From positions 1,240,001-1,304,000 of the forward strand of contig NZ_CP020946.1 in assembly GCF_002208115.1 (NCBI RefSeq): DNA of 64,000 nucleotides, given 5' to 3'. The translations under genes were made by a program, and so were the position numbers. Source of the stretch: Bdellovibrio bacteriovorus. GTDB taxonomy: Bacteria > Bdellovibrionota > Bdellovibrionia > Bdellovibrionales > Bdellovibrionaceae. The notes under the pieces were generated by a model. The model had not been told where the DNA came from, searched no databases, and saw only the letters and a list, made by a program, of their open reading frames with translations. Every line of letters starts with the position of its first letter. Positions within the stretch are counted from its first letter, which is position 1. This document shows positions 1 to 64,000 of this stretch, piece after piece.

Positions 1-338
1 CCTTGGATGCTTCCTATCTGATCAATCAGGCGGAAGGGCGCAACTATCGTTATAAACGGTCGGCCCTGGGCCTGACTTATGCCTTCCCGGCGTGGTGGAA
101 GTTCAATGGCAGTCTGCGTGGCGAATACTCCAGCCAGAACTATGACGAAGCCACCAGCCCGAGGATTGATACCAATCCCATTGTGACGGCGGCCTTCAAT
201 AAGGATCTCAAGCGCAATGTGAATATGCTCTTAAGCCTGCAATACAACGTGGGGGACTCGGATGAGGATTCTTACGACTATAACAAGTTTGTAGTGACAA
301 GCTTGTTCACCTTCACCCACAGCATCCTGGGTAAGTAG
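1..338 (+). CDS. Outer-membrane beta-barrel protein, C-terminal part
   Basis: The reading frame is open from the left edge, so only the last ~111 residues are seen and the true start lies outside the window. The visible part alternates polar and aromatic/hydrophobic residues in short strands separated by Asp/Asn/Ser-rich turns, for example LSLQYN and FVVTSLFTFTH. This is the pattern of the last strands of a transmembrane beta-barrel. A strong hairpin terminator follows immediately. The family cannot be named from this fragment; the barrel assignment is inferred from strand pattern only. Confidence 0.6.
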   Translation, partial: LDASYLINQAEGRNYRYKRSALGLTYAFPAWWKFNGSLRGEYSSQNYDEATSPRIDTNPIVTAAFNKDLKRNVNMLLSLQYNVGDSDEDSYDYNKFVVTSLFTFTHSILGK

Positions 339-343
339 GATTG

Positions 344-373
344 AAAAAGCCACCTTGCGGGTGGCTTTTTTTA
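344..373. terminator. Bidirectional rho-independent terminator
   Basis: An A-run, a GCCACC/GGTGGC stem with a short loop, and a run of seven T form a classic intrinsic terminator. It sits between the convergent barrel gene and adenylate cyclase. The A-rich 5' side lets it work in both directions, and it overlaps the last codon of the cyclase gene. Confidence 0.85.
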
Positions 374-3016
374 TTTCGTTTTCATGACGTAAACCCCATC
401 CCAGTCCGGCGGTGGGGGAGAGTCCAGATACTCCTGGCAGCGTTCGATATAAAGCTGACTGACGGGTTCTTCCGCACCCCAATTGTTTTGGGCTTTTTCA
501 AAAACCTCTTTGGCTTCGGCAAAGCGTTTTTGATGGTACAGGTCGTATCCCATCTGGAAGGACGCCATCAGCTCTGCGGTTTTGTCTTTGGCGGCACCTT
601 CACACACCAGTTCAAAGATGCGCACGGGCTCAAGCTTTCCTTTGACGCGCACGCGGTCGATTTCACGGGCGGTGAAGGCCTCTTTAACGTCATTGTAGGT
701 GAATTCACTGATCACAATGCGCGTGCCGTATTCTTTGTTGATTCCCTCAAGGCGCGAAGCCAGGTTCACGGAATCCCCCATGACAGTGTAGTTCTGAACG
801 ATGTTGGAACCCATGTTCCCCACGCTCATTTCCCCGGTGTTGATGCCAATCCCGATATCGATATGGGGCAGACCCTTGTCCGAGAATTCTTTTTGCAGCT
901 CTTTGAGTTTTACCAGACTTTCCAGGGCGCAACGGCAGGCATGGGCCGCGTGATGCGGGTCTTTCACCGGGGCTCCGAAGAAGGCCATGATCGCATCACC
1001 CATGTATTTGTCCAGAGTGCCGCTGTTTTTAAAGACGATGTCTGTCATCGGTGTCAGATAAAGATTCAGAACACGGGACAGCTCTTCGGGCGGCAATTTT
1101 TCCGAAATGGTCGTAAAGCCCCGCACGTCCGAGAAGAACGCGGTCATGCGCTCTCGGCGCCCCCCCAGTTTCAGGTTGGCGGCATCTTTTAAAAGCTCAT
1201 CCACGACGGCCGGGGACACGTATTTTGAGAAAGTGGATTTAAGCTCCTTCTTCTTTTTTTCCTCGGTGAAGTACTTAAAGACCTGAATCGCACCAAAGCC
1301 CGCAAAAGCACAGGCATAGATCAGGAAGGAGTGAACCAGCAGGTTGTTCTTGATAAAGAGCCATAGATCCAATGCCCCCAGGGCAAGGATGAAGATGACA
1401 AAACCAAGAAGGGATGACAGTGATCCCAGCAGGGCCCAAGCAACTGCCAGCGCAGTTCCGCCGACAAACAACACCACCGGAAGCCACTGGGCTTCCTGGT
1501 TCCACTGTTTCAGGAAGTGTTTGTCAAAAAGATTCGCCAGCATGGTCAGATGAAGCTCTGGCCCTGGATAGTTGGCTTCCAGCGGCGTGTTGCGCAGATC
1601 ATACAGGCCCACCGCCGTGGCACCCACGATCAAGCTGCGGTCCTTGAAGAATTCTTTTTTGTCGTATTCTTTGGTTTCAATCACCAGCTGTTTGGATTCC
1701 TGATTCATCACGCTGGTGGTGACCTTCACGGTCGGTTCGTCGTTGAACAGCTCTTTGGCAGAAACATAGGGCAGTGACATCTGACGGCCATAATAGTTGA
1801 TCAGCAACTGGCCGGAACCGTCCACCGGGTAACTTGCGATTTTGATCTCTGGTTCTTTGGAGGTGTCATAGATGTTAAACTGCTCCAGACTTTTTTCGCC
1901 GTCTTTGGCGGTGGCCATTTTCAGTTCGGCGCGATAGGGACCGGACAGAAGGAAGCTTTGCAGGGCCATGGACGGAATGAAGCTGGTGCCCAGTTTATGA
2001 CCTGAGCGGAAGAACAGGGGATAACGGCGGACATAACCGTCGGCATCCAGCTGGGCGATAAAGCTTGAGGTGTAGTTCGCAGGTGTTTGCAGCTCCAGCG
2101 TGTTCGGGGTCCATTCACCATATTGGGGAATGGGATGGGTTTTATAAGCTTTGCGAATGCGCGAACGCAGGTCCTCGAATTTCAGATTTTTCAGGTCAGG
2201 CGCTTCGGCCACCACATCGTGATACAGGGTTTCAACCTGAGCGATGTTTTCAGGGGACAGGAAAATATCGTGTTTGGTCAGCCATGTTTTGCAGTATTCG
2301 AACAAAGCCAAAGATTGACGGGCCTTCAGATTGTTTTTCTGGAAGGTGGAAAGTTCTTCGGGGGATTTTTTTCCCAGGCTTTTTAGCAGGTCATTTTGCT
2401 CGCGTTCCTGAATGGTTTGAAACAGGGTGGTGAACAGCGGGGCCCAGTTCAGGTCATCAATCGCATGGGTTTCTTCATCGATGGCGAAGCTGGGGTTGAT
2501 TTTAACCAGTTGGTCTCCGCCGGTGGCCAGGAACGCCTCGGCCACACACAGATCCTGGTGCGGCTGGAAATCGATCAGGTTTTCGCTGAAAGTCCCCAGA
2601 ACGATACGGTCCGGGTTGTCGGCGATGACTTTGGCAAAGGCCGTGTCGGCTTGAGGGTTGGATGTTTCAGGTTCGGCAAAGATCACGTCGAAGCTGACGG
2701 ACTTGGCGCCAAGCTTTAATAAATTGTCGGTCATCTCTGCGACCATTTCACGGCTCCACGGGAAGCGGCCGATCTCGCGCACAGAGGCATCATCAATGGC
2801 GATCAGTGCCACCGGAGCCTGACTTTGAGAAGGCGGGCGGAGCTTGTATTTGATGTCGTTAAAGCGCAGGTCCAGAACCTCAATGCCCTCTAAGAAAGGA
2901 CTGTAGGGGCGCTGGATCGCAGGGGTGTCCACGTATTTGAAATAGTGGAAACCGAACCACATAAAGAGGGCCGAAACGGTGATGCCTATCAGGATGCTGA
3001 TCTTTTCTGTTTTCAT
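371..3016 (-). CDS. CHASE2-domain adenylate/guanylate cyclase
   Basis: This is a predicted membrane-bound class III nucleotide cyclase of 881 residues. It has one N-terminal membrane segment (about 7-27), a large extracytoplasmic CHASE2 sensor (about 35-500), three closely spaced membrane segments (about 511-585) and a cytoplasmic cyclase domain (about 620-790). Metal-binding Asp residues are in FSDVRGFT (628-635) and GDAIMAFFG (673-681). A Lys just before the second motif (KYMGD) and the Asp in VMGDSVNLASR fit the adenine-specifying pair, so cAMP is the likelier product. A short TPR-like tail follows. The signal sensed is unknown. The gene stands 21 bases downstream of the large lipoprotein gene on the same strand, so the two may be cotranscribed. 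Confidence 0.92.
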   Translation of the reverse strand: MKTEKISILIGITVSALFMWFGFHYFKYVDTPAIQRPYSPFLEGIEVLDLRFNDIKYKLRPPSQSQAPVALIAIDDASVREIGRFPWSREMVAEMTDNLLKLGAKSVSFDVIFAEPETSNPQADTAFAKVIADNPDRIVLGTFSENLIDFQPHQDLCVAEAFLATGGDQLVKINPSFAIDEETHAIDDLNWAPLFTTLFQTIQEREQNDLLKSLGKKSPEELSTFQKNNLKARQSLALFEYCKTWLTKHDIFLSPENIAQVETLYHDVVAEAPDLKNLKFEDLRSRIRKAYKTHPIPQYGEWTPNTLELQTPANYTSSFIAQLDADGYVRRYPLFFRSGHKLGTSFIPSMALQSFLLSGPYRAELKMATAKDGEKSLEQFNIYDTSKEPEIKIASYPVDGSGQLLINYYGRQMSLPYVSAKELFNDEPTVKVTTSVMNQESKQLVIETKEYDKKEFFKDRSLIVGATAVGLYDLRNTPLEANYPGPELHLTMLANLFDKHFLKQWNQEAQWLPVVLFVGGTALAVAWALLGSLSSLLGFVIFILALGALDLWLFIKNNLLVHSFLIYACAFAGFGAIQVFKYFTEEKKKKELKSTFSKYVSPAVVDELLKDAANLKLGGRRERMTAFFSDVRGFTTISEKLPPEELSRVLNLYLTPMTDIVFKNSGTLDKYMGDAIMAFFGAPVKDPHHAAHACRCALESLVKLKELQKEFSDKGLPHIDIGIGINTGEMSVGNMGSNIVQNYTVMGDSVNLASRLEGINKEYGTRIVISEFTYNDVKEAFTAREIDRVRVKGKLEPVRIFELVCEGAAKDKTAELMASFQMGYDLYHQKRFAEAKEVFEKAQNNWGAEEPVSQLYIERCQEYLDSPPPPDWDGVYVMKTK

Positions 3017-3037
3017 GCTGTGTGTACTTCTGCTGCC

Positions 3038-5869
3038 TTATTGCCCGGTTAAATTAACTAAATGCACAGTCCCTTTGCTGTCGGTGACGGACACCTGGAT
3101 GGTGCCCACTCCGCTGGCTGTCACCTGAATTGCGTGGGGAGGATAGCCGACCACTGAAACCGATCCCGGTCCGGTGAGAACCTGCGCGGTGTACGGGGGC
3201 ACACCACCCACGATCGAGAAGGTCGCAAAGCCCCCCACCAGGATCGTTGGATCCGGTACCGTCACGGACAAAGGAAGGACATACGGGCTGAGTGCCAGCT
3301 TGCTGATCAAGTCCGTAGAGTACCCTTGAGTCCGCTCGGTGTGTTCAGAGTTGTAGCTGATATAGCCAGCATAAGCATTGATCGCTTTGACATAGATCGT
3401 GCGACTGACTTCGCCAGATGAAATAGTATAGTTGTTGGAATTGTAGCTGCAGTCGCTGCCATCAAAGAACTCGGCCAGTGGTCCTGGGGTGTTGCCCTGA
3501 TAAACAGTTGAAGGCATAAAGCTCAGCCTTTGCCCCGCAGGGATCGGAAGATCCTGGTCGGCGGCGTCTTTGGCCACGACTTCCAGTGCCTGGCAGGAGC
3601 CAACGGCCGGAGTTTCGGAAGACCCGCTGGGCCAGCGCAAGGACAAGTGATGCACCAGCGGCGCATTGTTGAACACGATTTGTGCGGAAGCACTGAAGCC
3701 ATCAGCTTTCAAAATCAGATTGGTCGGAAGATCAGCCCCCACTTCGATCGCAAATTCCGCGATGGACGTGGCACTGAAGTTCAGAGAGCCAATCGCACTG
3801 CGGCTGATGCAGTTGTTGATCAAGCGTGTTCCCGTTGGTGGAGTGGCGGATGTTGTTCCGTCAAGTTTGTACCAGGAAAGACTGGCTGAACCGGAAGACA
3901 CTACGGAAATCCCCGAGTTCGTCAGGCGAAGTTTCATCGGGAAGCAGCCGTTTCTATAAATCTTCAGTTCGGCCGGGTACCCCGCGTACATGTCAGAATT
4001 GTTCGTAGAAAGCTCCACCTGGAGGACCGTCGTTGGGGCATCGATCACGGTCATTGGCAAAGCCGCCGGGGGTGTGAGTCCGCCGGAGTTGCTGTCGATC
4101 GTGATTTGATAGGAGCTCGGACTGGCGGACTTCACATAAACGGGCAGGGATGTGGTGCCCGCAGGCAGTGTGACATTCAGGTTTGTGGAGGCCGTGGTGC
4201 TGCAAGTGGCATCGGCATAAAGAACGGCTTCCCCGCCGGCACTAAGTGATACGGACACGCCGTTCAAGTTCATCACAGGTCCTGAGGTGTTGGACAAGTT
4301 CACCTCTATACGGCGGCACTCATTGACCAAAGGATAAGAGGCGTAGCCATAGGGGCTTGATGACATTGTCAGATTCAGGGCGGCGGCTGGCTGTCCGGCG
4401 AAGGTCCAACTGCTAAACGAGATCTGTGATCCGAAGGGAATGTTGTTCTTGCTCAGGCACAGCATGTAGCTGCTGTTTTGATCGGGAGTAAAACCAATGT
4501 TGCCCAGAGTGAACTGCACAGAGTCGCCGGGGCCTTCCGGAAGAATGTTGGTTCTTAGCAGAATCCACCCATGGCGCTGCAAATCTTCGGGTTCGCAGCG
4601 ATTGTCGTAACCCATCGGGGCCATGGAGCCCGTAGTGGCTTTGTAGATCTGATAGCTAGTCACGGAATCCTTGATGCCGGGAAGCAGAGGCACTTCCAGG
4701 AAGCTGCCATTGGCATTGCCGCCATACTTATAGCTATTGCGGTAGGATGTGATGCCATCGATGGATTTTATGCGAGGGGCTGCAATGCCTCCGCGCAGGC
4801 CTGAAAGTCCTTCAATTGATTCCCACAATTCGTTGCCAAGGTTCGAGTTATCAAGAACCAGATAGCGTTTGAATTCCTCTGCCAAAGGCAGGGTAGAGCA
4901 GGCGCTGATATCCAGGCCGCCCATGATGGAGGCAAAGTTTGCTGACACCTGTGGGGTGGTGCCCGTGAAGAAGGCCTTGATTGGAATGACATTCAATGTG
5001 GAATGTCCCAGATACTTGTTGCCGAAGTAGAGATCCCCGCTGTTTTTCGCGGTTTTGGCGGGAGCACAGACTTTTTTATCATCCAGAAGCGTGGCTTGGG
5101 ATGCAAAGAATCCCAGGAACTTGTTGTCTGCACCACGATCCTGCCAGTAGTTCGAATTGCCTTCCCATCTTTTTTCCGAGTGGGCGGGAAGTCGGATACG
5201 CATCAGGTGTTTTGACAAAGGCAAAGACTCCAGTGTCCACTGCTGACCAAGCAGGCTGCCATCAGGCAGGACATAATCAACAGGCACATTTTTGAAAACG
5301 GTGGCCTCAAACCAGCCGCCCAGAATCTGTTGACGATCCACCACGATGCCAGGTTTTCCTGCCGGGCGATAGACCATCTTCAGCTCGCCGCTGGGGCCTT
5401 GATTGACACCGGTCAGATAGCGGCCGTACACGCGACCTTCTTCTTCAGGCAGCGCACCACTGAGGTTGTCCAGGGGAACATCGGCGGTGTCCGTGCCGCC
5501 AAGCAGGTTTTTAGTCACATCGCCATAGTAGATCATTGCATTGTCGTCGTTGCTGCCGCTGCCGTAAGCCGCCAGCACTTGAATCAGGCGGTTGTCACCG
5601 GAAGGAATCTCTAGGGTGATTTCCGAAGGCACTGTCTGGCTGTCGTGGGAATCCAGAATCAGCACCACGGGGGTCGTCATGTCTGCTGCCGTGACCTGCA
5701 CAGCAATGTGCTTCAGTTGTGAAACAGATTGCGCCCCGGCTTTCCCGGAAACTGTTTTGGGAAGTCGGAGAGAAACTTTACTGTCATCCACCGCCATTCG
5801 ATCACAGGCACTCAGTAAGAAGGCCATTGAAAGGATCGAAGTGACGTGCTGAATATTTAATTTTTTCAT
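3038..5869 (-). CDS. Large secreted lipoprotein with Ig-like/beta-sandwich repeats
   Basis: The start is placed at the ATG ending at 5869 because it is preceded by GGAG at good spacing and is followed at once by a signal peptide with a lipobox (AFLLSAC, Cys about residue 22). An upstream in-frame ATG would bury the signal peptide. The mature part, about 920 residues, is rich in Ser, Thr, Gly, Pro and Asn. It shows strand-turn patterns typical of extracellular beta-sandwich modules, ending in a segment like bacterial Ig-like folds (LSVTVPDPTILVGGFATFSI, then ...VSVTDSKGTV). No catalytic motif is seen. It is probably a surface or adhesion-type lipoprotein; the function is unknown. Confidence 0.8.
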   Translation of the reverse strand: MKKLNIQHVTSILSMAFLLSACDRMAVDDSKVSLRLPKTVSGKAGAQSVSQLKHIAVQVTAADMTTPVVLILDSHDSQTVPSEITLEIPSGDNRLIQVLAAYGSGSNDDNAMIYYGDVTKNLLGGTDTADVPLDNLSGALPEEEGRVYGRYLTGVNQGPSGELKMVYRPAGKPGIVVDRQQILGGWFEATVFKNVPVDYVLPDGSLLGQQWTLESLPLSKHLMRIRLPAHSEKRWEGNSNYWQDRGADNKFLGFFASQATLLDDKKVCAPAKTAKNSGDLYFGNKYLGHSTLNVIPIKAFFTGTTPQVSANFASIMGGLDISACSTLPLAEEFKRYLVLDNSNLGNELWESIEGLSGLRGGIAAPRIKSIDGITSYRNSYKYGGNANGSFLEVPLLPGIKDSVTSYQIYKATTGSMAPMGYDNRCEPEDLQRHGWILLRTNILPEGPGDSVQFTLGNIGFTPDQNSSYMLCLSKNNIPFGSQISFSSWTFAGQPAAALNLTMSSSPYGYASYPLVNECRRIEVNLSNTSGPVMNLNGVSVSLSAGGEAVLYADATCSTTASTNLNVTLPAGTTSLPVYVKSASPSSYQITIDSNSGGLTPPAALPMTVIDAPTTVLQVELSTNNSDMYAGYPAELKIYRNGCFPMKLRLTNSGISVVSSGSASLSWYKLDGTTSATPPTGTRLINNCISRSAIGSLNFSATSIAEFAIEVGADLPTNLILKADGFSASAQIVFNNAPLVHHLSLRWPSGSSETPAVGSCQALEVVAKDAADQDLPIPAGQRLSFMPSTVYQGNTPGPLAEFFDGSDCSYNSNNYTISSGEVSRTIYVKAINAYAGYISYNSEHTERTQGYSTDLISKLALSPYVLPLSVTVPDPTILVGGFATFSIVGGVPPYTAQVLTGPGSVSVVGYPPHAIQVTASGVGTIQVSVTDSKGTVHLVNLTGQ

Positions 5870-6009
5870 GAACTTAGACTCCACGGCGTGTAGGGTTTTA
5901 TCGGCTTTTTCACAGGGAATCTGAAGAAATCTCGGGCTCAATTAAGTTTCAAGATGTCTCAGAATGAAGCACAGTTGCCACTTTGGTCCGGGAGTAGTAA
6001 GTTCTTGTA

Positions 6010-6423
6010 ATGTCTGAAGAGAAAAAGCCCTACGAATTGCTGGGTGGCGAACAAGTCCTGCGCCAACTTTGCAAAAGATTCTATGAAATCATGGACACCG
6101 TTCCGGAAGCCAAAGGCATCCGCGACATGCACCCGGGAAACCTGCAAGGATCCGAGGAAAAACTGTTTATGTTTTTGTCCGGGTGGCTGGGGGGACCGGG
6201 ATTGTTCGTTGAAAAGTACGGACACCCCAGACTGCGCATGCGCCATTTTCCATTCAAGATCGGAAAGTCCGAGCGCGATCAGTGGATGATGTGCATGGTG
6301 CAGGCTTTTGATGAGGTGAATATCGCCGAGCCGTTGCGCAGTGAACTTTTGCATTCACTGCTGCGTCTGGCGGATCACATGAGAAATGTCGAAGAACCAG
6401 AGTTTTCGGAAGGCGCGGATTAA
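6010..6423 (+). CDS. glbO: Truncated haemoglobin, group II (GlbO/TrHbO type)
   Basis: The 137-residue protein has the compact 2-on-2 globin layout. The pieces are an N-terminal YELLGGEQVLRQLCKRFYEIM helix (with the B10-type Tyr), FLSGWLGGPGLFVEKYGHPRLRMRHFPFKIG carrying the proximal His, and DQWMMCM with the G8 Trp typical of group II. Such proteins bind O2 or NO and often act in NO or peroxide defence, which would fit the NO-respiration genes elsewhere in the window. No Shine-Dalgarno is seen before the ATG. A possible TTGCCA/TAAGTT promoter 17 bases apart (5975-6003) would place the transcript start at or next to the ATG, so translation could be leaderless. Its stop overlaps the stop of the convergent esterase gene. 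Confidence 0.9.
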   Translation: MSEEKKPYELLGGEQVLRQLCKRFYEIMDTVPEAKGIRDMHPGNLQGSEEKLFMFLSGWLGGPGLFVEKYGHPRLRMRHFPFKIGKSERDQWMMCMVQAFDEVNIAEPLRSELLHSLLRLADHMRNVEEPEFSEGAD

Positions 6424-7403
6424 AGTCCGCGCACGCGTTCAATCATCTTCATCAACGCGGACATCTGGGCGCCGGATTTGCTGACGTAATCAGGACCGGT
6501 GAAACCAAACCAGTCCCAGCACGCATAAGGATTACCGCGATTGTCGCGGGCTGACTGCGGATAAAGCACAACGATGTTATTGGTTTCAGCCCAGTCGTTG
6601 TAGCCAGCCAAAGTCGCAAACTTGTCTTGAATAAAATCCGGATTCATCTGGCAGCCATGCAAGGCCACGTGCAGTTTGCAGCGGGCGCCTTGTTCACAAG
6701 CCTCGGGAACATAGATCCATCCATCGCGATATAACGGAGTTTTGCTGTCGCCAAAATCAGTCTGCGTGAACTTGTGCAGGTTTTCCGCCACTGCAATTCC
6801 CCGTGCTTTCAAATCGGTATACATCTGCGCAAGAATGTCGCCGGCCGTATCAAAATTGCATTTCAAAAGCCATGGCAATGCCGCCATCGTACAGGGCCCT
6901 CCACTGGCCAGAGTCGGGAAGCCGTGAGCAGCTTCTGGAGTCGTCACACGGTGAATTTGATTTTTTGGAACGAAGCTTTCATAAAACTCAATCAGCTTGT
7001 CACTGTTACCCAGCTTCACCACGGAATCTTTGGGGCTTGCGAAAATATAGATGCGGTGGTCTTTGAGGTTTTCGAGGGAATCAATGTCACCTTGGCCTGA
7101 CAAGTCGCGGGCTTTTTCAATCATCAGGCGGCTGTCGATTTTTTCGGGGCTTCCCATGCACTGGGACTGGGCTTTCTTGGAATCTCCTTCAGAGCACCAG
7201 TAGACACCCCCGGCAACGGCACCCGCTCCGGAAAAGACCGACGAGAAGGCCACATCCATTTGCACCGCCATAAAGCCGCCGGAGGATACTCCGGAGATGG
7301 TGATGCTGTGGGGATCAATGTTGTAAGCTTTTAAGTTCTCGGTGGCGGGATCAGAAGACTGAATGCAAAAGGGCACAAGCATTGCGCATAATGTTTCAAA
7401 CAT
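6420..7403 (-). CDS. PHB depolymerase-family esterase
   Basis: The 327-residue alpha/beta-hydrolase carries the nucleophile motif GVSSG (Ser about residue 40) followed by GFMAVQM, as in extracellular polyhydroxybutyrate depolymerase/feruloyl-esterase-like enzymes. A late block, LHVALHGCQMN, is also characteristic of that family. Catalytic Asp and His are expected near SPKDSVV and the AAHGFPT segment. The start is supported by an excellent AGGAGG five bases from the ATG. The N-terminus is hydrophobic but lacks positive charges, so export is uncertain. Substrate is not determinable: prey PHB, short-chain esters or lipids are all possible. The gene converges on the haemoglobin gene with a three-base stop overlap. 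Confidence 0.82.
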   Translation of the reverse strand: MFETLCAMLVPFCIQSSDPATENLKAYNIDPHSITISGVSSGGFMAVQMDVAFSSVFSGAGAVAGGVYWCSEGDSKKAQSQCMGSPEKIDSRLMIEKARDLSGQGDIDSLENLKDHRIYIFASPKDSVVKLGNSDKLIEFYESFVPKNQIHRVTTPEAAHGFPTLASGGPCTMAALPWLLKCNFDTAGDILAQMYTDLKARGIAVAENLHKFTQTDFGDSKTPLYRDGWIYVPEACEQGARCKLHVALHGCQMNPDFIQDKFATLAGYNDWAETNNIVVLYPQSARDNRGNPYACWDWFGFTGPDYVSKSGAQMSALMKMIERVRGL

Positions 7404-7461
7404 GGTGACCTCCTGATAAAGAAATCACCCCGAATGAATCACGAAATTTGCTGGACTGTCG

Positions 7462-7497
7462 AGAAGAAAAAGCCCCGTTCTGTCAGAAAGGGGCTTT
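7462..7497 (-). terminator. Intrinsic terminator of the purine operon
   Basis: An eight-pair stem AAAGCCCC/GGGGCTTT with a 13-base loop is followed, reading on the minus strand, by a T-rich tail. It lies 20 bases past the stop of the adenine deaminase gene and ends the xdhABC-ade transcript. Confidence 0.8.
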
Positions 7498-7517
7498 AGA
7501 GTAATTGCTTCAAGGAC

Positions 7518-9278
7518 CTAAGCCTCTACTTGTAAGGGTATGAAGCTGAAATTTGTGACGTTCACCAAGCCACGATCGGTGAGCTTCAAGGTTGGAATCA
7601 CCGGCAAAGCCAGGAAAGCCATTTGGATAAACGGTTCATCTAAATGGACTCCCAAGGATCGGAAGGCGGTTTTAAGGTCTGCGATGCCGTCTTTGATTTC
7701 TTCCGCGCTCTGAAGGCTCAAAAGACCCGCGATTGGCAGTTCCACCAAAGCTTTGATTTCACCCTGATCAGCCACAGCAAAGCCGCCGCCAGATTTGATT
7801 AATGTGTTCACGGCCAAAATCATGTCCGCCGGGTTGGTCCCGATGACCATGATGTTGTGAGAATCATGCGCCACAGAGCTGGCTAGAGCGCCGCTTTTTA
7901 GCCCCATGCCTTTTACAAGGCCCAACGCCGGAGGCAAACCTTTGCCATAGCGTTCGATGTTGGCCATGTAAAGTACGTCACTTTCAGCAAACTTTTGGCC
8001 GTCAAAAGCCACGGTCAGATGTTGGGTGATGATTTCGTGAGGCACGATTTCAATCACGTTGTAAACACCCGGAAGCAGATTCACGGTCAGTTCTTTTTCT
8101 GTCAATGGCGCTCGCTTCATGGTGTTTTCAAGAGGCGGTTGCGAGGTCTGCAGTTTTTCCTGCAATGAATCCTGAAGTTTTAATTCAGAAACAAACTTCC
8201 CACCGATCATCACTTCCTGAATATCGACAGCTTTCAGATCCTTCAAGAAAACCAGATCGGCTTTCTTGCCCGGAGCCACCAGCCCCAGACGTTTCAAACC
8301 AAAGTGGCGGGCGGCGGAATAAGTCGCCAGACGGTACGCCACATGCACAGCCACGCCGTGTTTGTTGATCAGTTCTTTGATCAGATAGTTGATATGACCT
8401 TCGTGTGCAATTTCAAAAGGATTGCGATCATCGGTGCACAGCAAGCACTGCGGGGACGAAAACTCATTCACCAGCGGAGCCAGGGTGCGCAGGTTCTTGG
8501 CAACACTTCCTTCGCGAATGATCAGACCCATGCCTTTTTGCAGCTTTTCGCGGCCTTCTTCCAAAGTCACGGTTTCGTGGCAGTTTTGAATTCCCGCCAG
8601 CAGGTAAGCATTCAAGGCTTTGCCGCGCAAAAGGGGCGCATGGCCGTCCATGTTCAGATCATCAAAGGCCTCAATTTTTGCCAGGACTTCTTTGTCGGCG
8701 TGAATCACGCCGGGGAAGTTCATCATTTCAGCCAGACCCAAAACGGAAGGGTGATCCTTGAAGGACTTCATTTCTTCCAATGGGAAATCACTGCCGGTGG
8801 TTTCAAAACCAGGAAGGGCCGGAACACAGGAGGACATCTGCACAAAAAGATTCTGGTGCATCAGTTCAGAAGAACGCAAGAACCAGCTAAAACCCCGGCC
8901 ACCCAGAACGTTGGTGATTTCGTGCGGATCACAGATGGCCGTAGTGGTTCCCAGCGGCAACGTCGCTTTTTCAAATTCAAAAGGCGACATCATAGAAGAT
9001 TCAATGTGCAAATGACCGTCGATAAAGCCCGGGGTCACGAAGGCCCCTTGGGCGTTCCAAGTGCGACGAGCGGACTGGGTTTGATACTCCATCCCCACGC
9101 CGACGATGTGTTCACCACCGATGGCAATGCAGGTGGGATAGATGTCGCCCGTGATCACATCCAGCATCTGCACATTCGTGATCAGCAGATCCAAGGTGCC
9201 ATCGCCCCGTGCTTGGGACAGACGGGCTGGCAGCAGGTCGGAGGCGATCTTTTGGGTTTTCTTGTTGCTTAAACTCAT
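7518..9278 (-). CDS. ade: Adenine deaminase
   Basis: This amidohydrolase-superfamily enzyme (586 residues, the usual Ade length) deaminates adenine to hypoxanthine and ammonia. The metal-binding HxH is in GFIDGHLHIESSMM near residue 90, followed by GTTTAICDPHEITNVLG and the C-terminal signature HDSHNIMVIGTN, all typical of Ade rather than of adenosine deaminase. It is the last gene of a four-gene operon; its start overlaps the xdhC stop by four bases, indicating translational coupling. The pairing with xanthine dehydrogenase suggests complete routing of adenine to xanthine/urate, sensible for a bacterium that digests host nucleic acids. Confidence 0.93.
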   Translation of the reverse strand: MSLSNKKTQKIASDLLPARLSQARGDGTLDLLITNVQMLDVITGDIYPTCIAIGGEHIVGVGMEYQTQSARRTWNAQGAFVTPGFIDGHLHIESSMMSPFEFEKATLPLGTTTAICDPHEITNVLGGRGFSWFLRSSELMHQNLFVQMSSCVPALPGFETTGSDFPLEEMKSFKDHPSVLGLAEMMNFPGVIHADKEVLAKIEAFDDLNMDGHAPLLRGKALNAYLLAGIQNCHETVTLEEGREKLQKGMGLIIREGSVAKNLRTLAPLVNEFSSPQCLLCTDDRNPFEIAHEGHINYLIKELINKHGVAVHVAYRLATYSAARHFGLKRLGLVAPGKKADLVFLKDLKAVDIQEVMIGGKFVSELKLQDSLQEKLQTSQPPLENTMKRAPLTEKELTVNLLPGVYNVIEIVPHEIITQHLTVAFDGQKFAESDVLYMANIERYGKGLPPALGLVKGMGLKSGALASSVAHDSHNIMVIGTNPADMILAVNTLIKSGGGFAVADQGEIKALVELPIAGLLSLQSAEEIKDGIADLKTAFRSLGVHLDEPFIQMAFLALPVIPTLKLTDRGLVNVTNFSFIPLQVEA

Positions 9279-10066
9279 AGAACCAAATCCCTTGTTTTAA
9301 GAATCTGCGCCACAATACTGAAGGCGATTTCCACCGGCGCGTTGGTGCCAAAGCTTTCTCCCATAGGGCAGTGGAATTTGTCGAGTGACTCTTGAGCAAT
9401 GCCGGCATCGATCAAGTCCTGGCGCAGGCGGCGCGCTTTTTGGTCGCTGCCGATGTTACCCACATAAGCGAAGCGATCGCGCTGTTTCATGACTTCCACC
9501 AAAATAGGCAGGTCAGTGCCATGGCCCATGGTCATCAAAGTCACAAAGGACTTTTCCGGAATGCGGGAAACCAGGCCCTTCATGTCCTCGGTGCAAATTG
9601 TGGTCAGACGACTGGAGGTCGGAAGTTTATCGATCCATTCCTGGCGCGGATCCACGCACGTGATCTTGCAATCCAGCCGCATCAACAGGCGCACCAGTTC
9701 CTGGGCAATGTGGCCGGCACCGAACACCCAGATGTTGAACGGGTGGTTGTATTCAAAGAATTCAAAGAAGAAGCTGACCACACCACCGCAGGTCATGCCG
9801 ATATCTTTTTGCAGATTCCAGTCGGCGTAGTGATGATGGATCTTTTCGCGGATCATTTTCTGGGCTTCTTCAATGGCGCGTTTTTCAACTTTGCCACCGC
9901 CAACAGTCCCGTACTCCAATCCGTCGGCCGACACGAGCGCCCGAGCGCCCACATCCTGGGGCGAGGATCCTTGTTGTTTTACCAGTGTCACGCTGACAAA
10001 GGATTTTCCCGCGTCCTGCAGGGACTTCATCGCGGACAGATAGTCTTCAAAGTTCATTTTACTCAT
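9275..10066 (-). CDS. xdhC: XdhC-family molybdenum cofactor insertion factor
   Basis: The 263-residue protein has the two XdhC/CoxI segments. The N-terminal one includes GSSPQDVGARALVSADG..GTVGGGKVEKRAIEEA and TCGG; the C-terminal Rossmann-like one starts at WVFGAGHIAQELVRLL. Proteins of this family bind and sulfurate the molybdenum cofactor and hand it to xanthine dehydrogenase; they are not part of the final enzyme. The gene overlaps xdhB by eight bases and ade by four, so its synthesis is coupled to both. Confidence 0.92.
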   Translation of the reverse strand: MSKMNFEDYLSAMKSLQDAGKSFVSVTLVKQQGSSPQDVGARALVSADGLEYGTVGGGKVEKRAIEEAQKMIREKIHHHYADWNLQKDIGMTCGGVVSFFFEFFEYNHPFNIWVFGAGHIAQELVRLLMRLDCKITCVDPRQEWIDKLPTSSRLTTICTEDMKGLVSRIPEKSFVTLMTMGHGTDLPILVEVMKQRDRFAYVGNIGSDQKARRLRQDLIDAGIAQESLDKFHCPMGESFGTNAPVEIAFSIVAQILKTRDLVL

Positions 10067-12386
10067 GACGGGCGATCTCCATCAGCATCTCTTCCGGGGT
10101 GGCCGGGGATTTCAGGGTCGAAATCAAACCTTTGCTTTTGGCATTGGCGGCGTCTTTCAAAGCAGTCCATACGCTGATTCCCAATAAGAACGGCGGTTCC
10201 CCCACGGCTTTGGAGCGGTGGACGTTTTCGCGGTTCTCGTGGTTTTCAATGAACTCGACATTAAACACCCTTGGCGTGTCTTGCACGTTCGGGATCTTGT
10301 AAGTGGTTGGGGAGTGGCTTAAAAGTTTTCCCTCTTTGTTGTGGAAAAGTTTTTCAGAAGTCACCCAGCCCATGCCTTGCACGAACGCACCCGTGACTTG
10401 GCCCTTGTCGATGCCCGGATTGATTCGGCGGCCCAGGTCCATCAGGATGTCGGTGCGAAGGACTTTGTATTCACCTGTGAACAGATCCACCTGCACTTCA
10501 CTGACGGCAACACCGTTGGTGAAATACTTAAACGGCGTCCCTTGGCTGGTCTTTTTGTCAAAACCAAGGCCCTCGGTTTTAAAGTGAGCGTACTCTCCCA
10601 AAGAAAGACGGTTGAAGTAAGCCTGTTTAACAGCGTCAAGCCAGGTCATGGATTTACTGGAAGGTTTGTGGGTCAGAAGTCCGTTTTCAAAATGGAATTC
10701 TTCAAACTTCAATTTGGATTCGTCCAAAGGCGGGCATTCGGCGATATCATTCATCGGCGTGCCAGCCAGGATGTTTTGGAACAACCATGCCAGACGTTTT
10801 TGAATCCCGACAGCTGCTTTTAAAGCCGCCGCACAGTTGATGTCAGATCCGCTGGAGGCCGCCGTAGGTGACGTGTTGTGGTTTTTCTCGGTCGAGGTTG
10901 CCATAACTTTGACGTCGTGGGCTGGAATACCAAAGGCGTGAGCCACGACCTGCTGGATCTTGGTGTTCACACCCTGACCCATTTCGGTGGCGCCGGTGGA
11001 AACCTGCACGGTGCCGTCTTTGTGAACGTTCACCGAAGCATTCCCTTGATTCAGGAAGCGTGCGGTGAAGGCGATACCGAACTTGGTTGCTGTCATGGAT
11101 AAGCCACGCACCGCGGTTTTGCTGCTGGCATTGAAAGCGTCGATTTCTTGACGGCGCTTTTCATAGTCGGAAGACTTTTTAAGATCCGCAAAAAGTTCTG
11201 GCAGGGGATTGTGTCCCAGCGCCTGACCATAGTGGGTCACGTTGTTGTGATCTTTTTGATAACAATTCAGTTCGCGGATGGCGAGGGCATCTTTTTTCAG
11301 ATGCAGGGCCATGTCCTCGATAATGCTTTCGATGGTCATGGTCCCTTGCGGACCCCCGAAACCACGGAAAGCGGTGTTGGAATAAAGATTGGTGCGAACC
11401 ACGGCACCTTCGATGTGCGCGGCGGGCAGATAGTACGCGCCATCAACGTGGAACATGGCTCGATCCAGGATCGAGCTTGAAAGATCGGCGTAAGCACCCC
11501 CGTCGGCATAAAGATGCGCCTTCAAGGAAAGAATGCGGCCGTCGTTATCAAAGCCCACTTCGTAATAGTTTTTAAACGGGTGGCGTTTTCCCGTCATCAT
11601 CATGTCGTCGTCTTTCGACAAACACAAACGAGCCGGGCGTTTCATTTTGCTTGCGACCAGAGCTGCCATCGCCGCAAATGGGGCGGCCTGACTTTCTTTG
11701 CCGCCAAAGCCGCCACCCATGCGTTTTACAATACAGACGACTTCATGCAGGCTTAAGCCCAAAGCTTCGGCCACCACGTGCTGGGTTTCAGTCGGGTGCT
11801 GGGAACTGGCGTGAACTTCGATCTGTCCGTCTTCCATCGGGTAGGCGATGCAGGCGTTGGATTCTAAATAGAAATGCTCCTGACCGCCGCACTCAAAGGC
11901 GCCTTTAAGGCGGTGTGGGGCTTTGGCCATTGCGGCGTCGGCATCGCCGACTTTGAAGGCGTTGGCTTTATAGATGAAACGATCCAGTTTAATGGCTTCA
12001 TCGATGGTGAAGATGCCATTTTCTTTTTCAATTTCAAATTGCACGTGTTTTTTTGCGCGCAACAGATCTTCGATGTCGGTGCCGACCAACAGCACCGCCG
12101 GTTCGTCATAGTGGCCGATCTTGTCGGCAACCAGAATAGGCTGTTCCGGAACAATGGTGCCCCAGGAGTTGTGGGAAAGATCTTTGGCCGTGAAAGCGGC
12201 CAAAACTCCACGGCACTTCAGGGCTTGGGAATAATCAATAGACTTCAGGCGGCCGGCGGCCGCGGGAACACCCACTGGCAGCACCAAGACTTCGCCCGCC
12301 ATCATCGGGCGGTCGTCGATAAACACACTGCCACCAGTGACGTGGCCCCGGGAAGAATCATGAGGGATGTTTTGACCTACGGACAT
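10059..12386 (-). CDS. xdhB: Xanthine dehydrogenase, molybdenum-binding subunit
   Basis: At 775 residues this matches the bacterial XdhB large subunit. It has the FRGFGGPQ motif lining the cofactor pocket, GGGFGGKE near the middle of the first half, and KAVGEPPFLLG near the C-terminus, whose Glu is the catalytic base of xanthine oxidising enzymes. It oxidises hypoxanthine and xanthine at the Mo centre and passes electrons to the iron-sulfur and FAD centres on XdhA. The gene overlaps xdhA by ten bases. Confidence 0.94.
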   Translation of the reverse strand: MSVGQNIPHDSSRGHVTGGSVFIDDRPMMAGEVLVLPVGVPAAAGRLKSIDYSQALKCRGVLAAFTAKDLSHNSWGTIVPEQPILVADKIGHYDEPAVLLVGTDIEDLLRAKKHVQFEIEKENGIFTIDEAIKLDRFIYKANAFKVGDADAAMAKAPHRLKGAFECGGQEHFYLESNACIAYPMEDGQIEVHASSQHPTETQHVVAEALGLSLHEVVCIVKRMGGGFGGKESQAAPFAAMAALVASKMKRPARLCLSKDDDMMMTGKRHPFKNYYEVGFDNDGRILSLKAHLYADGGAYADLSSSILDRAMFHVDGAYYLPAAHIEGAVVRTNLYSNTAFRGFGGPQGTMTIESIIEDMALHLKKDALAIRELNCYQKDHNNVTHYGQALGHNPLPELFADLKKSSDYEKRRQEIDAFNASSKTAVRGLSMTATKFGIAFTARFLNQGNASVNVHKDGTVQVSTGATEMGQGVNTKIQQVVAHAFGIPAHDVKVMATSTEKNHNTSPTAASSGSDINCAAALKAAVGIQKRLAWLFQNILAGTPMNDIAECPPLDESKLKFEEFHFENGLLTHKPSSKSMTWLDAVKQAYFNRLSLGEYAHFKTEGLGFDKKTSQGTPFKYFTNGVAVSEVQVDLFTGEYKVLRTDILMDLGRRINPGIDKGQVTGAFVQGMGWVTSEKLFHNKEGKLLSHSPTTYKIPNVQDTPRVFNVEFIENHENRENVHRSKAVGEPPFLLGISVWTALKDAANAKSKGLISTLKSPATPEEMLMEIARHE

Positions 12387-13840
12387 GCTGTCATTTCCTG
12401 TTGAAGTTCAATATGGCATTTCTTGAATAAATTCTCGGCGACTTTCAGACGGTATTCATCCGTGGCGCGAAGATCGGAAATAGGCTTGATCAAGGTGCGA
12501 ACCTTTTCACCCATTCGTATAAAGGTGTCTTCGCTGAAAGGCTGACCCTTCATTGCGGATTCAATGTCACTTAAACGAACCACGGTCGGGCCGACACCGC
12601 CCATGGCGATGCGGGCGTCACTGATGGTATTGCCATCGACTTTTACCAAAGCGGCAAAGGTCACCGCAGAAATATCCAGATCCTTACGCAGGGATACTTT
12701 AAAGAACTTGGACTTCCATTCAGGTCCGGGCACCGGGATCAGGATGCCTGTGGCAATTTCATCCGCAGTCACGTCAAAGACCTTGTAGGCTTTATAAAAC
12801 TTTGGCAAAGCCACTTTGCGAAGACCCTTGGTGGATTGCAAATGAACTTCCGCATCCAATGCCAAAAGAGCAGGGATGCTGTCACCAATCGGGGAGCCGT
12901 TCATGACGTTACCGACCAGAGTGCCTTGATTTTTGATTTGCGGTGAAGCGAAGATGCGCAGCAGGCGGGAAAGCTCTGGCAGTTTGTCTTCCAGGAAGTT
13001 TTCCAGGGCTGTCAGGGTGACGCGGGCTCCGACCCACACGCCGTCAGCGGTCATTTTGATTTCATTGGTGTCGGTGATCTTGTGCAAGCTCATCACGTCA
13101 TCCATGAAGGCTTTGCCTTTGTTGTGCAAAACGCCCAAATCAGTGGCACCGGCCACCAGACGAGTTTGTGGGGATTTGGATTTTTGCTCGGTCGCCACCT
13201 GGAAGTTCGCCGGGGCGGTGAATTTCTTGGCGCCAGCTTCAATCATCAAAGAATCAGAAGCCAGTGGCTGGAATTGTTTTTTCTGACTGTCCGTCAAGTA
13301 CTTGGCGGAAAGGGACTTCCATTTTGACAGATCCAGATTTGTCGCAGCCGCCAGGATCGGTTCATAGCCCGTGCAACGGCACAGGTTCCCGGTCAGGAAG
13401 TTGCGGGCTTTTTTCTCGGTGATGGCTTTGCCAGAGCAGGCACTTTTTTCTGCCAATGATGACAGCGAACACACCATGCCGGGCGTGCAGTAGCCGCACT
13501 GACCACCGTGGAATTCGCGCATCTTGTTTTGCACTTCGCTTAAGTCTTCCTGTTCGGAAAGTCCTTCCACCGTGACCAGTGATCCCATGTCGAAAAGGTA
13601 CATCGGGGCGATGCAGGAATTGATGGCTTGGAATTCAGACCAGGTGTTGTTTTCAAGTTTTGCCGAAAGCACCGTGCAGGCACCGCAGTCGCCTTCAGCG
13701 CACACCACTTTCGTTCCCGGAAGGGAGCTGTGATAGCGTAAATACTGGGCTAGCGGAAGAAAGGCTTTTTCGCCGGAAATGCGGTGTTCAGCGCCGTTGA
13801 TAAAGACATGAATTTCGTTGCGAATTTTGTTTTCAGACAT
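12377..13840 (-). CDS. xdhA: Xanthine dehydrogenase, iron-sulfur and FAD subunit
   Basis: This 487-residue subunit carries two [2Fe-2S] domains at the N-terminus: the plant-ferredoxin type (CAEGDCGACTVL) and the helical type (CGYCTPGMV and CRCTGYEPI). A CO-dehydrogenase-type FAD domain follows (VAGATDLGVL and NGSPIGDSIPALLALDAEV). It receives electrons from XdhB and reduces NAD+. It is the first gene of the xdhABC-ade operon. The 179 bases upstream hold the promoter and a GC-rich inverted repeat around 13906-13973, with no recognisable operator. Confidence 0.94.
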   Translation of the reverse strand: MSENKIRNEIHVFINGAEHRISGEKAFLPLAQYLRYHSSLPGTKVVCAEGDCGACTVLSAKLENNTWSEFQAINSCIAPMYLFDMGSLVTVEGLSEQEDLSEVQNKMREFHGGQCGYCTPGMVCSLSSLAEKSACSGKAITEKKARNFLTGNLCRCTGYEPILAAATNLDLSKWKSLSAKYLTDSQKKQFQPLASDSLMIEAGAKKFTAPANFQVATEQKSKSPQTRLVAGATDLGVLHNKGKAFMDDVMSLHKITDTNEIKMTADGVWVGARVTLTALENFLEDKLPELSRLLRIFASPQIKNQGTLVGNVMNGSPIGDSIPALLALDAEVHLQSTKGLRKVALPKFYKAYKVFDVTADEIATGILIPVPGPEWKSKFFKVSLRKDLDISAVTFAALVKVDGNTISDARIAMGGVGPTVVRLSDIESAMKGQPFSEDTFIRMGEKVRTLIKPISDLRATDEYRLKVAENLFKKCHIELQQEMTACP

Positions 13841-14019
13841 CTAAATTGGTTCTCATAAAAGGGGTCCCATGACAATAGAATTTCCCTTATGAGTTTAGCC
13901 CCTTTTGGGGGCCTCAATGTCCTCAAAAATTCAAATGTGAGCCGCCCCGGGGCCCTTATCGATTAAAAAGGGCTTTGAGTGTGGCAAGCGTGACGCGGAT
14001 CGCTGGACTTTTTGCCCGT

Positions 14020-14997
14020 TTACTTCTTAGTCAAAGTAAAACGCATCAATGAGTCGCCTCTTCCATACACCTTAATTTTCAGTTCATCTTCTTTTTTCAG
14101 ATTCAAGGATGATGTGACGGTATTGTTCGGTAGACACCGCTTCATTTTATCTTCGTTCTTGTCATCAAGATCGTCTTTGCCAGCATCAGGTTTTGCAGGC
14201 GCTGGGGATTTGCAGAACTGCTTTGGGAAAACTAATACTTTGCCGTTAATAGAAATCTCCGCCCTTACTGCACGCTGATGGCTGGAAACGTTTGTCATTG
14301 TCAGTGTGTAGTTACCATCCTTCACGGAGGGCCTTAGGGAAAGTCCTGAAACTGTTTTGCCAACCATGTTAATGGAATCATAGGAGCCGGTCTCTTGCAG
14401 GCCTTTATCTGTCAGAGTGAATACTCTGGTGGGGCTGCCGTCGTTGGAGTAATCGAAGATCATCAATTTACCCTGGACGGGTTTGTCGGTGATTAGCACG
14501 GATCGAAGCTTCTTAGTCGTAACGCCATTTAAAGTTTGTGTCGGAGTTGAATCGATAAGCTTCGCTCCATCCCATCTAAAAATAGAGGGAGATCCGACTT
14601 CTTTTCCATCAAGGATTTGAACAACTATTTCCGGTTTCCCATCCTGGTTAAAGTCCTTTGTTTCAAGGGATAAGCATGAGTGAATGGACGAGCTTGTGGA
14701 GAAAGTAACTGGATACTTTTTAAAACTTCCTTTTGGACCTTCTTTAAAAACAAGCAAACTGCAGTCAAGTGTTGTTGTCTTCAGGAGCACAACGTCATAA
14801 GGCAGCTTAGTTGGCCCATCAAGTTTGACTGACAATTGGTCGGCCACAACCCCGTCATTTATGGTTCGAGTGGCTCCTGTTTCTGGGTCTTTTGTAAGTG
14901 TAGCAGGAATATTTGCACTCAGGATCTTGTCTGGGACAAGCGCAGATGCATGCTGGGAGATCAATAGTATGATTGAAGCTAAAATTAAATTAGTCAC
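14020..14997 (-). CDS. Secreted protein with FG-GAP/VCBS-like segment, unknown function
   Basis: The 325-residue product starts with a plain signal peptide (MTNLILASIILLISQHASA). A calcium-binding-like loop DFNQDGKPEIVV resembles an FG-GAP/VCBS repeat. The C-terminal third contains a Cys-Lys-Ser stretch and a highly charged linker (DAGKDDLDDKNEDKMK). No enzyme motif is seen. Its start lies nine bases after the stop of the decayed gene upstream, so both once belonged to one transcript. Base composition is more AT-rich than the neighbours, suggesting acquisition of this pair of genes. Confidence 0.65.
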   Translation of the reverse strand: MTNLILASIILLISQHASALVPDKILSANIPATLTKDPETGATRTINDGVVADQLSVKLDGPTKLPYDVVLLKTTTLDCSLLVFKEGPKGSFKKYPVTFSTSSSIHSCLSLETKDFNQDGKPEIVVQILDGKEVGSPSIFRWDGAKLIDSTPTQTLNGVTTKKLRSVLITDKPVQGKLMIFDYSNDGSPTRVFTLTDKGLQETGSYDSINMVGKTVSGLSLRPSVKDGNYTLTMTNVSSHQRAVRAEISINGKVLVFPKQFCKSPAPAKPDAGKDDLDDKNEDKMKRCLPNNTVTSSLNLKKEDELKIKVYGRGDSLMRFTLTKK

Positions 14998-15006
14998 TTC
15001 GTACTC

Positions 15007-15426
15007 CTATTTGGATACAAATGGATTAGCTGCAACTGGTTCATATTTTGAAATGTGTGACCAGACTTTGGCACCAGGTTGCATTAGCCCGTAGCTTGAA
15101 GCAACGATTGTTTGAGCAGTAAAGTCAAAAATGGGGCTAAAGCGCGATTTTGAATTCGGATCGCGAAGACCTGAGTTCAAAAGAATTAGTTCCTCTTTGG
15201 CTACTTTCCCTTGGTCAAGAAACCAGTTTTAACGTTCAAAGGTTGTTTCATTCTTATTTTTTGCCTTGTATCCCGCGTTGTTGATTCTCATCAATTCTGT
15301 ACTTTGAAGAGATTTTCCGTTGTTGTATTCCATTTCGTAGTTGGCTGGGACGGCGCTCGGAACTGGTGATGAACCCAAGTAAACTCCATATCGATTTCTG
15401 GGTCTTAAAAGGTCAATAAACTGGAG
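15007..15426 (-). pseudogene. Decayed gene, possibly lytic-transglycosylase-like
   Basis: On the minus strand one frame is open for about 139 codons from 15426 to a TAG at 15007-15009, except for a single TAA at 15229-15231. An earlier in-frame TAA lies at 15427-15429. The two halves read as a normal protein (FIDLLRPRNRYGVYLGSS upstream; PIFDFTAQTIVASSYGLMQ downstream) with no start codon at a sensible place. The ASSYGLMQ block weakly resembles the core of SLT-type transglycosylases, but this is only a suggestion. With the 90 bases to 15516, in which nothing else is seen, this explains the longest gene-free stretch of the window. Confidence 0.6.
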
Positions 15427-15516
15427 TTAATTAACCAGCACAGATCGTAATTTGTGTTCTGTGGAGGTTTTATGCGGACTGTTTTTAATTTGTCGTGAAA
15501 TGATACGCGTTGTGGT

Positions 15517-17046
15517 TCATTTAAACACCATTCGGCCGTCCCAGACAGGCGCTTGGGCGGGGAGCTGGGTGTTGGGATTTCCGTCCCAGAAGAACGATTT
15601 GAAGTACGGTGCCATCGAGTCCCGCAAGGCTTCACGGGACTGACGGTTCTGTTCCGTCCACGCAAATCGGGCAAAGCTGGGCTTTTCAGTTTCAAAATTC
15701 CCCAGGTAGAACATCGCATCCATGCCGTGCACAGCGCCAAAAACTTCTTTCCACGGGGAGGGGGTTTCTTTCCATTCAAAGGAATAGCGATAGGTCTGCG
15801 GGTTGTAAGCTTTCACCGCCCAGAAGATTTCTTCCATCGTCATCTGCATCGCTACGGACCCAGCGGCAGTGCTGGAATGGTACAGAGTCACCTTGTCGTC
15901 TTTGATAAGATCTTCCTCTTTCAGGTCCGCAGGCGGATTCTGAATCAGGGACCATAGCTCTTTGTCAGTGGGCTTGATCAGGGCGCCGCCCAACAGATAG
16001 GTTGCTTCATCGGTGGTTAAACCCAGGATCAGAGGAACGCGGTGGAAGCTTCCGAATAGGATGCCCTCCACCCCATGCGGGAAAACGGCGTCATCTTTGA
16101 AATGCTGAAACGGCACGATATATTCTTGAGCCTGCACCAGTTCTTCGGTGGTGCGGGAATACAGGAACTGACGGACCCACTTGGTGCCCTTGGATAGCAG
16201 ATACGCTTCAGCATCGGATTTTTCTTTCACCAAGCCGGCATTGACGACCAGATTTTCTATGAAGTCTTCAGAGCGGGCCTCCGCCACCCAGCGTGGATAC
16301 GCATTCGGCACACCGGCAGAACAAACCGCACGGTGGAAAAGATCTTTGGAAAGGGGCGTTTGCAAAAGACCCCATACATTCATGCAGCCTGCGGATTGAC
16401 CCATGATGGTGATGTTGTCGGGATCTCCGCCGAAGTTTTCAATATTGGTGTGGATCCACTTGAGCACGGCGACCAGATCAAGAGTCACGTAGTTGCCGGA
16501 ACTGTCCCACTTGCTGCCTTTATTCAAAGCCTCATGGGCCAGCGCGCCCAGCATGCCCAGTCGATAGTTGGCACTGACAAAGACAACGTCTGAAGAAGAA
16601 GCCAGCCACGCGCCATCATAAAGAGGATCGGCAGAAGTGCCTTTGAAGTTGGATCCACCGTGAATCCACAATACCACCGGGCGTTTTTTCGCTGCGACGG
16701 GTTTCCATACATTCAGATACAGACAGTCTTCGCTGCCGACGGGAGTTCCAAATTGTTCCGGTGGAACGTTGGCAAAGAAATTTCCTTTTTGAGGGCAGGC
16801 GACAGGGAGTTTTGTGGCGTTGAGAGTGCCAATCCAAGGGGCCGGGGATCTGGGCGCTTTCCAGCGAAGATAACCCACCGGCGGTTCTGCATAAGGGATT
16901 CCAAGAAAGGCTTCGGTGTTGTGAGCAGTACGAAGGCCTTGGATTTTACCATCAGCCACGCGCGCGAAAGGGGCCGCTGCGTGGGAGTTCAAAGTCCAGC
17001 AGGTAAACAAGACCAGCAAAAGAGCAGAGTAAGCAAGTGATCGCAT
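15517..17046 (-). CDS. Secreted type B carboxylesterase
   Basis: The start is set at the ATG ending at 17046 because it is preceded by GGAGG and followed by a signal peptide (RSLAYSALLLVLFTCW..HAAA). The product, about 509 residues, has the family signatures LGIPYAEPPVGYLRW, EDCLYLNVW and the nucleophile motif GQSAG. Most relatives have GESAG, so Gln replaces Glu next to the catalytic Ser. The acid is in TTDEATYLLGG and the His in VHGMD. It should hydrolyse carboxylic esters in the periplasm or outside the cell; substrate unknown. It lies downstream of its own 276-base intergenic region. Confidence 0.88.
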   Translation of the reverse strand: MRSLAYSALLLVLFTCWTLNSHAAAPFARVADGKIQGLRTAHNTEAFLGIPYAEPPVGYLRWKAPRSPAPWIGTLNATKLPVACPQKGNFFANVPPEQFGTPVGSEDCLYLNVWKPVAAKKRPVVLWIHGGSNFKGTSADPLYDGAWLASSSDVVFVSANYRLGMLGALAHEALNKGSKWDSSGNYVTLDLVAVLKWIHTNIENFGGDPDNITIMGQSAGCMNVWGLLQTPLSKDLFHRAVCSAGVPNAYPRWVAEARSEDFIENLVVNAGLVKEKSDAEAYLLSKGTKWVRQFLYSRTTEELVQAQEYIVPFQHFKDDAVFPHGVEGILFGSFHRVPLILGLTTDEATYLLGGALIKPTDKELWSLIQNPPADLKEEDLIKDDKVTLYHSSTAAGSVAMQMTMEEIFWAVKAYNPQTYRYSFEWKETPSPWKEVFGAVHGMDAMFYLGNFETEKPSFARFAWTEQNRQSREALRDSMAPYFKSFFWDGNPNTQLPAQAPVWDGRMVFK

Positions 17047-17156
17047 GGGGCCTCCGTCAATTTCAGTCTTAGCGAGCTTCGGAGGATCTTCCAAGAATAA
17101 AGAAATCGAATTTCATAAAAATCATGCAGGCTTGGCAAGTTCTTTTAAAAAAATCG

Positions 17157-17168
17157 GTAATTACCGTC
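17157..17168. promoter_or_regulatory. 12-base perfect palindrome
   Basis: CGGTAATTACCG is self-complementary and lies in the 276-base region between the divergent carboxylesterase and trypsin genes. It could be a regulator binding site; nothing links it to a known family. Confidence 0.3.
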
Positions 17169-17322
17169 GAGGAAGAAATGTTCGGGGGCAATAATTTCCC
17201 CTCTGCAAAGGTCCGAAAAAAGGCCAGTTCCAAAGTGGGTCGCCGAGAGTCTTTGAGCATTGGGAAAAAACAGACAACGATTGATACAGGTTTTGAAGGA
17301 TTCAAGACCAGAGGGGAATAAA

Positions 17323-18093
17323 ATGAAAATGAACCATCTTGTTATCGCAGGCCTCATGATGATGTCTGCTCCAGTATTCGCGAAATCTGGCTCTGTAGGG
17401 GCTAAAATCGTTGGTGGCGTTGAAGCTTCCATCGGTGAGTTCCCATATATCGTGTCTTTGCAGAGCAGCAGCCATTTCTGCGGCGGTTCCTTGATCAAGA
17501 AGAACTGGGTATTGACGGCAGCTCACTGTGTTCGTGGTGGCACGGTTAAAAAAGTTGTGATCGGCTTGCATGACCGTACAAATGCGGTGAATGCAGAATC
17601 CATCGCTCCAAAAAGAATCATCGCTCACCCGAACTACAATTCACGCACAATGGAAAACGATTTTGCATTGATCGAGCTTTCTCAGGATTCTTCTTACGCT
17701 CCAGTGGCGCTGAACCCTGCTGAAATCACTCTTCCAACGGATGGCTCTGAAGTTTTGACGACTGTGGCTGGTTGGGGTGCAACTCGTGAAGGTTCTTACT
17801 CTTTGCCGACAAAACTGCAAAAAGTGGACGTTCCATTGGTTTCTACAGCAGCTTGTAACAAAGCTTACAACAACGGCATCACGGACAGCATGATCTGTGC
17901 TGGTTACGAAGGTGGCGGTAAAGACTCTTGCCAAGGTGACTCTGGTGGTCCATTGGTAGCTCAAGACGAAAACAATCAGACATATCTGGTTGGTGTTGTG
18001 AGCTGGGGTCAAGGTTGTGCTCGTGCGAACTATTATGGTGTTTATGCCAAAGTTAGCAACGCGATCGAGTGGATCAATAACACCGCTCAATAA
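17323..18093 (+). CDS. Trypsin-like serine protease (S1A family), secreted
   Basis: The start at 17323 has GAGGGG upstream and opens a signal peptide (MKMNHLVIAGLMMMSAPVFA). An activation site IVGG occurs at about residue 29. The catalytic triad is complete: His in TAAHC, Asp in NDFALIEL and Ser in GDSGGPL. The Asp six residues before that Ser (KDSCQGDSGG) predicts cleavage after Lys/Arg, as in true trypsin. Six to eight Cys could form disulfides. Codon choice here favours T-ending codons (GCT, TCT, GGT) unlike its neighbours, suggesting high expression. A role in prey digestion is an inference from the lifestyle. Confidence 0.93.
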   Translation: MKMNHLVIAGLMMMSAPVFAKSGSVGAKIVGGVEASIGEFPYIVSLQSSSHFCGGSLIKKNWVLTAAHCVRGGTVKKVVIGLHDRTNAVNAESIAPKRIIAHPNYNSRTMENDFALIELSQDSSYAPVALNPAEITLPTDGSEVLTTVAGWGATREGSYSLPTKLQKVDVPLVSTAACNKAYNNGITDSMICAGYEGGGKDSCQGDSGGPLVAQDENNQTYLVGVVSWGQGCARANYYGVYAKVSNAIEWINNTAQ

Positions 18094-18121
18094 TTCGATT
18101 TAAAAATTGAATTCAAAAGAG

Positions 18122-18153
18122 CCCCTGGGGAAACCCGGGGGTTTTTGTTTTTT
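18122..18153. terminator. Intrinsic terminator between convergent genes
   Basis: An eight-pair stem (CCCCTGGG/CCCGGGGG, one G-T pair) closed by a GAAA tetraloop is followed by a long T-rich tail. It ends the trypsin gene. Confidence 0.88.
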
Positions 18154-18165
18154 TGGTAAAGGAAA

Positions 18166-18552
18166 TTAGCGACAGCTTTGGGCCCATTTTTTCAGGTCCG
18201 CCGAAGACGACTGCGCCGGATTAAGCCAGCGGGCTTCTTCAAACTTCCAGACAAAGTCCATGCGGTGAGTGTTATAGACGTTGACGTAGTGAAGGCCGTC
18301 GCAGATTCCTTCAAGACCCTTATCTGTGACATACCAGTCTGAGTGATAGGCTGTCACTTCCGTGCGCTGTTGCTGCGAATCCTGGCAGGTATAGACGCAG
18401 CTCCATTTGCGCTGGGTGCCGTACCAGGTTTTTTTGTACAGTTGATACTTTTTGGAATACGGATCGGCGATACAACTGCAGGCATCGGCAAAAGCCGGCG
18501 CTGTAAGCTGAAGAGCCATAAATGCTGCAAGAATCCAGAACATCATCCGCAT
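18166..18552 (-). CDS. Small secreted Cys-containing protein, unknown
   Basis: The 128-residue product has a signal peptide (FWILAAFMALQLTAPAFA) followed by DACSCIADPYSKKY, and it keeps six Cys in the mature part, suggesting disulfides in the periplasm or outside. Aromatic residues are abundant (YKKTWYGTQRKWSCVYTC). Three ATG codons cluster at the start; the one ending at 18546 has the best-placed AGGG, so the true start may be two codons inside. I do not recognise the family. Confidence 0.7.
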   Translation of the reverse strand: MRMMFWILAAFMALQLTAPAFADACSCIADPYSKKYQLYKKTWYGTQRKWSCVYTCQDSQQQRTEVTAYHSDWYVTDKGLEGICDGLHYVNVYNTHRMDFVWKFEEARWLNPAQSSSADLKKWAQSCR

Positions 18553-18641
18553 CCCTGGAAAGAATGCAAGAGCAGTTCCGGCCAGGGATGAAACCAGGCA
18601 GATTTAGGCTGTCTATAAAATCGACGGTGCCGTGCCGGGAC

Positions 18642-19742
18642 CTATTTGTCGTGATGTTTGGAGGCATTGTAGGCCTTGCGACCGGCCCGGTGTTGCAGGA
18701 CGTGGGCGGATGTTTCAAGCAGAGCACAGGACAGGTCTGCGCAGCGATCCAGCAGTTCCTGGGCGGCTTCCGTCAGAGCCTGAGTCTGTTGCACGTAGCG
18801 CACGTTGTACTCCATGTTTTCAGAACTCCACCCCAGGGAATGAGCGATAAAAGGAAACGGCGGCAGATGATAGCCGAGCTCCGAGAAGAAGCCCATCATG
18901 TGACCCGCGACGGCCTGCACGTTGTCCTGGCCTCCGGTGATAATGAATCCCGCGACCTTGTTGCGAATCAGTTGGTTGTTTTTGATGGTGATTTGATTCT
19001 GAATGCAGTTAAAGCGTTCGGCCATTTTATAATACAATGAACTGGCCGAACCCCAGCGAATCGGGGTGGCCACGATCATCACATCCGCCCAGTGAATTAG
19101 GTCTTCATACACGCGATCCAACTGGTCGGTGGGATCCATCTGCGTGATGGAACAGGGCCAGGTGCAGGCGTGCGCACTTTTGGAATAGAAGCCCTCGCAG
19201 TGGCGAAACTTCAGTTCGCGGATTTTTTGCAGACGCGTTTCATAGCCTTTGCTTTCGGCGTGCTTCAGGGTTTGTTCCAGTAAAAGCTCCGAGGTTGAAA
19301 CTCGCGGATGGGCGTTGTCCATGACAGTGGTGGAAATTCCCACCACCCGCAGCGGGCCGGGTTCGCGCTGCACTTTGCGGGTCAGGGGATGAGGTTCGTG
19401 AGGCATGCGTCCTCGCGCCGTGGCGCTGGCCAGGTCCACCCACAGTTCGCCATTTTCGGTTTTTAAATTATAGACGGGCACATGATCGGCCTCATAGCCG
19501 GGCTCGCCCAATCCGGTGCGATAGTGGAATTTATAGTAGTGCCAGGGGCAGACTACATAGTCGCCCTCAAGCTGACCATCACCCAAAGGGCCACCGACGT
19601 GATTGCACACCCCGGAAATGGCGGTGAATTCGTTGTCTTTAAAAATCAGAGCCAGCTTGGTCCGGTGAACTTCGATCTGCTGCAGGTTTTTCTTCTGCAG
19701 CAGATCGGTCGGACCCAGCTTGTGCCATTGAGGTTGTGACAT
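18642..19742 (-). CDS. Rieske [2Fe-2S] protein fused to an NADPH-dependent FMN reductase/flavodoxin-like domain
   Basis: Residues 5-110 form a Rieske ferredoxin domain with both ligand pairs (CNH at 46-48 and CPWH at 65-68). From about residue 130 (LRVVGISTTVMD) the protein becomes a flavodoxin-like NAD(P)H:FMN oxidoreductase with VMIVATPIRWGSASSLYYKMAERF and GFIITGGQDNVQ. A Cys-rich stretch (HCEGFYSKSAHACTWPCS) sits in between. The likely job is cytoplasmic electron transfer from a flavin to an iron-sulfur centre; partner and substrate are unknown. No signal peptide and no clear Shine-Dalgarno are present. Confidence 0.85.
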   Translation of the reverse strand: MSQPQWHKLGPTDLLQKKNLQQIEVHRTKLALIFKDNEFTAISGVCNHVGGPLGDGQLEGDYVVCPWHYYKFHYRTGLGEPGYEADHVPVYNLKTENGELWVDLASATARGRMPHEPHPLTRKVQREPGPLRVVGISTTVMDNAHPRVSTSELLLEQTLKHAESKGYETRLQKIRELKFRHCEGFYSKSAHACTWPCSITQMDPTDQLDRVYEDLIHWADVMIVATPIRWGSASSLYYKMAERFNCIQNQITIKNNQLIRNKVAGFIITGGQDNVQAVAGHMMGFFSELGYHLPPFPFIAHSLGWSSENMEYNVRYVQQTQALTEAAQELLDRCADLSCALLETSAHVLQHRAGRKAYNASKHHDK

Positions 19743-19803
19743 GTCTTTATTGGAACCAAAAAGAATGGTTCAGGAAAGAAATGTCAGTCGGATCTGATGA
19801 AGG

Positions 19804-20700
19804 TCAAAGATAAGGCAGGATGCGGGTGATGCGCGTGACATCTTCGCCGCGACAGCCTGTGCTGGTACAGCGGTTGGAAACAGTGCAGGACCCTTGGTAT
19901 ACGAAGTCAGTGTCACCCCGGACCAAGATGCCTTCGATGACCCCGGAAGAATTAAATACTGCGGAGCCTGAGTTTCCTCCATAGGTATCCAGATTTGCGA
20001 CGAAATGTTCGGCTTCCGTGGCACTGCGCACTTTGGCCCCGGCGGCGATCTTGGTGGGAAGCCCTACCGGGTGTCCAATCACAACCAATGAGGCTCCGAA
20101 TTTGACGCTTCCGCTTTTGCGGGTTTTCAAAACGGCATGGTTGTTCACAGGTCGATCCAGTTTGATCAGGGCAAAGTCGGACCCGGTTGCCAGCACTTCG
20201 CTGTGAATGATTTCAGCGCAGCGATAGACTTCGGTGGATGGCACTTCACGCGGCTGAACTCCGGCTGATTTTATGGCGTAACCAAAGACGAAACGGGTTT
20301 CGCTGCAATCACGCACCGATCGCACGCAATGACCGGCGGTGGCTATGACGTCGGGCGCCACCAAGGAGCCTGAACAGAAGGCGGCATTTTCCTGTTCTCC
20401 GAAACGTTCCGAAGCGCAAAGGTTGTAAGATCTGCGGAAAGTTTGAGCAGAGATGCGTGTGATCTCTGCGCCTTCCTGTAAGTTTTCTTCCTTGATCAAC
20501 GCCACTGTCGAGTCGGCCAAACGCCTTTGTAAAGTTGATTTTACTTCATACAGGTCTTTGCGGTTGTCGCTGCCATAGATGACTTTTTCCTGCAGCTCCG
20601 GGGTTTCTTGCGGAGTGACGACCGAGGGTTCACCCGGAGTGCTGTTTTCGCAGGCACTTAAAAACACTAATAAAGAAAAACATAAAACTGTTTTTTGCAT
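19804..20700 (-). CDS. Trypsin-like serine protease lipoprotein
   Basis: A lipoprotein signal (CFSLLVFLSAC) anchors a chymotrypsin-fold protease of 298 residues. The triad is visible: His in TAGHC, Asp in SDFALIKL and Ser in GGNSGSAVF. The GNSGS nucleophile motif and the IGHPVGLP segment resemble glutamyl-endopeptidase/V8-like branches rather than classical trypsin. The C-terminus carries four Cys. It probably sits on the periplasmic face of a membrane or on the surface. Substrate unknown. Confidence 0.87.
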   Translation of the reverse strand: MQKTVLCFSLLVFLSACENSTPGEPSVVTPQETPELQEKVIYGSDNRKDLYEVKSTLQRRLADSTVALIKEENLQEGAEITRISAQTFRRSYNLCASERFGEQENAAFCSGSLVAPDVIATAGHCVRSVRDCSETRFVFGYAIKSAGVQPREVPSTEVYRCAEIIHSEVLATGSDFALIKLDRPVNNHAVLKTRKSGSVKFGASLVVIGHPVGLPTKIAAGAKVRSATEAEHFVANLDTYGGNSGSAVFNSSGVIEGILVRGDTDFVYQGSCTVSNRCTSTGCRGEDVTRITRILPYL

Positions 20701-20926
20701 CCGTTATCTTCCTTTGATGGGGATTGGCGGGACGGCCCTGTCCCGGTACTGCATGACCCCGAAGAAACAGGAAAAGGTTAACCCGGCGGCCGTTTTTTGG
20801 GTCTTACCATAGGGGAATTTGAGCATTCCTATATTCTTGGTGGAACACTTTCCGGCCTAGGGTGGACCCGGCAGGGTTGCTCTTAAGGCAGGGGATCAAC
20901 AAAATGGGTGGTACGGAGAACGAAAC

Positions 20927-21202
20927 ATGTTGGCGGAGACTATGACCCAGGATGCGGATATTAGAGATCGTTTGGCGAAGGTTCTTGAGAGCGTAATTCA
21001 AGAGATGACTTCCTGCTATGAACAGGTGGAAGTGACCTTTGCAGCAGGCGACAAGACAACAGTGTATAAAGTGACGGTGCCGCAGGAGTATCGCGGAAAG
21101 TTGATCGGATCTCAGGGGAAGAACATCACTTCGCTTCGTAACATTATCGGGGCAATGGCTGGCAATCACGGCTTTCGCGCGATCATAGAGCTCGTAATCT
21201 GA
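20927..21202 (+). CDS. khpA: KH-domain RNA-binding protein (KhpA-like)
   Basis: The 91-residue protein is a single KH domain with the GxxG loop in KLIGSQGKNITSLRNIIGAMAG, the hallmark of KhpA/YlqC-type small RNA-binding proteins. These often pair with KhpB/Jag and affect cell division and sRNA biology in other bacteria. GGAG lies eight bases before the ATG; a second ATG 15 bases in is also plausible. It stands alone, 107 bases before the next gene. The 226 bases upstream hold no gene that I can support. Confidence 0.82.
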   Translation: MLAETMTQDADIRDRLAKVLESVIQEMTSCYEQVEVTFAAGDKTTVYKVTVPQEYRGKLIGSQGKNITSLRNIIGAMAGNHGFRAIIELVI

Positions 21203-21281
21203 ACCTGTCGCAGCGTTCCCTTTGTTTGTCGTACGGAACTCTTCGTCCATTTTAACCTTGCAACTTTGGTATTAAATGTAA

Positions 21282-21309
21282 AAAATCCCTCATGTCGGTG
21301 GGGGATTTT
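21282..21309 (+). promoter_or_regulatory. Hairpin burying the ribosome binding site of the TIGR02147 gene
   Basis: AAAATCCC (21282-21289) can pair perfectly with GGGATTTT (21302-21309). The second arm contains the G-run that serves as Shine-Dalgarno for the GTG start at 21310. It could act as a terminator for khpA, as a translational switch, or as both. Confidence 0.5.
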
Positions 21310-22065
21310 GTGTCTAATCAATTCGGTGCCCTTTTAAAAAACAAACTTGAGGAAATTCAGAAAAAGAACCCTCGATTTTCCTTCCGCTCTTTAGCAAAAA
21401 AAGTGGGCATTTCACCCGGCTGTTTGAACGAGCTGATGCACGGCAAACGTCCTTTGAGTGAATTTTACGCCAACAAGATCGTGCTGGGGTTGGAGCTGGG
21501 GACAGAGGAACGCAACGAAGTCTATTCTTTGATCTCTACGCGTTCCCGTAAATTTGCCGCGCAAAAAACTTTGGCTGAAAAAGAGCTGGAGCTGATTGCC
21601 AGTTGGGAGCACTTTGCCATCCTGAACCTGATCCGTATGAAGACCTTCAAGCCGGACCCGGAGTGGATTGCTGAACGCCTGGCGCTGCCGTTGGAGAAAG
21701 TTCAGCAAAGTCTGGATCTGCTTTTGGATCTGGGCTTTATCAAGCGCAAGGGCAATTCCATCGCGCGTTCCGTGGCCAGTCTTGCCACCACCACCGATAT
21801 TCCGAGTGAAGCCCTGGTTCAGGCCCACGTGTCTGACATGCACAAGGCCATCGAGGTTCTGAAAAGAACTCCGATCGACCGCCGTGATTATTCGGCCATC
21901 ACCATGGCGATCAACCCGCACAAAATGGAAGAGGCCAAGAGTTTGATTAAAAAATTCCGCCGTAAACTGTCCATGCTGGTTGAAGAGGGTGACATGACCG
22001 AAGTGTACAATCTGAATATCCAGTTCTTCCCCCTGACTGTTGCTGAAAGTGAGAAGCCGCTATGA
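21310..22065 (+). CDS. TIGR02147-family regulator (helix-turn-helix plus DUF4423-like)
   Basis: The product, about 251 residues, begins with an HTH-like segment (SFRSLAKKVGISPGCLNELMHGKRPLS) and continues with the family core EWIAERLALPLEKVQQSLDLLLDLGFIKRKG. It ends in a helical domain (INPHKMEEAKSLIKKFRRKLS). This family is known almost only from Bdellovibrio-like bacteria and Fibrobacter and is regarded as regulatory. The start is set at GTG 21310 because it has a G-run five bases upstream; an ATG six codons earlier has no ribosome binding site. Its stop overlaps the following secreted-protein gene by four bases, so the two are made together. Confidence 0.82.
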   Translation: MSNQFGALLKNKLEEIQKKNPRFSFRSLAKKVGISPGCLNELMHGKRPLSEFYANKIVLGLELGTEERNEVYSLISTRSRKFAAQKTLAEKELELIASWEHFAILNLIRMKTFKPDPEWIAERLALPLEKVQQSLDLLLDLGFIKRKGNSIARSVASLATTTDIPSEALVQAHVSDMHKAIEVLKRTPIDRRDYSAITMAINPHKMEEAKSLIKKFRRKLSMLVEEGDMTEVYNLNIQFFPLTVAESEKPL

Positions 22066-23321
22066 TCAAAAAGACCCTGTTACCCCTGATTCTGATTTCA
22101 TTCGCGGGGTCGCTGGCACAGGCCGCATTTATCGGCGGTGATGAAAAAGGCAACGGCGGCAGCGTCATTTATTGCGAAGGCCGTGTGGAACATCAGCGTT
22201 ATGAAGTTCTGGATCTGTTTGAGGCCCGCGAGATTCAGACTTTTGAAATGGATGTTATTGAAGGCCCTGAGTATAAAAAAATCCTGCGCCAGATGATTGC
22301 CCGCATGGGGGAAATCAATCCAACCCGTGCAATTTTGTACACCTCGTTTCTGGAGACTTTTGATCGTGAAGCTTTGTTCCTGAAAGGCACCGAGTTCACT
22401 GATATTCCGGACCGTGGCTGGGGCGCTTTGCCAAAAGGTTGCATCCTGGTTCAGGGGGCTGTTCAGTATAAACGCCCCAGCATCAAGGGGCATCGCTATT
22501 ATTTCAATAAAGATGTCTGGGATCGCATGACCAATACCCAGCGCTCTGCTCTGGTGTTGCATGAGTTCATCTATCGTGAGGGTTTGCAGCCGGAAAACAA
22601 CTTCCAAACTTCCAATGGTGTCCGTCTGATGAACGGCTTCCTGCATTCCACGATGATGCGCGATGTGACCGTGCCTCAGTATATCGATCTGTTGCAAAGA
22701 TCGGGTCTGCAATTGGCGGACGTCAATGGCTACCACATCTTCCTGCATTCCGGTCAGGAACTGGGTCGTGGTCAGTCCTACAGGGTTTCCTACAATGACA
22801 TGGGTGTGGTTACCTCCGCGACTCTGGCCAGATCCTTCAATATGTCCGGTCCGGGAGGGCGTACCATGCCGGTTCACTGCGGGGAGTCCACGCCGGTAGA
22901 AAAGGGCGGGGGGACTATCAACTTCTGGCCGAATGGAAAAGTAAAGCATATTCAAATGGGCTGCACTTCCGCCGGATTTGTTCTGCGTTCGAAAGAGGCC
23001 ATTGGTCAGGCGACGGCTACGGAACTGTTTTATAACGAGCAGGGCTTGCTGACTCAGATCAAAACTCTTCAGTTGGAATTCAATCATGTTGATTACAGCC
23101 TTCGTTCGACTCGTCCGGGTGGTTTTATCAACTTCTATCTCACCGGAGAGCCGGCTCAGATTTGCATCGGTAATTACTATGCCGATCACCAGCGCAGTTG
23201 GATGCGTGATGCAAATGGCGAGGGCGTGATCGTCGCTCAGTCCGGACATGACACCTTCGGTTTGACTTTGGATGGTCGCATCTTTGAGTCTGCAAAGTCC
23301 CGCTGCGGTTTTGAGCAGTAG
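22062..23321 (+). CDS. Secreted protein paired with the TIGR02147 regulator, unknown function
   Basis: A signal peptide (LLPLILISFAGSLAQA) precedes FIGGDEKGNGGSVIYC. The GNGG motif after the signal peptide is common in exported proteins of this lineage that follow TIGR02147 genes (recalled, not checked). The central part has SALVLHEFIYREG, which recalls the His-Glu of metal-dependent hydrolases but lacks a second His at HExxH spacing (His-Glu-Phe-Ile-Tyr). The C-terminal half is beta-rich with four Cys. The 419-residue protein is translationally coupled to the regulator (ATGA). Confidence 0.7.
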   Translation: MIKKTLLPLILISFAGSLAQAAFIGGDEKGNGGSVIYCEGRVEHQRYEVLDLFEAREIQTFEMDVIEGPEYKKILRQMIARMGEINPTRAILYTSFLETFDREALFLKGTEFTDIPDRGWGALPKGCILVQGAVQYKRPSIKGHRYYFNKDVWDRMTNTQRSALVLHEFIYREGLQPENNFQTSNGVRLMNGFLHSTMMRDVTVPQYIDLLQRSGLQLADVNGYHIFLHSGQELGRGQSYRVSYNDMGVVTSATLARSFNMSGPGGRTMPVHCGESTPVEKGGGTINFWPNGKVKHIQMGCTSAGFVLRSKEAIGQATATELFYNEQGLLTQIKTLQLEFNHVDYSLRSTRPGGFINFYLTGEPAQICIGNYYADHQRSWMRDANGEGVIVAQSGHDTFGLTLDGRIFESAKSRCGFEQ

Positions 23322-23345
23322 ATCCTTCAGACAGAAAAGCTCAAT

Positions 23346-23380
23346 AAAAAAAGCCCGCTGGATTCAGCGGGCTTTTTTAT
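23346..23380. terminator. Bidirectional intrinsic terminator
   Basis: A perfect 13-pair stem (AAAAAGCCCGCTG and its complement) with a GATT loop has A- and T-runs on both sides. It separates the secreted-protein gene from the convergent gltS gene. Confidence 0.9.
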
Positions 23381-23399
23381 TTGATGTTTTGCAGTCGTA

Positions 23400-24584
23400 T
23401 TAGTTGCCAAACATGTTGATACAGAAGGTGACCAGCGCTGCGTTGATAAAATCGATGAAGCAGGAACCCACCAGCGGCACCACCAGGAAGGCCTTGTAAG
23501 CGTGGCCATAGCGCTGACTGAGCGAATGCATGTTGGCCATGGCGTTGGCCGTGGTTCCCATCATAAATCCGACATAGCCGGCACTCATCACGGAAGCCTC
23601 ATAGTCCTTGCCGGCCACCCAAAACGCCGGCCCCAGGGCCGTGACCGCGACCAGAATGGCCTGCACCGTCAGGAAAACCAAAATAGGCAATGCCGCGTTT
23701 TTCAGTTCTTCCAGCCGCAGGCTCATGATCGCCATGGCAATGAACAGGGTCAGGGCCACGGAGCCGATTTCCTCAATCCATTCCGGAGAGATTTTGAAAA
23801 CTGTTTTGGTGTCTTCGATATTGCGGAAGATCGCCGCCACCACCATGGAACCAATATAGATCGGCAGGGTGATTTGCAAAGAGCTGATCCAGGAGCTGAT
23901 CGTAGTGCCAATCCCCATGATCAGAGTCAGCGCCAGAAGGTGCATCAGCAGATCGCGACCCGCGAAGGATTTTAGCATCATCGATTCCTGATGTGCACCG
24001 CTGTCATGATCCACCGGATGCTTTAGTTTTTTCTTATTAATAAGATATGTGGCCAGCGGAGTTCCGATCAGGCCGCCCAGCACAATACCACCCATGGCCG
24101 TGGTCACACCAATCACCGAAGCGCCTTCGACACCAGCAGCTTCAAAGACCGGTCCGAACGCCAGGGCGGTGCCCGGGCCACCTGTCAAAGACACAGCGCC
24201 GGTCAGAACTCCCATCAGGGGGTGTTCACCCATCATTTTTGCAAGACCAATTCCTGCGATAATCTGCACCAGCAGGCCGCCGATGGTCAGAAGCAGGAAG
24301 AACACAACGGCGCGACCGCCTTCTTTAAGCAGGCGCACAGAGGCGGAATAGCCGACCGAGGTGAAGAAGGTGATCATCAAAGCTTCTTCAAAGGCTTTGT
24401 TGAATGTCAGCACGAAAAGGCCCTGGGCCTTCAGGGTTGAAATGATGATGGCGACAATAAATCCGCCGATGACCGGAGACGGCAGATTGTACTTGTCCAG
24501 AATCTGGATTTTGCTTTTAATAAACCGGCCGAAATACACGACCAGAGCTGCCAGGGCGACGGTTTGAAATGCTGTTAATGTCAT
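23400..24584 (-). CDS. gltS: Sodium/glutamate symporter
   Basis: The product, about 394 residues, is a polytopic membrane protein with the GltS signatures YNLPSPVIGGFIVA, the first re-entrant GAVSLTGGPGTALAFGP and the second AGYVGFMMGTTANAMANMHSL. It imports glutamate with Na+. The start is placed at ATG 24584; a TTG two codons upstream is a poorer choice. Uptake of amino acids released from prey is a reasonable but unproved role. Confidence 0.93.
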   Translation of the reverse strand: MTLTAFQTVALAALVVYFGRFIKSKIQILDKYNLPSPVIGGFIVAIIISTLKAQGLFVLTFNKAFEEALMITFFTSVGYSASVRLLKEGGRAVVFFLLLTIGGLLVQIIAGIGLAKMMGEHPLMGVLTGAVSLTGGPGTALAFGPVFEAAGVEGASVIGVTTAMGGIVLGGLIGTPLATYLINKKKLKHPVDHDSGAHQESMMLKSFAGRDLLMHLLALTLIMGIGTTISSWISSLQITLPIYIGSMVVAAIFRNIEDTKTVFKISPEWIEEIGSVALTLFIAMAIMSLRLEELKNAALPILVFLTVQAILVAVTALGPAFWVAGKDYEASVMSAGYVGFMMGTTANAMANMHSLSQRYGHAYKAFLVVPLVGSCFIDFINAALVTFCINMFGN

Positions 24585-24623
24585 GCCCAAAGCCTAGCGT
24601 GGCCCGTCGCCGCTGTCCACCCT

Positions 24624-26156
24624 TTAGCTGGCTTTCGGGCGTCCGTTAAGAACGCCTTCCACGGATTCCACCATCATATCGAGCTGCTGGGACTGACTGG
24701 ACAGCTCCACCGAGGCCGCCGCGGTTTCTTCAGAAGAGGCGGCGTTGTTCTGGGTCACTTTGTCCAGATCGTGCAGAGCGCGCGAGATCTGGTCGATACC
24801 TGTCGACTGCTCCTGACTGGCCTGGGCAATTTCATTGTTTAAAGTCGAAACTTTTTGTGACTCTTGCACAATTGTCTGCAAAGTTTCACCGCCTTGCAGA
24901 GCGGATTTGTAACTGACGTCGATCTGGCTGACACTTTCAGAAATCAAACCTGATATTTCCTTCGCGGATTGGGCGGATTTCAGTGCCAACTGGCGCACGG
25001 CTTCGGCAACAACCGAGAAACCTCGTCCATTTTCACCGGCGCGGGCGGCTTCCACGGCAGCATTCAGGGCCAGCAGATTTGTCTGAAAGGCAATATCGTC
25101 AATCAGACCGGTGATCTCCTGCACCTTTTTCGCCGTGACCGAAACGGTTTGCATTGAAGTGATCAGTTCCTGCATGTTTTGTTCGCCCCGCACCGCCGCC
25201 TCCATGGCAGAAGTGGACAGCAGTCGGGCATTCTGGGCATTGTCAGAATTCATTTTCACCATGCTGGTCAGTTCTTCGATGGAAGCGGATGTTTCCTCCA
25301 GGGCCGCAGCCGCTTCTGTGGCCGATGTGCTGAGGCCTTGTGAAGCATTGGATATCTCAGAACTTGTGGCGGAAAGGTGCTGGCTGGAGTTTCTGATGCT
25401 GTTGACGGCGGTGCGCAGGTTTTCCAGCGGCTTGCGCAGGACAACCCACGCGAAAAGAACGCTCAGAATAAGTCCGAAGAAAGAAAAAAGAAGGATCTTC
25501 TTCACTGAAGCCTGGCTGGCGGCATTGGTGGTGGCCAGGCTGCTGGTGATGGCAAAGACTCCGTGAAGTTTTCCATCCGACCAGTTTTCCATGTCATGTC
25601 CCAGCACATCTTTCCCATTGCCAAAAGGGCTTTGAGACGGCTGGCCGTGACATATTAAGCAGCCTTGTTTTTCAGACAGCCGTACTGGGCGATAGACGAT
25701 GACTGATTCATCGCTGGTGGTGACGATTTCCTTCAGGGTCGGTTCATTGAGAAAGCGATTGTAGATCTGCATTTCATCAGTTCGAGCCAGGTTTTCCTCC
25801 CGGCGAGGCTCTGGAGAAAAGACCCTGAACTTATAACCACTGCGCTCGGACTGCTCCTGACCCACTTTGATCGAAGCGAAAATCGGAACCCGTCGCAGAA
25901 TGTTCATCTTTAAATCCTTCGGGACATTTCCATCAGGATAGCGACTGCCAATATCATTGATAAATTCAGCAAGCCCTCCTTGGGAGGCGACGTAATCGCG
26001 CGTGCCCTCCAGTTGATCCAGGATGGCCCGGCTCTTGTCGATCAGGTCTTTTTCGCCCTGATCGTGGACCTCGGATCGCGAGACCTGGGTGGCGGCAATA
26101 ACTGAGACAACAGCGGCCAGGGAAACAATGGCGGTAATTTTTGTGATCAGCTTCAA
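24624..26156 (-). CDS. Chemoreceptor with periplasmic c-type haem (DUF3365/Tll0287-like) sensor
   Basis: The start is a TTG ending at 26156, chosen for a GGGAGG six bases upstream and because it begins just before a membrane segment ([16 protein letters not shown]). The periplasmic domain (about 25-230) contains CLICH at 166-170, a covalent haem-c motif, in the context [18 protein letters not shown] typical of DUF3365-type sensors. After a second membrane segment the cytoplasmic part is a long methyl-accepting signalling coiled coil with the hairpin tip [22 protein letters not shown]. No HAMP domain is obvious. It should report O2, NO or redox state to CheA. A dyad for an FNR-type activator lies 52 bases upstream. 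Confidence 0.9.
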
Positions 26157-26207
26157 GCACAACCTCCCGTGCCCTATCAGTGTAAGATGGGCCGGGGGAG
26201 AGTAATG

Positions 26208-26221
26208 ATGATGCAGATCAT
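26208..26221 (-). promoter_or_regulatory. FNR/DNR-type box for the haem chemoreceptor
   Basis: ATGAT-GCAG-ATCAT is a perfect five-base dyad with the four-base spacing of FNR-family sites. With a class II layout the -10 element would fall at TACACT (26179-26184, minus strand), four of six matches to TATAAT and one base from the ideal position. Confidence 0.6.
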
Positions 26222-26243
26222 AAAATAAATTATTATTCATTGG

Positions 26244-26264
26244 GATGTTTCAGACTGAAACATC
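26244..26264. repeat. 10-1-10 inverted repeat
   Basis: GATGTTTCAG is followed after one base by its exact complement. It directly abuts the stop codon of the ZIP gene and lies upstream of the chemoreceptor. With a one-base loop a hairpin is unlikely in RNA and there is no T-run, so a dimeric regulator site is the likelier reading. Confidence 0.55.
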
Positions 26265-27011
26265 TTAGGACTGACCGATGATCCAGTTCATTACAATAAC
26301 GGACAAGGCCCCGGCGACAAACTGCTTTTGCCACAGGTAAGTCATGCGGGTCTCTTTCATTTTGGCGAAGATTTCCTCCAGGGTCACACTGATCATCGCC
26401 CCACCCGCGAAAGCCAGGATGAAAGGAAGGGATGCCGATGTGATGCTGGTGAAAATGCCGCCCAAAGCACCGCCCAGAATTTCCATGACACCGGTTAATG
26501 CGGCACCAAAGAAGGCCACTTTGCGGGACATGCCAATTGAAAGGAAAGCTGCGGCAGTGGCAAGTCCTTCCGGGAAGTTCTGAAACACGATGGCGCCCAC
26601 GACTGTCCAGCCGTTGGCGGTGGAAATGGAATCAGCGCTCAGCGCAGCTCCCGAAGCCAAACCTTCGGGGAGGTTGTGCAGCATCATAGCCGTCACGAAA
26701 AGCCAGGCTCTTCGGTGAACAGACCATTCGGAGGGCGACACGCTATGGATCAGATGACTCAGTCCATAGATGGAAGCCACACCGAGCGCCAGGGCAAGAG
26801 ACACCCCGAAGGAGCTGTGTGTGCTTGAGTAAGCAGGGCCGATCAGATTAAAGGCCGCCGCCGCCAGCATCATCCCGATGGCAAAGTCCAGATTCAGACT
26901 GCGCCAGGGATTCCAGCCGGTGGTTTTGTTTTTAAGAATGGGAAGGGCACCGAGCATTGTTGAAAGCCCGGTGATCCCTCCTGCCAATAATCCCATCAGT
27001 GCGCTGCCCAT
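26265..27011 (-). CDS. ZIP-family metal transporter
   Basis: The 248-residue membrane protein has the two ZIP metal-binding helices: MMLHNLPEGLASG and FQNFPEGLATA. The loop between helices III and IV is short. It belongs to the GufA/ZupT branch that imports Zn2+, Fe2+ or Mn2+ into the cytoplasm. AAGGA precedes the start. It lies 34 bases after dps on the same strand, so metal supply and iron storage are probably coexpressed. Confidence 0.9.
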   Translation of the reverse strand: MGSALMGLLAGGITGLSTMLGALPILKNKTTGWNPWRSLNLDFAIGMMLAAAAFNLIGPAYSSTHSSFGVSLALALGVASIYGLSHLIHSVSPSEWSVHRRAWLFVTAMMLHNLPEGLASGAALSADSISTANGWTVVGAIVFQNFPEGLATAAAFLSIGMSRKVAFFGAALTGVMEILGGALGGIFTSITSASLPFILAFAGGAMISVTLEEIFAKMKETRMTYLWQKQFVAGALSVIVMNWIIGQS

Positions 27012-27045
27012 GTTCTACATCCTTTCTCGATAATTCAAATCGGGA

Positions 27046-27552
27046 TCAGGATCTGTGACTGCGGATCATCCAAGCGGCTTTTTCATGGAAGCCGATCAGG
27101 TCCTCGTACAAAGTCACAGCACTGGTTTCTTCCGCATCCTCTGCGGTTTCCAGTCGGGATTTCAAAGCGATGGCCAGATTTGTGTGGTCCTGGCTGAGCA
27201 TTTCGATCATTTGGCTGGCGGTCAGTTTGTCAGAAGCCTCCTGAATGGAGGACAGTTCTCTGAACTCTTTGAAGCTGCCCGGAGCTTTGACTTTCAAAGC
27301 GCGGATCACTTCCGCCGTGCGATCGACGAATTCAGCCAACTGGCCGTATTGTTCTTCAAACAGTTTGTGCAAAGAGAAGAACATTGGACCTTCCACGTTC
27401 CAGTGGAAGTTTTGGGTTTTAAGTTGCAGCAGATATTCCTCAGCCAAAGATTTTTTCAGCGTTTCAACAACAGCACTGGTGCCGGTTTCGACCGATTTTA
27501 TATTGCTGACGGATTTGTTTTCATTCAGTGAATGGGCGTTTTGTGATCTCAT
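27046..27552 (-). CDS. dps: Dps ferritin-like DNA-protection protein
   Basis: The 168-residue protein has the Dps ferroxidase signatures: the helix with LLQLKTQNFHWNVEGPMFFSLHKLFEEQYGQLAEFVDRTAEVIRAL supplies His and Asp/Glu ligands at the dimer interface. It stores iron by oxidising Fe2+ with peroxide and shields DNA. A strong AAGGAGG precedes the ATG. An OxyR-type operator lies about 100-140 bases upstream and the oxyR gene is the next gene on that side, so peroxide induction is strongly suggested. Confidence 0.95.
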   Translation of the reverse strand: MRSQNAHSLNENKSVSNIKSVETGTSAVVETLKKSLAEEYLLQLKTQNFHWNVEGPMFFSLHKLFEEQYGQLAEFVDRTAEVIRALKVKAPGSFKEFRELSSIQEASDKLTASQMIEMLSQDHTNLAIALKSRLETAEDAEETSAVTLYEDLIGFHEKAAWMIRSHRS

Positions 27553-27653
27553 AAATTCCTCCTTGTCACTGTCAGAGGGGTGCCTTACAGGAACCCCGCT
27601 CTTGCCTGTAAACAGGATAAGCCCGGTGAGGGGAGGTGAACAGTTCTCTTTTT

Positions 27654-27690
27654 CTATGGGACATATAGATTTTGTCTATATACTGTCTAT
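27654..27690 (-). promoter_or_regulatory. OxyR binding site upstream of dps
   Basis: CTAT-N7-ATAG-N7-CTAT (27654-27679) reproduces three of the four half-sites of the OxyR consensus ATAG-N7-CTAT-N7-ATAG-N7-CTAT at exact spacing. A further CTAT occurs seven bases on, where ATAG is expected. Confidence 0.72.
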
Positions 27691-27705
27691 AGGCATAGAT
27701 GAAAA

Positions 27706-28662
27706 CTATTTGAGATAACCTAAAGGGTTGTCGATTTTCAGTTGGTTTTTACCTCGGGTGGCAGACAGTCCTTCGGGCAGGTTTTTCTTTATGGTTTCAA
27801 TAAGAGCCTTTAAAAGGGCCTTCCTTTGGAAATGAGGTCCATGAACCAGGCTCACTTCCCGGGTTGGGACCGGATCCGAGAAAGGTCGCAGTCGCTTTTT
27901 GTCCTGCACGTCGAGCGCGGCCAGATAAGGGAGCAGTGTAAAGCTTTCCCCCTGATCCACCAGTTTTTTCAGGGTCTCAAGACTGCCACTTTCAAAGGTG
28001 AAACTGCGATCCATCACCGCCGGACTTTTTTTGTTGCGGCAAAGGGAAAGGCTTTGCTCGCGGAAGCAGTGGCCTTCGTTCAGCAGCAGGACGTCTTCTG
28101 ATGACAGGTCTTTTTCATCCAGCGATTTCTGGCTTAGAAGGGGATGCCCCTTGGACAGATAAACATTGAACGGCTCATAGAACAAAACGTGATTGGCGAT
28201 ATTCAGATCATCAATCGGCGTGACGATGATGCCCAGATCCAGGCTATGATTGCGGATCTTTTCAATCATCACCTCGGTTTGCAGTTCTTCAAAAGTCAGA
28301 TGCAAACTGCTGTGGGCGTCCTTGATTTTTTTCAGGAACAGCGGCAGCAGATACGGGGCCAGCGTGGGAATGATTCCGATGCGCAGTTCGCCGCGCAGAG
28401 ATCCTTTAGCATCGTCGACGATTTCTTTCAGGTGCTGAGAGCCTTTGACCACTAGACGGGCCTGCTGCAGGACCTCTTCGCCGACGGAGGTGGCGCGGAT
28501 GGGTTGTTTGGTGCGATCAAAAAGAATCACGCCCAGTTCTTCTTCCAGCTTTTGAATTTGCATACTCAGCGTGGGTTGGGTGACATGGCATTGGCGGGCA
28601 GCGTGGCTGAAACTGCCTGTGTCGGCGACGGCAAGAATATATTCGAGTTGAGTCAGTGTCAT
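27706..28662 (-). CDS. oxyR: Peroxide-sensing LysR-type regulator OxyR
   Basis: An N-terminal LysR winged HTH (LEYILAVADTGSFSHAARQCHVTQPTLSMQIQKLEEELGV) is joined to a substrate-binding-fold regulatory domain. The segment NEGHCFREQSLSLC matches the redox-active Cys pair of OxyR (eight residues between the two Cys), so this is a true peroxide sensor and not a generic LysR protein. The start at 28662 (MTLTQLEY) is preferred over an upstream extension. It diverges from pcm with 43 bases between starts; its 3' side faces the dps promoter. Confidence 0.92.
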   Translation of the reverse strand: MTLTQLEYILAVADTGSFSHAARQCHVTQPTLSMQIQKLEEELGVILFDRTKQPIRATSVGEEVLQQARLVVKGSQHLKEIVDDAKGSLRGELRIGIIPTLAPYLLPLFLKKIKDAHSSLHLTFEELQTEVMIEKIRNHSLDLGIIVTPIDDLNIANHVLFYEPFNVYLSKGHPLLSQKSLDEKDLSSEDVLLLNEGHCFREQSLSLCRNKKSPAVMDRSFTFESGSLETLKKLVDQGESFTLLPYLAALDVQDKKRLRPFSDPVPTREVSLVHGPHFQRKALLKALIETIKKNLPEGLSATRGKNQLKIDNPLGYLK

Positions 28663-28705
28663 GATACAAGCTTGCCGTTCGGGAAAAAACCTTGCAAGCT
28701 TAATC

Positions 28706-29383
28706 ATGGGCCTGTCACTGGAACACTATCAACAAAGTGTCTTGAAGCGCGCATTGCCACTGTCTGAAAAAGTGGTGGAAGCTTTTTATAGTCAGCCCCG
28801 GCACATCTTCGTGCCGGAATACACGGTCGAAGAGGCCTACGAAGATCATCCTCTGGTGTTGTTCAACAGTCCTCCTTTTGTCTCTACTATTTCTCAACCC
28901 AGTTTTGTTCTGCGCATTCTGGATTTGCTCAAACTCGAGCCCGGACAAAAGGTTTTTGAGCTGGGCTCGGGCAGTGGCTGGAACACCGCCATGATGGCTG
29001 ATATTGTTGGTAAAAGCGGCAAGGTGGTCTCTGTGGAAGTGATCAGTGAGCTTGCCGGCAGAGCCCAGAAAATCCTGGCGGAGCGCCATCTTTCCCAGGT
29101 CATTGTCAAAGCCGGGGACGGTTTTGAAGGGGATGCGGCCAATGGACCCTATGACCGGGTGATATTCACGGCCGGCTCTTCCGAGTTTCCACAAAAGGTT
29201 TTTGCGCAGTTAAAGGAGTCCGGTTGGATGGTGTTTGTGCGAAAGGCGCATGGATCGCCGGATATGCTGGAGCTGATTCATAAAGTGAATTCTGAACCCC
29301 ATGTGGTGACGTCAGTGCCTTGCTCTTTTGTTAGTGTGGTGCGGGAAAAAGCGGGGCCTGATTCGAAAGAAACAAATCCTTGA
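28706..29383 (+). CDS. pcm: Protein-L-isoaspartate O-methyltransferase
   Basis: About 225 residues show the PCMT signatures: VSTISQPSFVLRILDLL before the SAM site and VFELGSGSGWNTAMMADIVG for the SAM-binding loop. The enzyme methylates isoaspartyl residues to start repair of aged proteins. The start at 28706 gives the usual family N-terminus (SLEHYQQSVLKRALPLS); an earlier ATG at 28661 would overlap the oxyR start. Neither has a strong Shine-Dalgarno. Placement beside oxyR and dps fits a stress-protection group. Confidence 0.9.
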   Translation: MGLSLEHYQQSVLKRALPLSEKVVEAFYSQPRHIFVPEYTVEEAYEDHPLVLFNSPPFVSTISQPSFVLRILDLLKLEPGQKVFELGSGSGWNTAMMADIVGKSGKVVSVEVISELAGRAQKILAERHLSQVIVKAGDGFEGDAANGPYDRVIFTAGSSEFPQKVFAQLKESGWMVFVRKAHGSPDMLELIHKVNSEPHVVTSVPCSFVSVVREKAGPDSKETNP

Positions 29384-29411
29384 ATCAAGCCTCCGGTGGG
29401 TGAGCAGGGTC

Positions 29412-29735
29412 TCATCCCAGGTAATCATCTTTTGGTTTTCGGTCACGATTCGCCGGAGCTTTGGGTTTCAGCTCCATCACACGTTCTTTCTTTTCCTCGT
29501 CAGCCTTGACCGGCTTTTCCTCGGGTTCATCATAAAGATGATAGTGTGATGCTATCTCGGCGAACTTTTCACTGGCTTCGTCGATGGCCATTCCCACTTT
29601 GCGTTCCAGCAGATCGACGATGGACTGGGCATTGCCTTTGGTGCTTTCAAGGTCATTGTCCGAAAGCTCACGCCATTTCTGCATGAGCTCCCGTTTCAGT
29701 TCCTGCCAGCCTTGACCAGGAATTTGTGATGCCAT
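29412..29735 (-). CDS. CsbD-like stress protein with charged tail
   Basis: Residues about 8-62 match the CsbD pattern (W..LK.EL..KWREL...DLESTKGNAQSIVDLLERKVG). A Pro/Glu/Lys-rich tail of 40 residues follows. CsbD proteins are small general-stress proteins of unknown biochemical role. The ATG ending at 29735 has GGAGG five bases upstream. The gene follows the OmpA-like gene by ten bases and is probably in its operon. Confidence 0.75.
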   Translation of the reverse strand: MASQIPGQGWQELKRELMQKWRELSDNDLESTKGNAQSIVDLLERKVGMAIDEASEKFAEIASHYHLYDEPEEKPVKADEEKKERVMELKPKAPANRDRKPKDDYLG

Positions 29736-29745
29736 AGGCACCTCC

Positions 29746-31068
29746 TTACTCAGTTTCGATCACAAGATCAATACGACGATTTTGTGCTCGTCCTGCAGCC
29801 GTGTTGTTGTTACCAATTGGATTGTCATAACCCATTCCCACGGACTCGACTTTATCCGCTGGCAGAGTTCCCTGGGATACCAGGAAGTTCTGAACGGATT
29901 GAGCGCGTTTTTCTGACAACACGCGGTTGGCTTCTGCGCTTCCCACGTTGTCCGTGTGACCTTCGACGATCACTTTGGAAGGGGTGACTCCGGCCAATGC
30001 GCCTTCAACTTTTTTCAGCAGGGCCTGGTTTTTTGGTCCCAGATTGGACTGCGCAGTGGGGAATTGCAGACCTTTCAGGCGCACCATCAGCTTGCCGTTT
30101 TCGGTGAAGACTTCCGCCTCGTTGGGCTTCAGTTGACTGCGCAGGGCTTGAGCGCGACTCAGCAAAGCCTGCTGCCGTTCCAGCTGCATGCGCTGACGTT
30201 CAGCTTCGCTTTGAACTGTTTGCAGTTCTTGTTCCGCACTGGAGTACTCATTACGCAAAGTGGAGATGGTGCGCTGCTGGCGTTCTGCCATCAAAACCAG
30301 GTCTTCAGAATTGCCTGCATTGACTTTGCGGGTGACTTCCATCAAGTGCTGGGATTCACGGGTGGCATCCTGGGAGGCGCGGGCGATGACGGCCGGATTG
30401 CGCGGATCAGCCTTGATCAGCTTCTCGGCATTTTCATATTTCATCGCTGCCATGCCAAAGGACTTGGGTGCATTTTTGTCAGCACCGGCTTTTTTTGCGG
30501 TGTCCAGATTGTCTTTGGCTGTTCCCAGATAGGCTTTGGTGACGGACATGATTTCAAGGTCCCGGTAACGGCTGATGATTTCATCGCCGCGTTTGTCCGC
30601 CGGACTCAAGTTCCCTTTTTCAATCGCCACGGTGATCTTTTCCAGATCCTTTCCAGCCTTGTCCCATTCTTTAGGGTAAAGTTTGGGGGCTCCGGCTTTC
30701 ATTGCGCCTTCGCGTGCATCGGTGATTTGTCGCATCGACGTTCGTGCGATTTCTGCGCGGGTGTTGGCTTCATTCAACCACGCGCGGGAATAAGCAACCT
30801 GTTCCAGAATGTCAGCATTGGGTTTGTCTTTTTCTTTTTTCTGCTTGGCTTTTTCCAAAGCTTTGGTGGCGTCCGTGAAGTTTTCCGGCGACAGCACGTC
30901 AATTTGTTTGGATCGTGCCTCGTTGATCATGGCTTCGGTTTTTTCAATCTCGGCCGTCGGATTGGCACTGGAAGAAATCGGCTGCACATTGGGTGGTTTG
31001 CTCGCGCAACCTGCGATAAATCCGGCAACAGCCACAGATGCTAGTACCTTATGAGTCCGGGAAACCAT
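29746..31068 (-). CDS. OmpA-family lipoprotein with DUF4398-like helical domain
   Basis: The 440-residue protein has a lipobox (GFIAGCAS), then a long alpha-helical, Ala/Lys/Glu-rich region (residues 40-310, DUF4398-like, with coiled-coil character near STLRNEYSSAEQELQTVQSEAERQRMQLERQQ). It ends in an OmpA C-terminal peptidoglycan-binding domain (VIVEGHTDNVGSAEANRVLSEKRAQSV..GMGYDNPIGNNNTAAGRAQNRRIDLVI). It is expected in the outer membrane, tethering it to the cell wall. GGAGG is present upstream. Such proteins often accompany stress genes, as the CsbD-like gene does here. Confidence 0.9.
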   Translation of the reverse strand: MVSRTHKVLASVAVAGFIAGCASKPPNVQPISSSANPTAEIEKTEAMINEARSKQIDVLSPENFTDATKALEKAKQKKEKDKPNADILEQVAYSRAWLNEANTRAEIARTSMRQITDAREGAMKAGAPKLYPKEWDKAGKDLEKITVAIEKGNLSPADKRGDEIISRYRDLEIMSVTKAYLGTAKDNLDTAKKAGADKNAPKSFGMAAMKYENAEKLIKADPRNPAVIARASQDATRESQHLMEVTRKVNAGNSEDLVLMAERQQRTISTLRNEYSSAEQELQTVQSEAERQRMQLERQQALLSRAQALRSQLKPNEAEVFTENGKLMVRLKGLQFPTAQSNLGPKNQALLKKVEGALAGVTPSKVIVEGHTDNVGSAEANRVLSEKRAQSVQNFLVSQGTLPADKVESVGMGYDNPIGNNNTAAGRAQNRRIDLVIETE

Positions 31069-31158
31069 AGAACGCCTCCTTCGTAGACGTGAACGAACGT
31101 GTTAAACTCTTGATTTAACGCTAAGCCCGCGGAAGGAAGGCGCACAAGGAAAACAACC

Positions 31159-31202
31159 TTGGACGGTCGAATCGTTGCGATCTAACAACGGGGCTCGTCC
31201 AA
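31159..31202. repeat. Nested inverted repeats downstream of the cco operon
   Basis: An outer seven-base repeat (TTGGACG/CGTCCAA) encloses an inner five-base repeat (CGTTG/CAACG, 31173-31190). It lies in the 174-base gap between the OmpA gene start and the end of the cbb3 operon. It may be a terminator without T-run or part of a small RNA. Confidence 0.35.
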
Positions 31203-31242
31203 AGAAAGGTCGGGTTTGTTGCGAAGCGGAAATAACTAAAAA

Positions 31243-31884
31243 CTAATGCATCAGCATGAAGCTGCCCAAAGAATACAAACCGGCCACGATCAGCACACCA
31301 CCAGCAATGCGTTGCTGGCGAAGTCCGGCGTGTTGAATGCCCTGACGAACCATCATGGGCACAGCACTTAATGCAGGTAAACCACCCAGCCAGAAAAGAC
31401 CCAGCGTCAGACCACCGGCCCACGGGCTTTGTGTGGCAATGGCCGCGGTGACGTAAGTGTAAAGCCAGCCGCAGGGAAGAAGGGCTGTTAGCAATCCGAC
31501 AACAAAGCCGGACTTTCCAACATGGAAGGCCTGCAGTCTTTTGATCACACTTAAAATGGAATGAGAAATCTTATTCGCAGACAAACGCTGTTGCCACGAA
31601 ACGGGCAGAATCAGACGAGCTCCAGAGCCCACAAGCACCAGCGCCAAAAGTATCGCTGAAATCCAGCGCAGGGTCACAAACTGACTGTTCAGGAAAAACT
31701 GCCCCAACGATCCCGCCAAAACGCCCAGCAAAACATAAGAGCACAAGCGACCCAGATGATAGCTAAATAAACTATTGCGTGCGCTCATCAGGGTGGCTAC
31801 AGGTCCGCACATTCCGGCACAATGCCAGCTGCCGAAGAAGCTGGAGGACAATATTCCCAGTGCCAGAAGTGCTGATGACATCAT
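31243..31884 (-). CDS. COG2836 (TauE/SafE-like) membrane protein of the cbb3 cluster
   Basis: Six or so membrane segments hold two Cys motifs: SWHCAGMCGPVA at the N-terminus and LLPCGWLYTYV in the middle. These are the marks of the COG2836 proteins regularly encoded beside ccoGHIS and thought to act in copper delivery or redox steps of cbb3 oxidase assembly. No ccoH is seen, and this protein may cover part of that role. It overlaps the ccoG stop by four bases, so it is the last gene of the oxidase operon. Confidence 0.85.
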   Translation of the reverse strand: MMSSALLALGILSSSFFGSWHCAGMCGPVATLMSARNSLFSYHLGRLCSYVLLGVLAGSLGQFFLNSQFVTLRWISAILLALVLVGSGARLILPVSWQQRLSANKISHSILSVIKRLQAFHVGKSGFVVGLLTALLPCGWLYTYVTAAIATQSPWAGGLTLGLFWLGGLPALSAVPMMVRQGIQHAGLRQQRIAGGVLIVAGLYSLGSFMLMH

Positions 31885-33287
31885 TGTGACCTCGGTCCCA
31901 CAAGAATCAGTTCGCGATGGGTTTTGAAGCCTTCCGGAGCCAGTTCATCCTGAACATTCACTTCTGTTTTCAGCTGTCCATTGGCCGGGATCACAGATGT
32001 CGGGATTCTGACAAAGAAATACCATTCACGTGATTCACCCGGAGCCAGATGAATCGGATTTTCCGCCACCTGAACCTGGATTCCCTGATCCAGAAGTTGT
32101 TGAGGCAAGGTCAGATTGTAGCGGGCCCGCAAGGCGCCCTGATTTTGGATGTGCAGGCGGAACTGATTTAAAAGAACTTCCTGACCATCACTGTTTTTGA
32201 CGTAAGAGTACGGCAGACCGGCCCCGCGAAGGACGGCGATATGCACCGGTTCGCGCGTGCTGACCGCGTAAGCCAGCCCGCCAATCAAACCCATAATCGC
32301 TAGGATGTAAATGATTGAACGTGGTTTGGCCAAAGAGATCTTGCTGCCATCCAGAGTGTCATAGCGAATCAGCCCTTTGGGTTTTTTCACTTTTTCCATG
32401 ATTTCATCACAGGCATCAATACACGCGGTGCAGGTGATGCATTCCATTTGCAGGCCATTGCGGATGTCGATGCCAGTCGGGCAGACTTGTACGCAGCGAT
32501 TGCAAGACACGCAGTCGCCGGCTTTTTGGTTGGGTTGAGTGGTGCCTTTGCGGGGTTCGCCACGGTTGACATCGTAAACGACGGCCAGGGATTTTTGATC
32601 CAGCAGCACGGACTGAATGCGCCCGTACGGGCACATGATCACGCAGAACTGTTCGCGGAACCAGCCGAAATCGAATAGAATGATGGCCGTGAAGAACAGC
32701 ACCAGCAGGAAATAAGTCATGTTCTGGGCCGGTGAGCCTTGGGTCATTGCCAGCAGTTCACTTGCGCCCACGAAGTAGGCGATAAAGCTGTGGGCAATCA
32801 CAGAAGACACGGCAAAAAACAGGAACCATTTCAAAGAAACTTTGCGGATCTTGGTCAAAGTCATCGGCCCGTCACGCAACTGACGGCGCTGAATGTAAGT
32901 GCCCTCCACCCATTTTTCAATGCGGCGGTAAACGGCATCAATGAACACCGTCTGCGGGCACGCCCAGCCGCACCAGACACGGCCCCAGATGGAAGTCACA
33001 AAAGCCAAGCCCAGCGTCAGTGTGCCGACGATATAAAACAACATCGGGGCGTCGTGGGCTTTGAACAAAACCCCAAACAGAGCGAATTCACGTTTGGGGA
33101 TGTCCAGCAGAATGGTCTGATGACCATTGAAAGTCGTCCAGGGCAGGATCAGGAACACAATCAACAAAATGATCTGAGTCCAGTCGCGATGACGTCGGAA
33201 GCGCCCCCGCACTTCGGCAGGGATAATGTTCAACCGGTCACCATGCTCATCAACACTTGTTAGCTTGCCTGAATCCAACCCCGACAT
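31881..33287 (-). CDS. ccoG: Cytochrome c oxidase accessory protein CcoG (FixG/RdxA)
   Basis: The 468-residue membrane protein has four to five transmembrane segments and WCGWACPQTVFID. It has two [4Fe-4S] ferredoxin motifs (CVSCNRCVQVCPTGID and CITCTACIDACDE) and an Ig-like C-terminal domain. CcoG is proposed to reduce Cu2+ for insertion into the CuB site of cbb3 oxidase. It starts three bases after ccoP and overlaps the next gene by four. Confidence 0.94.
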   Translation of the reverse strand: MSGLDSGKLTSVDEHGDRLNIIPAEVRGRFRRHRDWTQIILLIVFLILPWTTFNGHQTILLDIPKREFALFGVLFKAHDAPMLFYIVGTLTLGLAFVTSIWGRVWCGWACPQTVFIDAVYRRIEKWVEGTYIQRRQLRDGPMTLTKIRKVSLKWFLFFAVSSVIAHSFIAYFVGASELLAMTQGSPAQNMTYFLLVLFFTAIILFDFGWFREQFCVIMCPYGRIQSVLLDQKSLAVVYDVNRGEPRKGTTQPNQKAGDCVSCNRCVQVCPTGIDIRNGLQMECITCTACIDACDEIMEKVKKPKGLIRYDTLDGSKISLAKPRSIIYILAIMGLIGGLAYAVSTREPVHIAVLRGAGLPYSYVKNSDGQEVLLNQFRLHIQNQGALRARYNLTLPQQLLDQGIQVQVAENPIHLAPGESREWYFFVRIPTSVIPANGQLKTEVNVQDELAPEGFKTHRELILVGPRSQ

Positions 33288-33290
33288 AAC

Positions 33291-33851
33291 TTACTCCACA
33301 GCCTCGCCCTGAGGCTCTTTTGCGCCAGCCGGGTTGCTGCCTTTTTTGGACAGGATAAACGCCGACACCGCATAGATTTCATCTTTTTTCATGACGGGGC
33401 CCCATGGAGGCATGCCTTTTTCGGGAACACCGTCGCGAACAACCTTCACCACATCCAAGCGAGTGGCTTTGCCATGCATCCAGAACTTATCAGTCAGATT
33501 CGGTCCGATCAAACCTTGCAGCTCCTGGCCATGGCAGGAAGCACACTTGGAGGCAAACTGGGCGGCTCCTAAAGCCAGCACACCGTCTTTTTCAAATGCG
33601 GCTTGCAGGGATTCTTCAGTTTCCATCGGTGACGCGGTTGCGGCCTTGGCTTGAACCTGTTCGATTTCAGTCATCGCCACCTTCAATTCATCCTGCAAAG
33701 TCGGGCCACCGCCCAACTCATAGTGGATGTAATAGATGAAGGCGAAAATGATGGTGAGGAAGAAGGTCCACAGCCACCAGGTTGGCAGGGGGTTATCGTG
33801 TTCGATAATCCCGTCGTATTCGTGGAATTTTTCCTTGTTATCTTCACTCAT
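33291..33851 (-). CDS. ccoP: cbb3 oxidase subunit III, single-haem CcoP
   Basis: The N-terminus is the FixP_N membrane anchor (YDGIIEHDNPLPTWWLWTFFLTIIFAFIYYIHY). One cytochrome c domain follows with CASCH at 103-107 and the axial Met in KGMPPWGPVM. Canonical CcoP has two haem-binding domains and about 290-300 residues; this one has 186 and a single CXXCH. It therefore offers one haem between the electron donor and the fused CcoNO. The start lies one base after the ccoQ stop. Confidence 0.9.
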   Translation of the reverse strand: MSEDNKEKFHEYDGIIEHDNPLPTWWLWTFFLTIIFAFIYYIHYELGGGPTLQDELKVAMTEIEQVQAKAATASPMETEESLQAAFEKDGVLALGAAQFASKCASCHGQELQGLIGPNLTDKFWMHGKATRLDVVKVVRDGVPEKGMPPWGPVMKKDEIYAVSAFILSKKGSNPAGAKEPQGEAVE

Positions 33852-33852
33852 T

Positions 33853-34017
33853 TTATTCTCCGTCTTTCAAAGGAATCTGTTCCATGTGGGCATAAATCTC
33901 GGTGCTGTTTTTGCGGTATACCCAGATCATCACTCCTACAAAGAAGAGGAAGAAGATCAAAAGGCCCATCGCAGTCAGGTGCGTGTCAGTGAAATATTTC
34001 AGTCCTTCCGATTTCAT
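33853..34017 (-). CDS. ccoQ: cbb3 oxidase subunit IV, CcoQ
   Basis: This 54-residue protein has one membrane segment (LTAMGLLIFFLFFVGVMIWVY) followed by RKNSTEIYAHMEQIPLKDGE, the usual CcoQ layout and length. Its ATG overlaps the ccoNO stop (ATGA), and ccoP starts one base beyond its own stop. CcoQ stabilises the oxidase complex. Confidence 0.85.
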   Translation of the reverse strand: MKSEGLKYFTDTHLTAMGLLIFFLFFVGVMIWVYRKNSTEIYAHMEQIPLKDGE

Positions 34018-36134
34018 TGTACTTTTCCTTTCTGCCCCAGGGACTGCAGGTAAGCAATCAGGGCCACGATTTCCTTGTCTTCAAGACCTTTTGGAGCACC
34101 GTTGGATTCCAGATCCGCAGCGATCTCTTTGGCCTGTTTCTGAGCATAGATGTCGGCGTTGGCCACAACATCGTCTGCATAAGGAACATCCAGCTGTTTC
34201 ATGACGGACAGTTTTTTACGCAGGACCAGGAAGTCGGTCTTTTTTTCTGCCAGCCAAGGATAGTTCGGCATGATACTTTTCGGGGTCACTGCACGCGGAT
34301 CCAGCATATGGCTGTAATGCCACAGGTTCGGATACTTCTTGCCCAGACGGGAAAGATCCGGACCGGTGCGTTTAGAGCCCCATTGGAACGGACGATCGTA
34401 CATGGATTCTTCCACCGTGGAAGCGGCTCCATAGCGCATCACTTCAGAAGCGATCGGACGGATCTGCTGGGAGTGGCAGACGTAACAGCCTTCTTTGATA
34501 TAGATATCACGACCGGCAAGCTCCAGCGGAGAATACGGATCCACGATATTGTTCGGATTCACATAGCGATGCAGGGACAGAGTCGGATAAATCTCGATCA
34601 CGGAACCCACGGCAATGGCCAGGAACGCCAGGACAGAGAACACCGCACCCATGCCTTCCAGTTTGCGGTGACCCTTGGTCAGCTCGTCATAACCGGAACG
34701 GGACACTTCGATGTAAGCATCATGTTGTTCTTTGGGAGCCAGCTTGATGGTTTTATAGATGTTGTAACACATCATCACGAAGCCCACGATGAACAGGAAT
34801 CCACCCAGTGCGCGCACCCAGTAAAGTGGAACGATACGAACCACAGTTTCGATAAAGTCCGGATACACCAAGGTACCGTCTTCACCGACAGCCAGCCACA
34901 TCAAACCTTGAGTGATGCCGGCCACAACCATGGAAGTGTAGTACAGAAGCACGCCGGTCAGGCCGATCCAGAAATGGTTTTCCAGAAGTTTTTTGGAATA
35001 CAGTTCAGTTCTCCACAAGCGTGGAACCAGATAATAAATCATACCGAAAGTCAGGAACCCGTTCCAGCCCAGGGCACCGGAGTGAACGTGACCCACGATC
35101 CAGTCAGTGTAGTGACCGACTGCAGAGATGGATTTGATGGACAGCAGCGGTCCTTCGAAAGTCGACATCCCATAGAAAGTCAAAGCCGCAACAAAGAACT
35201 TGATCAGTGGTTCGGTTTTCAGCAGGTGCCAGGAGCCTTTCAAAGTCAAAAGACCATTGATCATGCCACCCCAAGAAGGCGCCCACAGCATGATGGAGAA
35301 GATCATTCCCAAAGTCTGTGCCCATTCAGGAAGGGATGTGTAAAGCAGGTGATGTGGACCGGCCCAGATATAGATGAATACCAAAGCCCAGAAGTGAATG
35401 ATACTGAGGCGGTAAGAGTACACCGGACGGTTCGCCGCTTTCGGCACGTAGTAGTACATCAGACCCAGGAACGGCGTGGTCAGGAAGAAGGCCACCGCGT
35501 TGTGTCCGTACCACCATTGCACCAGGGCGTCCTGAATCCCGGCATAGACCGGATAGGACTGCAGGAATGTCACCGGAATCTCGATGGAGTTCACGATATG
35601 CAGGACTGCCACAGTGATGATTGTGGAAATATAGAACCAGATCGCCACATACATGTGTTTTTCACGGCGTTGACGGATGGTCATGAAGAAGTTGATGGCG
35701 AAGATCACCCACACCACAGTGATGGCGATGTCGATCGGCCATTCAAGCTCTGCATATTCCTTGGACTGGGAGTACCCCAGAGGCAAAGTGATGGCGGCAG
35801 AAAGAATGATCAGCTGCCAGCCCCAGAAGTGCATCTTGGAAAGCAGATTTGAGAACATGCGGGTTTTCAGCAGTCTTTGGCTGGAATGATAGATCCCGGC
35901 AAAGATCGCATTCCCGGCAAAAGCGAAGATCGCCGCATTGGTGTGCAGCGGTCTCAGGCGCCCGAATGTGATCCATTCCAGATTGGCGTTCATTGGCCAG
36001 TAGGCCAGCTGCAATGCTGCGATCAAGCCAAAAAGAAACGCAGCCCCGGCCCAGATCATGGTCGCCAGGACGAACTTTTTGACAATATCGTCATCGTAAT
36101 AAATTTTCTCGATGAGATTTCCCGATGTGTTCAC
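34014..36134 (-). CDS. ccoNO: Fused cbb3 oxidase subunits I and II (CcoNO)
   Basis: The first ~480 residues are CcoN: RPLHTNAAIFAF with a low-spin haem ligand, YGHNAVAFFLT, GPHHLLYTSLPEW with the CuB His pair, and DWIVGHVHSGALGWNGF. The remainder is CcoO with the haem motif CYVCH at 550-554, then RPFQWGSKRTGPDLSRLG and the axial Met in SIMPNYPW. Most proteobacteria encode these as two genes; the fusion joins the O2-reducing site directly to its first cytochrome. The start is GTG, with AAAGGA upstream, and overlaps the ccoS stop (GTGA). Confidence 0.94.
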   Translation of the reverse strand: MNTSGNLIEKIYYDDDIVKKFVLATMIWAGAAFLFGLIAALQLAYWPMNANLEWITFGRLRPLHTNAAIFAFAGNAIFAGIYHSSQRLLKTRMFSNLLSKMHFWGWQLIILSAAITLPLGYSQSKEYAELEWPIDIAITVVWVIFAINFFMTIRQRREKHMYVAIWFYISTIITVAVLHIVNSIEIPVTFLQSYPVYAGIQDALVQWWYGHNAVAFFLTTPFLGLMYYYVPKAANRPVYSYRLSIIHFWALVFIYIWAGPHHLLYTSLPEWAQTLGMIFSIMLWAPSWGGMINGLLTLKGSWHLLKTEPLIKFFVAALTFYGMSTFEGPLLSIKSISAVGHYTDWIVGHVHSGALGWNGFLTFGMIYYLVPRLWRTELYSKKLLENHFWIGLTGVLLYYTSMVVAGITQGLMWLAVGEDGTLVYPDFIETVVRIVPLYWVRALGGFLFIVGFVMMCYNIYKTIKLAPKEQHDAYIEVSRSGYDELTKGHRKLEGMGAVFSVLAFLAIAVGSVIEIYPTLSLHRYVNPNNIVDPYSPLELAGRDIYIKEGCYVCHSQQIRPIASEVMRYGAASTVEESMYDRPFQWGSKRTGPDLSRLGKKYPNLWHYSHMLDPRAVTPKSIMPNYPWLAEKKTDFLVLRKKLSVMKQLDVPYADDVVANADIYAQKQAKEIAADLESNGAPKGLEDKEIVALIAYLQSLGQKGKVQ

Positions 36135-36286
36135 GATTTTTTCCTTTCGTTTTCGTCATCTAAAATACGGTGTGCTGGTGTCTCGAGGTCATCAAACTGA
36201 CCTTTGGAGGTGGCCCAGAGAAAGGCGGAGACAAAGCCAATTCCCAGAATTAACGCCATGGGGATCATGATCATGATGATGTTCAT
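36131..36286 (-). CDS. ccoS: cbb3 oxidase maturation protein CcoS
   Basis: The 51-residue protein has an N-terminal membrane helix (MIPMALILGIGFVSAFLWA) followed by TSKGQFDDLETPAHRIL, the diagnostic CcoS sequence. It is needed for haem b and CuB insertion in characterised systems. The start overlaps the ccoI stop and the stop overlaps the ccoNO start. Confidence 0.9.
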   Translation of the reverse strand: MNIIMIMIPMALILGIGFVSAFLWATSKGQFDDLETPAHRILDDENERKKS

Positions 36287-38553
36287 CGGAACCCCCACAA
36301 GGATGAAAGAATGATGACCACGGAACTGATGGGCATCAGAATCGCCGCCATCAGCGGATCGATGAATCCGGCCAGGGCCAGGATTCCACCGATGGTGTTG
36401 TAAGTCAGTGAAATTCCCAGATTGCGTTTCAAAACGTTCTGGGTTTGTTCCGAGATTTTCAAAAGATCAAAGAACGGGGAAAGTCCCCCGCGAGTGAAGT
36501 ACACATCCGCACTGTTCAGGCTCAAGTCCACGCTGCCTTTCACGGCGATACCGACGTCCGCCGCCTGCAGGCTGAGTGAATCGTTGGCGCCATCGCCGAT
36601 CATGCAGGTGTTTTTGTGGCGAATGAGAATGTCTTTTTTATCTTCCGGGAATAGTTCGCCGTGGGCGTTCTCACGGGCAATACCACACTGGTTTGCGGCC
36701 TGGTACACGCGACTTTTTTTGTCGCCGGAAAGAAGGAAGCAGTTCATGCCGCGTTTATTCAGCTCTTGCACCGCCTGGGCAGAGTCCTGGCGAAGCTCAT
36801 CCAGGAAATAAAGGCGGCACAGGCTTTGGCCGTCACACAGAACCTCGATGGCGGTTTCGTCCTCGTGAGTGCTTTCTGAAAGATGGCGGATCTCGTAAAG
36901 TTTTCCGTCGATCAGTCCCTTGACCCCTTTACCCAGGATCTCCTGGGCATTTTGCACCGCGGGCATAAATTCAGGATGCGGCCATGCCTGGCGCAGGGCA
37001 AAGGCCAGTGGGTGGTAAGAGGTGGCTTCCAGCGCCAGAATATTGGCCTGCAGGCGCGGAGAGATTATCGCCGGCTCGGAGTGAGACAAAGACAGGTGGC
37101 CTTCAGTCAAAGTGCCGGTTTTGTCAAAGAAGATGTTTTTTACTTCGAGCATGCGTTCCAGACTGGTGGCATCTTTCAATAAAATCCCCAGACGCTGGGA
37201 TTTTTTCAGGGCCAGTCCGAAAGTCAGTGGCGAACCAAAAGCCAGTGCACAAGGGCAGGCCAGGACGATCAGAGCCAAAGAGCGGTTGAAGGCCTCGGAT
37301 ATATCGATGCTGGCGTAAGCAATAAAGAACAGCACCGCGATAGAAAACACCGTGATTATCAACCACTGGGCCAGACGGTCGGTGAGGGCGATAAAGCGGC
37401 TTTTTTTCAAGGCCCCGTGATCCAGCTGCTGCAGCAGCTGACCCAGTTTGGATTCAGAAAACTGCAGGTTCATGCGCACCAGAACTCCGTCATCCAGAAT
37501 TTTGGTTCCGGCGAACAATGTCATCCCGGAAGAAAACACCTTGGGCAGGGACTCGCCGTTAAATAAGGACATGTCCAGCGTGGCGTGGGAAGACAGCAAC
37601 GTGGCATCCGAGGGCAGGCTCTGGCCCTGTTTTAGTTTCAGGACGTCGCCGGCCTTCACAGAGGACCACGGGATCACAGCGGAGGTATCACCGCTGATGC
37701 GCTCGTATTTTTCCATCTGGAAAAAGGACTTCATGCGGGACGGGGAAAGATAGTTCTGCTGCACGCGTTTGAGCAGATAACGCGCTGAAAGGATAAAGAA
37801 CATGAAGCTGGCGGTGCTGTCGAAATAGATGTCGCCGTCACCACGAACCAGGTTGGCGGTGGAAAGGGCAAAGCCGGACAGCATCGCAATTGCGATCGGC
37901 AGATCGACATTGATGACTTTGTATTTCAGGGAATTCCAGGCGCCTTTGTAAAAGGGCTGGGCAGAGTAAAGCAGGATCGGCAGGAACAGGGCAAAGCTGA
38001 GCCAGTTAAATACTGTCGCCCAGGTGCCAGCAAGCCCTGAGTACACCGGAATCACAAACAGCATGGTGTTCCCGGCACAGAAGCCCGCCACCGCGATTCT
38101 TTTTAAAAAGCTGCGGTTTTCGGATTGATAGCGGGCGGCCAGATTGTCCTGGGCGGCCAGCGGTGAAGGTTTGTATCCCAGTTCCGCAATGACATGGGCC
38201 ACTTGCGCCAAAGAACCGCCTTCGGCCAGTTTCACCGCAACAGTGCTTTGACCGAAGTTCACTCGGGCCATGGCAATGCGATCATAAAATTCGGGTAGTT
38301 TCTCCAGCAGATGCACGCACGAGGAGCAGTGCAGTCCTTCGGCAAAGAACAGGAAGTTGAAATCCTGTTTGTCGTGGCTGTAAAGGCGACGGAACTCGGG
38401 CTGATCCAGATAAGCATAAGGATTCTGTTGTTCGGAAAGCACCGGAATTTGTCGCACATGCAGATCCAGAGTCTCGCACGCCGAACAGCAGTACACGGGC
38501 TCGGTGGTTCCGGCTCTGCAGTAGGCGCATTCGTGTAGATTTGCTGTGTTCAT
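36283..38553 (-). CDS. ccoI: Copper-exporting P-type ATPase for oxidase assembly (CcoI/FixI)
   Basis: The N-terminus holds a Cys-rich zinc-ribbon-like segment (CAYC..CCSAC), then a heavy-metal-associated domain with GLHCSSCVHLLEKLP. The membrane CPC motif is in VLACPCALAFGSP, the phosphorylation site in DKTGTLTEG and the hinge in MIGDGANDSLSL. Such ATPases load copper into cbb3 oxidase. The start at 38553 is chosen for GGAG five bases upstream and because an earlier ATG would include the FNR-type box in coding sequence. It is the first gene of the seven-gene cco operon. Confidence 0.92.
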   Translation of the reverse strand: MNTANLHECAYCRAGTTEPVYCCSACETLDLHVRQIPVLSEQQNPYAYLDQPEFRRLYSHDKQDFNFLFFAEGLHCSSCVHLLEKLPEFYDRIAMARVNFGQSTVAVKLAEGGSLAQVAHVIAELGYKPSPLAAQDNLAARYQSENRSFLKRIAVAGFCAGNTMLFVIPVYSGLAGTWATVFNWLSFALFLPILLYSAQPFYKGAWNSLKYKVINVDLPIAIAMLSGFALSTANLVRGDGDIYFDSTASFMFFILSARYLLKRVQQNYLSPSRMKSFFQMEKYERISGDTSAVIPWSSVKAGDVLKLKQGQSLPSDATLLSSHATLDMSLFNGESLPKVFSSGMTLFAGTKILDDGVLVRMNLQFSESKLGQLLQQLDHGALKKSRFIALTDRLAQWLIITVFSIAVLFFIAYASIDISEAFNRSLALIVLACPCALAFGSPLTFGLALKKSQRLGILLKDATSLERMLEVKNIFFDKTGTLTEGHLSLSHSEPAIISPRLQANILALEATSYHPLAFALRQAWPHPEFMPAVQNAQEILGKGVKGLIDGKLYEIRHLSESTHEDETAIEVLCDGQSLCRLYFLDELRQDSAQAVQELNKRGMNCFLLSGDKKSRVYQAANQCGIARENAHGELFPEDKKDILIRHKNTCMIGDGANDSLSLQAADVGIAVKGSVDLSLNSADVYFTRGGLSPFFDLLKISEQTQNVLKRNLGISLTYNTIGGILALAGFIDPLMAAILMPISSVVIILSSLWGFR

Positions 38554-38601
38554 GGTGTCTCCAGGATGTCTCAAGTGTGCCATCAGCATGCCCACCCCGA
38601 T

Positions 38602-38615
38602 ATGATCGGGATCAT
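38602..38615 (-). promoter_or_regulatory. FNR/DNR-type box of the cco operon
   Basis: ATGAT-CGGG-ATCAT is a perfect dyad 48 bases upstream of ccoI. A class II layout puts the -10 at CACACT (38574-38579, minus strand; three of six). Confidence 0.65.
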
Positions 38616-38748
38616 GTTCCAGAAAATAGTCGGGGAATCTGTTTTCCGCAAGCGGAACAGGTGCTGTAAATCGTTGCATTGTCTTGATTTTTCGATTCCT
38701 AATGAAACCTGAAACTTCTCACTATATTAGAAATTGGTCCGGGTCACC

Positions 38749-38762
38749 TTGATCCTTGTCAA
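38749..38762. promoter_or_regulatory. Middle FNR/DNR-type box
   Basis: TTGAT-CCTT-GTCAA differs from the consensus dyad by one base in the second arm. It is about 133 bases upstream of the predicted nirK start site and could be an upstream accessory site. Confidence 0.5.
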
Positions 38763-38839
38763 TTTTTGGTTGTTTTATTCTGCGGTGGTCCAGCGGCGGG
38801 TGAATTTTCTGAAAAAAATCGGTCAAGATTGGGCAATGG

Positions 38840-38853
38840 TTGACGGCCGTCAT
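38840..38853 (+). promoter_or_regulatory. FNR/DNR-type box and promoter of nirK
   Basis: TTGAC-GGCC-GTCAT is a near-perfect dyad. Taking it as a class II site (centre at -41.5) predicts a -10 hexamer at 38876-38881, where GAGAAT (four of six) is found, giving transcription from about 38888, 20 bases before the ATG. Confidence 0.65.
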
Positions 38854-38907
38854 GTACTTCACCCGGAATTTCTCCGAGAATGACTGTATTCATCAAGGAG
38901 AAAAAAG

Positions 38908-40323
38908 ATGAAAGACTGGAACTACAAAAGACTACTGCTAACTGGAGCGATCGCCTGCCTGGCTCCCATGCCGGTCCTGGCTGACAATATCAAGGGTGAA
39001 GAGGTGGCGGTGCTGACTGATGCACCTGAAGTGCCACCGCCAATCACTCGCAAACATGCAACCAAGGTCATCGTAAACCTTGAAACCAAGGAAGTGAAGC
39101 TCCGCCTGGCCGATGGGGTGGACTATACTTTCTGGACTTTCGGGGGCAAGGTTCCCGGTAAATTCATCCGTATCCGTGAAGGGGATCAGGTGGAGTTCCA
39201 TCTGCACAATCACCCTTCCAGCAAGCTGCCTCATAATATCGACTTGCACGCTGTGACTGGACAGGGTGGTGGTGCGGAGGGATCCTTCACTGCTCCCGGT
39301 CACAGCTCCACTTTCAGTTTCAAGGCACTGAATCCGGGGCTGTATGTGTATCACTGTGCAACTGCGCCGGTGGGCATGCATATCGCCAACGGGATGTATG
39401 GTCTGATTCTGGTTGAACCCAAAGAAGGTCTGCCTAAAGTGGACCGTGAATTCTATGTGTTGCAGAGTGAGTTCTATACTAAGGGTAAATATGGAGCTCC
39501 GGGTTTGCAGCCGTTCAGCATGACTAAAGCGGTCGAGGAAAAAGCCGACTATGTGGTCTTTAACGGTAGCGTCGGGTCTTTGGTGGGCGATAACGCCATG
39601 AAAGCCAAAACTGGTGAAAAGGTCCGCTTGTTTGTGGGTAACGGGGGGCCGAATCTGGTGTCCTCTTTCCACGTGATTGGTGAGATCTTTGACAAGGTCT
39701 ATGTTGAAGGTGGCAAGCTGGTGAATGAAAACGTCCAGACTACTTTGATTCCGGCGGGTGGATCTGCCATTGTGGAATTCAAACTGGATACTACAGGCAC
39801 TTTCATTCTGGTGGATCACTCGATCTTCCGTGCCTTCAATAAAGGCGCCATCGGGATGCTGAAAGTGGAAGGCAAAGAAGACCATGAAGTCTATTCCGGA
39901 AAAACCAAAGACGGTATCTATCTGCCTGAGGGTGGTGTGATCCAGGAAATTGGTGCGGAAGCTCCGAAACAGATCCCAGCCAAAACTCTGGAAGAACGAC
40001 TGTCTGGCGGTAAACGTATCTATGAATCCTCTTGCTTTGCCTGTCACCAGAGCAATGGTCAGGGGCTGCCGGGTGCGTTCCCTCCACTGGCGAAGTCGGA
40101 CTTCCTGAAAAACAAGGATAAGGCGATTTCTGCGGTGATTCACGGTCTTGAGGGCCCGATCAAGGTCAACGGCAAAGAGTACAACTCAGTGATGCCGGCG
40201 CAGATTCTGTCGGATGAAGATGCTGCGAACGTACTGACTTACATCTACAGCATGTGGGGCAACTCCAAAAAAGTTGTGACTCCGGCTGATGTCAAAGCAG
40301 TTCGGGCTGCGGGTAAAAAGTAA
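38908..40323 (+). CDS. nirK: Copper nitrite reductase with C-terminal cytochrome c domain
   Basis: A signal peptide ([17 protein letters not shown]) precedes two cupredoxin domains. Type 1 copper ligands lie in NIDLHAVTG and [13 protein letters not shown]; type 2 His lie in NIDLHAV, VYHC and SSFHVIGE. An extra domain after residue 355 has CFACH at 376-380 and an axial Met region (NSVMPAQ), so nitrite reduction to NO and its electron feed are on one polypeptide of 471 residues. AAGGAG precedes the ATG. It heads the nirK-nirV-sco operon. Confidence 0.93.
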
Positions 40324-40338
40324 CTACGGAGGTTCAGA

Positions 40339-41082
40339 ATGGACGGTCTTAAAAATTGGATAATGCTGACAGCCGTCCTTCTTTCCTGTGCTGGACAAGC
40401 CGCCCCCGAGGTGCTGATCCCGGCTGGTGAATACAAAATGCCAGCCAAGCTGAATCAGAAAAGCATCAAGGTGGCGGAATTTAAGATCGACATGCGTCCG
40501 GTCACTAATGCCGAGTACCTGGAATTTGTGCGCCAGAATCCCCAGTGGCGCAAAGCCGGGGTGAAAAAGATCTTTGCCGACAGCAGCTATCTGAGCTATT
40601 GGCCGGCGGATCTGGAGTTCGGTGATAAATCAATGGCGAATTCGCCGGTGGTGCGGGTGAGCTGGTTTGCCGCCCGGGAATACTGCGCCTGGAAAGGGCG
40701 CAGACTTCCTTTCACCAACGAATGGGAATACGTTGCACAATCCCCCTATAAAAATCGCACCGAAATCCGTGAATTGATATTGGAATGGTATGGTCGCGGC
40801 GCAGAATGGCCGTTGGCTTCCGTCGAAAAGGGCAGTGCCAACCGGTTTGGCGTGCATGATATGCACGGCCTGATCTGGGAGTGGGTCGAGGACTTTAACA
40901 CCGCGCTGGTCACCGGGGAATCCCGGGCCGATGGTGGACTGGATAAAAACCTGTTTTGTGGCGCGGGGGCTTCCGGCGCTGCGGATCCCGGCGATTATGC
41001 CGCATTTATGAGATTTGCTTTTCGCAGCAGTTTGCAAGCCCGGTACACAGTGCAAAACCTGGGCTTTCGCTGCGCTAAATAA
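40339..41082 (+). CDS. nirV: NirV-like formylglycine-generating-enzyme-family protein
   Basis: The 247-residue exported protein has the FGE-sulfatase fold markers MRPVTNAEYLEFVRQNPQW, SPVVRVSWFAAREYCAWKGRRLPFTNEWEY, GVHDMHGLIWEWVEDF and the ending NLGFRCAK. A gene of this family (nirV) follows nirK in several denitrifiers, with an undefined maturation role. The active-site Cys pair of true FGE is not evident, so it need not be catalytic. It starts 15 bases after nirK with GGAGG in between. Confidence 0.85.
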   Translation: MDGLKNWIMLTAVLLSCAGQAAPEVLIPAGEYKMPAKLNQKSIKVAEFKIDMRPVTNAEYLEFVRQNPQWRKAGVKKIFADSSYLSYWPADLEFGDKSMANSPVVRVSWFAAREYCAWKGRRLPFTNEWEYVAQSPYKNRTEIRELILEWYGRGAEWPLASVEKGSANRFGVHDMHGLIWEWVEDFNTALVTGESRADGGLDKNLFCGAGASGAADPGDYAAFMRFAFRSSLQARYTVQNLGFRCAK

Positions 41083-41094
41083 CGAGGAGACGTT

Positions 41095-41697
41095 ATGAAA
41101 CTTTCAAAAGTTCACTTTGTGGCGATAGCTTTTTTGATGGCGGGCCCGGTTCAGGCAGGGGATCATGATCATCACCATCATCAAGCCGCACCCGCAGCGG
41201 AAAAATCAAAACCGCTGCATGATGAATCCATTTACAATCTGAATTCCTCTTTGCTGGACGAAGACGGAAAAGTCTTTCAACTGGAAAAGTACCGTGGCAA
41301 GCCTGTGGTCATCTCCATGGCTTACACCAGCTGTGTTTATACTTGCCCACTGATCCTGGCGCAAATGCAGCAACTGGAAAAAGCCCTGGCCGAACAGGGT
41401 AAGAAAGATGTGCGCTTTGTGCTGGTCAGCTTTGATCCGGCCAAGGACACTCCGAAGGTTCTGAAGGACTATGCGAAGAAAAAGAAACTGAGCACACAGT
41501 GGAATCTGCTGACATCCAAGTCTGACAAAGAACCCCGCGAAATCGCCAGCGTTCTGGGCATCAAATACAGCAAAGTCGAAGGCGGTGACTATGACCACTC
41601 CTTTATTATTACTGTGCTGGATGCTGAAGGTGTACCACGCGGCCGCCAAGTCGGCGCGGCAGGAAACCCAAAAGACCTGATAAAGTTCATCCCTTGA
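41095..41697 (+). CDS. SCO1/SenC-family copper chaperone
   Basis: After a signal peptide and a His-rich stretch (DHDHHHHQ) comes a thioredoxin-fold domain with the Cu-binding CXXXC in AYTSCVYTCPLI and the distal His in YDHSFIITVLD. SCO proteins deliver copper to oxidases and, in some bacteria, to nitrite or nitrous oxide reductase. Here it follows nirK-nirV by 12 bases with GAGGAG upstream, so NirK is a likely client. Its stop codon lies inside the next promoter's FNR-type box. Confidence 0.92.
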   Translation: MKLSKVHFVAIAFLMAGPVQAGDHDHHHHQAAPAAEKSKPLHDESIYNLNSSLLDEDGKVFQLEKYRGKPVVISMAYTSCVYTCPLILAQMQQLEKALAEQGKKDVRFVLVSFDPAKDTPKVLKDYAKKKKLSTQWNLLTSKSDKEPREIASVLGIKYSKVEGGDYDHSFIITVLDAEGVPRGRQVGAAGNPKDLIKFIP

Positions 41698-41707
41698 TTT
41701 GAATCAA
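41694..41707 (+). promoter_or_regulatory. Consensus FNR box overlapping the sco stop codon
   Basis: TTGAT-TTGA-ATCAA matches the FNR/DNR consensus arms exactly. Class II spacing predicts a -10 at 41730-41735, where TAAAGT (four of six) occurs, with transcription from about 41742 and the DUF2249 ATG 20 bases on. The sco TGA is part of the first arm. Confidence 0.7.
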
Positions 41708-41761
41708 GGCCAATGGGGGTGAGACGGCTTAAAGTGGTCTTACCAACAAGGAGGAACTAGT

Positions 41762-42019
41762 ATGAAAGAGTTCGTAATCGAGGCACAAAAGATCGAGCCT
41801 ATGCACAGACATTCCTATATTTTTGAAAGCTTTGATAATCTGGAGGGCGGTGACAGCCTGGTGATCGTGAACAACCATGATCCACTGCCACTGCTTCGCC
41901 AGTTCGGGGAATCCCGCCCCAACCAGTTTGTCGACGAGTATCTGGAAAAAGGTCCGAACGTTTGGAAACTGCGCCTGACCAAAAAGAAAAAAGAAGGCTG
42001 CTGCGGATTCTGCGAGTAG
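41762..42019 (+). CDS. DUF2249-domain protein with C-terminal Cys motif
   Basis: This 85-residue protein has the DUF2249 pattern (FESFDNLEGGDSLVIVNNHDPLPLLRQF...VWKLRL) and ends in KKKKEGCCGFCE, a possible metal or redox site added to the domain. DUF2249 genes are commonly found with NO-reductase, hemerythrin and NO-responsive Crp/Fnr genes, as here, but have no proven activity. It has its own FNR-type promoter and AAGGAGG. Confidence 0.85.
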   Translation: MKEFVIEAQKIEPMHRHSYIFESFDNLEGGDSLVIVNNHDPLPLLRQFGESRPNQFVDEYLEKGPNVWKLRLTKKKKEGCCGFCE

Positions 42020-42030
42020 CCCCAATAGCA

Positions 42031-42062
42031 AGCCCCTGTTGCGGAAAATCTGCGACAGGGCT
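42031..42062. terminator. Hairpin between convergent DUF2249 and hemerythrin genes
   Basis: AGCCCCTGTTGC and GCGACAGGGCT can pair over about 11 positions with one bulge and one G-T pair. There is no clear T-run, so termination is only probable. Confidence 0.45.
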
Positions 42063-42577
42063 TACGCCAGCAGTTTCTCACATAACACGAACAGACATCC
42101 ATCCTCTTTCGCAATATGCCGGCGCAACAGCTGTTCATAGTCGGACTTTAAAGCTTCCAAAGCCCCGGGATATTTTTCCCGCATTTCGGGTTTTAATAAA
42201 ATTTTAATGGCCTCGGCCAGGTGATGACCCAGTTCATGTTCATCCATGGGCAGGCTGAGCGGGTTCTGCGCGTTCAGCCATTCGAACGACGGATAGGCTG
42301 AGGCCTGGGGCAGGCCCTGTTCATGCAGCAGCTTCAGGCGTCGACGAGGTTCGCTTTGCGGGGCCAGATCCAGCTCCATGCCCCGGAAGTAGGTGCACAG
42401 CGGTCCGCCCTGGCTGAGCAGGGGGTGCGCTGCGATTTTCGGAAACAGCTCCTGTTCCTCCAAGGGGTGATGAACCGCCTCCACAAAATGCAGGATCTCC
42501 AGGATCGGTGCTTTTTGCTCAAACATTTTCAAGATGGTCTGATGCTCCTCGCGAAGCTTTCTTAGAAGGTCGTTCAC
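42062..42577 (-). CDS. Hemerythrin-like (HHE) domain protein
   Basis: The 171-residue four-helix protein has the di-iron His/Glu pattern: REEHQTILKMFE, AVHHPLEEQELFPK, DEHELGHHL and RRHIAKEDGCLF. Such proteins bind O2, NO or iron and often serve in NO defence or iron-sulfur repair (RIC/YtfE-like). The start is GTG at 42577 supported by GGAGG; it lies 59 bases inside the 3' end of the upstream Crp/Fnr gene, so the two are made from one transcript. Confidence 0.85.
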   Translation of the reverse strand: MNDLLRKLREEHQTILKMFEQKAPILEILHFVEAVHHPLEEQELFPKIAAHPLLSQGGPLCTYFRGMELDLAPQSEPRRRLKLLHEQGLPQASAYPSFEWLNAQNPLSLPMDEHELGHHLAEAIKILLKPEMREKYPGALEALKSDYEQLLRRHIAKEDGCLFVLCEKLLA

Positions 42578-43247
42578 TTTCCACCTCCATCAACGCCTGT
42601 CGGTTTAAAATTTCAATATGCCTGTCGGTTGTTTGAATCCAGCCGTTCTTGGTCCACTGGCTCAGGATACGAATCACGGTTTCACTCTGGCTGCCGATCC
42701 GTTCGGCAATATCATTTCGGGTCAGCGGGATGTTGATATAACCGCTTTGTGATCCCTGCCGAGCCAGCAGGCGCAGCAGAAAGTCCGCCACCCGGTGGGG
42801 CGCCAGTTTATGGGACTTGCAGATGTCGTTCTGGAACTCCAGAAAACGCTCGGAGATCTGGCGGTTCACACGCCGGCGCAGTTCCGGGATCTGCATCAGA
42901 TGATCAAAGAACAACCCCACCGGTATTTTCAGTAAAGTGCTGTCCTCGTTACAGACGGCGGAAGTCGGATAGCGGGGGTTCGGAAGTCCGGCCATGGCTA
43001 CGCCCAGGAACTCACCCTGACTGAGGAAGTTGAATATTTTCACTGCATCCCGGTCAATGGACTCCTGAATCTTAAAAGACCCGTACAGCACCAGATAGAT
43101 GTGTTCGATCGGCTGGCCTTTTTCAAACAACGTGTCCCGCTGAGTGCAGTGTATAAGCTCGAAATAGGGTGCGATCTCGCGCAATTCCTTTTCGGTGAAC
43201 TGGCGAAGAAAATCCTGTTTTTTAAGTACGCTGATCTTGTCTGACAT
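42519..43247 (-). CDS. Crp/Fnr-family regulator divergent from norC
   Basis: About 242 residues form a cyclic-nucleotide-like sensor domain (TLFEKGQPIEHIYLVLYGSFKIQES), a dimer helix and a winged HTH (RNDIAERIGSQSETVIRILSQWTKNGWI). The recognition helix keeps the Glu and Arg of FNR's E-x-x-S-R but has Ile for Ser. No N-terminal Cys cluster is seen, so it resembles DNR/NnrR-type regulators, which may sense NO through haem. The start at 43247 has GAGG five bases upstream. An FNR-type box lies 44 bases upstream, suggesting autoregulation. Confidence 0.88.
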   Translation of the reverse strand: MSDKISVLKKQDFLRQFTEKELREIAPYFELIHCTQRDTLFEKGQPIEHIYLVLYGSFKIQESIDRDAVKIFNFLSQGEFLGVAMAGLPNPRYPTSAVCNEDSTLLKIPVGLFFDHLMQIPELRRRVNRQISERFLEFQNDICKSHKLAPHRVADFLLRLLARQGSQSGYINIPLTRNDIAERIGSQSETVIRILSQWTKNGWIQTTDRHIEILNRQALMEVESERPSKKASRGASDHLENV

Positions 43248-43290
43248 AAGGTCCTCTTGCACAGAATGCCAAGACTTTAAGGGCCAAAAC

Positions 43291-43304
43291 ATGATCCGGA
43301 TCAA
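43291..43304 (-). promoter_or_regulatory. FNR/DNR-type box of the divergent crp gene
   Basis: ATGAT-CCGG-ATCAA has both arms of the consensus with one base changed. Its class II -10 on the minus strand would be CATTCT (43263-43268; three of six). Confidence 0.6.
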
Positions 43305-43335
43305 CTCTGGGATTTTTATCATTTAGTGATCATTC

Positions 43336-43349
43336 TTGATCTGGATCAA
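43336..43349 (+). promoter_or_regulatory. Consensus FNR/DNR box of the nor operon
   Basis: TTGAT-CTGG-ATCAA is a perfect consensus site 61 bases before the norC ATG and 45 bases from the box of the divergent gene. The expected -10 region (43371-43378) is T-rich but not a clear hexamer. Confidence 0.72.
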
Positions 43350-43409
43350 AGATTGGCGGGCGGGTGCAGTGTTATTTCTTCTGAAAAATGCCCACAGCAC
43401 AGGAGCAAC

Positions 43410-44093
43410 ATGTTAACCAAATCACAGGCAAAGAAGTTTTTTGTAGTGGGAACGGTTCTTTGCTCAGCGGCCTTCGTGTTGCTGACCATAGACACCTTCC
43501 GCCGGATTCCCAAACAGACCAATCAGATCGAAATGACCGACGCAGTTGTGCGCGGTAAACATCTTTTCGATCGCAACAACTGCATGGGGTGTCACACCAT
43601 CCTGGGAGAGGGCGCGTATTACGCGCCGGAGTTGACCAAAGTGTGGGAACGGCGCGGAGAGATCTTTATCAAATCCATGCTGCGCGACCCGCAGGCCATG
43701 TATCCCAATGACCGCAAGATGACCAACTATCACTTCACCGAAGAAGAGATCAATGATCTGACGGCCTTCTTGAAATGGATCGGCACGATGGATTTGAATG
43801 GCTTCCCTCCGAAACCCGATCTGGCTCAGCCGGTCAGTGCCGCTGCCGTGCAGGCGACTGTGGCCCAGCCGCAGATTTACGGTCAGGTTTGCGTAGCCTG
43901 CCACACGATGAATGGCACTGGCGGCAACACCGGACCAACGCTGGATGGGATCGGCAGTCGTCGTGACGGTGAATACCTGACTCACTGGCTGAAAGATCCT
44001 GCGGCGGTGAAGGCGGATTCCAAGATGCCAAAACTGCCCCTGACAGACGAGCAGATCCAGGAACTTGTGACTTACCTGTCACAGATAAAATGA
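43410..44093 (+). CDS. norC: Nitric oxide reductase subunit C with a second cytochrome c domain
   Basis: The start at 43410 has AGGAG five bases upstream and opens the NorC membrane anchor (KKFFVVGTVLCSAAFVLLTIDTF). The normal NorC haem is CMGCH at 58-62 in a typical context (NNCMGCHTILGEGAYYAPEL). After residue 140 a second cytochrome c domain follows with CVACH at 161-165 and MPKLPLTDEQIQ. Ordinary NorC has about 150 residues and one haem; this one has 227 and two. The extra haem could accept electrons from another donor. Confidence 0.92.
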   Translation: MLTKSQAKKFFVVGTVLCSAAFVLLTIDTFRRIPKQTNQIEMTDAVVRGKHLFDRNNCMGCHTILGEGAYYAPELTKVWERRGEIFIKSMLRDPQAMYPNDRKMTNYHFTEEEINDLTAFLKWIGTMDLNGFPPKPDLAQPVSAAAVQATVAQPQIYGQVCVACHTMNGTGGNTGPTLDGIGSRRDGEYLTHWLKDPAAVKADSKMPKLPLTDEQIQELVTYLSQIK

Positions 44094-44100
44094 GGACATC

Positions 44101-45426
44101 ATGAAGTATCAAACACAAAAAATAGCGTACTGGTTTTTCGCCACCTGCATGCTGCTGTTTTCGCTGCAGCTGGTTTATGGATTCATCATGGGCTTTGCCC
44201 ATATGGGTTTCGATGGTTTGCATAACATCATTCCTTTCAATGCCGCGCGCGCCACGCACACGAATTTGCTGGTGGTGTGGCTGTTGACGGGCTTTATGGG
44301 GGCGGCCTACTACATCATTCCTGAAGAGGCGGACCGCGAACTGATTCACCCGAAGCTGGCGTATGTGCAGCTGGGGGCTTTGGTGGCCGTGGGTGTGGTT
44401 GCCATTATCGGTTTTCACATGAACTGGTGGGAGGGACGTAAGTTCCTGGAAATCCCACGTCCTTTGGACTATCTGGTGGTGGCCGATGTGCTGCTGTTTA
44501 TTTATCTGATCGGTGGCACGATCTGGAAGGGCAAACGCTACACCACAACAAGCATGGTTTTGTTCCTGGGCCTGTTGATGGCGGCACTGCTGTATCTGCC
44601 GGGCATGATCAACACGGATCACCAGACGCTGGATTCTTACTGGCGCTGGTGGGTGGTGCATCTGTGGGTGGAAGGTGTGTGGGAGCTGATCATGGGGGCG
44701 ATCATGTCCTTCCTGCTGATCAAAATGACCGGCGTGGACCGGGAAGTTATCGAGAAATGGCTTTATATCATTGTCGGTTTCACCTTCCTGTCCGGGATTC
44801 TGGGAACCGGGCACCATTACTATTACATCGGTACACCCAGATACTGGCTGCTGGTGGGTGGTTTGTTCGGGGCTTTGGAGCCGCTGGCATTTTTGGGTTT
44901 TGCTATCTATGCCGTGGCCATGGCCCGCAAAGGCGGGAAAAATCCTGACAACAAAATGGCGATGGCCTGGACAATGGCAACCGCGATTCTTTCCTTTGTC
45001 GGTGCGGGCTTCCTGGGCTTTGCCCACACTCTGCCGCAGGTGAACCTGTACACGCATGGAACTCTGGTGACAGCGATGCACGGACATCTGGCATTTTGGG
45101 GAGCGTATGCCTGTCTGGTGCTGGCGCTGATCGCCTATGCGATGCCAAAACTGACCGGTCGGAACTTGCAGGATTCCCGTATGAATGTGTTCGCTTTCTG
45201 GACCTCCAACATCGGCATGATTGCGATGACGCTGGCTTTTGGAGTGGCGGGGATCGCGCAGGTGTACCTGGAAAGAAAATTGGGCATGGATTTTTTGACC
45301 GTGCAAAAAGAGGTCGAAGTTCACTTCCTGGGACTGGTGCTGGCCGCATCGCTGTTTTCAGTGGGGATTGTTGCCTATGTCTGGAACTTCATCCGCTTCG
45401 GGAAACCTGCAGGTGAAGTCAAATGA
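44101..45426 (+). CDS. norB: Nitric oxide reductase subunit B
   Basis: The 441-residue, 12-helix protein belongs to the haem-copper oxidase superfamily and reduces two NO to N2O. His ligands of haem b, haem b3 and FeB are in ARATHTNLLVVWLL, VVHLWVEGVWELI, GTGHHYYYIG and TAMHGHLAFWG. The Glu residues in VEGVWE are those needed for NO chemistry. It is the short, cytochrome-c-dependent (cNor) form, not the quinol-oxidising fusion. GAGG precedes the ATG, seven bases after norC. Confidence 0.95.
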   Translation: MKYQTQKIAYWFFATCMLLFSLQLVYGFIMGFAHMGFDGLHNIIPFNAARATHTNLLVVWLLTGFMGAAYYIIPEEADRELIHPKLAYVQLGALVAVGVVAIIGFHMNWWEGRKFLEIPRPLDYLVVADVLLFIYLIGGTIWKGKRYTTTSMVLFLGLLMAALLYLPGMINTDHQTLDSYWRWWVVHLWVEGVWELIMGAIMSFLLIKMTGVDREVIEKWLYIIVGFTFLSGILGTGHHYYYIGTPRYWLLVGGLFGALEPLAFLGFAIYAVAMARKGGKNPDNKMAMAWTMATAILSFVGAGFLGFAHTLPQVNLYTHGTLVTAMHGHLAFWGAYACLVLALIAYAMPKLTGRNLQDSRMNVFAFWTSNIGMIAMTLAFGVAGIAQVYLERKLGMDFLTVQKEVEVHFLGLVLAASLFSVGIVAYVWNFIRFGKPAGEVK

Positions 45427-46193
45427 GTGTCTATTACCGGGAAGTCGCCAACGAAGTGGATCTGTTCACACGCTGTTATGAGCAGCAGCTGCCGCTGTTG
45501 ATCAAGGGACCCACCGGTTGTGGAAAAAGTCAGCTGGTCGCCCACATGGCCGAAAAACTGAAACGTCCTTTGGTGAAAGTGGCCTGCAATGAAGACACCA
45601 GCAGTGCTGACTTGCTGGGGCGCTTTCTGATCAAAGGCAATGAAACTGTGTGGCAGGATGGGCCGGTCACACGCGCCGTGCGTGAAGGGGCGATTTTATA
45701 TCTGGATGAAGTCGCCGAAGCCCGGGAAGACGTGATTGTGGCTTTGCATCCGCTGACGGATCACCGTCGCGAACTGTATGTGGATCGCACCAACGAAGAA
45801 CTGGTGGCGCCTGCCGGATTCATGTGTGTGGCCAGTTTCAATCCCGGCTACCAGCGGGGCTTTAAGGAATTAAAACCGTCCACTCGTCAAAGATTTGTCA
45901 CTTTAAGTCTGTCTTACCCAATGCCGGAATTGGAAACTGAAATTCTGCATCGGGTGACCGAGGTTGATCTGAAAACCTGTCAGCGTCTGGTTGAATTGGG
46001 GAATAAGATCCGCGGGCAGAGACACCTTGAGTTGAAAGAGACCGTGTCCACGCGCCTGCTGGTGCATGCGGCCCGTCTGTTCAAGTCCGGGATGTCTCTG
46101 CGCCAGGCTTGCTTGTTTGGTGTTGGTCAGTGCCTGTCTGATGACGTTCAGGTGCTGGAAGGCCTGAAGGATCTAATTCATTTGAGCATGTGA
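45423..46193 (+). CDS. norQ: AAA+ ATPase NorQ
   Basis: The 256-residue MoxR-class ATPase has Walker A GPTGCGKSQL, Walker B AILYLDEVAEA and sensor ASFNPGYQRG. With NorD it is needed to insert the non-haem iron FeB into NorB. It overlaps norB by four bases (ATGA). Confidence 0.94.
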   Translation: MSVYYREVANEVDLFTRCYEQQLPLLIKGPTGCGKSQLVAHMAEKLKRPLVKVACNEDTSSADLLGRFLIKGNETVWQDGPVTRAVREGAILYLDEVAEAREDVIVALHPLTDHRRELYVDRTNEELVAPAGFMCVASFNPGYQRGFKELKPSTRQRFVTLSLSYPMPELETEILHRVTEVDLKTCQRLVELGNKIRGQRHLELKETVSTRLLVHAARLFKSGMSLRQACLFGVGQCLSDDVQVLEGLKDLIHLSM

Positions 46194-46194
46194 T

Positions 46195-48024
46195 ATGGAT
46201 TTAACCGAGAAGCTTTTTGAAATGGCGGTGCGCTGGAATCGGCGAAGACAGACAAGGGCTTCGCAATCCAGTCGCTATGGGCTGCAGGACTGCGACAAGG
46301 CCCTGGCCCTGGTGGTGCAGCCATTCTTTGAGGAAAGTTTCGAGATCCATGCCTCACGCCAAAGCGGGGTGAGCGATCGGGTCTTGTATCTTCCCGAGTC
46401 CATCGGATTTTTTCCGGAAAAAAAACGCAATCGTGATTTATACATTCATCAGGCGCTGCATCTGGCTGCGGCGCAAAGACTTGGTTTGTGCTGGCCTGAC
46501 GCCGACATGAATGGTTATGCCCGCGCGGTGCATTTTTCCAAAATGCGCCAGCCGTTGTCGCAAATTATTGAAAAGATCTATCCGGCTTTTGCCGAATTTC
46601 ACCGGGAACTGACGAAGGATTTCTTTTTTCATTTAAAAAACACCCCGGTCACGCGGGCCGGAACCGAGGCATTGGTTTTGCTGAACCCGCTGCATCCGCA
46701 GGGTTTGAAACCTTCGTTGGATGTTCAAAAAATCAAGCGCAATGAACCGTTTCCTGACGACGTTTGGCTGTTGTGGGGTGGGCTGGCCAGCCGGGGGCCG
46801 AGCCACTTTTCACGGGAGGGGGAAAGCTCCCTCCAGCCACGAACATCGCAGAAAGAATCTGAACTTGTGATGCAGACCCACTTTGAAAAAGAAGAAGTGG
46901 ATCTGGACAAGGAAGAGCACAATCCGGTGACACATTCCTTTGAAAAGATGGAAACGGTGGATGACTATCAGGGCGGGAGCCGGGTGGCTGACGGTTCCGA
47001 TCAGCTACAGGAACACGCTGAAGCTCTGCAAGAGATCATGCCGCGCAAGGTGACCCGCTCTGGAGAATCGGCGGCTTCGTTTTTCAAATCGGATTTCGCC
47101 GGAGGTTCTGTGCGTGAGGACCTGAGCGAGGTGATCACATCCACCGAAGAAGTCCATTACCCGGAATGGCATTTTAAAAAGAAGCAGTATCTGAAGGACT
47201 ATTGTAAACTTCTGGTCAGTCATCCCGAAGTGACTGTGGGAGGAGATTTGGCCGGGCAGTTGAAAGAACAGCACAGTGGTCTGATCAGTCGTTGCCAGCA
47301 GCAGCTTGCGGCCGTTCGCAACCAGCGCAGATGGCGCAAAGGTCAGCTGGATGGACCGGAGCTGGATCTGGATGCATTGGTTCGGCATGTGGGAGATGTG
47401 CAGAATAAAATCCCTTCCCCCGGCCGGTTGTACCAGACTCAGGTGAAGCGCGAACGTGATCTGCAGATCGTGATAGTTTTGGATCTGAGCCTTTCCACGG
47501 ATTCTTATGTCAGTGACCGGCGCGTGCTCGATACTGAGCTGGAGGCGGTCGGCCTGTGGGGTCTGTTGCAGCCCTCAGGCCCGGACAACACCTTGGTGGC
47601 GGGGGCATTTTCCGAAACCCGACACAAATGCGCCTTTGAGATTTTAAAGGATCAGGGCGAGGACTGGAGCGCGTATTTTTCCCGGGCGCAGCAGATTGTG
47701 CCCCGGGGTTATACACGTTTGGGCCCGGCCCTCCGTCACGCCACACGGATCCTGAGGGAATGCTCGGCACGGCAAAAAGTGCTCATTATTCTGACCGATG
47801 GCAAACCTACAGACTATGATGGCTATGAAGGCCGCTACGGCATCGAAGATATGCGCAAGGCGTGCATGGAGGCGGAAAGCGCACAAATCAGCACGCGGGC
47901 CTTTGCGATTGAAAAGGCCGCCAAGCACTACTTCCCCCAGATGTTTTATTCCTTTGAAATATTACCGGATCCTTCCCGGTTACCCGAGAGTTTGATCCAG
48001 TTCCTTCTGAAGATTCGCAGTTAA
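46195..48024 (+). CDS. norD: VWA-domain maturation protein NorD
   Basis: The 609-residue protein ends in a von Willebrand A domain with the metal-ion-dependent adhesion site DLSLSTD and the later ILTDGKPTDYDGYEGRYGIEDMRKA. The N-terminal 400 residues are typical NorD with an acidic middle (HFEKEEVDLDKEEHN). It works with NorQ in NO reductase assembly. It begins one base after norQ. Confidence 0.93.
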   Translation: MDLTEKLFEMAVRWNRRRQTRASQSSRYGLQDCDKALALVVQPFFEESFEIHASRQSGVSDRVLYLPESIGFFPEKKRNRDLYIHQALHLAAAQRLGLCWPDADMNGYARAVHFSKMRQPLSQIIEKIYPAFAEFHRELTKDFFFHLKNTPVTRAGTEALVLLNPLHPQGLKPSLDVQKIKRNEPFPDDVWLLWGGLASRGPSHFSREGESSLQPRTSQKESELVMQTHFEKEEVDLDKEEHNPVTHSFEKMETVDDYQGGSRVADGSDQLQEHAEALQEIMPRKVTRSGESAASFFKSDFAGGSVREDLSEVITSTEEVHYPEWHFKKKQYLKDYCKLLVSHPEVTVGGDLAGQLKEQHSGLISRCQQQLAAVRNQRRWRKGQLDGPELDLDALVRHVGDVQNKIPSPGRLYQTQVKRERDLQIVIVLDLSLSTDSYVSDRRVLDTELEAVGLWGLLQPSGPDNTLVAGAFSETRHKCAFEILKDQGEDWSAYFSRAQQIVPRGYTRLGPALRHATRILRECSARQKVLIILTDGKPTDYDGYEGRYGIEDMRKACMEAESAQISTRAFAIEKAAKHYFPQMFYSFEILPDPSRLPESLIQFLLKIRS

Positions 48025-48079
48025 CCTGCCCCATGGTGCTGTAACATCCGTGTGGTCGAGTTGTTTTTTTCATCCCCCG

Positions 48080-48108
48080 GGGTAGATCAGAAAAACGTAA
48101 AGCTACCC
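48080..48108 (+). promoter_or_regulatory. Inverted repeat in the leader of the nor-linked chemoreceptor
   Basis: GGGTAG and CTACCC pair across a 17-base loop, 46 bases before the ATG, following a T-run. It could be a weak terminator of norD or a leader structure. Confidence 0.3.
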
Positions 48109-48153
48109 ATAAATCGGACCGACTTATTGCACGCACTAAAAACGGAGGAAGAG

Positions 48154-49602
48154 ATGAAGGCGTGGTTCAAGGGTATTCGGGGCAGGTTGTTGGCGGTGGC
48201 GCTTTTGCCGGTTGTGGGTTTTTCAGTCGCTTCGTGGGTGTCCTTTGATGGCATCAGTCGCGTCGGAAGTCTGCTTGATTCGGCCCATGATCAGATCATT
48301 CCCAGCACCACGGCCTTGGATCGTCTGATAATTGCCCGGAACAGATACGGCTACAGCATCTTTGTGGCATTGAGTTCCACCGACAATCCCGAACTGAAGA
48401 AAGAGCGCTTGGAAATTGCCCGGGAAGCGATCCGTGACTGGCGCACGAACTTTGAAATTTACCAAAAGAATCCGATTCATTCTGAACAGGAAAAAGAGAG
48501 TCGTCAGTTTATTGAACAGAACAAAGATCACTATCTGGGGCTTCTTGAAAAAGCCATCGCGTTGGTGGAAAGTGGCAAACCCGAGGAACTGACCGAGGCG
48601 CGCGCCCTTCTTTTGGGTGAGGTTTGGCAGCTGGGCACTTTGATTGGTAAAAACAACCAGACCATTGCCAGGACCTATGAGGAACGGGCGCGTCAGGAGG
48701 GGCTTGAGTCCGAGAGCCTGCAGAAATCCGTGTACCTGTGGACCGGGATCATCAACACCACGGCAAGCATCGTGATCATCTCAATTATTCTTTTGATTTC
48801 AAACCGTATTGCCAGGGGCATTTCTTTGATTGCCGACCGTCTGTCTTCAGCCAGCGGGGATGTGACTTCCTCTGTGTCCCAGCTCAGTGAAGCGGGCATC
48901 ACGCTGTCGCAGTCCTCGACGGAAGCGGCTGCCTCTTTGGAGGAGACGGTGGCTTCGTTGGAGGAGTTGACGTCCATGGTGCAGGTCAATGCTGACAATG
49001 CAAGACAGGCCGCGGCCATGTCGGCAAGCTCGCGTGAATCCGCCGAGGCCGGGGAGCGCGAGATCCGGGGCCTGATTGAATCCATGAGTGAAATCAGCAA
49101 GTCATCCAAGAAGATTGAAGAGATCATTTCGGTCATTGATGACATCGCCTTTCAGACAAACTTGCTGGCCTTGAACGCTGCCGTGGAGGCTGCGCGCGCC
49201 GGGGAGCAGGGCAAGGGTTTTGCCGTGGTGGCAGAGGCCGTGCGCTCGCTGGCGCAGAGAAGTGCGGTGGCCGCCAAGGACATCACCGTGCTGATCAAAG
49301 CCTCGGTGGAACAGGTTGAACAAGGCAGTGTTGTTGCTGACAACAGCGGTGTGGTTTTGAAAAACATCGTTGAATCAGTCAAGAAGGTCGCGGATTTGAA
49401 CAATGAAATTGCCGCGGCCTCTGTCGAACAAAGTGCCGGGATCGCACAGATTGGCAAAGCCATGAATCAGCTGGATCAGGCATCGCAGTCCAATGCCGCG
49501 TCCGCGGAAGAAGTCGCCGCCAGCAGTGGAGAGATCGGGGGGCTTGCCGGCGTAACCCAGCAGCTGACCGTGGATCTTAACACGATGGTTCTGGGGGCAT
49601 GA
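48154..49602 (+). CDS. Chemoreceptor linked to the NO reductase operon
   Basis: The start at 48154 (CGGAGG upstream) gives a 482-residue receptor. It has a first membrane segment ([18 protein letters not shown]), a helical periplasmic four-helix-bundle sensor (about 35-195), a second membrane segment ([18 protein letters not shown]) and a long signalling coiled coil with tip [29 protein letters not shown]. No clear HAMP domain is seen. It lies 130 bases after norD on the same strand, so it may be expressed with the nor genes and guide cells towards or away from NO, nitrite or a respiratory condition. Confidence 0.9.
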
Positions 49603-49632
49603 TCCCCATCAGCAGGGCTGCTGATTTCCCGG

Positions 49633-49713
49633 GTGAAACCGGCGGCTCTTGATTTCGGTCATGTTTTTGCCACGCTGGCCGCCATTATTCTCGGATTATT
49701 CATCGGAGAATAA
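49633..49713 (+). CDS. Possible 26-residue membrane peptide
   Basis: A GTG-started frame encodes a short peptide with one hydrophobic stretch (HVFATLAAIILGLFIGE). It is in the same frame as the chemoreceptor, 30 bases beyond its TGA, so it could also be a lost or read-through C-terminal extension. No Shine-Dalgarno is seen. Doubtful. Confidence 0.25.
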   Translation: MKPAALDFGHVFATLAAIILGLFIGE

Positions 49714-49716
49714 AAA

Positions 49717-49854
49717 ATGGAATTGGCAAAGAATATTTTCGTGGGCGGTGTTGTTGGAAGCTTAATGGTTGTCGGTGCCAGCGTGGGCATCGTGGGTGGT
49801 TCCATGGTGATCTGTGGCGCCTCCCTGATAGGCTTATGGCTGGCCGGGGGCTAG
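49717..49854 (+). CDS. 45-residue glycine-rich membrane peptide
   Basis: ATG at 49717 follows GGAG by eight bases and opens 45 codons, nearly all Gly, Val, Ile, Leu, Met, Ala and Ser (VGGVVGSLMVVGASVGIVGG, then CGASLIGLWLAGG). The pattern is a Gly-zipper membrane helix or hairpin. It sits between the nor-linked receptor and nnrS. I do not recognise it; it may be an accessory subunit of a respiratory complex or a toxin-like peptide. Confidence 0.5.
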   Translation: MELAKNIFVGGVVGSLMVVGASVGIVGGSMVICGASLIGLWLAGG

Positions 49855-49861
49855 TGCATTA

Positions 49862-49875
49862 TTGATCCCGATCAT
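49862..49875 (+). promoter_or_regulatory. FNR/DNR-type box and promoter of nnrS
   Basis: TTGAT-CCCG-ATCAT is one base from consensus. Class II spacing points to 49898-49903, TAGTGT, which keeps the three most conserved -10 bases, with transcription from about 49910. Confidence 0.65.
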
Positions 49876-49939
49876 GTTTCGAGCCGGGAAAGAGTGTTAG
49901 TGTCGAATCAACCCCTCAAGAGGGTGGAGCGAGGCTAAT

Positions 49940-51073
49940 ATGAATACGACTTCAATGGATGCATACCGATACTTCTTCCCAGCGGGCTGGGTGATGGCTG
50001 TGTGGGGTGTGTTGCTGTGGATTCTGTTTCCGTGGAATCTGGTGACCTATCCGGGACTGCATCATCCTGAAATCATGTCGGGTGGCTTCTTTCTGTGTTT
50101 TGTCGCGGGCTTTTTAATGACCGCGGCCCCGAAATTCACCGCAAGCTTTGGTCCCACTAAAAATGAGCAGCGGGCGTCGCTGGTGTTGATTGGTCTATTG
50201 TTCGCAAGCCTGATTCCAGGCAGCAAAACTTTCTTTTATTTCACCGTCACAGCGTTATTTGTTTTCCTGATTACTTATATGGCCCGTCGGTTTTTGAATC
50301 GTAAAAACAATCCGCCGGATTCATTTCTGTTTGTCGGTGTCGGCCTTGGAGCCGGGTTGGTGGGCAGCCTTACTTTGCTGCTGGGGCAGTTTGTGAATGT
50401 GCCCAGTGAGTTGTATCAACTGGCGCGCACGTTCTTCCTGCAGGCGTATGTACTGTGTCTGGTAATGGGTGTGGGAAGCCGTTTGATTCCGGCCCTGCTG
50501 GGCTGGGCTCCGCTGCCAACCGAGTCTTCCAAGTACACTCCGCAGATCAAATTGTATTCGGCTCTGGCCGTGGCTTTCCTGGGAAGTTTTGTGCTTGAAG
50601 TCCTGGTGCAGCCGCTGTCCGGTCAGATTCTGCGCGCCCTGGTGATGAGCTTTATCGTGTTTAAATTCTGGAAGCTGCACCACCTGCCGCAGCGTCGTGC
50701 CTTCCAAAGCTGGTGGCTGTGGGGTTCAGCGTGGATGCTGCTGCTGGGACAGTGGGGCACTGTGGCCTTTTTGGATTTTCGCGTGCATCTGCTGCATGTG
50801 ATTCTGGTCTCGGGATTGGGGTTGATGACTTTCATGATTGCGACGCGTGTGACTTTGTCCCACGGAAAGCATGACATGATCTGGGAGAAGAACTCCAAGG
50901 GGTTGTTCCTTGGAGCCCTTCTGATGGGATTTGCCGGACTGACTAGGTTGTCAGCGGGATTTGCTCCGCACATCTATCAGTCCCATCTGGTCTATGCGGC
51001 GTATACCTGGATTCTGGGTTTGATCGTCTGGGGCTGGTTGTTCCTGCCAAAGATGATACGGGTGAAGGCGTAG
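49940..51073 (+). CDS. nnrS: NnrS-family haem-copper membrane protein
   Basis: The 377-residue polytopic protein has the NnrS N-terminus (YRYFFPAGWVMAVWGVLLWILFPW), LHHPEIMSGGFFLCFVAGFLMTAAPKF, and later His-containing helices (HLLHVILVSGLGLMTFMIATRVTLSHG). NnrS proteins relieve NO stress and are usually under DNR/NnrR/FNR control; that fits the box upstream. Its last 131 bases lie antisense to the 3' end of nrdD. Confidence 0.9.
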   Translation: MNTTSMDAYRYFFPAGWVMAVWGVLLWILFPWNLVTYPGLHHPEIMSGGFFLCFVAGFLMTAAPKFTASFGPTKNEQRASLVLIGLLFASLIPGSKTFFYFTVTALFVFLITYMARRFLNRKNNPPDSFLFVGVGLGAGLVGSLTLLLGQFVNVPSELYQLARTFFLQAYVLCLVMGVGSRLIPALLGWAPLPTESSKYTPQIKLYSALAVAFLGSFVLEVLVQPLSGQILRALVMSFIVFKFWKLHHLPQRRAFQSWWLWGSAWMLLLGQWGTVAFLDFRVHLLHVILVSGLGLMTFMIATRVTLSHGKHDMIWEKNSKGLFLGALLMGFAGLTRLSAGFAPHIYQSHLVYAAYTWILGLIVWGWLFLPKMIRVKA

Positions 51074-52841
51074 GGTGATAGAACCTTTTCGCCGCTTCGA
51101 TCTGGCGGGACTTACTGAAGGCTGAGACCCGCTTCAGATAGCCTATGACCCGGGTGGCGTGGTCAATGTCCTGACTGCCGCACTCGCTGCATTTGTACAG
51201 AGTTCTTTTGTCGATGTGTTCACAAACGTTGCAGATCGTGATCTTGATGTTCACACACCAGTAATTACAGCCTGACAAAGCCGCCGCACGGATCAGTTTC
51301 AGGAATCCGTCGGAAGTCAGTCTTTCCTCCAGATTCAAGTGCAGGGCGGAGCCGCCATCCAGATATTGCATCATTTCCTTGCCGTGCAGATCCATTTTGT
51401 CCAGCGGATTGACGCCGTCGTTTTCCACCACATAGAAATAGGAATTGTAGCAGTCCCTTGGTACGAACAATCCGTCTTTGCGATCCCACTGGGCATTTTT
51501 CACCCCAAGATTTTCCGCCGGAACAAATTCGGTGTTGAACATGAAACCGTATTTTTCCCGCGCTTTGCGGTTGGCATCATAGATGACTTTCAGTTTTTCC
51601 CGCACGAAGTCCTTGTAGGCTGCGCTGTTTTCCACGCTTAGGCCGGAAAACTCGGCCGCTTCCACCATGCCGTTGATCCCGATGGTCAGGAACTGTTTTG
51701 TCAGGGTGATAAAGCCTGCGGAATAGGCACTTAACAAGCCGGCCTCGAAATATTCCTGCATCAGCTGGCGATAAGCGACCTGATACTTTTGCACTTTGTC
51801 CACCATCTCGGCCAGATCCAGATTTTTTTGCACCAGGCGGTTCATGTTGATGGTGATCACATTAATGGATCCCGTCGCGACGCCCCCGGCCCCCAGAGAA
51901 TAGCTGAACGTATTGTCCGAGATTTCATTGCGCAGACGGCAGCAGCTGGCCAGACTGTCGGCGGAATCGCTCATGTACATAAAGAAGCTGTTGCCGCGGC
52001 TCAGTTCGTCGGCGCACATCGTGGCAAAATCCAGGTCCCGCGGGCCCTTGTCATCAACAAGCATGGCGGCTGTGACCACCGGGAAAGTCAGAATCGCCTT
52101 CTTGCGTTCGTCATTGAACCAGCTCATGAAATGAGATTGCAGTTTCTTGACGCTGTCCCAGCGGGGAAGATCGCCGTCCGGGAAAACAAAATCGCCGAAC
52201 AGGGATTTGAAATAGTATTCATCATAGGCCGAGATGTTCCAGAACACTGACTGATAGCCTCTGGCCGCGGCGGGCTGATTGAGGGCATAAACCACGTGCT
52301 GCAGGTGATTGTTGATAATGCGTCGATGCGTTTTCAGGTAATCGTCGCCATAATCCAGACGTGCAAAGTGGTCAAAATACATCAGCCATTCGACGGTGGC
52401 CACGGCGCCGGCAAACTGCGCTGACACGGCAAAAACCAGATTCACAAAACAGCCGCAGAAACTTTCCAGGTGCTGCGGAGCTTTGGATTCGCCACCCAGA
52501 TCTTTAAGTCCCTGCAACAGCAGGGGGTACATGGAGATCGAAGCGCAGTAGGGCTTTAAAGATGTTTCATCATGCACATAAATTTCATGACTTTCAATTT
52601 GGCGCACATATTCTTTTGCCAGATCCGGACCAAAGAGATCGGCGATCTTTCCGGCGACCAGACTGCGGTTGATCTGGATGTTGATGTCCTTGTTGATCTC
52701 GGCCTCCAGTGTGGCGATGTTTTTCAGAGTGACGTTGGCGTTGGCATCCAGCTTGGAGCCTTCAGCGGCATTGCTGGCGGCTTTGTATTGCTGAACAAAT
52801 TCGATTTTTTTCTGTATCTGCTCTTCTGTGAGACGGATCAT
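50943..52841 (-). CDS. nrdD: Anaerobic ribonucleoside-triphosphate reductase
   Basis: The 632-residue class III reductase shows the family features: a glycyl-radical loop RVIGYLK near the C-terminus, the zinc-site Cys in CNVCEHIDKRTLYKCSECGSQD and a conserved mid-region (GAGGVATGSINVITINMNRLVQK). No N-terminal ATP-cone is seen. It makes dNTPs without oxygen. The usual end of the protein (KRFYH) coincides with the nnrS stop, but the frame runs on for 36 more codons antisense to nnrS, giving a Pro/Ser/Arg-rich tail. Confidence 0.92.
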   Translation of the reverse strand: MIRLTEEQIQKKIEFVQQYKAASNAAEGSKLDANANVTLKNIATLEAEINKDINIQINRSLVAGKIADLFGPDLAKEYVRQIESHEIYVHDETSLKPYCASISMYPLLLQGLKDLGGESKAPQHLESFCGCFVNLVFAVSAQFAGAVATVEWLMYFDHFARLDYGDDYLKTHRRIINNHLQHVVYALNQPAAARGYQSVFWNISAYDEYYFKSLFGDFVFPDGDLPRWDSVKKLQSHFMSWFNDERKKAILTFPVVTAAMLVDDKGPRDLDFATMCADELSRGNSFFMYMSDSADSLASCCRLRNEISDNTFSYSLGAGGVATGSINVITINMNRLVQKNLDLAEMVDKVQKYQVAYRQLMQEYFEAGLLSAYSAGFITLTKQFLTIGINGMVEAAEFSGLSVENSAAYKDFVREKLKVIYDANRKAREKYGFMFNTEFVPAENLGVKNAQWDRKDGLFVPRDCYNSYFYVVENDGVNPLDKMDLHGKEMMQYLDGGSALHLNLEERLTSDGFLKLIRAAALSGCNYWCVNIKITICNVCEHIDKRTLYKCSECGSQDIDHATRVIGYLKRVSAFSKSRQIEAAKRFYHPTPSPVSSLAGTTSPRRSNPESRYTPHRPDGTDRCAEQIPLTT

Positions 52842-53305
52842 AGGGAGGGCTCCTTTGTGTTGTGTTGAAAAAGATGATTTAAAGTTTCACCGCTACGCAG
52901 ATCCCTGAAGATCTGATTGGTGGTGGGCGACCACAGGCCTCCGCGGGCAGTGATCCACGGGCCGGTTTTTAAAAAGTCGAGGTGTTGTTGCAGTTCATGC
53001 GGGATGTGATCCAGCCCCGTATAAAGAGCGGTGAGGAGATCTTCCTGATGCGCGAGTTTTAAAAATTCAAGGAGTTCGTCCTGGCGCCATTCTCCACCCA
53101 GGAAGAGGACGCAGGAGATTCGCTGGCGGTAGCGTCGCACCAGTTCAAGAAACATGATCGGCGTCAGGGGAGTGCCGGTCTTTTCGGTCCAAAGTTCCGG
53201 AGAATGACACCCCGGACATTTCAACGGGCAGCCACAAACATAAAACGCCAATGAGATATGATTTGGGACTTCCTGGAAGACGATGTCGTGCTTATAGATG
53301 TTCAT
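52838..53305 (-). CDS. nrdG: NrdD-activating radical SAM protein
   Basis: About 155 residues carry the radical SAM cluster motif in CGCPLKCPGC and a downstream FLGGEW segment that matches the SAM-binding GGE. It generates the glycyl radical on NrdD. The start at 53305 has GGAG six bases upstream; an in-frame ATG five codons earlier is less well placed. Its stop overlaps the nrdD start by four bases. Confidence 0.92.
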   Translation of the reverse strand: MNIYKHDIVFQEVPNHISLAFYVCGCPLKCPGCHSPELWTEKTGTPLTPIMFLELVRRYRQRISCVLFLGGEWRQDELLEFLKLAHQEDLLTALYTGLDHIPHELQQHLDFLKTGPWITARGGLWSPTTNQIFRDLRSGETLNHLFQHNTKEPSL

Positions 53306-53373
53306 GCTGGTCTCCACCACTAGATATAGGATAGCGGCGCAAAACCCGGTGACACCCCTATAGTGGCGAAAGC

Positions 53374-53387
53374 ATGATCGAGATCAC
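53374..53387 (-). promoter_or_regulatory. Probable FNR-type box of nrdGD
   Basis: ATGAT-CGAG-ATCAC matches four of five bases in each arm. A -10-like TATATC (53323-53328, minus strand) would put it near -64, close to a class I position (-61.5). Weaker than the other sites. Confidence 0.5.
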
Positions 53388-53458
53388 ATCACAAAAGATT
53401 TTTAAAAAAAAATCAAAAGAAGAGAGCTGAATTGTAGGGTCCAGAGAATCAACGGGGA

Positions 53459-54103
53459 TTATTTGGGACTTTGCAGAATCTGAATTTGTTTGTGATTCAT
53501 TTTGATCTGGCCTTCGTTTTCGAGTTCAGCCAGTGCGCGCGAAAAGGTTTCGGGTCTGAGACCCAGCATCAGCGCGACTTCGTGTTTTTTTCCACTCAGC
53601 TGCAGCAGTGGTTTGTTTTGCTCGCTTTGCAGGCGGCACAGATAGGACCACACACGCTCTTTTGCAGAAGGTGTGTTGATGTTTTCAATGACGTTGTTGA
53701 GGTTTGCCATCCAGCGCACCAAAGAGGCCACCACAGATTGATAGAGCAGAGGGTTTTTCTGCAGAATGTTTTGCAGTTCTTTTTTTGGCAGATAGAACAC
53801 TTCGGTGGGTTCGGTGGTCGCTGCGGTGTCAGCCTGGCGATCCTGTCCCAATAGACTGCCTTCACCAAAAGTTTTTCCGGCGCCCAGAAGACCCAGCACG
53901 ATCTCTTTCCCATTCGGAGAGATCTTTGAGATTTTCACAGTGCCCTTGGTGATCAGGAACAAACCTTTGGATTCGTCCTCCTGTTCAAACAGCAGGGCGT
54001 TCTTAGGATAGGTTTTTTTCTGAATGACGGAAAGAATCTGTTCAGTGACGTCTTCTTCCTGGGTGGAGCAGATCGGGCAGTTGTCGATGAAGCGTTTTTC
54101 CAT
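53459..54103 (-). CDS. Crp/Fnr-family regulator with FNR-type recognition helix
   Basis: The 214-residue protein has a sensor domain (ALLFEQEDESKGLFLITKGTVKISKISPNGKEIVLGLLGAGKTFGEGSLL) and an HTH whose recognition helix reads RPETFSRAL. This contains the E-x-x-S-R of FNR/DNR that reads TTGAT half-sites, so it is the best candidate to bind the dyads in this window. Two N-terminal Cys (NCPIC) are too few for a full FNR cluster. It lies ten bases after the next regulator on the same strand. Confidence 0.88.
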   Translation of the reverse strand: MEKRFIDNCPICSTQEEDVTEQILSVIQKKTYPKNALLFEQEDESKGLFLITKGTVKISKISPNGKEIVLGLLGAGKTFGEGSLLGQDRQADTAATTEPTEVFYLPKKELQNILQKNPLLYQSVVASLVRWMANLNNVIENINTPSAKERVWSYLCRLQSEQNKPLLQLSGKKHEVALMLGLRPETFSRALAELENEGQIKMNHKQIQILQSPK

Positions 54104-54113
54104 AAAGGCCGCC

Positions 54114-54815
54114 TTAGCGAATCTCCGCGCGGTCTTTCAGACGGTCGCGGGAAAGAATGCGAATGCTGCGCCCATCTGTCTGGTCAATCAGGCCGTCTTT
54201 TTCAAACTGAGACAAGGTGCGAATCACGGTTTCTGGAGTTGTGCCGGCCCACTGGGCGATTTCCCGGCGTGTCCAGTTCTGATGTGCGAAGTGATCTTGC
54301 AGGAAGATCAGGGCTTCGGCGATGCGCTCGGAAGCGCCCTTATCCATTTGGTCCATCCATTTTTCCTCGGCCATTCGCAGGTCCTTGGAAATATGAGACA
54401 GAAGCTTCATGGCCAGTTCAGGATAACTTTTGAAGATGTTCATGATTTCGGCTTTGGGAACGAAGCACAGTTCGCAGTCTTCCACCGCCACAGCCGAAGC
54501 GTGGTAAGGCTCATTGGCAAACATAGAGCGATAGCCCAGGGTGCCGCCCGGTCCGACCAGACGCAGGGTGTGAGCCGCGCCGGATGCTGAGGTCACTTCC
54601 AATTTAACCAGACCAGACTGGATGGTGAAAATACCCAAAGGATCATTGCCGGAATAAAAAATGATCTGGCCGGCTTTGAAGCGGCAGGAAACACGGGCTT
54701 TTTCAACCATCAGCAGTACATCCGGATTGGAGCACAAAATGCTGTCCAAGCGGTTGCCACAGGTTTTGCAGGATTCAAGGTTGGGTTGAGGGCCGCATTC
54801 TTTTTTGATCGACAT
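54114..54815 (-). CDS. Crp/Fnr-family regulator with N-terminal Cys cluster
   Basis: The 233-residue protein begins with several Cys (KKECG, then ESCKTCGNRLDSILC), an arrangement that could ligate a [4Fe-4S] cluster as in oxygen-sensing FNR, though spacing is not identical. Sensor and HTH follow; the recognition helix TPETVIRTL keeps Glu and Arg. It is the first gene of a two-regulator operon. No good Shine-Dalgarno precedes the ATG. The pairing suggests one O2 sensor and one NO or redox sensor sharing similar sites. Confidence 0.87.
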   Translation of the reverse strand: MSIKKECGPQPNLESCKTCGNRLDSILCSNPDVLLMVEKARVSCRFKAGQIIFYSGNDPLGIFTIQSGLVKLEVTSASGAAHTLRLVGPGGTLGYRSMFANEPYHASAVAVEDCELCFVPKAEIMNIFKSYPELAMKLLSHISKDLRMAEEKWMDQMDKGASERIAEALIFLQDHFAHQNWTRREIAQWAGTTPETVIRTLSQFEKDGLIDQTDGRSIRILSRDRLKDRAEIR

Positions 54816-54856
54816 AGAGGCAGTCTATCAGAAAAACCCATTTTCGTCATGAAAGT

Positions 54857-55849
54857 TTATTGATACTGCAGTAAGGCTGAGTGCAACAAAAGACTGTCGT
54901 CGAGACCTTGGAATAGGGGCGTATTCAGGCGCAGGGCCGCATGGTGAGCTTCGTCCGGCAGTTTCCAGGTTTTTAAGCTGGACTCAAACAAACGCTGGAA
55001 TTCGGCCTCTGAGGCTTCAGGCAGGGCTGCAGTCATGGCCAGGCCCTCCCGCCGTTTGAAGTAACCCAAAAGGACGGCCTTGAAGGTTTTCAGCAGATGC
55101 AGTGGGAAAGAGTTCATATCGGACATCAGATATTCAAATTCTTTTTTGAAAACCGGATCTGTCTGCAACATGGTCTGAATTTCTCTGAAGCCAAAGACCA
55201 CCAGCAAATGACGGCTGAATTCAATTTGCGCACGGGCTTTGGCCGGGTCGGCGAAGAAATGGTCCGCGTGAATCAAGTCATGCACGATAAAACCCAGGAC
55301 ATCGCGCCCTTCCTCAACAAATTCCTGCATTTCCGTCAGGTCCTGCAGCATCGAAACACAGCGTTGGCCTTCGGTCTGCATGCTCAATACCTCTTTGGGT
55401 GTGGGCACATAAGACAGCAGGCGCAAGGGATAAAGCCCGCTTTCCCAGGCCATCAGGGATTGAGCCACGGACAGCGGAATAGAGCGCCAGCTGTGGGAGC
55501 AGAAATAGGTTAAAAGATCATCGGGGCGCTGAAAGCGGAGCAGGGACTTTGCCTGACGCAGGTCTTCAGGGAGGTCTTTTTGCAACAATTCGTAAAAGCT
55601 CTGGCAGCTCATTCGCGAATGTGCCGGAAGGTGGGCCAGGGGTTTGTTGTGCGGGCCTCCAAGAAAGTCTTTGGGGCGGCGTAAAAAGCTGAACACCAAA
55701 ATGTAAATTGCCGCGATTTCCGCATCAGACAAGGATTTGCTCTGCCACAGACGCATAAAAACCTGCAGGCACTTGTGGGCCAGCGGGCTTGTGTTTTTCA
55801 GGAATTCGTCCTCCAGAAGACGATGACGGAATCGGCCGACGCGTAACAT
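54857..55849 (-). CDS. Hypothetical protein, helical, unknown
   Basis: The 330-residue protein is soluble, without signal peptide or membrane segments, and mostly helical. A His/Asp-rich block in its middle (FIVHDLIHADHFF) could bind metal; several other His/Cys lie in DLLTYFCSHSW. I do not recognise the family. It lies 41 bases upstream of the two-regulator operon on the same strand. The ATG has no evident ribosome binding site. Confidence 0.65.
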   Translation of the reverse strand: MLRVGRFRHRLLEDEFLKNTSPLAHKCLQVFMRLWQSKSLSDAEIAAIYILVFSFLRRPKDFLGGPHNKPLAHLPAHSRMSCQSFYELLQKDLPEDLRQAKSLLRFQRPDDLLTYFCSHSWRSIPLSVAQSLMAWESGLYPLRLLSYVPTPKEVLSMQTEGQRCVSMLQDLTEMQEFVEEGRDVLGFIVHDLIHADHFFADPAKARAQIEFSRHLLVVFGFREIQTMLQTDPVFKKEFEYLMSDMNSFPLHLLKTFKAVLLGYFKRREGLAMTAALPEASEAEFQRLFESSLKTWKLPDEAHHAALRLNTPLFQGLDDSLLLHSALLQYQ

Positions 55850-55965
55850 AATCGGATTTGTAGCGGAGCCGTTAACAGAAGTCTAACAAATAAACTCTTT
55901 GCCAAGGCCCTAATATCCTTTTCTAATAAGGAAACAACGATGCTCTAAAAGGATTTGGAGACTTC

Positions 55966-56811
55966 ATGAAGAAAACGCTTCTTGTGATGATGTTGGTGGC
56001 CACCTCGGGAACTTCAAAGGCCCTGGCAGAAGAAAATCTCGCCAACCCCCGTTTCGATGACTATTACACAGTCAGGGAATCCATTTCCTCTCCTGCCGAA
56101 AACTTCACCGGTCCTTGGGACGCGGTTCAAAACCTGCTGCAGCAAAATGAAGAATTTTTCACCGAGCTTCGCACTCGTTTTTATTCTCTGGTGCGCTTTG
56201 ATCATCACACCGACGGATACGGAAATGTCGGGGAGCGATACAACCGCGCCAAACATTTTGGTGGCTGGTTGAATGATCACCGTGATGAAGACTGCTACAA
56301 TACGCGCGCCAAAGTTCTGATGCGTGATTCAGAGGTGCCTGTGGGCTTTGCCTCCAACGGCTGCACAGTTTCCACGGGGCAGTGGCAGGATCCGTATGGT
56401 GATCGCCAGTATTCCCGCGCCAGCGATATTCAGATTGATCACTTTGTGCCGTTGAAAAATGCCTATATCAGCGGCGCTCACAAGTGGAGCCGCACCAAAC
56501 GCTGTCTTTACTCCAATTATCTGGGGAATGAATTCCATCTTCTGTCTGTTTTCGGAAAAGAGAACGCTTCCAAGAGTGACAAAACTCCGGAAGGATACAT
56601 GCCGCCGAATCCGGGCTATCGTTGTCAGTATCTGGTGCAGTGGTTGAAGGTGAAAATGATCTGGTCGCTGGGGCTGACACCGCCGGAAAAGGACACGGTT
56701 TTGCGACTGGCCAGTGAAAACCGCTGTGACTTGAATGATTTTGTCTATAGCGAAGGGGACTTGCAGAATCAGCGCCGTTTTATGAATGAGAATATGGCTC
56801 TGTGCGAATAG
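55966..56811 (+). CDS. Secreted HNH-type nuclease (DUF1524/GmrSD-like)
   Basis: A signal peptide (LLVMMLVATSGTSKALA) precedes a 260-residue mature protein. The nuclease core is DIQIDHFVPLKNAYISGAHKW with the catalytic DH, then GNEFHLLSVFGKENASKSDKTPEGYMPP, where Asn and His/Lys complete an HNH-like metal site. Related proteins are extracellular DNases. Four or more Cys suggest disulfides. GGAG is five bases before the ATG. Degradation of prey DNA is a natural but inferred role. Confidence 0.87.
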   Translation: MKKTLLVMMLVATSGTSKALAEENLANPRFDDYYTVRESISSPAENFTGPWDAVQNLLQQNEEFFTELRTRFYSLVRFDHHTDGYGNVGERYNRAKHFGGWLNDHRDEDCYNTRAKVLMRDSEVPVGFASNGCTVSTGQWQDPYGDRQYSRASDIQIDHFVPLKNAYISGAHKWSRTKRCLYSNYLGNEFHLLSVFGKENASKSDKTPEGYMPPNPGYRCQYLVQWLKVKMIWSLGLTPPEKDTVLRLASENRCDLNDFVYSEGDLQNQRRFMNENMALCE

Positions 56812-56850
56812 GTTCACTCTGAGAATATGGAAAGATTAAGAAACAAATAA

Positions 56851-56890
56851 GGAGCGGATTTTCTCCTGATCCCCCTCAAATCCCCGCTCC
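56851..56890 (+). terminator. Hairpin after the nuclease gene
   Basis: GGAGCGGATTT pairs with AAAT-CC-CCGCTCC (two-base bulge). No T-run follows, so it may be a factor-dependent terminator or a leader structure for the next gene. Confidence 0.4.
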
Positions 56891-56909
56891 GGGTGCCGAT
56901 AAGAGCCTC

Positions 56910-57641
56910 ATGAAAACAGTTCTTTTCTTATTCGGCCTATTCGGAGCCCTCGGGGCGGGAGCACAGGAAACCTGTCCCAACTCCAAAAGCACTGTCAAGG
57001 ATCTGCAAAGTCTTTGCGATGAGCTTAATAAATCCAATCAGACCCACTGTAAAGTCAATGCGCCGGCGAAAACCGAGTCGGTGCCGACAATCACTTATGG
57101 GCTTTTAAGTGCCTCCGGAAAAATGAAGTCTCTGTTTGAGAAAATGGAAGGCATGCAAAAAGCCTTTCTGGCGGAAGCCGGAGGGTGTCCCGGGGGCTGT
57201 TCGCGCATCAATGCTCCGGTGGTTGAGATATCCACGCAACCCACTGCCGTGGTTAAACACGCTTCCTGCCCGGATCAATACACGGCGCTGAAACTCAGCT
57301 CCCAGGAACAACAGCGCTTTGCCATCGGCCAAAGCGGCGACTATTTCAAAAAATCATTCCGCCTGCGTGCGGATTCAAAAAAATGCCAGGAAGCGGCCAC
57401 GACCTACGCGCAAGAAACCCTGATGGGTGAAAATGAACTGGGCTCATTCCTTGAGGACTCAAAATGCAAGTCGCCGTGCTCGTATTCATCCGTCATTCGT
57501 CTGAAAACCCGCAGCGCTGGCAAAGGCGAGTGTGCTGTGGATCTGGAGCTGGCTGTGCAGTGCGGTTCTCCGAAAAAAGACCGCGAGTGGCAGACTCAAG
57601 CCAAGTTGACCAAAACATTCAGCTGTGAGGTGGCACAATGA
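56910..57641 (+). CDS. Secreted Cys-rich protein, unknown
   Basis: The 243-residue product has a signal peptide (VLFLFGLFGALGAGAQ) and at least ten Cys in the mature part, in spaced pairs (GGCPGGCSRINAP, KCKSPCS). It is probably a disulfide-stabilised periplasmic or extracellular protein. No known motif is recognised. It overlaps the next gene by four bases. Confidence 0.7.
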   Translation: MKTVLFLFGLFGALGAGAQETCPNSKSTVKDLQSLCDELNKSNQTHCKVNAPAKTESVPTITYGLLSASGKMKSLFEKMEGMQKAFLAEAGGCPGGCSRINAPVVEISTQPTAVVKHASCPDQYTALKLSSQEQQRFAIGQSGDYFKKSFRLRADSKKCQEAATTYAQETLMGENELGSFLEDSKCKSPCSYSSVIRLKTRSAGKGECAVDLELAVQCGSPKKDREWQTQAKLTKTFSCEVAQ

Positions 57642-57931
57642 GAACCCTTTTGATTGTGTTGGTGATGTCGACATCCGTGGTTCACGCCGGCGTCTGCAAG
57701 GACTCCGATCAGGGGTTGATCCCGGAGGCCGCGGGCAAAGTCATTTATTCTTTGGGTGATGAGAATTGCCTGGGGGACAGCTGCTATCGTCAGGTGGTGA
57801 AAGAGTTTGACCGCTGTCTGGATTCGCAAAAGCTTTTGGAGTTTGCCTGTCAGCAGGGGGAAATCATGGAAAAAGAAATCCTCTGCGCGCCCGATCAAGC
57901 CTGCCGCCAAGGCGCTTGTGTCAAGAAGTAG
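57638..57931 (+). CDS. Small secreted Cys-rich protein, coupled to the preceding gene
   Basis: The 97-residue product has a signal peptide (LLIVLVMSTSVVHAG) and eight Cys, ending CAPDQACRQGACVKK. The start overlaps the stop of the preceding gene (ATGA) with GAGG upstream, so the two secreted Cys-rich proteins are made together and may interact. Family unknown. Confidence 0.7.
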   Translation: MRTLLIVLVMSTSVVHAGVCKDSDQGLIPEAAGKVIYSLGDENCLGDSCYRQVVKEFDRCLDSQKLLEFACQQGEIMEKEILCAPDQACRQGACVKK

Positions 57932-58013
57932 CAGACTTGGACTCGGGGCAAAATCGCACGGGTTTTTCCGGTTCTGTTTGGCAGGGGTTTTTGTCTCTGT
58001 GTAATATGTCCGA

Positions 58014-59303
58014 ATGACATACACAACGATTGAACTCATCGGAACAATTCTATTTGGTTTGGCAGTCATTCACACCTTTATGGTGGGGCGAATTTTAGCC
58101 TGGTCTCATCACTTCCCCAAAGATTCACTATGGAGCAACTTCCTGCACCTGCTGGGGGAGATTGAGGCGGTTTTTGCCATCTGGGCCGCCTTGTTCATGG
58201 CCATCTTTATCAGCCTGGAGGGCTGGACATCGGCTATGGATTATCAGAGCAATCTGAACTTTATTGAACCGTTCTTTATTTTTGCCATCATGGTGGTGTG
58301 CTCGACGCGCCCGGTGCTGGCGGCGGGACGCAAGGGGATTTTGTTCATTTCTTCCCTGATTCAAAAAGTCTTCCGCACACCGGCGGTTTTGACAGATATA
58401 TTTGTCGTGCTGATTCTGGGGCCGCTCAGTGGCAGTTTTATCACTGAGCCTGCGGCAATGACAGTGACGGCGTTTATGCTGAATTCGATGCTGCAGAAAG
58501 AAAGCAGCAAGTTGATTTATGGCCTGATTGCCGTCTTGTTCGTGAATATTTCCATCGGCGGGGCGCTGACTCCGTTTGCCGCGCCTCCGATTCTGATGGT
58601 GGCGGGGAAATGGAACTGGGACTTTACCTTTGTCATGAGTAACTTTGGCTGGAAGAGTGCGATCGCGGTTGTGATCAACACCGCTCTTTTGATTGCGGTC
58701 TTCCGCAAGCAGTTGAGCGAGGGGTGTATCACTTTGCGTGAGGTGGAAACTCGTCTGGCGGGTTCGCAGGCGGCGATTCCTGTGCCGGTGACCTTGGTGC
58801 ACTTGTTGTTCCTGACAGGGATTGTGGTGACTGCGCACTATCAGAATGCCTTTATGGGGATCTTCCTTTTGTTCCTGGGGGTGGCTGCGGTGACCCAGCG
58901 CTATCAGGATTCTTTGCGTTTGAAAGAAAGTCTGCTGGTGGCCATGTTCCTGGGCGGTATCATTCAGTTTGGCGCTTTCCAGAAGTGGTGGCTGGCGCCC
59001 TTGCTGGGCAGCATGAGTGATCTTTTGTTGTTTAAAGGTGCTGTGGGATTGACAGCGATCACCGACAACGCGGCTTTGACTTATCTCGGGTCCCAGGTGG
59101 AAGGATTGAGTGATTCCAGCAAATACGCGCTGGTGGCCGGGGCAATCGCCGGGGGGGGATTGACGATCATAGCCAACGCGCCGAATGCGGCCGGTTATTC
59201 TATTCTAAGCCACAAATTCCCGGGTGGGATCAAGCCTTTGAATCTTCTTGTTGCTGCTTTGGTGCCCACAACTGTGGCCGTTGTTTGTTTATGGCTGTTG
59301 TAA
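58014..59303 (+). CDS. Putative Na+/H+ antiporter
   Basis: The 429-residue protein has about 11 membrane segments and two related half-motifs: PLSGSFITEPAAMTVTAFML with ISIGGALTPFAAPPI, and AITDNAALTYLGSQ with GGGLTIIANAPNAAGYSIL. These fit the putative Na+/H+ antiporter family (formerly DUF1504). It would export Na+ in exchange for protons. No clear Shine-Dalgarno is present. Confidence 0.85.
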   Translation: MTYTTIELIGTILFGLAVIHTFMVGRILAWSHHFPKDSLWSNFLHLLGEIEAVFAIWAALFMAIFISLEGWTSAMDYQSNLNFIEPFFIFAIMVVCSTRPVLAAGRKGILFISSLIQKVFRTPAVLTDIFVVLILGPLSGSFITEPAAMTVTAFMLNSMLQKESSKLIYGLIAVLFVNISIGGALTPFAAPPILMVAGKWNWDFTFVMSNFGWKSAIAVVINTALLIAVFRKQLSEGCITLREVETRLAGSQAAIPVPVTLVHLLFLTGIVVTAHYQNAFMGIFLLFLGVAAVTQRYQDSLRLKESLLVAMFLGGIIQFGAFQKWWLAPLLGSMSDLLLFKGAVGLTAITDNAALTYLGSQVEGLSDSSKYALVAGAIAGGGLTIIANAPNAAGYSILSHKFPGGIKPLNLLVAALVPTTVAVVCLWLL

Positions 59304-59332
59304 GACATTTGTAAACTGAGGTCCTAACTTGG

Positions 59333-59362
59333 AAGCCATCTGATTATCAGGTGGCTTTTTTG
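59333..59362 (+). terminator. Intrinsic terminator after the antiporter
   Basis: A ten-pair stem AGCCATCTGA/TCAGGTGGCT (one G-T pair), a three-base loop and a run of six T lie just before the kinase gene. Confidence 0.88.
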
Positions 59363-59387
59363 ATTTTTACCCTGTTAAGATTTCTCA

Positions 59388-61199
59388 ATGGAATCTCGTT
59401 ACGAAGCCCTCTTTGAATTGTCCAATGACATGATTGGTGTCTTTGGCGAAGACTGGCGTCCGACAAAACTGAATAATGTTTGGTCGGAAGTTTTGGGATG
59501 GTCCCATGAAGAGTTGATGCAAATTCCTTTCAATGAGTTGATTCATCCCGAAGACGTCAAAAACATTGTCAGTCGTTATGAAAAAATCAGAAAAGGGGAT
59601 GTGCTCCGCAACTTCCTGCTGCGCTATCGCTGCAAGGATGGTCACTATAAATTCCTGTCCTGGAACTATCAGTTTGATCCGGTCACCAACGAGGCTCTGT
59701 GTGTTGTCAAGGATACGACTCCGCAGAAAATCTTCACTGAGATTTCGGGTCAGGCCAACGCCGAGGCGCCGATCGGGACCTGGAGCATAGATCTGACTAC
59801 AGGCAAACATTTCTGGTCCCGTGCTCTGTATGATATTTTCGAGGTGGATCCGGACACCTATGATCTGGACCGTCTGCGTGGATTTGAAATGATCGCCGAA
59901 AAAGACCGCTCCCTGATGATGGAAACTCATCGCCGTCTGATGGAGCAGGGGACGGACTATGACGTGGAAGTGACGGTTTGTTCCGGCAAGGGGCGGGTGT
60001 TCCCGGCCCGTGTGATGGGGACAGCGCTGCGGCAAGAGGGGCGCATCGTGCAGATCTATGGTCTGATGTACGACGTCGCCCAACGGCGGCATGTTGAAAA
60101 AGAGCTGCGCTATCAGCAGTTTTTGCTGAGGATGTTTTTGCAGTCGTCTCCGGCCATTGTTTACGTCAAGGATTTGCAGGGACGTTACCTGTTGGTCAGT
60201 CCAACTTTTGAAAATCTGGTCGGCAAGAGAAGTGTTGAGCTGGTTGGCAAAACAGATGCGCAGATCTTCGGTGTCGAGGACGCACGCAGGTTTTCCGATT
60301 CAGACAACCAGTTGATTCAAGAGCAGCAGCCGCGCAGCTACGAAGAAAAGCTGACCTTCCATGATGGCTCACAAAAATATTATCTGTCAGAAAAGTTTCC
60401 GTTGCGGGACGAAGATGGTCATCTAATTGCGATCGCCGGGGTTTCCACCGATATCACCGAGCTGCACCGCTACCAGCAGGAGTTGGAGCGTGCCAAAGAG
60501 GCGGCCGAAGCCGGCACTCGTGCCAAGTCGGAGTTCCTGGCCAACATGAGTCACGAAATTCGCACGCCGATGAACTCGATCATGGGTATGTCGGAGCTTT
60601 TGCTGGACACGGAGCTCAGTCCTGATCAGCGCCAGTTTGTGACAATTCTGACCCGGGCCTCTTCAAGTCTTTTGAACCTGATTAACGATATTCTGGATCT
60701 GTCCAAGATTGAGTCGGGTTTGATGGTGATTGAAAAAGTTCCGTTCAGCGTGCGGGAATCCGTGCGCCGGGCTTTGGAGCTTTTGATGATCCGTGCCGTG
60801 GAAAAGAAGCTGGATCTGAAGCTGGAAATCGATCCTCAGGTGCCCGAAAAGATTCTTGGCGATGCCACGCGCTTTCAGCAGGTGCTGATCAATCTGATTG
60901 GCAACGGCCTGAAATTCACCACTCACGGCGAGGTGCGGGTGCAATTGAAGGTGAACGGCCATCAGTTGTGGGTTGGGGTTAAGGACACGGGCATTGGCAT
61001 GGCACCAGAGCAAATGCAGGGGCTCTTTACACGTTTTTCACAAGGGGATTCCTCGATCACGCGCCGCTTCGGTGGCACGGGCCTGGGCTTGAGTATCAGC
61101 AAGCAGCTGGTCGAGAAAATGGGCGGAACTATTGGTGTTACCAGTGAAATCGGCCATGGGTCGGTTTTCTACTTTACGCTACCTCTGGGATCAAAATAA
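59388..61199 (+). CDS. Soluble histidine kinase with three PAS domains
   Basis: The 603-residue protein has three PAS/PAC units (about 5-115, 125-235 and 245-365), a dimerisation/phosphoacceptor domain with His389 in FLANMSHEIRTPMN, and a complete ATPase domain (N box NLIGNGLKFT, G1 VKDTGIGMAP, F box LFTRFSQGD, G2 GGTGLGLSI). It has no membrane segments and no receiver domain, so a separate response regulator must exist; none is adjacent. It probably senses a cytoplasmic signal such as redox state or a small ligand. Confidence 0.9.
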   Translation: MESRYEALFELSNDMIGVFGEDWRPTKLNNVWSEVLGWSHEELMQIPFNELIHPEDVKNIVSRYEKIRKGDVLRNFLLRYRCKDGHYKFLSWNYQFDPVTNEALCVVKDTTPQKIFTEISGQANAEAPIGTWSIDLTTGKHFWSRALYDIFEVDPDTYDLDRLRGFEMIAEKDRSLMMETHRRLMEQGTDYDVEVTVCSGKGRVFPARVMGTALRQEGRIVQIYGLMYDVAQRRHVEKELRYQQFLLRMFLQSSPAIVYVKDLQGRYLLVSPTFENLVGKRSVELVGKTDAQIFGVEDARRFSDSDNQLIQEQQPRSYEEKLTFHDGSQKYYLSEKFPLRDEDGHLIAIAGVSTDITELHRYQQELERAKEAAEAGTRAKSEFLANMSHEIRTPMNSIMGMSELLLDTELSPDQRQFVTILTRASSSLLNLINDILDLSKIESGLMVIEKVPFSVRESVRRALELLMIRAVEKKLDLKLEIDPQVPEKILGDATRFQQVLINLIGNGLKFTTHGEVRVQLKVNGHQLWVGVKDTGIGMAPEQMQGLFTRFSQGDSSITRRFGGTGLGLSISKQLVEKMGGTIGVTSEIGHGSVFYFTLPLGSK

Positions 61200-61225
61200 G
61201 AGTCTTTGGTTTTTATTTTAGGAGG

Positions 61226-61249
61226 GGGCTAGACAAGCCCTTTTTCTTT
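61226..61249 (+). terminator. Short intrinsic terminator after the kinase
   Basis: GGGCT-AGACA-AGCCC followed by TTTTTCTTT. The stem has only five pairs but the T-run is good. Confidence 0.6.
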
Positions 61250-61289
61250 GGATAGGCTTTAAACATCTCACACAAGAGAGGAGGACCAC

Positions 61290-61343
61290 ATGATTATGAT
61301 GAATATCAGCTCACTGATGGGCCTTCTTCTGTCACAGTTCTAA
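61290..61343 (+). CDS. Possible 17-residue leader peptide
   Basis: ATG at 61290 is preceded by AGGAGG at five bases, the best ribosome binding site of this area. The frame encodes only MIMMNISSLMGLLLSQF before TAA. It lies 94 bases before the ABC exporter, whose own start has a poor site, so it may be a regulatory leader whose translation controls the exporter. A chance ORF cannot be excluded. Confidence 0.5.
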   Translation: MIMMNISSLMGLLLSQF

Positions 61344-61367
61344 GGTCATTTGTTCATTTAAGAACTG
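61335..61367 (+). promoter_or_regulatory. Inverted repeat at the end of the leader ORF
   Basis: CAGTTCT (covering the last leader codons) and AGAACTG pair across 19 bases. A ribosome halted in the leader would block this pairing, as expected for attenuation. No terminator T-run follows directly. Confidence 0.4.
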
Positions 61368-61437
61368 ATCTTATTCTTCTGCACAATTAAATATTTGACT
61401 GTTTTTTTCGCCCGTTTGGGGCAGTTATGGATTCGTT

Positions 61438-64000
61438 ATGAATTTTTTCAGACGTTTGTTGTTCACTGATGTCATGCCATTGGTGAAGTTGGCGAAAACG
61501 AAAAATATCGAGGAAAGTGATCTGCTGGCACTGCCGCAGGAACTGAATCCTCAGCATATTAAGGTAGATATGCAGGAAATCAGCTGGAAGTCCCCACGGG
61601 CTCTGCTGTTTTCTTTGATCCCCGCTTTGCGTGATTTCACCCGACCTGCTTATATCTGGTATCTGGCCAGCTCCGTTTTGGCGCTGCTGTCACCGGTGTT
61701 CGTGAATCGTTTTATCGGGACTATTTCCGCCGGTGTGACAGCAGAGACTTTGCCGACGGCATTGATTTATGGTGTGGCGCTGGGTCTTTGCGGCTTTTTG
61801 TCGGGCCTGTGCATGCAGCACTATTTCTTCAATTCTTTGAAGGCCTACCAGGTTACGACCAATATTTTGAATGAGCGTCTGTTCAAGCACAGTTTGAAGC
61901 TCAGTCAAAAGTCGCGTCAGAAAAATCAGGTCGGTGATATCGTCAATCACATGAGTTCGGACAGTGACAATGTGTCTGACTTCCCGATGGTGTTTGGTGA
62001 CTTGATTTCCGCAAGTTTCCTGATCATCGGGGTCGTGGCGATGCTGTTCTATTATATTGGCTGGTCGGCACTGGCGGCATTGGCTGTGCTGTTCATCCTG
62101 GCGCCATTAACCAATTACGTGGCGAAAAAATTCACGCATCTGGATGAAGAGATGATGGAACACCGGGACCGCCGGGTGACCCTGATGACTCAGGCGATGA
62201 ATGCGATCCGCGTGGTGAAGTACTTTGCCTGGGAAAAGAGCGTTGCCAAGGAAGTCACCGAAGTCCGTGAAAAGGAACTGACCAGCCGTCGTCGTTTGGC
62301 CAAAGCCGAAGTGGTTTCAAGTCTGGGTTACCTGGCGGTGTCCACGCTGGTCTTGTTTGTGGCCTTGGCGGTGCATGCCTGGCGCGGGGAAAAGCTGGAT
62401 GCGGCGGTGATCTTCACCTGTATTTCTTTGTTCGGTCTTTTGGAAGGTCCATTTGGTGATTTGTCCCGACTGATCTCCCGTGCAACGAATGCCAAAGTCG
62501 GTGCTCGTCGTATTTTGGACTATCTGAACGAGGACGAAGTTGAAATCTCGACTGAAGAGCGCACCGATGGCGCGGCCGTGGGTCTGCAGATGCAGCACCT
62601 GAGCCTTCGTCATGACGGGGCTGTTTCTGATGTGCTTCACGATGTGAACGTTCATGTGCCGGCGGGAAGTTCACTGGCCATCGTCGGACCTGTCGGGGCG
62701 GGGAAAAGCTCGCTTTTGATGTCGTTACTGGGCGAGGTGTCTCCGCGTGAGGGTTCGTTGCGCTTTGTGCCGGAAATGCCGGGACGTCCGCGCATGGCCT
62801 ATGTGCCGCAGGAAGCATACATCGTAAATACTTCACTGCTGGAAAACCTGCAGTTCGGTGAAGAGGTTTCCAAAGAAGAGCTGCGTCGCGCTTTGCATAA
62901 CAGCTGCCTGAGCCGCGACCTGAAAGAATGGTCCGGGGGACTTCGCACTGAGATCGGTGAAAAAGGCGTGAACCTGTCCGGCGGTCAGAAACAGCGTGTG
63001 GCCCTGGCCCGCGCGTTCTTGCGCAAACCGCAGATCGTGCTTTTGGATGATCCGTTGTCTGCAGTGGATGCGGATACGGAAAACCTGCTTTGTGAGCGTC
63101 TGATTTTTGGCGCCTGGAAAGACGTGACCCGCATTGTGGTCACGCACCGACTGGAGCATTTGGCGCAGTTTGATCAGGTGATCTATATCCAGCACGGACG
63201 AGTGCAGGGGCAGGGCACTTTCAGTGAGCTGGTGAAGACGTGTGCACCATTTGCAGAGTTCTATAAAGAGCACGGCAAAACTCAAGGTGAAGGGCACGAA
63301 GTGCGCCCGGCCGAAGCCGCTCAGGAAGCCGCGTCCATCAACACCGAGCTTGAAGCCAAAACGACCCGTGTGACCGAAGACGAGGATCGCGAAGTCGGTG
63401 CGGTGAAGGGTTCGGTGTATTGGGATTATATCAGTTCTTTGGGGGGTGACGGTAAATTCACCAAGCCATTGATTTTGGCGACGCTGCTTCTGGGAGCAAC
63501 GGCGGCAACACTTCTGCCTTTGGCGCAGAAAGCCTGGCTTTCTTATTATTCCGGTCATCAGGCCGAGTGGGTGGCGTTGACGGCCATCGGGATTTACGGA
63601 CTGATTGGCGTGCTGGTGCTGGTAGGTTCATTGCTGAATCACCTGTTCTGGCTGGATCGTGGTATTCGCGCCGGTAAAAACATGCACGACAAAATGCTGA
63701 AAAGTGTTTTGAGTTCCCCGGTACGCTTCTTTGATTCGACTCCGGTGGGACGTATTATTCAGCGCTTCTCGCGTGATGTGGAATCGGTGGACGTGTACCT
63801 GCAATGGAGCTTTGATTCGGCGGTTCACTGTGCGCTGCAGGTGATTGTATCGATTGTTTTGATTTTGGGTCTGATGCCTTTGATGGTGTTTGTGATTGCT
63901 CCGGTGATGGCGCTTTATTATGTGCTGCAACGGGACTATCGCCGTCCAGCCCGTGAAGTGAAGCGTTTTGACAGTGTTGCCAGATCGCCTCGTTATGCCC
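61438..64000 (+). CDS. ABCC/MRP-type full-length ABC exporter, partial
   Basis: The frame runs off the right edge after 854 codons. The N-terminus has the MRP-type entry (TDVMPLVKLAKTKNIEESDLLALPQEL) and a six-helix membrane domain. The first nucleotide-binding domain has Walker A GPVGAGKSS (417-425), LSGGQKQRVALARA (from 513) and Walker B IVLLDDPLSAVDADTE. A charged linker and a second membrane domain (from about 660, with FDSTPVGRIIQRFSRD) follow; the second ATPase domain lies outside. Fused two-ATPase ABCC exporters are typical of eukaryotic MRP/CFTR-class proteins and uncommon in bacteria. It may export lipids, drugs or conjugates. Confidence 0.9.
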   Translation, partial: MNFFRRLLFTDVMPLVKLAKTKNIEESDLLALPQELNPQHIKVDMQEISWKSPRALLFSLIPALRDFTRPAYIWYLASSVLALLSPVFVNRFIGTISAGVTAETLPTALIYGVALGLCGFLSGLCMQHYFFNSLKAYQVTTNILNERLFKHSLKLSQKSRQKNQVGDIVNHMSSDSDNVSDFPMVFGDLISASFLIIGVVAMLFYYIGWSALAALAVLFILAPLTNYVAKKFTHLDEEMMEHRDRRVTLMTQAMNAIRVVKYFAWEKSVAKEVTEVREKELTSRRRLAKAEVVSSLGYLAVSTLVLFVALAVHAWRGEKLDAAVIFTCISLFGLLEGPFGDLSRLISRATNAKVGARRILDYLNEDEVEISTEERTDGAAVGLQMQHLSLRHDGAVSDVLHDVNVHVPAGSSLAIVGPVGAGKSSLLMSLLGEVSPREGSLRFVPEMPGRPRMAYVPQEAYIVNTSLLENLQFGEEVSKEELRRALHNSCLSRDLKEWSGGLRTEIGEKGVNLSGGQKQRVALARAFLRKPQIVLLDDPLSAVDADTENLLCERLIFGAWKDVTRIVVTHRLEHLAQFDQVIYIQHGRVQGQGTFSELVKTCAPFAEFYKEHGKTQGEGHEVRPAEAAQEAASINTELEAKTTRVTEDEDREVGAVKGSVYWDYISSLGGDGKFTKPLILATLLLGATAATLLPLAQKAWLSYYSGHQAEWVALTAIGIYGLIGVLVLVGSLLNHLFWLDRGIRAGKNMHDKMLKSVLSSPVRFFDSTPVGRIIQRFSRDVESVDVYLQWSFDSAVHCALQVIVSIVLILGLMPLMVFVIAPVMALYYVLQRDYRRPAREVKRFDSVARSPRYA

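Follow-up and report, generated by a model that had tools for sequence, protein, structure and literature searches.

The gene at positions 24624-26156 (minus strand) of the 64,000-nucleotide stretch of Bdellovibrio bacteriovorus DNA analysed here (the window) encodes a chemoreceptor which, with a probability of roughly 60%, we propose to be a haem-c NO chemoreceptor whose expression is coupled to that of the genes for NO reductase and denitrification through a DNR/NnrR-type regulator of the Crp/Fnr family. The receptor belongs to an already known family, and what is added here is the evidence on its regulon.

The receptor and its putative haem sensor domain

The open frame of the receptor extends over 24624-26240 of the minus strand, and its start was placed at the TTG at 26156, giving a protein of 510 amino acids. 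This TTG, just 5' of which lies a GGGAGG, corresponds to the start residue of two paralogues of the same genome, and a longer ATG-started product from 26240 was excluded by where the paralogues begin. Pfam analysis of the receptor revealed a Tll0287-like domain (PF11845, formerly DUF3365; E 2.8e-24, 86.6 bits against a curated cut-off of 24.1) and an MCPsignal domain (E 1e-44), and no other domain; HAMP, a linker common in the Geobacter and Pseudomonas relatives though not obligatory, gave no Pfam match even at E 10. The layout comprises TM1 (residues about 3-25), the sensor domain (33-204), TM2 (about 216-240) and the MCP signalling domain (314-468), the hydropathy peaks at either side of the sensor (1-27 and 216-244) indicating an extracytoplasmic, i.e. 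periplasmic, placement between two transmembrane segments. The MCP domain matched that of E. coli Tsr over 249 residues at equal length, and about 45 residues lie between TM2 and the first methylation-type helix.

The sensor (25545-26060, minus strand), identified by PF11845 as well as by its structure model (190 residues, pLDDT 95.7), has as its best solved match the haem-c protein Tll0287 (PDB 5B82; Foldseek E 2.3e-7; Z 15.5 over 152 residues), followed by the Cache domains of WalK, TlpQ, TlpB and CitA with Z up to 8.4. The c-type haem attachment motif CLICH (C166-L-I-C169-H170; 25647-25661, minus strand) forms an insertion of the Cache fold, namely a short helix between model strands 124-132 and 170-179, and from this motif we infer the covalent attachment of haem c to the receptor. 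The domain match and the motif are in agreement with the first-pass annotation, which had described a putative haem-c chemoreceptor with CLICH in a DUF3365-like periplasmic sensor. Homologues were retrieved by an alignment-based search, whereas a single-protein query search of the genome contigs found none. The CXXCH was invariant in 43 homologues from the genus and 46 wider homologues, as was M189, which could be an axial haem ligand, and H198 was near-invariant in the 43. As the only cysteines of the whole receptor, C166 and C169, both sit inside CLICH, Cys/His ligation as in Tll0287 is impossible. A conserved Met or Cys was also absent from the first sensor helix across the 43 homologues, this helix being marked by the signature DQLEG..D in the clade of the receptor and by SRLE in the other 35.

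Several relatives of the receptor have been characterized. Tll0287, the best fold match, is a stand-alone, Cys/His-ligated protein, whereas the receptor offers no Cys for ligation. The domain has been named sCache_heme, and the signalling group of the family (Cluster 2) shares with the receptor a Cache fold with CXXCH insertion, two transmembrane segments, a fused output and the lack of a distal Cys (PMC12889525). A signalling-type member bound NO tightly, releasing it slowly, and gave no stable complex with O2, the members tested autoxidised, and the stand-alone members appear to be redox-related; this study is a single preprint with no in vivo test (PMC12889525). The NO-binding protein of that study, a HAMP-containing Cluster 2 member from Pseudomonas azotoformans, does not belong to the chemoreceptors, whereas the Bdellovibrio receptor is a HAMP-less MCP in a putative NO regulon. 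The Geobacter sulfurreducens proteins GSU0582 and GSU0935 (PDB 3B47 and 3B42) resemble the receptor in joining a periplasmic haem-c sensor to an MCP domain; their sensor domains bind NO and CO, and the interpretation given was one of redox sensing (-156 and -251 mV; PMC8396549). Unlike the receptor, both have HAMP, and GSU0935 also has a Met60 ligand. The sequence profile built in this analysis did not reach either protein, and the Foldseek match to GSU0935 was weak.

The dyad upstream of the receptor gene and its putative reader

An FNR/DNR-type dyad, ATGATGCAGATCAT (ATGATCTGCATCAT on the minus strand), is located at 26208-26221 and separated from the TTG by 51 bases. Such a box, about 52 bases 5' of the TTG start, had already been noticed in the first-pass annotation and was found to be kept in 8/8 orthologues; the end of the range assigned there to the receptor, 24624-26221, is the far edge of this dyad, the gene itself extending only to 26156. 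Compared with TTGAT-N4-ATCAA, the dyad matches at all eight core bases (TGAT/ATCA), the outer pair being A/T and not T/A. A -10-like TACACT (26179-26184, minus strand) is found 23 bp from the dyad, a spacing that is kept in the orthologues, and we propose a class-II site, with the dyad about 42 bp before the transcription start, which is predicted at about 26172-26173.

Seven exact WTGATN4ATCAW sites were detected in the window, compared with 0.47 in dinucleotide shuffles (0/100 shuffles reached seven) and with 47 in the whole genome, so that exact sites are about ninefold denser in the window than in the genome. The sites beyond the window mostly lie within reading frames, with qnor and the pseudoazurin gene as clear exceptions, and most of them look like chance occurrences. 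At the receptor itself, each of the eight orthologues has a dyad that matches at 5 to 8 of the 8 core bases and is followed, 22-23 bp on, by a -10-like element; two of these dyads are degenerate, with 5 and 6 matching core bases. Their summed dyad score was 40 versus 29.3 +/- 1.8 in shuffled sequences (0/2000 reached it), and they differed from 35 paralogues of the genus, which are without the dyad/-10 arrangement, with P 7e-5. A chance dyad is excluded by this conserved footprint, and so is a dyad owned by the upstream Zip gene, as orthologues located beside other genes still keep it. A near-perfect inverted repeat, GATGTTTCAGACTGAAACATC (26244-26264), directly 3' of the Zip stop, was also observed and may be either a terminator or a second regulator site; in G001 its arms are kept and its loop is changed.

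Dyads resembling that of the receptor were found at norC, the adjacent regulator gene, nnrS, a DUF2249 gene, qnor, the pseudoazurin gene and probably nirK, and the spacing of 22-23 bp between dyad and -10 is common to the receptor, nnrS, DUF2249 and qnor. The copper nitrite reductase gene nirK, with a C-terminal cytochrome c domain fused (38908-40323, plus strand), has degenerate dyads upstream at 38749 and 38840 and starts 12.7 kb from the receptor, in line with the distance of over 12 kb from the denitrification genes given earlier. The other sites are TTGATTTGAATCAA (41694-41707, plus strand) 54 bp 5' of the DUF2249 gene (41762-42019); ATGATCCGGATCAA (43291-43304) and TTGATCTGGATCAA (43336-43349) between the regulator gene (42519-43322, minus strand) and norC, the first gene of the cytochrome-c type NO reductase operon norC-norB-norQ-norD (43326-48024, plus strand); and TTGATCCCGATCAT (49862-49875, plus strand) before nnrS (49940-51073), with a -10-like TAGTGT 22 bp on. 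A further exact dyad, TTGATTCTCATCAA at 15281-15294, has no clear gene start nearby. Another receptor (L199) has a dyad 164 bp upstream, which was dismissed because it sits within a small transporter gene.

The Crp/Fnr-family regulator encoded at 42519-43322, which is neighboured by a hemerythrin-like gene and whose true start is probably further in than the annotated ATG (MSDK...), is our proposed reader of the dyads. It resembles Pseudomonas DNR (3dkw), its best solved relative, and NnrR in lacking a conserved Cys and in flanking norC, but is distant from DNR (E 4.8e-12), and its response to NO is presumed. No Cys is conserved across its 14 orthologues, which are therefore without the iron-sulphur cysteines of FNR. 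Dyads flank the genes of these orthologues in 13 of the 14 genomes, a pair of them preceding the gene in most, and the DUF2249 gene likewise carries dyads in nearly all relatives. A second Crp/Fnr protein (54114-54815), encoded near an anaerobic ribonucleotide reductase in the window, is a candidate iron-sulphur FNR with Cys at 7, 16, 19 and 28. As FNR and DNR boxes are similar and the recognition helices of the two proteins almost the same (ETVIR), this cysteine-bearing protein could be an alternative reader of the receptor box, and if it were the main one, the dyads would mark a general low-oxygen regulon and not an NO-specific one. We regard this as rather improbable, since proteins of this kind occur genus-wide (at about 30% identity when 42519-43322 is the query), including in genomes that lack NO reductase and the receptor, whereas the receptor is found only alongside the 42519-43322 regulator. 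Reading of the receptor box by the DNR/NnrR-type regulator, which has no conserved cysteines, is the more likely alternative.

Distribution of the receptor across the genus

The genus was represented by 24 Bdellovibrio genomes, one per species, some of them drafts, in which absences carry less weight (e.g. G016 and G017); the rpoB species tree omits G009, which gave no rpoB match, and co-occurrence P values ignore descent unless stated. The 42519-43322 regulator has orthologues in the 14 genomes with an NO reductase of cytochrome-c or quinol type and in no others (naive Fisher P 5e-7). In the tree of the 43 sCache_heme receptors, the gene of the window fell within a clade of eight with a support of 100/100, and all eight genomes carrying this clade were among the 14 with NO reductase. 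Only one half of the rpoB tree contains the receptor, and in that half it occurs in 8/11 genomes with and 0/4 without NO reductase (P about 0.03, hand calculation). As it rests on some three or four independent absences, this co-occurrence is suggestive only, and the promoter evidence is the stronger of the two. Since 6 of the 14 genomes with NO reductase are without the receptor, the NO response can do without it.

The receptor genes occupy at least three different genomic places, with the dyad kept throughout. In G000 and G001 the receptor is flanked by Zip and gltS, two genes that stand side by side with no receptor between them in G004, G006, G019 and G021, and in G014 and G017 it is found beside a sugar-kinase-like gene. 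By this comparison the receptor gene has evidently been relocated, with the dyad moving along with it. Neither a dyad at this site nor any association with NO reductase was seen in the remaining sCache_heme clades of Bdellovibrio; by hand count, the L003 clade occurs in 10/14 genomes with NO reductase versus 7/10 of the rest, and the L001 clade in about 6/14 versus 4/10. An exact dyad, ATGATTTGCATCAT, was observed about 111 bp before the approximate start of a distant sCache_heme receptor (L020 in G015 and L021 in G013), one of these two genomes being without NO reductase.

Candidate signal, proposed mechanism and other receptors at nor loci

O2, NO or redox potential had been put forward as the signal in the first-pass annotation. 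Of these, NO is now favoured, because a signalling-type sCache_heme binds it tightly but gives no stable complex with O2 (PMC12889525), and also because the receptor is without a redox-type distal Cys and its promoter falls in the putative NO regulon; given the family, NO is the best prior for the ligand. An aerotaxis receptor for O2, as proposed for the c-haem chemoreceptor DcrA of Desulfovibrio, which is described as a sensor of redox potential and O2 (PMC8396549), would fit with an FNR-type site increasing the receptor at low O2. We nevertheless consider this very unlikely in view of the autoxidation and the lack of a stable O2 complex in the family members tested (PMC12889525), and of a regulator group that follows NO reductase exactly across the genus.

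Redox potential retains a somewhat larger, though still minor, share of the probability. A receptor for redox or energy taxis, in which the spin or ligand state of the haem follows the periplasmic redox potential, would owe its place in the NO regulon to low O2 and nitrite. GSU0582 and GSU0935, which share the domain type and the output, were taken for redox sensors (PMC8396549), the near-invariant M189 and H198 might act as redox-switched ligands, and an FNR-type box suits low O2 as well as NO. The missing distal Cys argues against such a receptor, the nearest biochemical test of the family draws a line between signalling forms that bind NO and stand-alone forms of redox type (PMC12889525), and the promoter is common to NO-consuming genes more than to other respiratory genes. 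Expression in the presence of NO and/or low O2 would fit better than the first-pass suggestion that the receptor is made only when respiration is limited.

According to the preferred reading, the periplasmic Cache domain would carry one covalent haem c with its iron held by His170, and NO, produced by the cell's own NirK or by denitrifying prey and neighbours, could bind the iron because there is no Cys on its other side. Bound NO would alter how the haem is coordinated and how the N-terminal helix is posed, and the signal would pass through TM2, directly and without a HAMP, to a signalling domain of the 36-heptad type, to CheA and to the flagellar motor, so that cells would navigate by NO, most probably moving away from damaging concentrations. 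The 42519-43322 regulator, acting at the proposed class-II site, would induce the receptor along with the genes for NO reductase and denitrification.

Other chemoreceptors are found at nor loci. The nor operon of the window ends in a second receptor directly 3' of norD (48052-49602, plus strand), which has a weak TarH-like sensor and no haem motif, and a receptor with a NIT domain (nitrate/nitrite sensing) is located beside norD in G014 and G021 and on the norC side in G023. This recurrence supports, but does not prove, an NO/nitrite taxis module. More tentatively, the module may be a dedicated one, in which the NO-reductase regulator also controls unrelated receptors (sCache_heme, TarH-like and NIT-domain) and NO removal and NO steering are co-induced in a predator of denitrifying prey. 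Our data suggest that NO, from such prey or from the predator's NirK, may serve it as a spatial cue; a search of titles and abstracts retrieved no publication on NO taxis in Bdellovibrio. In 2026, binding data alone led to the proposal that the sCache_heme domain senses NO in the periplasm (PMC12889525), and a receptor keeping an NO-removal promoter through several relocations constitutes independent genetic evidence for this assignment. With one match to a CheA-type dimerisation domain and 22 chemoreceptors over the cut-off in its genome, Bdellovibrio would be a clean organism for an in vivo test of NO.

Elsewhere in the window, genes for adenine deaminase and xanthine dehydrogenase (XdhA, XdhB and XdhC) at 7518-13840 adjoin a polyhydroxyalkanoate depolymerase gene (6420-7403), which points to purine and storage-polymer breakdown in a predator.

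Follow-up and report, generated by a model that had tools for sequence, protein, structure and literature searches.

Two CRP/FNR regulators and their distribution

The window, a stretch of 64,000 nucleotides of the Bdellovibrio bacteriovorus contig NZ_CP020946.1, encodes two neighbouring CRP/FNR regulators on the minus strand. FnrA (54114..54815) is a protein of 233 amino acids with an FNR-type set of cysteines, and FnrB (53459..54103) has 214 amino acids. Both combine a cNMP-binding-like domain (PF00027; E values of 2.9e-20 for FnrA and 4.4e-22 for FnrB) with a Crp-type winged helix (PF13545; 3.8e-16 and 1.2e-11), each over the cut-off, which is the domain architecture of the CRP/FNR superfamily. 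A first-pass annotation of this DNA had described the genes as a two-regulator operon. Coordinates, strand and family assignment of the pair were confirmed, and the gap of only 10 bp between fnrA and fnrB suggests that they form an operon. The genome (3.77 Mb, single contig) encodes five HTH_Crp_2 proteins, three of them inside the window. The gene preceding fnrA, in this genome as in many relatives, encodes a 330-amino-acid protein (54857..55849, minus strand) for which a family search gave no matches.

Among 24 genomes of the genus, fnrB is located directly behind fnrA in only three (G000, G002, and G006). FnrA orthologs, defined in this genus sample by an E value below 1e-70, are present in 22 of the 24 genomes, 18 of which have the cysteines, and FnrB is present in 15. 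Of the 15 genus genomes with both genes, 12 do not have them side by side. FnrA occurs without FnrB in seven of the 24 genomes; G035 and G046, which are not of the genus, have FnrB and no FnrA. Both in the window and in G002, fnrA is separated from ccoI by a block that includes nirK, dnr, nnrS, nrdDG, and fnrB. In G013, fnrB is found about 18 kb from fnrA, together with nnrS and nirK and without nrdD or dnr. The genes nrdD and dnr are shared by the same 14 of the 24 genus genomes, every one of which has fnrB. Insertion of this anaerobic block between fnrA and ccoI is the simplest reading, presumably with the block moving in this direction, and it is the position of the block in this lineage that brings fnrB to within 10 bp of fnrA.

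Cysteines of FnrA

FnrA has cysteines at positions 7, 16, 19, 28, 44, 114, and 117. Cys16, Cys19, and Cys28, arranged as C-x2-C-x8-C (codons within 54732..54770, minus strand), are the proposed N-terminal Fe-S ligands, and Cys117 (codon 54465..54467, minus strand) aligns with Cys122 of Escherichia coli FNR. Alignment and co-loss agree on three N-terminal cysteines and a Cys122 equivalent. Of 61 distinct FnrA homologs (BLAST E values up to 1e-30), 49 possess the three-Cys motif together with the fourth cysteine, ten possess neither, two possess the fourth cysteine only, and none possesses the three-Cys motif without the fourth. One of the two exceptions has an unreadable N-terminus and the other is a Bacteroidetes protein without the third cysteine. 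The set of four is thus nearly always either complete or missing altogether, as predicted for an FNR-type [4Fe-4S] ligand set. The N-terminal Cys cluster pointed out in the first-pass annotation as a possible O2-sensing site agrees with this pattern, and the sensing half of that interpretation is supported by sequence conservation; its inventory of cysteines was incomplete in that it missed the fourth ligand. An AlphaFold model of FnrA (pLDDT 80, pTM 0.60) has the CRP/FNR fold; residues 1-17 are of low confidence, and the model confirms the fold and not the cysteine site.

The ten homologs without the cysteine set are four Bdellovibrio orthologs (G011, G012, G022, and G023), paralogs, and a group with the helix ETVTR. 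In the four orthologs (L026 and L028-L030), all four cysteines are gone and the ETVIR recognition helix is kept. The same four genomes encode the cco cluster away from fnrA, which rules out that the cbb3 oxidase was lost where FnrA lost its cysteines.

Recognition helix and candidate operators of FnrA

The recognition helix of FnrA reads PETVIR (residues 194-199; 54219..54236, minus strand), as had been recognised before, with Ile where FNR has Ser212 and where the FNR pattern E-x-x-S-R requires Ser. In the loci of most relatives, fnrA adjoins the cbb3 oxidase genes ccoI-ccoNO-ccoP-ccoG, and a palindrome ATGAY-N4-RTCAT (A/A box) between fnrA and ccoI is conserved across relatives. It is this A/A box, and not the classical TTGAT-N4-ATCAA, that is found at the candidate FnrA targets. 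In the window, the A/A box ATGATCGGGATCAT (38602..38615) is the proposed FnrA operator of a gene that we take from its sequence to be a ccoI-type P-ATPase (36283..38553, minus strand); its start is proposed at MNTANLHECAYC, so that the box lies upstream. The ORF at 34014..36134 (minus strand), which is conserved in relatives, is presumably ccoNO, in which a single reading frame encodes both the N and the O subunit of the cbb3 oxidase. Some 205 bases ahead of ccoNO, a sequence resembling CTGATGCCGATCAG is conserved; it was rejected as an operator because it is inside the ccoI coding sequence.

A perfect A/A box precedes ccoI in 16 of the 18 readable cco loci with a four-Cys FnrA, and the remaining two (L059 and L099) match it at nine of ten positions. 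It was not found before ccoI in any of the seven cco loci without FnrA (L092, L093, L096, L097, L103, L104, and L107; Fisher's exact test, 7.5e-5), among which we count L103, where only a divergent, Cys-less homolog is present. L101 was left out of this count because the contig ends there. The four genomes with a Cys-less ortholog have one perfect box before ccoI, two boxes with nine of ten positions, and in one case none.

The genome contains 26 ATGAY-N4-RTCAT palindromes, mostly within ORFs. Four precede genes, namely those for a hemerythrin, a Usp, and a cupredoxin, and ccoI. Of 18 loci of the hemerythrin gene, 11 have a perfect box before it, including G012, whose FnrA is Cys-less, and G016, which keeps it in the absence of FnrA from an assembly that is about 90% complete; the box is retained at nine of ten positions in G023 and at eight of ten in G022. 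In each of the other five loci, the gene is a second paralog, a distant homolog, or incomplete, or comes from another genus. Across 29 A/A boxes (11 hemerythrin and 18 cco), a -10-like hexamer was best placed 36 bases after the start of the box, i.e., 29.5 bases from its centre, and none of 1000 shuffles reached as high a score. A spacing of 29.5 bases from the box centre is the geometry of class II activation. The -10 at +36 was not seen in the six divergent fnrA/ccoI loci in the one orientation tested.

The association of helix and box extends beyond the genus. A perfect A/A box is present in the flanks of 33 of 65 distinct ET[VM][IMV]R regulators (GT[TA][PT]ET[VM][IMV]R-type, related sequences included), a T/T box (TTGAY-N4-RTCAA) in those of one, and a C/C or G/G box in those of none; the other 32 are without an A/A box in the flanks examined, some of which are short. 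Dinucleotide-shuffled flanks yielded a mean of 0.27 A/A boxes and at most two in 100 rounds. Outside Bdellovibrionota, A/A boxes were found in Bacteroidales/Bacteroidetes (L204, L205), Dehalococcoidales (L209, L210), Eremiobacterota (L215 and L216, with L220 of the same group by name), and Nitrospiraceae (L221). Many of these loci are related and the counts are thus not independent. Three ETVTR regulators have T/T boxes in all three cases and A/A boxes in none; as they form one related group (L206, L207, and L218), this contrast is close to a single event, and A/A presence alone does not separate the helix classes significantly (Fisher's exact test, 0.24). The change in the recognition helix of FnrA seems to matter. 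We reject the idea that FnrA is unable to recognise a site, given its conserved, predicted operator class.

A 198-amino-acid paralog of FnrA (L003, G000:C1:2558653-2561841) has the helix TPTVIR, in which Glu is replaced; ORFs in its vicinity resemble those of a metallo-beta-lactamase-fold hydrolase and a rhodanese. We found no paper on an FNR box ATGAT-N4-ATCAT or on a Bdellovibrio FNR protein in a literature search outside which most subscription papers lay.

FnrB and its candidate targets

FnrB has cysteines at positions 9, 12, and 156. The first-pass annotation had judged these too few for FNR, which is correct inasmuch as the four-ligand set is absent. The two N-terminal cysteines, however, are not residual: they belong to a CPIC motif (residues 9-12; 54068..54079, minus strand) that is identical in all 16 distinct FnrB sequences aligned, unlike Cys156, and that suggests a thiol or metal site. 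Equally invariant (16 of 16) is RPETFSR, which includes the recognition helix ETFSR (residues 185-189; 53537..53551, minus strand) and agrees with both the FNR pattern E-x-x-S-R and the true FNR helix ascribed to this gene before. A structure predicted from the single FnrB sequence was uninformative (pLDDT 48).

The best candidate for an FnrB target is a gene for an 85-amino-acid DUF2249 protein (41762..42019, plus strand) behind the T/T box TTGATTTGAATCAA (41694..41707), the proposed FnrB operator. The T/T box precedes the DUF2249 gene in 15 of the 17 matches listed, including G013, which has no dnr, and G035, which has no FnrA, and the two misses (L048 and L051) come from different parts of genomes in which L072 and L054 carry the box. 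The gene lies between convergent sco and hemerythrin-like genes and is below the limit of 120 amino acids of our ORF listing. A small RNA behind the box at 41694 was ruled out, as this is the promoter region of the DUF2249 gene.

Downstream of fnrB are genes for an nrdG-type activase (52838..53320, minus strand; TIGR02826 over cut-off) and the class III ribonucleotide reductase NrdD (50943..52841, minus strand; TIGR02827 over cut-off), the latter with a strong match in the window to a Bdellovibrio-named NCBIfam NrdD model. The FNR-like box upstream of nrdG (ATGATCGAGATCAC, 53374..53387) is in most genomes of the form GTGAY-N4-RTCA[T/G], which is neither A/A nor T/T. A T/T box was found before nrdG in G046, where FnrB is present and both dnr and an FnrA ortholog are absent, and another at fnrB/nirK in G035. 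Two repeats that we take to be NrdR-box-like overlap the FNR-like box of nrdG in many genus genomes (e.g., L049) and are less clear in the window. The nrdD ORF extends about 44 residues past its family match and overlaps tail to tail with the nnrS ORF by 131 bases (50943-51073).

Hybrid boxes in the anaerobic block

The third CRP/FNR regulator in the window (42519..43322, minus strand; helix SETVIR), for which we use dnr as a convenience label, has norC and a hemerythrin-like gene as neighbours. The gene of the dnr-like regulator shares about 59 bases with the hemerythrin-like one (42062-43322), and several relatives have retained the pair. The interval between dnr and norC contains the hybrid box ATGATCCGGATCAA (TTGAT/ATGAT; 43291..43304) and the T/T box TTGATCTGGATCAA (43336..43349), and a further hybrid, TTGATCCCGATCAT (49862..49875), is upstream of nnrS (49940..51073, plus strand; PF05940). 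Hybrids of the form TTGAY-N4-RTCAT recur at dnr, nnrS, and some nirK promoters, where the T half is the distal one and the A half lies nearer the promoter. The helix of dnr is also ETVIR, yet its promoters have hybrid T/A boxes. In G035, which lacks FnrA, an A/A box in the dnr/nnrS interval and a T/A box at nnrS accompany the T/T box at fnrB/nirK. Perfect WTGAYNNNNRTCAW boxes number ten in the window (15281-49875) as compared to 1.46 expected in shuffles, and eight of the ten are located at 38.6-49.9 kb, around the cbb3/nirK/nor/nnrS block.

Hybrid operators could possibly reflect binding of two homodimers, relaxed reading by one, a promoter constraint, or a heterodimer. If promoter sequence constrained the outer base of the proximal half, no second regulator would have to be invoked, and ATCAT is indeed the proximal half in the cco, hemerythrin, dnr, nnrS, and many nrdG boxes. 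The DUF2249 promoter, however, is T/T at the same -10 spacing and in the same genomes, and four nnrS promoters are T/T as well, which leaves promoter constraint a possible but somewhat doubtful explanation.

A model of separate regulators

We consider it likely that FnrA is a stand-alone O2 sensor with the A/A box as its operator and that FnrB is a separate regulator of the anaerobic block. The three N-terminal cysteines and Cys117 of FnrA would hold an O2-labile [4Fe-4S] cluster, which would lead to dimerisation at low O2. The homodimer would bind ATGAY-N4-RTCAT, centred about 41.5 bp before the start, and activate the cbb3 oxidase genes from ccoI onwards and the bacteriohemerythrin gene, probably also the Usp and cupredoxin genes. 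Ile in place of Ser212 is accompanied by A, rather than T, as the outer base of both half-sites. FnrB would be a second regulator within the anaerobic gene block (nrdDG, nnrS, dnr, nirK, and DUF2249) that keeps ETFSR and probably reads the classical TTGAY-N4-RTCAA. In this model, the gene neighbourhoods, the co-loss of cysteines, the conserved boxes, and the -10 spacing are computed, and we infer the cluster, the O2 response, DNA binding, activation, and the direction in which the block moved.

It is unlikely that the A/A box is the site of a different CRP/FNR protein, i.e., the 198-amino-acid TPTVIR paralog or dnr, with FnrA merely nearby. G016 would fit this idea, as it keeps the hemerythrin box without FnrA and has a 198-amino-acid-type paralog, and dnr shares ETVIR with FnrA. 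However, the ccoI box tracks the presence of FnrA, the paralog lacks the helix Glu, dnr is absent from several genomes with a cco box (e.g., G005, G007, G013, and G015), and ETV[IM]R genes of other phyla have A/A boxes in their flanks. We would likewise not expect FnrA to have lost O2 sensing and to act as a constitutive or other-signal activator with cysteines that serve zinc binding or structure. The four Bdellovibrio orthologs lacking all four cysteines still have the helix, in some cases also the box, as such a loss would have it, but the exact FNR ligand set is near all-or-none over the 61 homologs and stands in a cbb3 context, and the four genomes with a Cys-less ortholog have their cco genes away from fnrA.

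A more elaborate proposal, which we regard as quite improbable in its joint form, is an outer-base code in which a hydrophobic residue at position 212 specifies ATGA and Ser or Thr specifies TTGA, and in which a heterodimer of FnrB with dnr or FnrA would occupy the hybrids as an AND gate. Its orientation on the hybrid operators of dnr, nnrS, and nirK would be fixed, and the signals could be such as O2 and NO.

Very improbable, too, is the division of labour proposed in the first-pass annotation, in which FnrA would sense O2 and FnrB find the FNR box. The two would work as a heterodimer or in a relay, and the hybrids would be their sites: the tight coupling in three genomes and the T-distal, A-proximal boxes at dnr, nnrS, and nirK agree with it, but each regulator has a symmetric candidate box class of its own, each gene is found without the other, and most genomes with both do not have them as neighbours. 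Heterodimers as such had been called conceivable, and hybrid TTGAT/ATGAT operators do occur; FnrA, however, is not required for them, given the one in G035, and they may be single-homodimer or dual-regulated sites.

Should the model of separate regulators hold, a single helix residue keeps two regulons apart within one cell, and a simple rule for box prediction would become available for many uncharacterised CRP/FNR proteins of several phyla. A low-oxygen regulon would then be defined for predatory Bdellovibrio, in which the four orthologs lacking all four cysteines offer a natural test of an O2 sensor that loses its cluster.

Comparison with known systems

FnrA shares with FNR of E. coli and Aliivibrio fischeri the CRP/FNR fold, the three N-terminal cysteines, and the equivalent of Cys122, and A. 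fischeri FNR is among the Foldseek matches of the FnrA model (rank 24). The class II spacing of the boxes is also common to both. FnrA differs from FNR in the arrangement of the N-terminal cysteines (C-x2-C-x8-C versus C-x2-C-x5-C in E. coli FNR) and in having Ile with ATGAY-N4-RTCAT where FNR has Ser212 with TTGAT-N4-ATCAA. With 47.8 bits, it misses the cut-off of 228 of the FNR model PRK11161. FnrL-type regulators control cbb3 genes at low O2. FnrL of Rhodobacter (NF045989) is the top NCBIfam match of FnrA, at 61.8 bits and a missed cut-off of 300, and its box differs from the A/A box. The top NCBIfam match of FnrB is FtrB (NF006901), at 75 bits and a missed cut-off of 211; function is not transferable from it.

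Co-evolution of helix residues and box bases is established for the CRP/FNR regulators HcpR, DNR, and NnrR, with R180 corresponding to G3 and E181 to A6 (Rodionov et al. 2005, PMC1274295); the available text of that study names neither the position of FNR Ser212 nor an ATGA half-site. FNR Ser212 and the FNR box are described in a study of Pseudomonas putida, which has three FNR paralogs in one cell, including PP_3287 with Cys in place of the recognition Ser (PMC4505428). According to the accessible part of that work, a common FNR box is expected for the P. putida paralogs, whereas in Bdellovibrio the change in the helix goes with another box.
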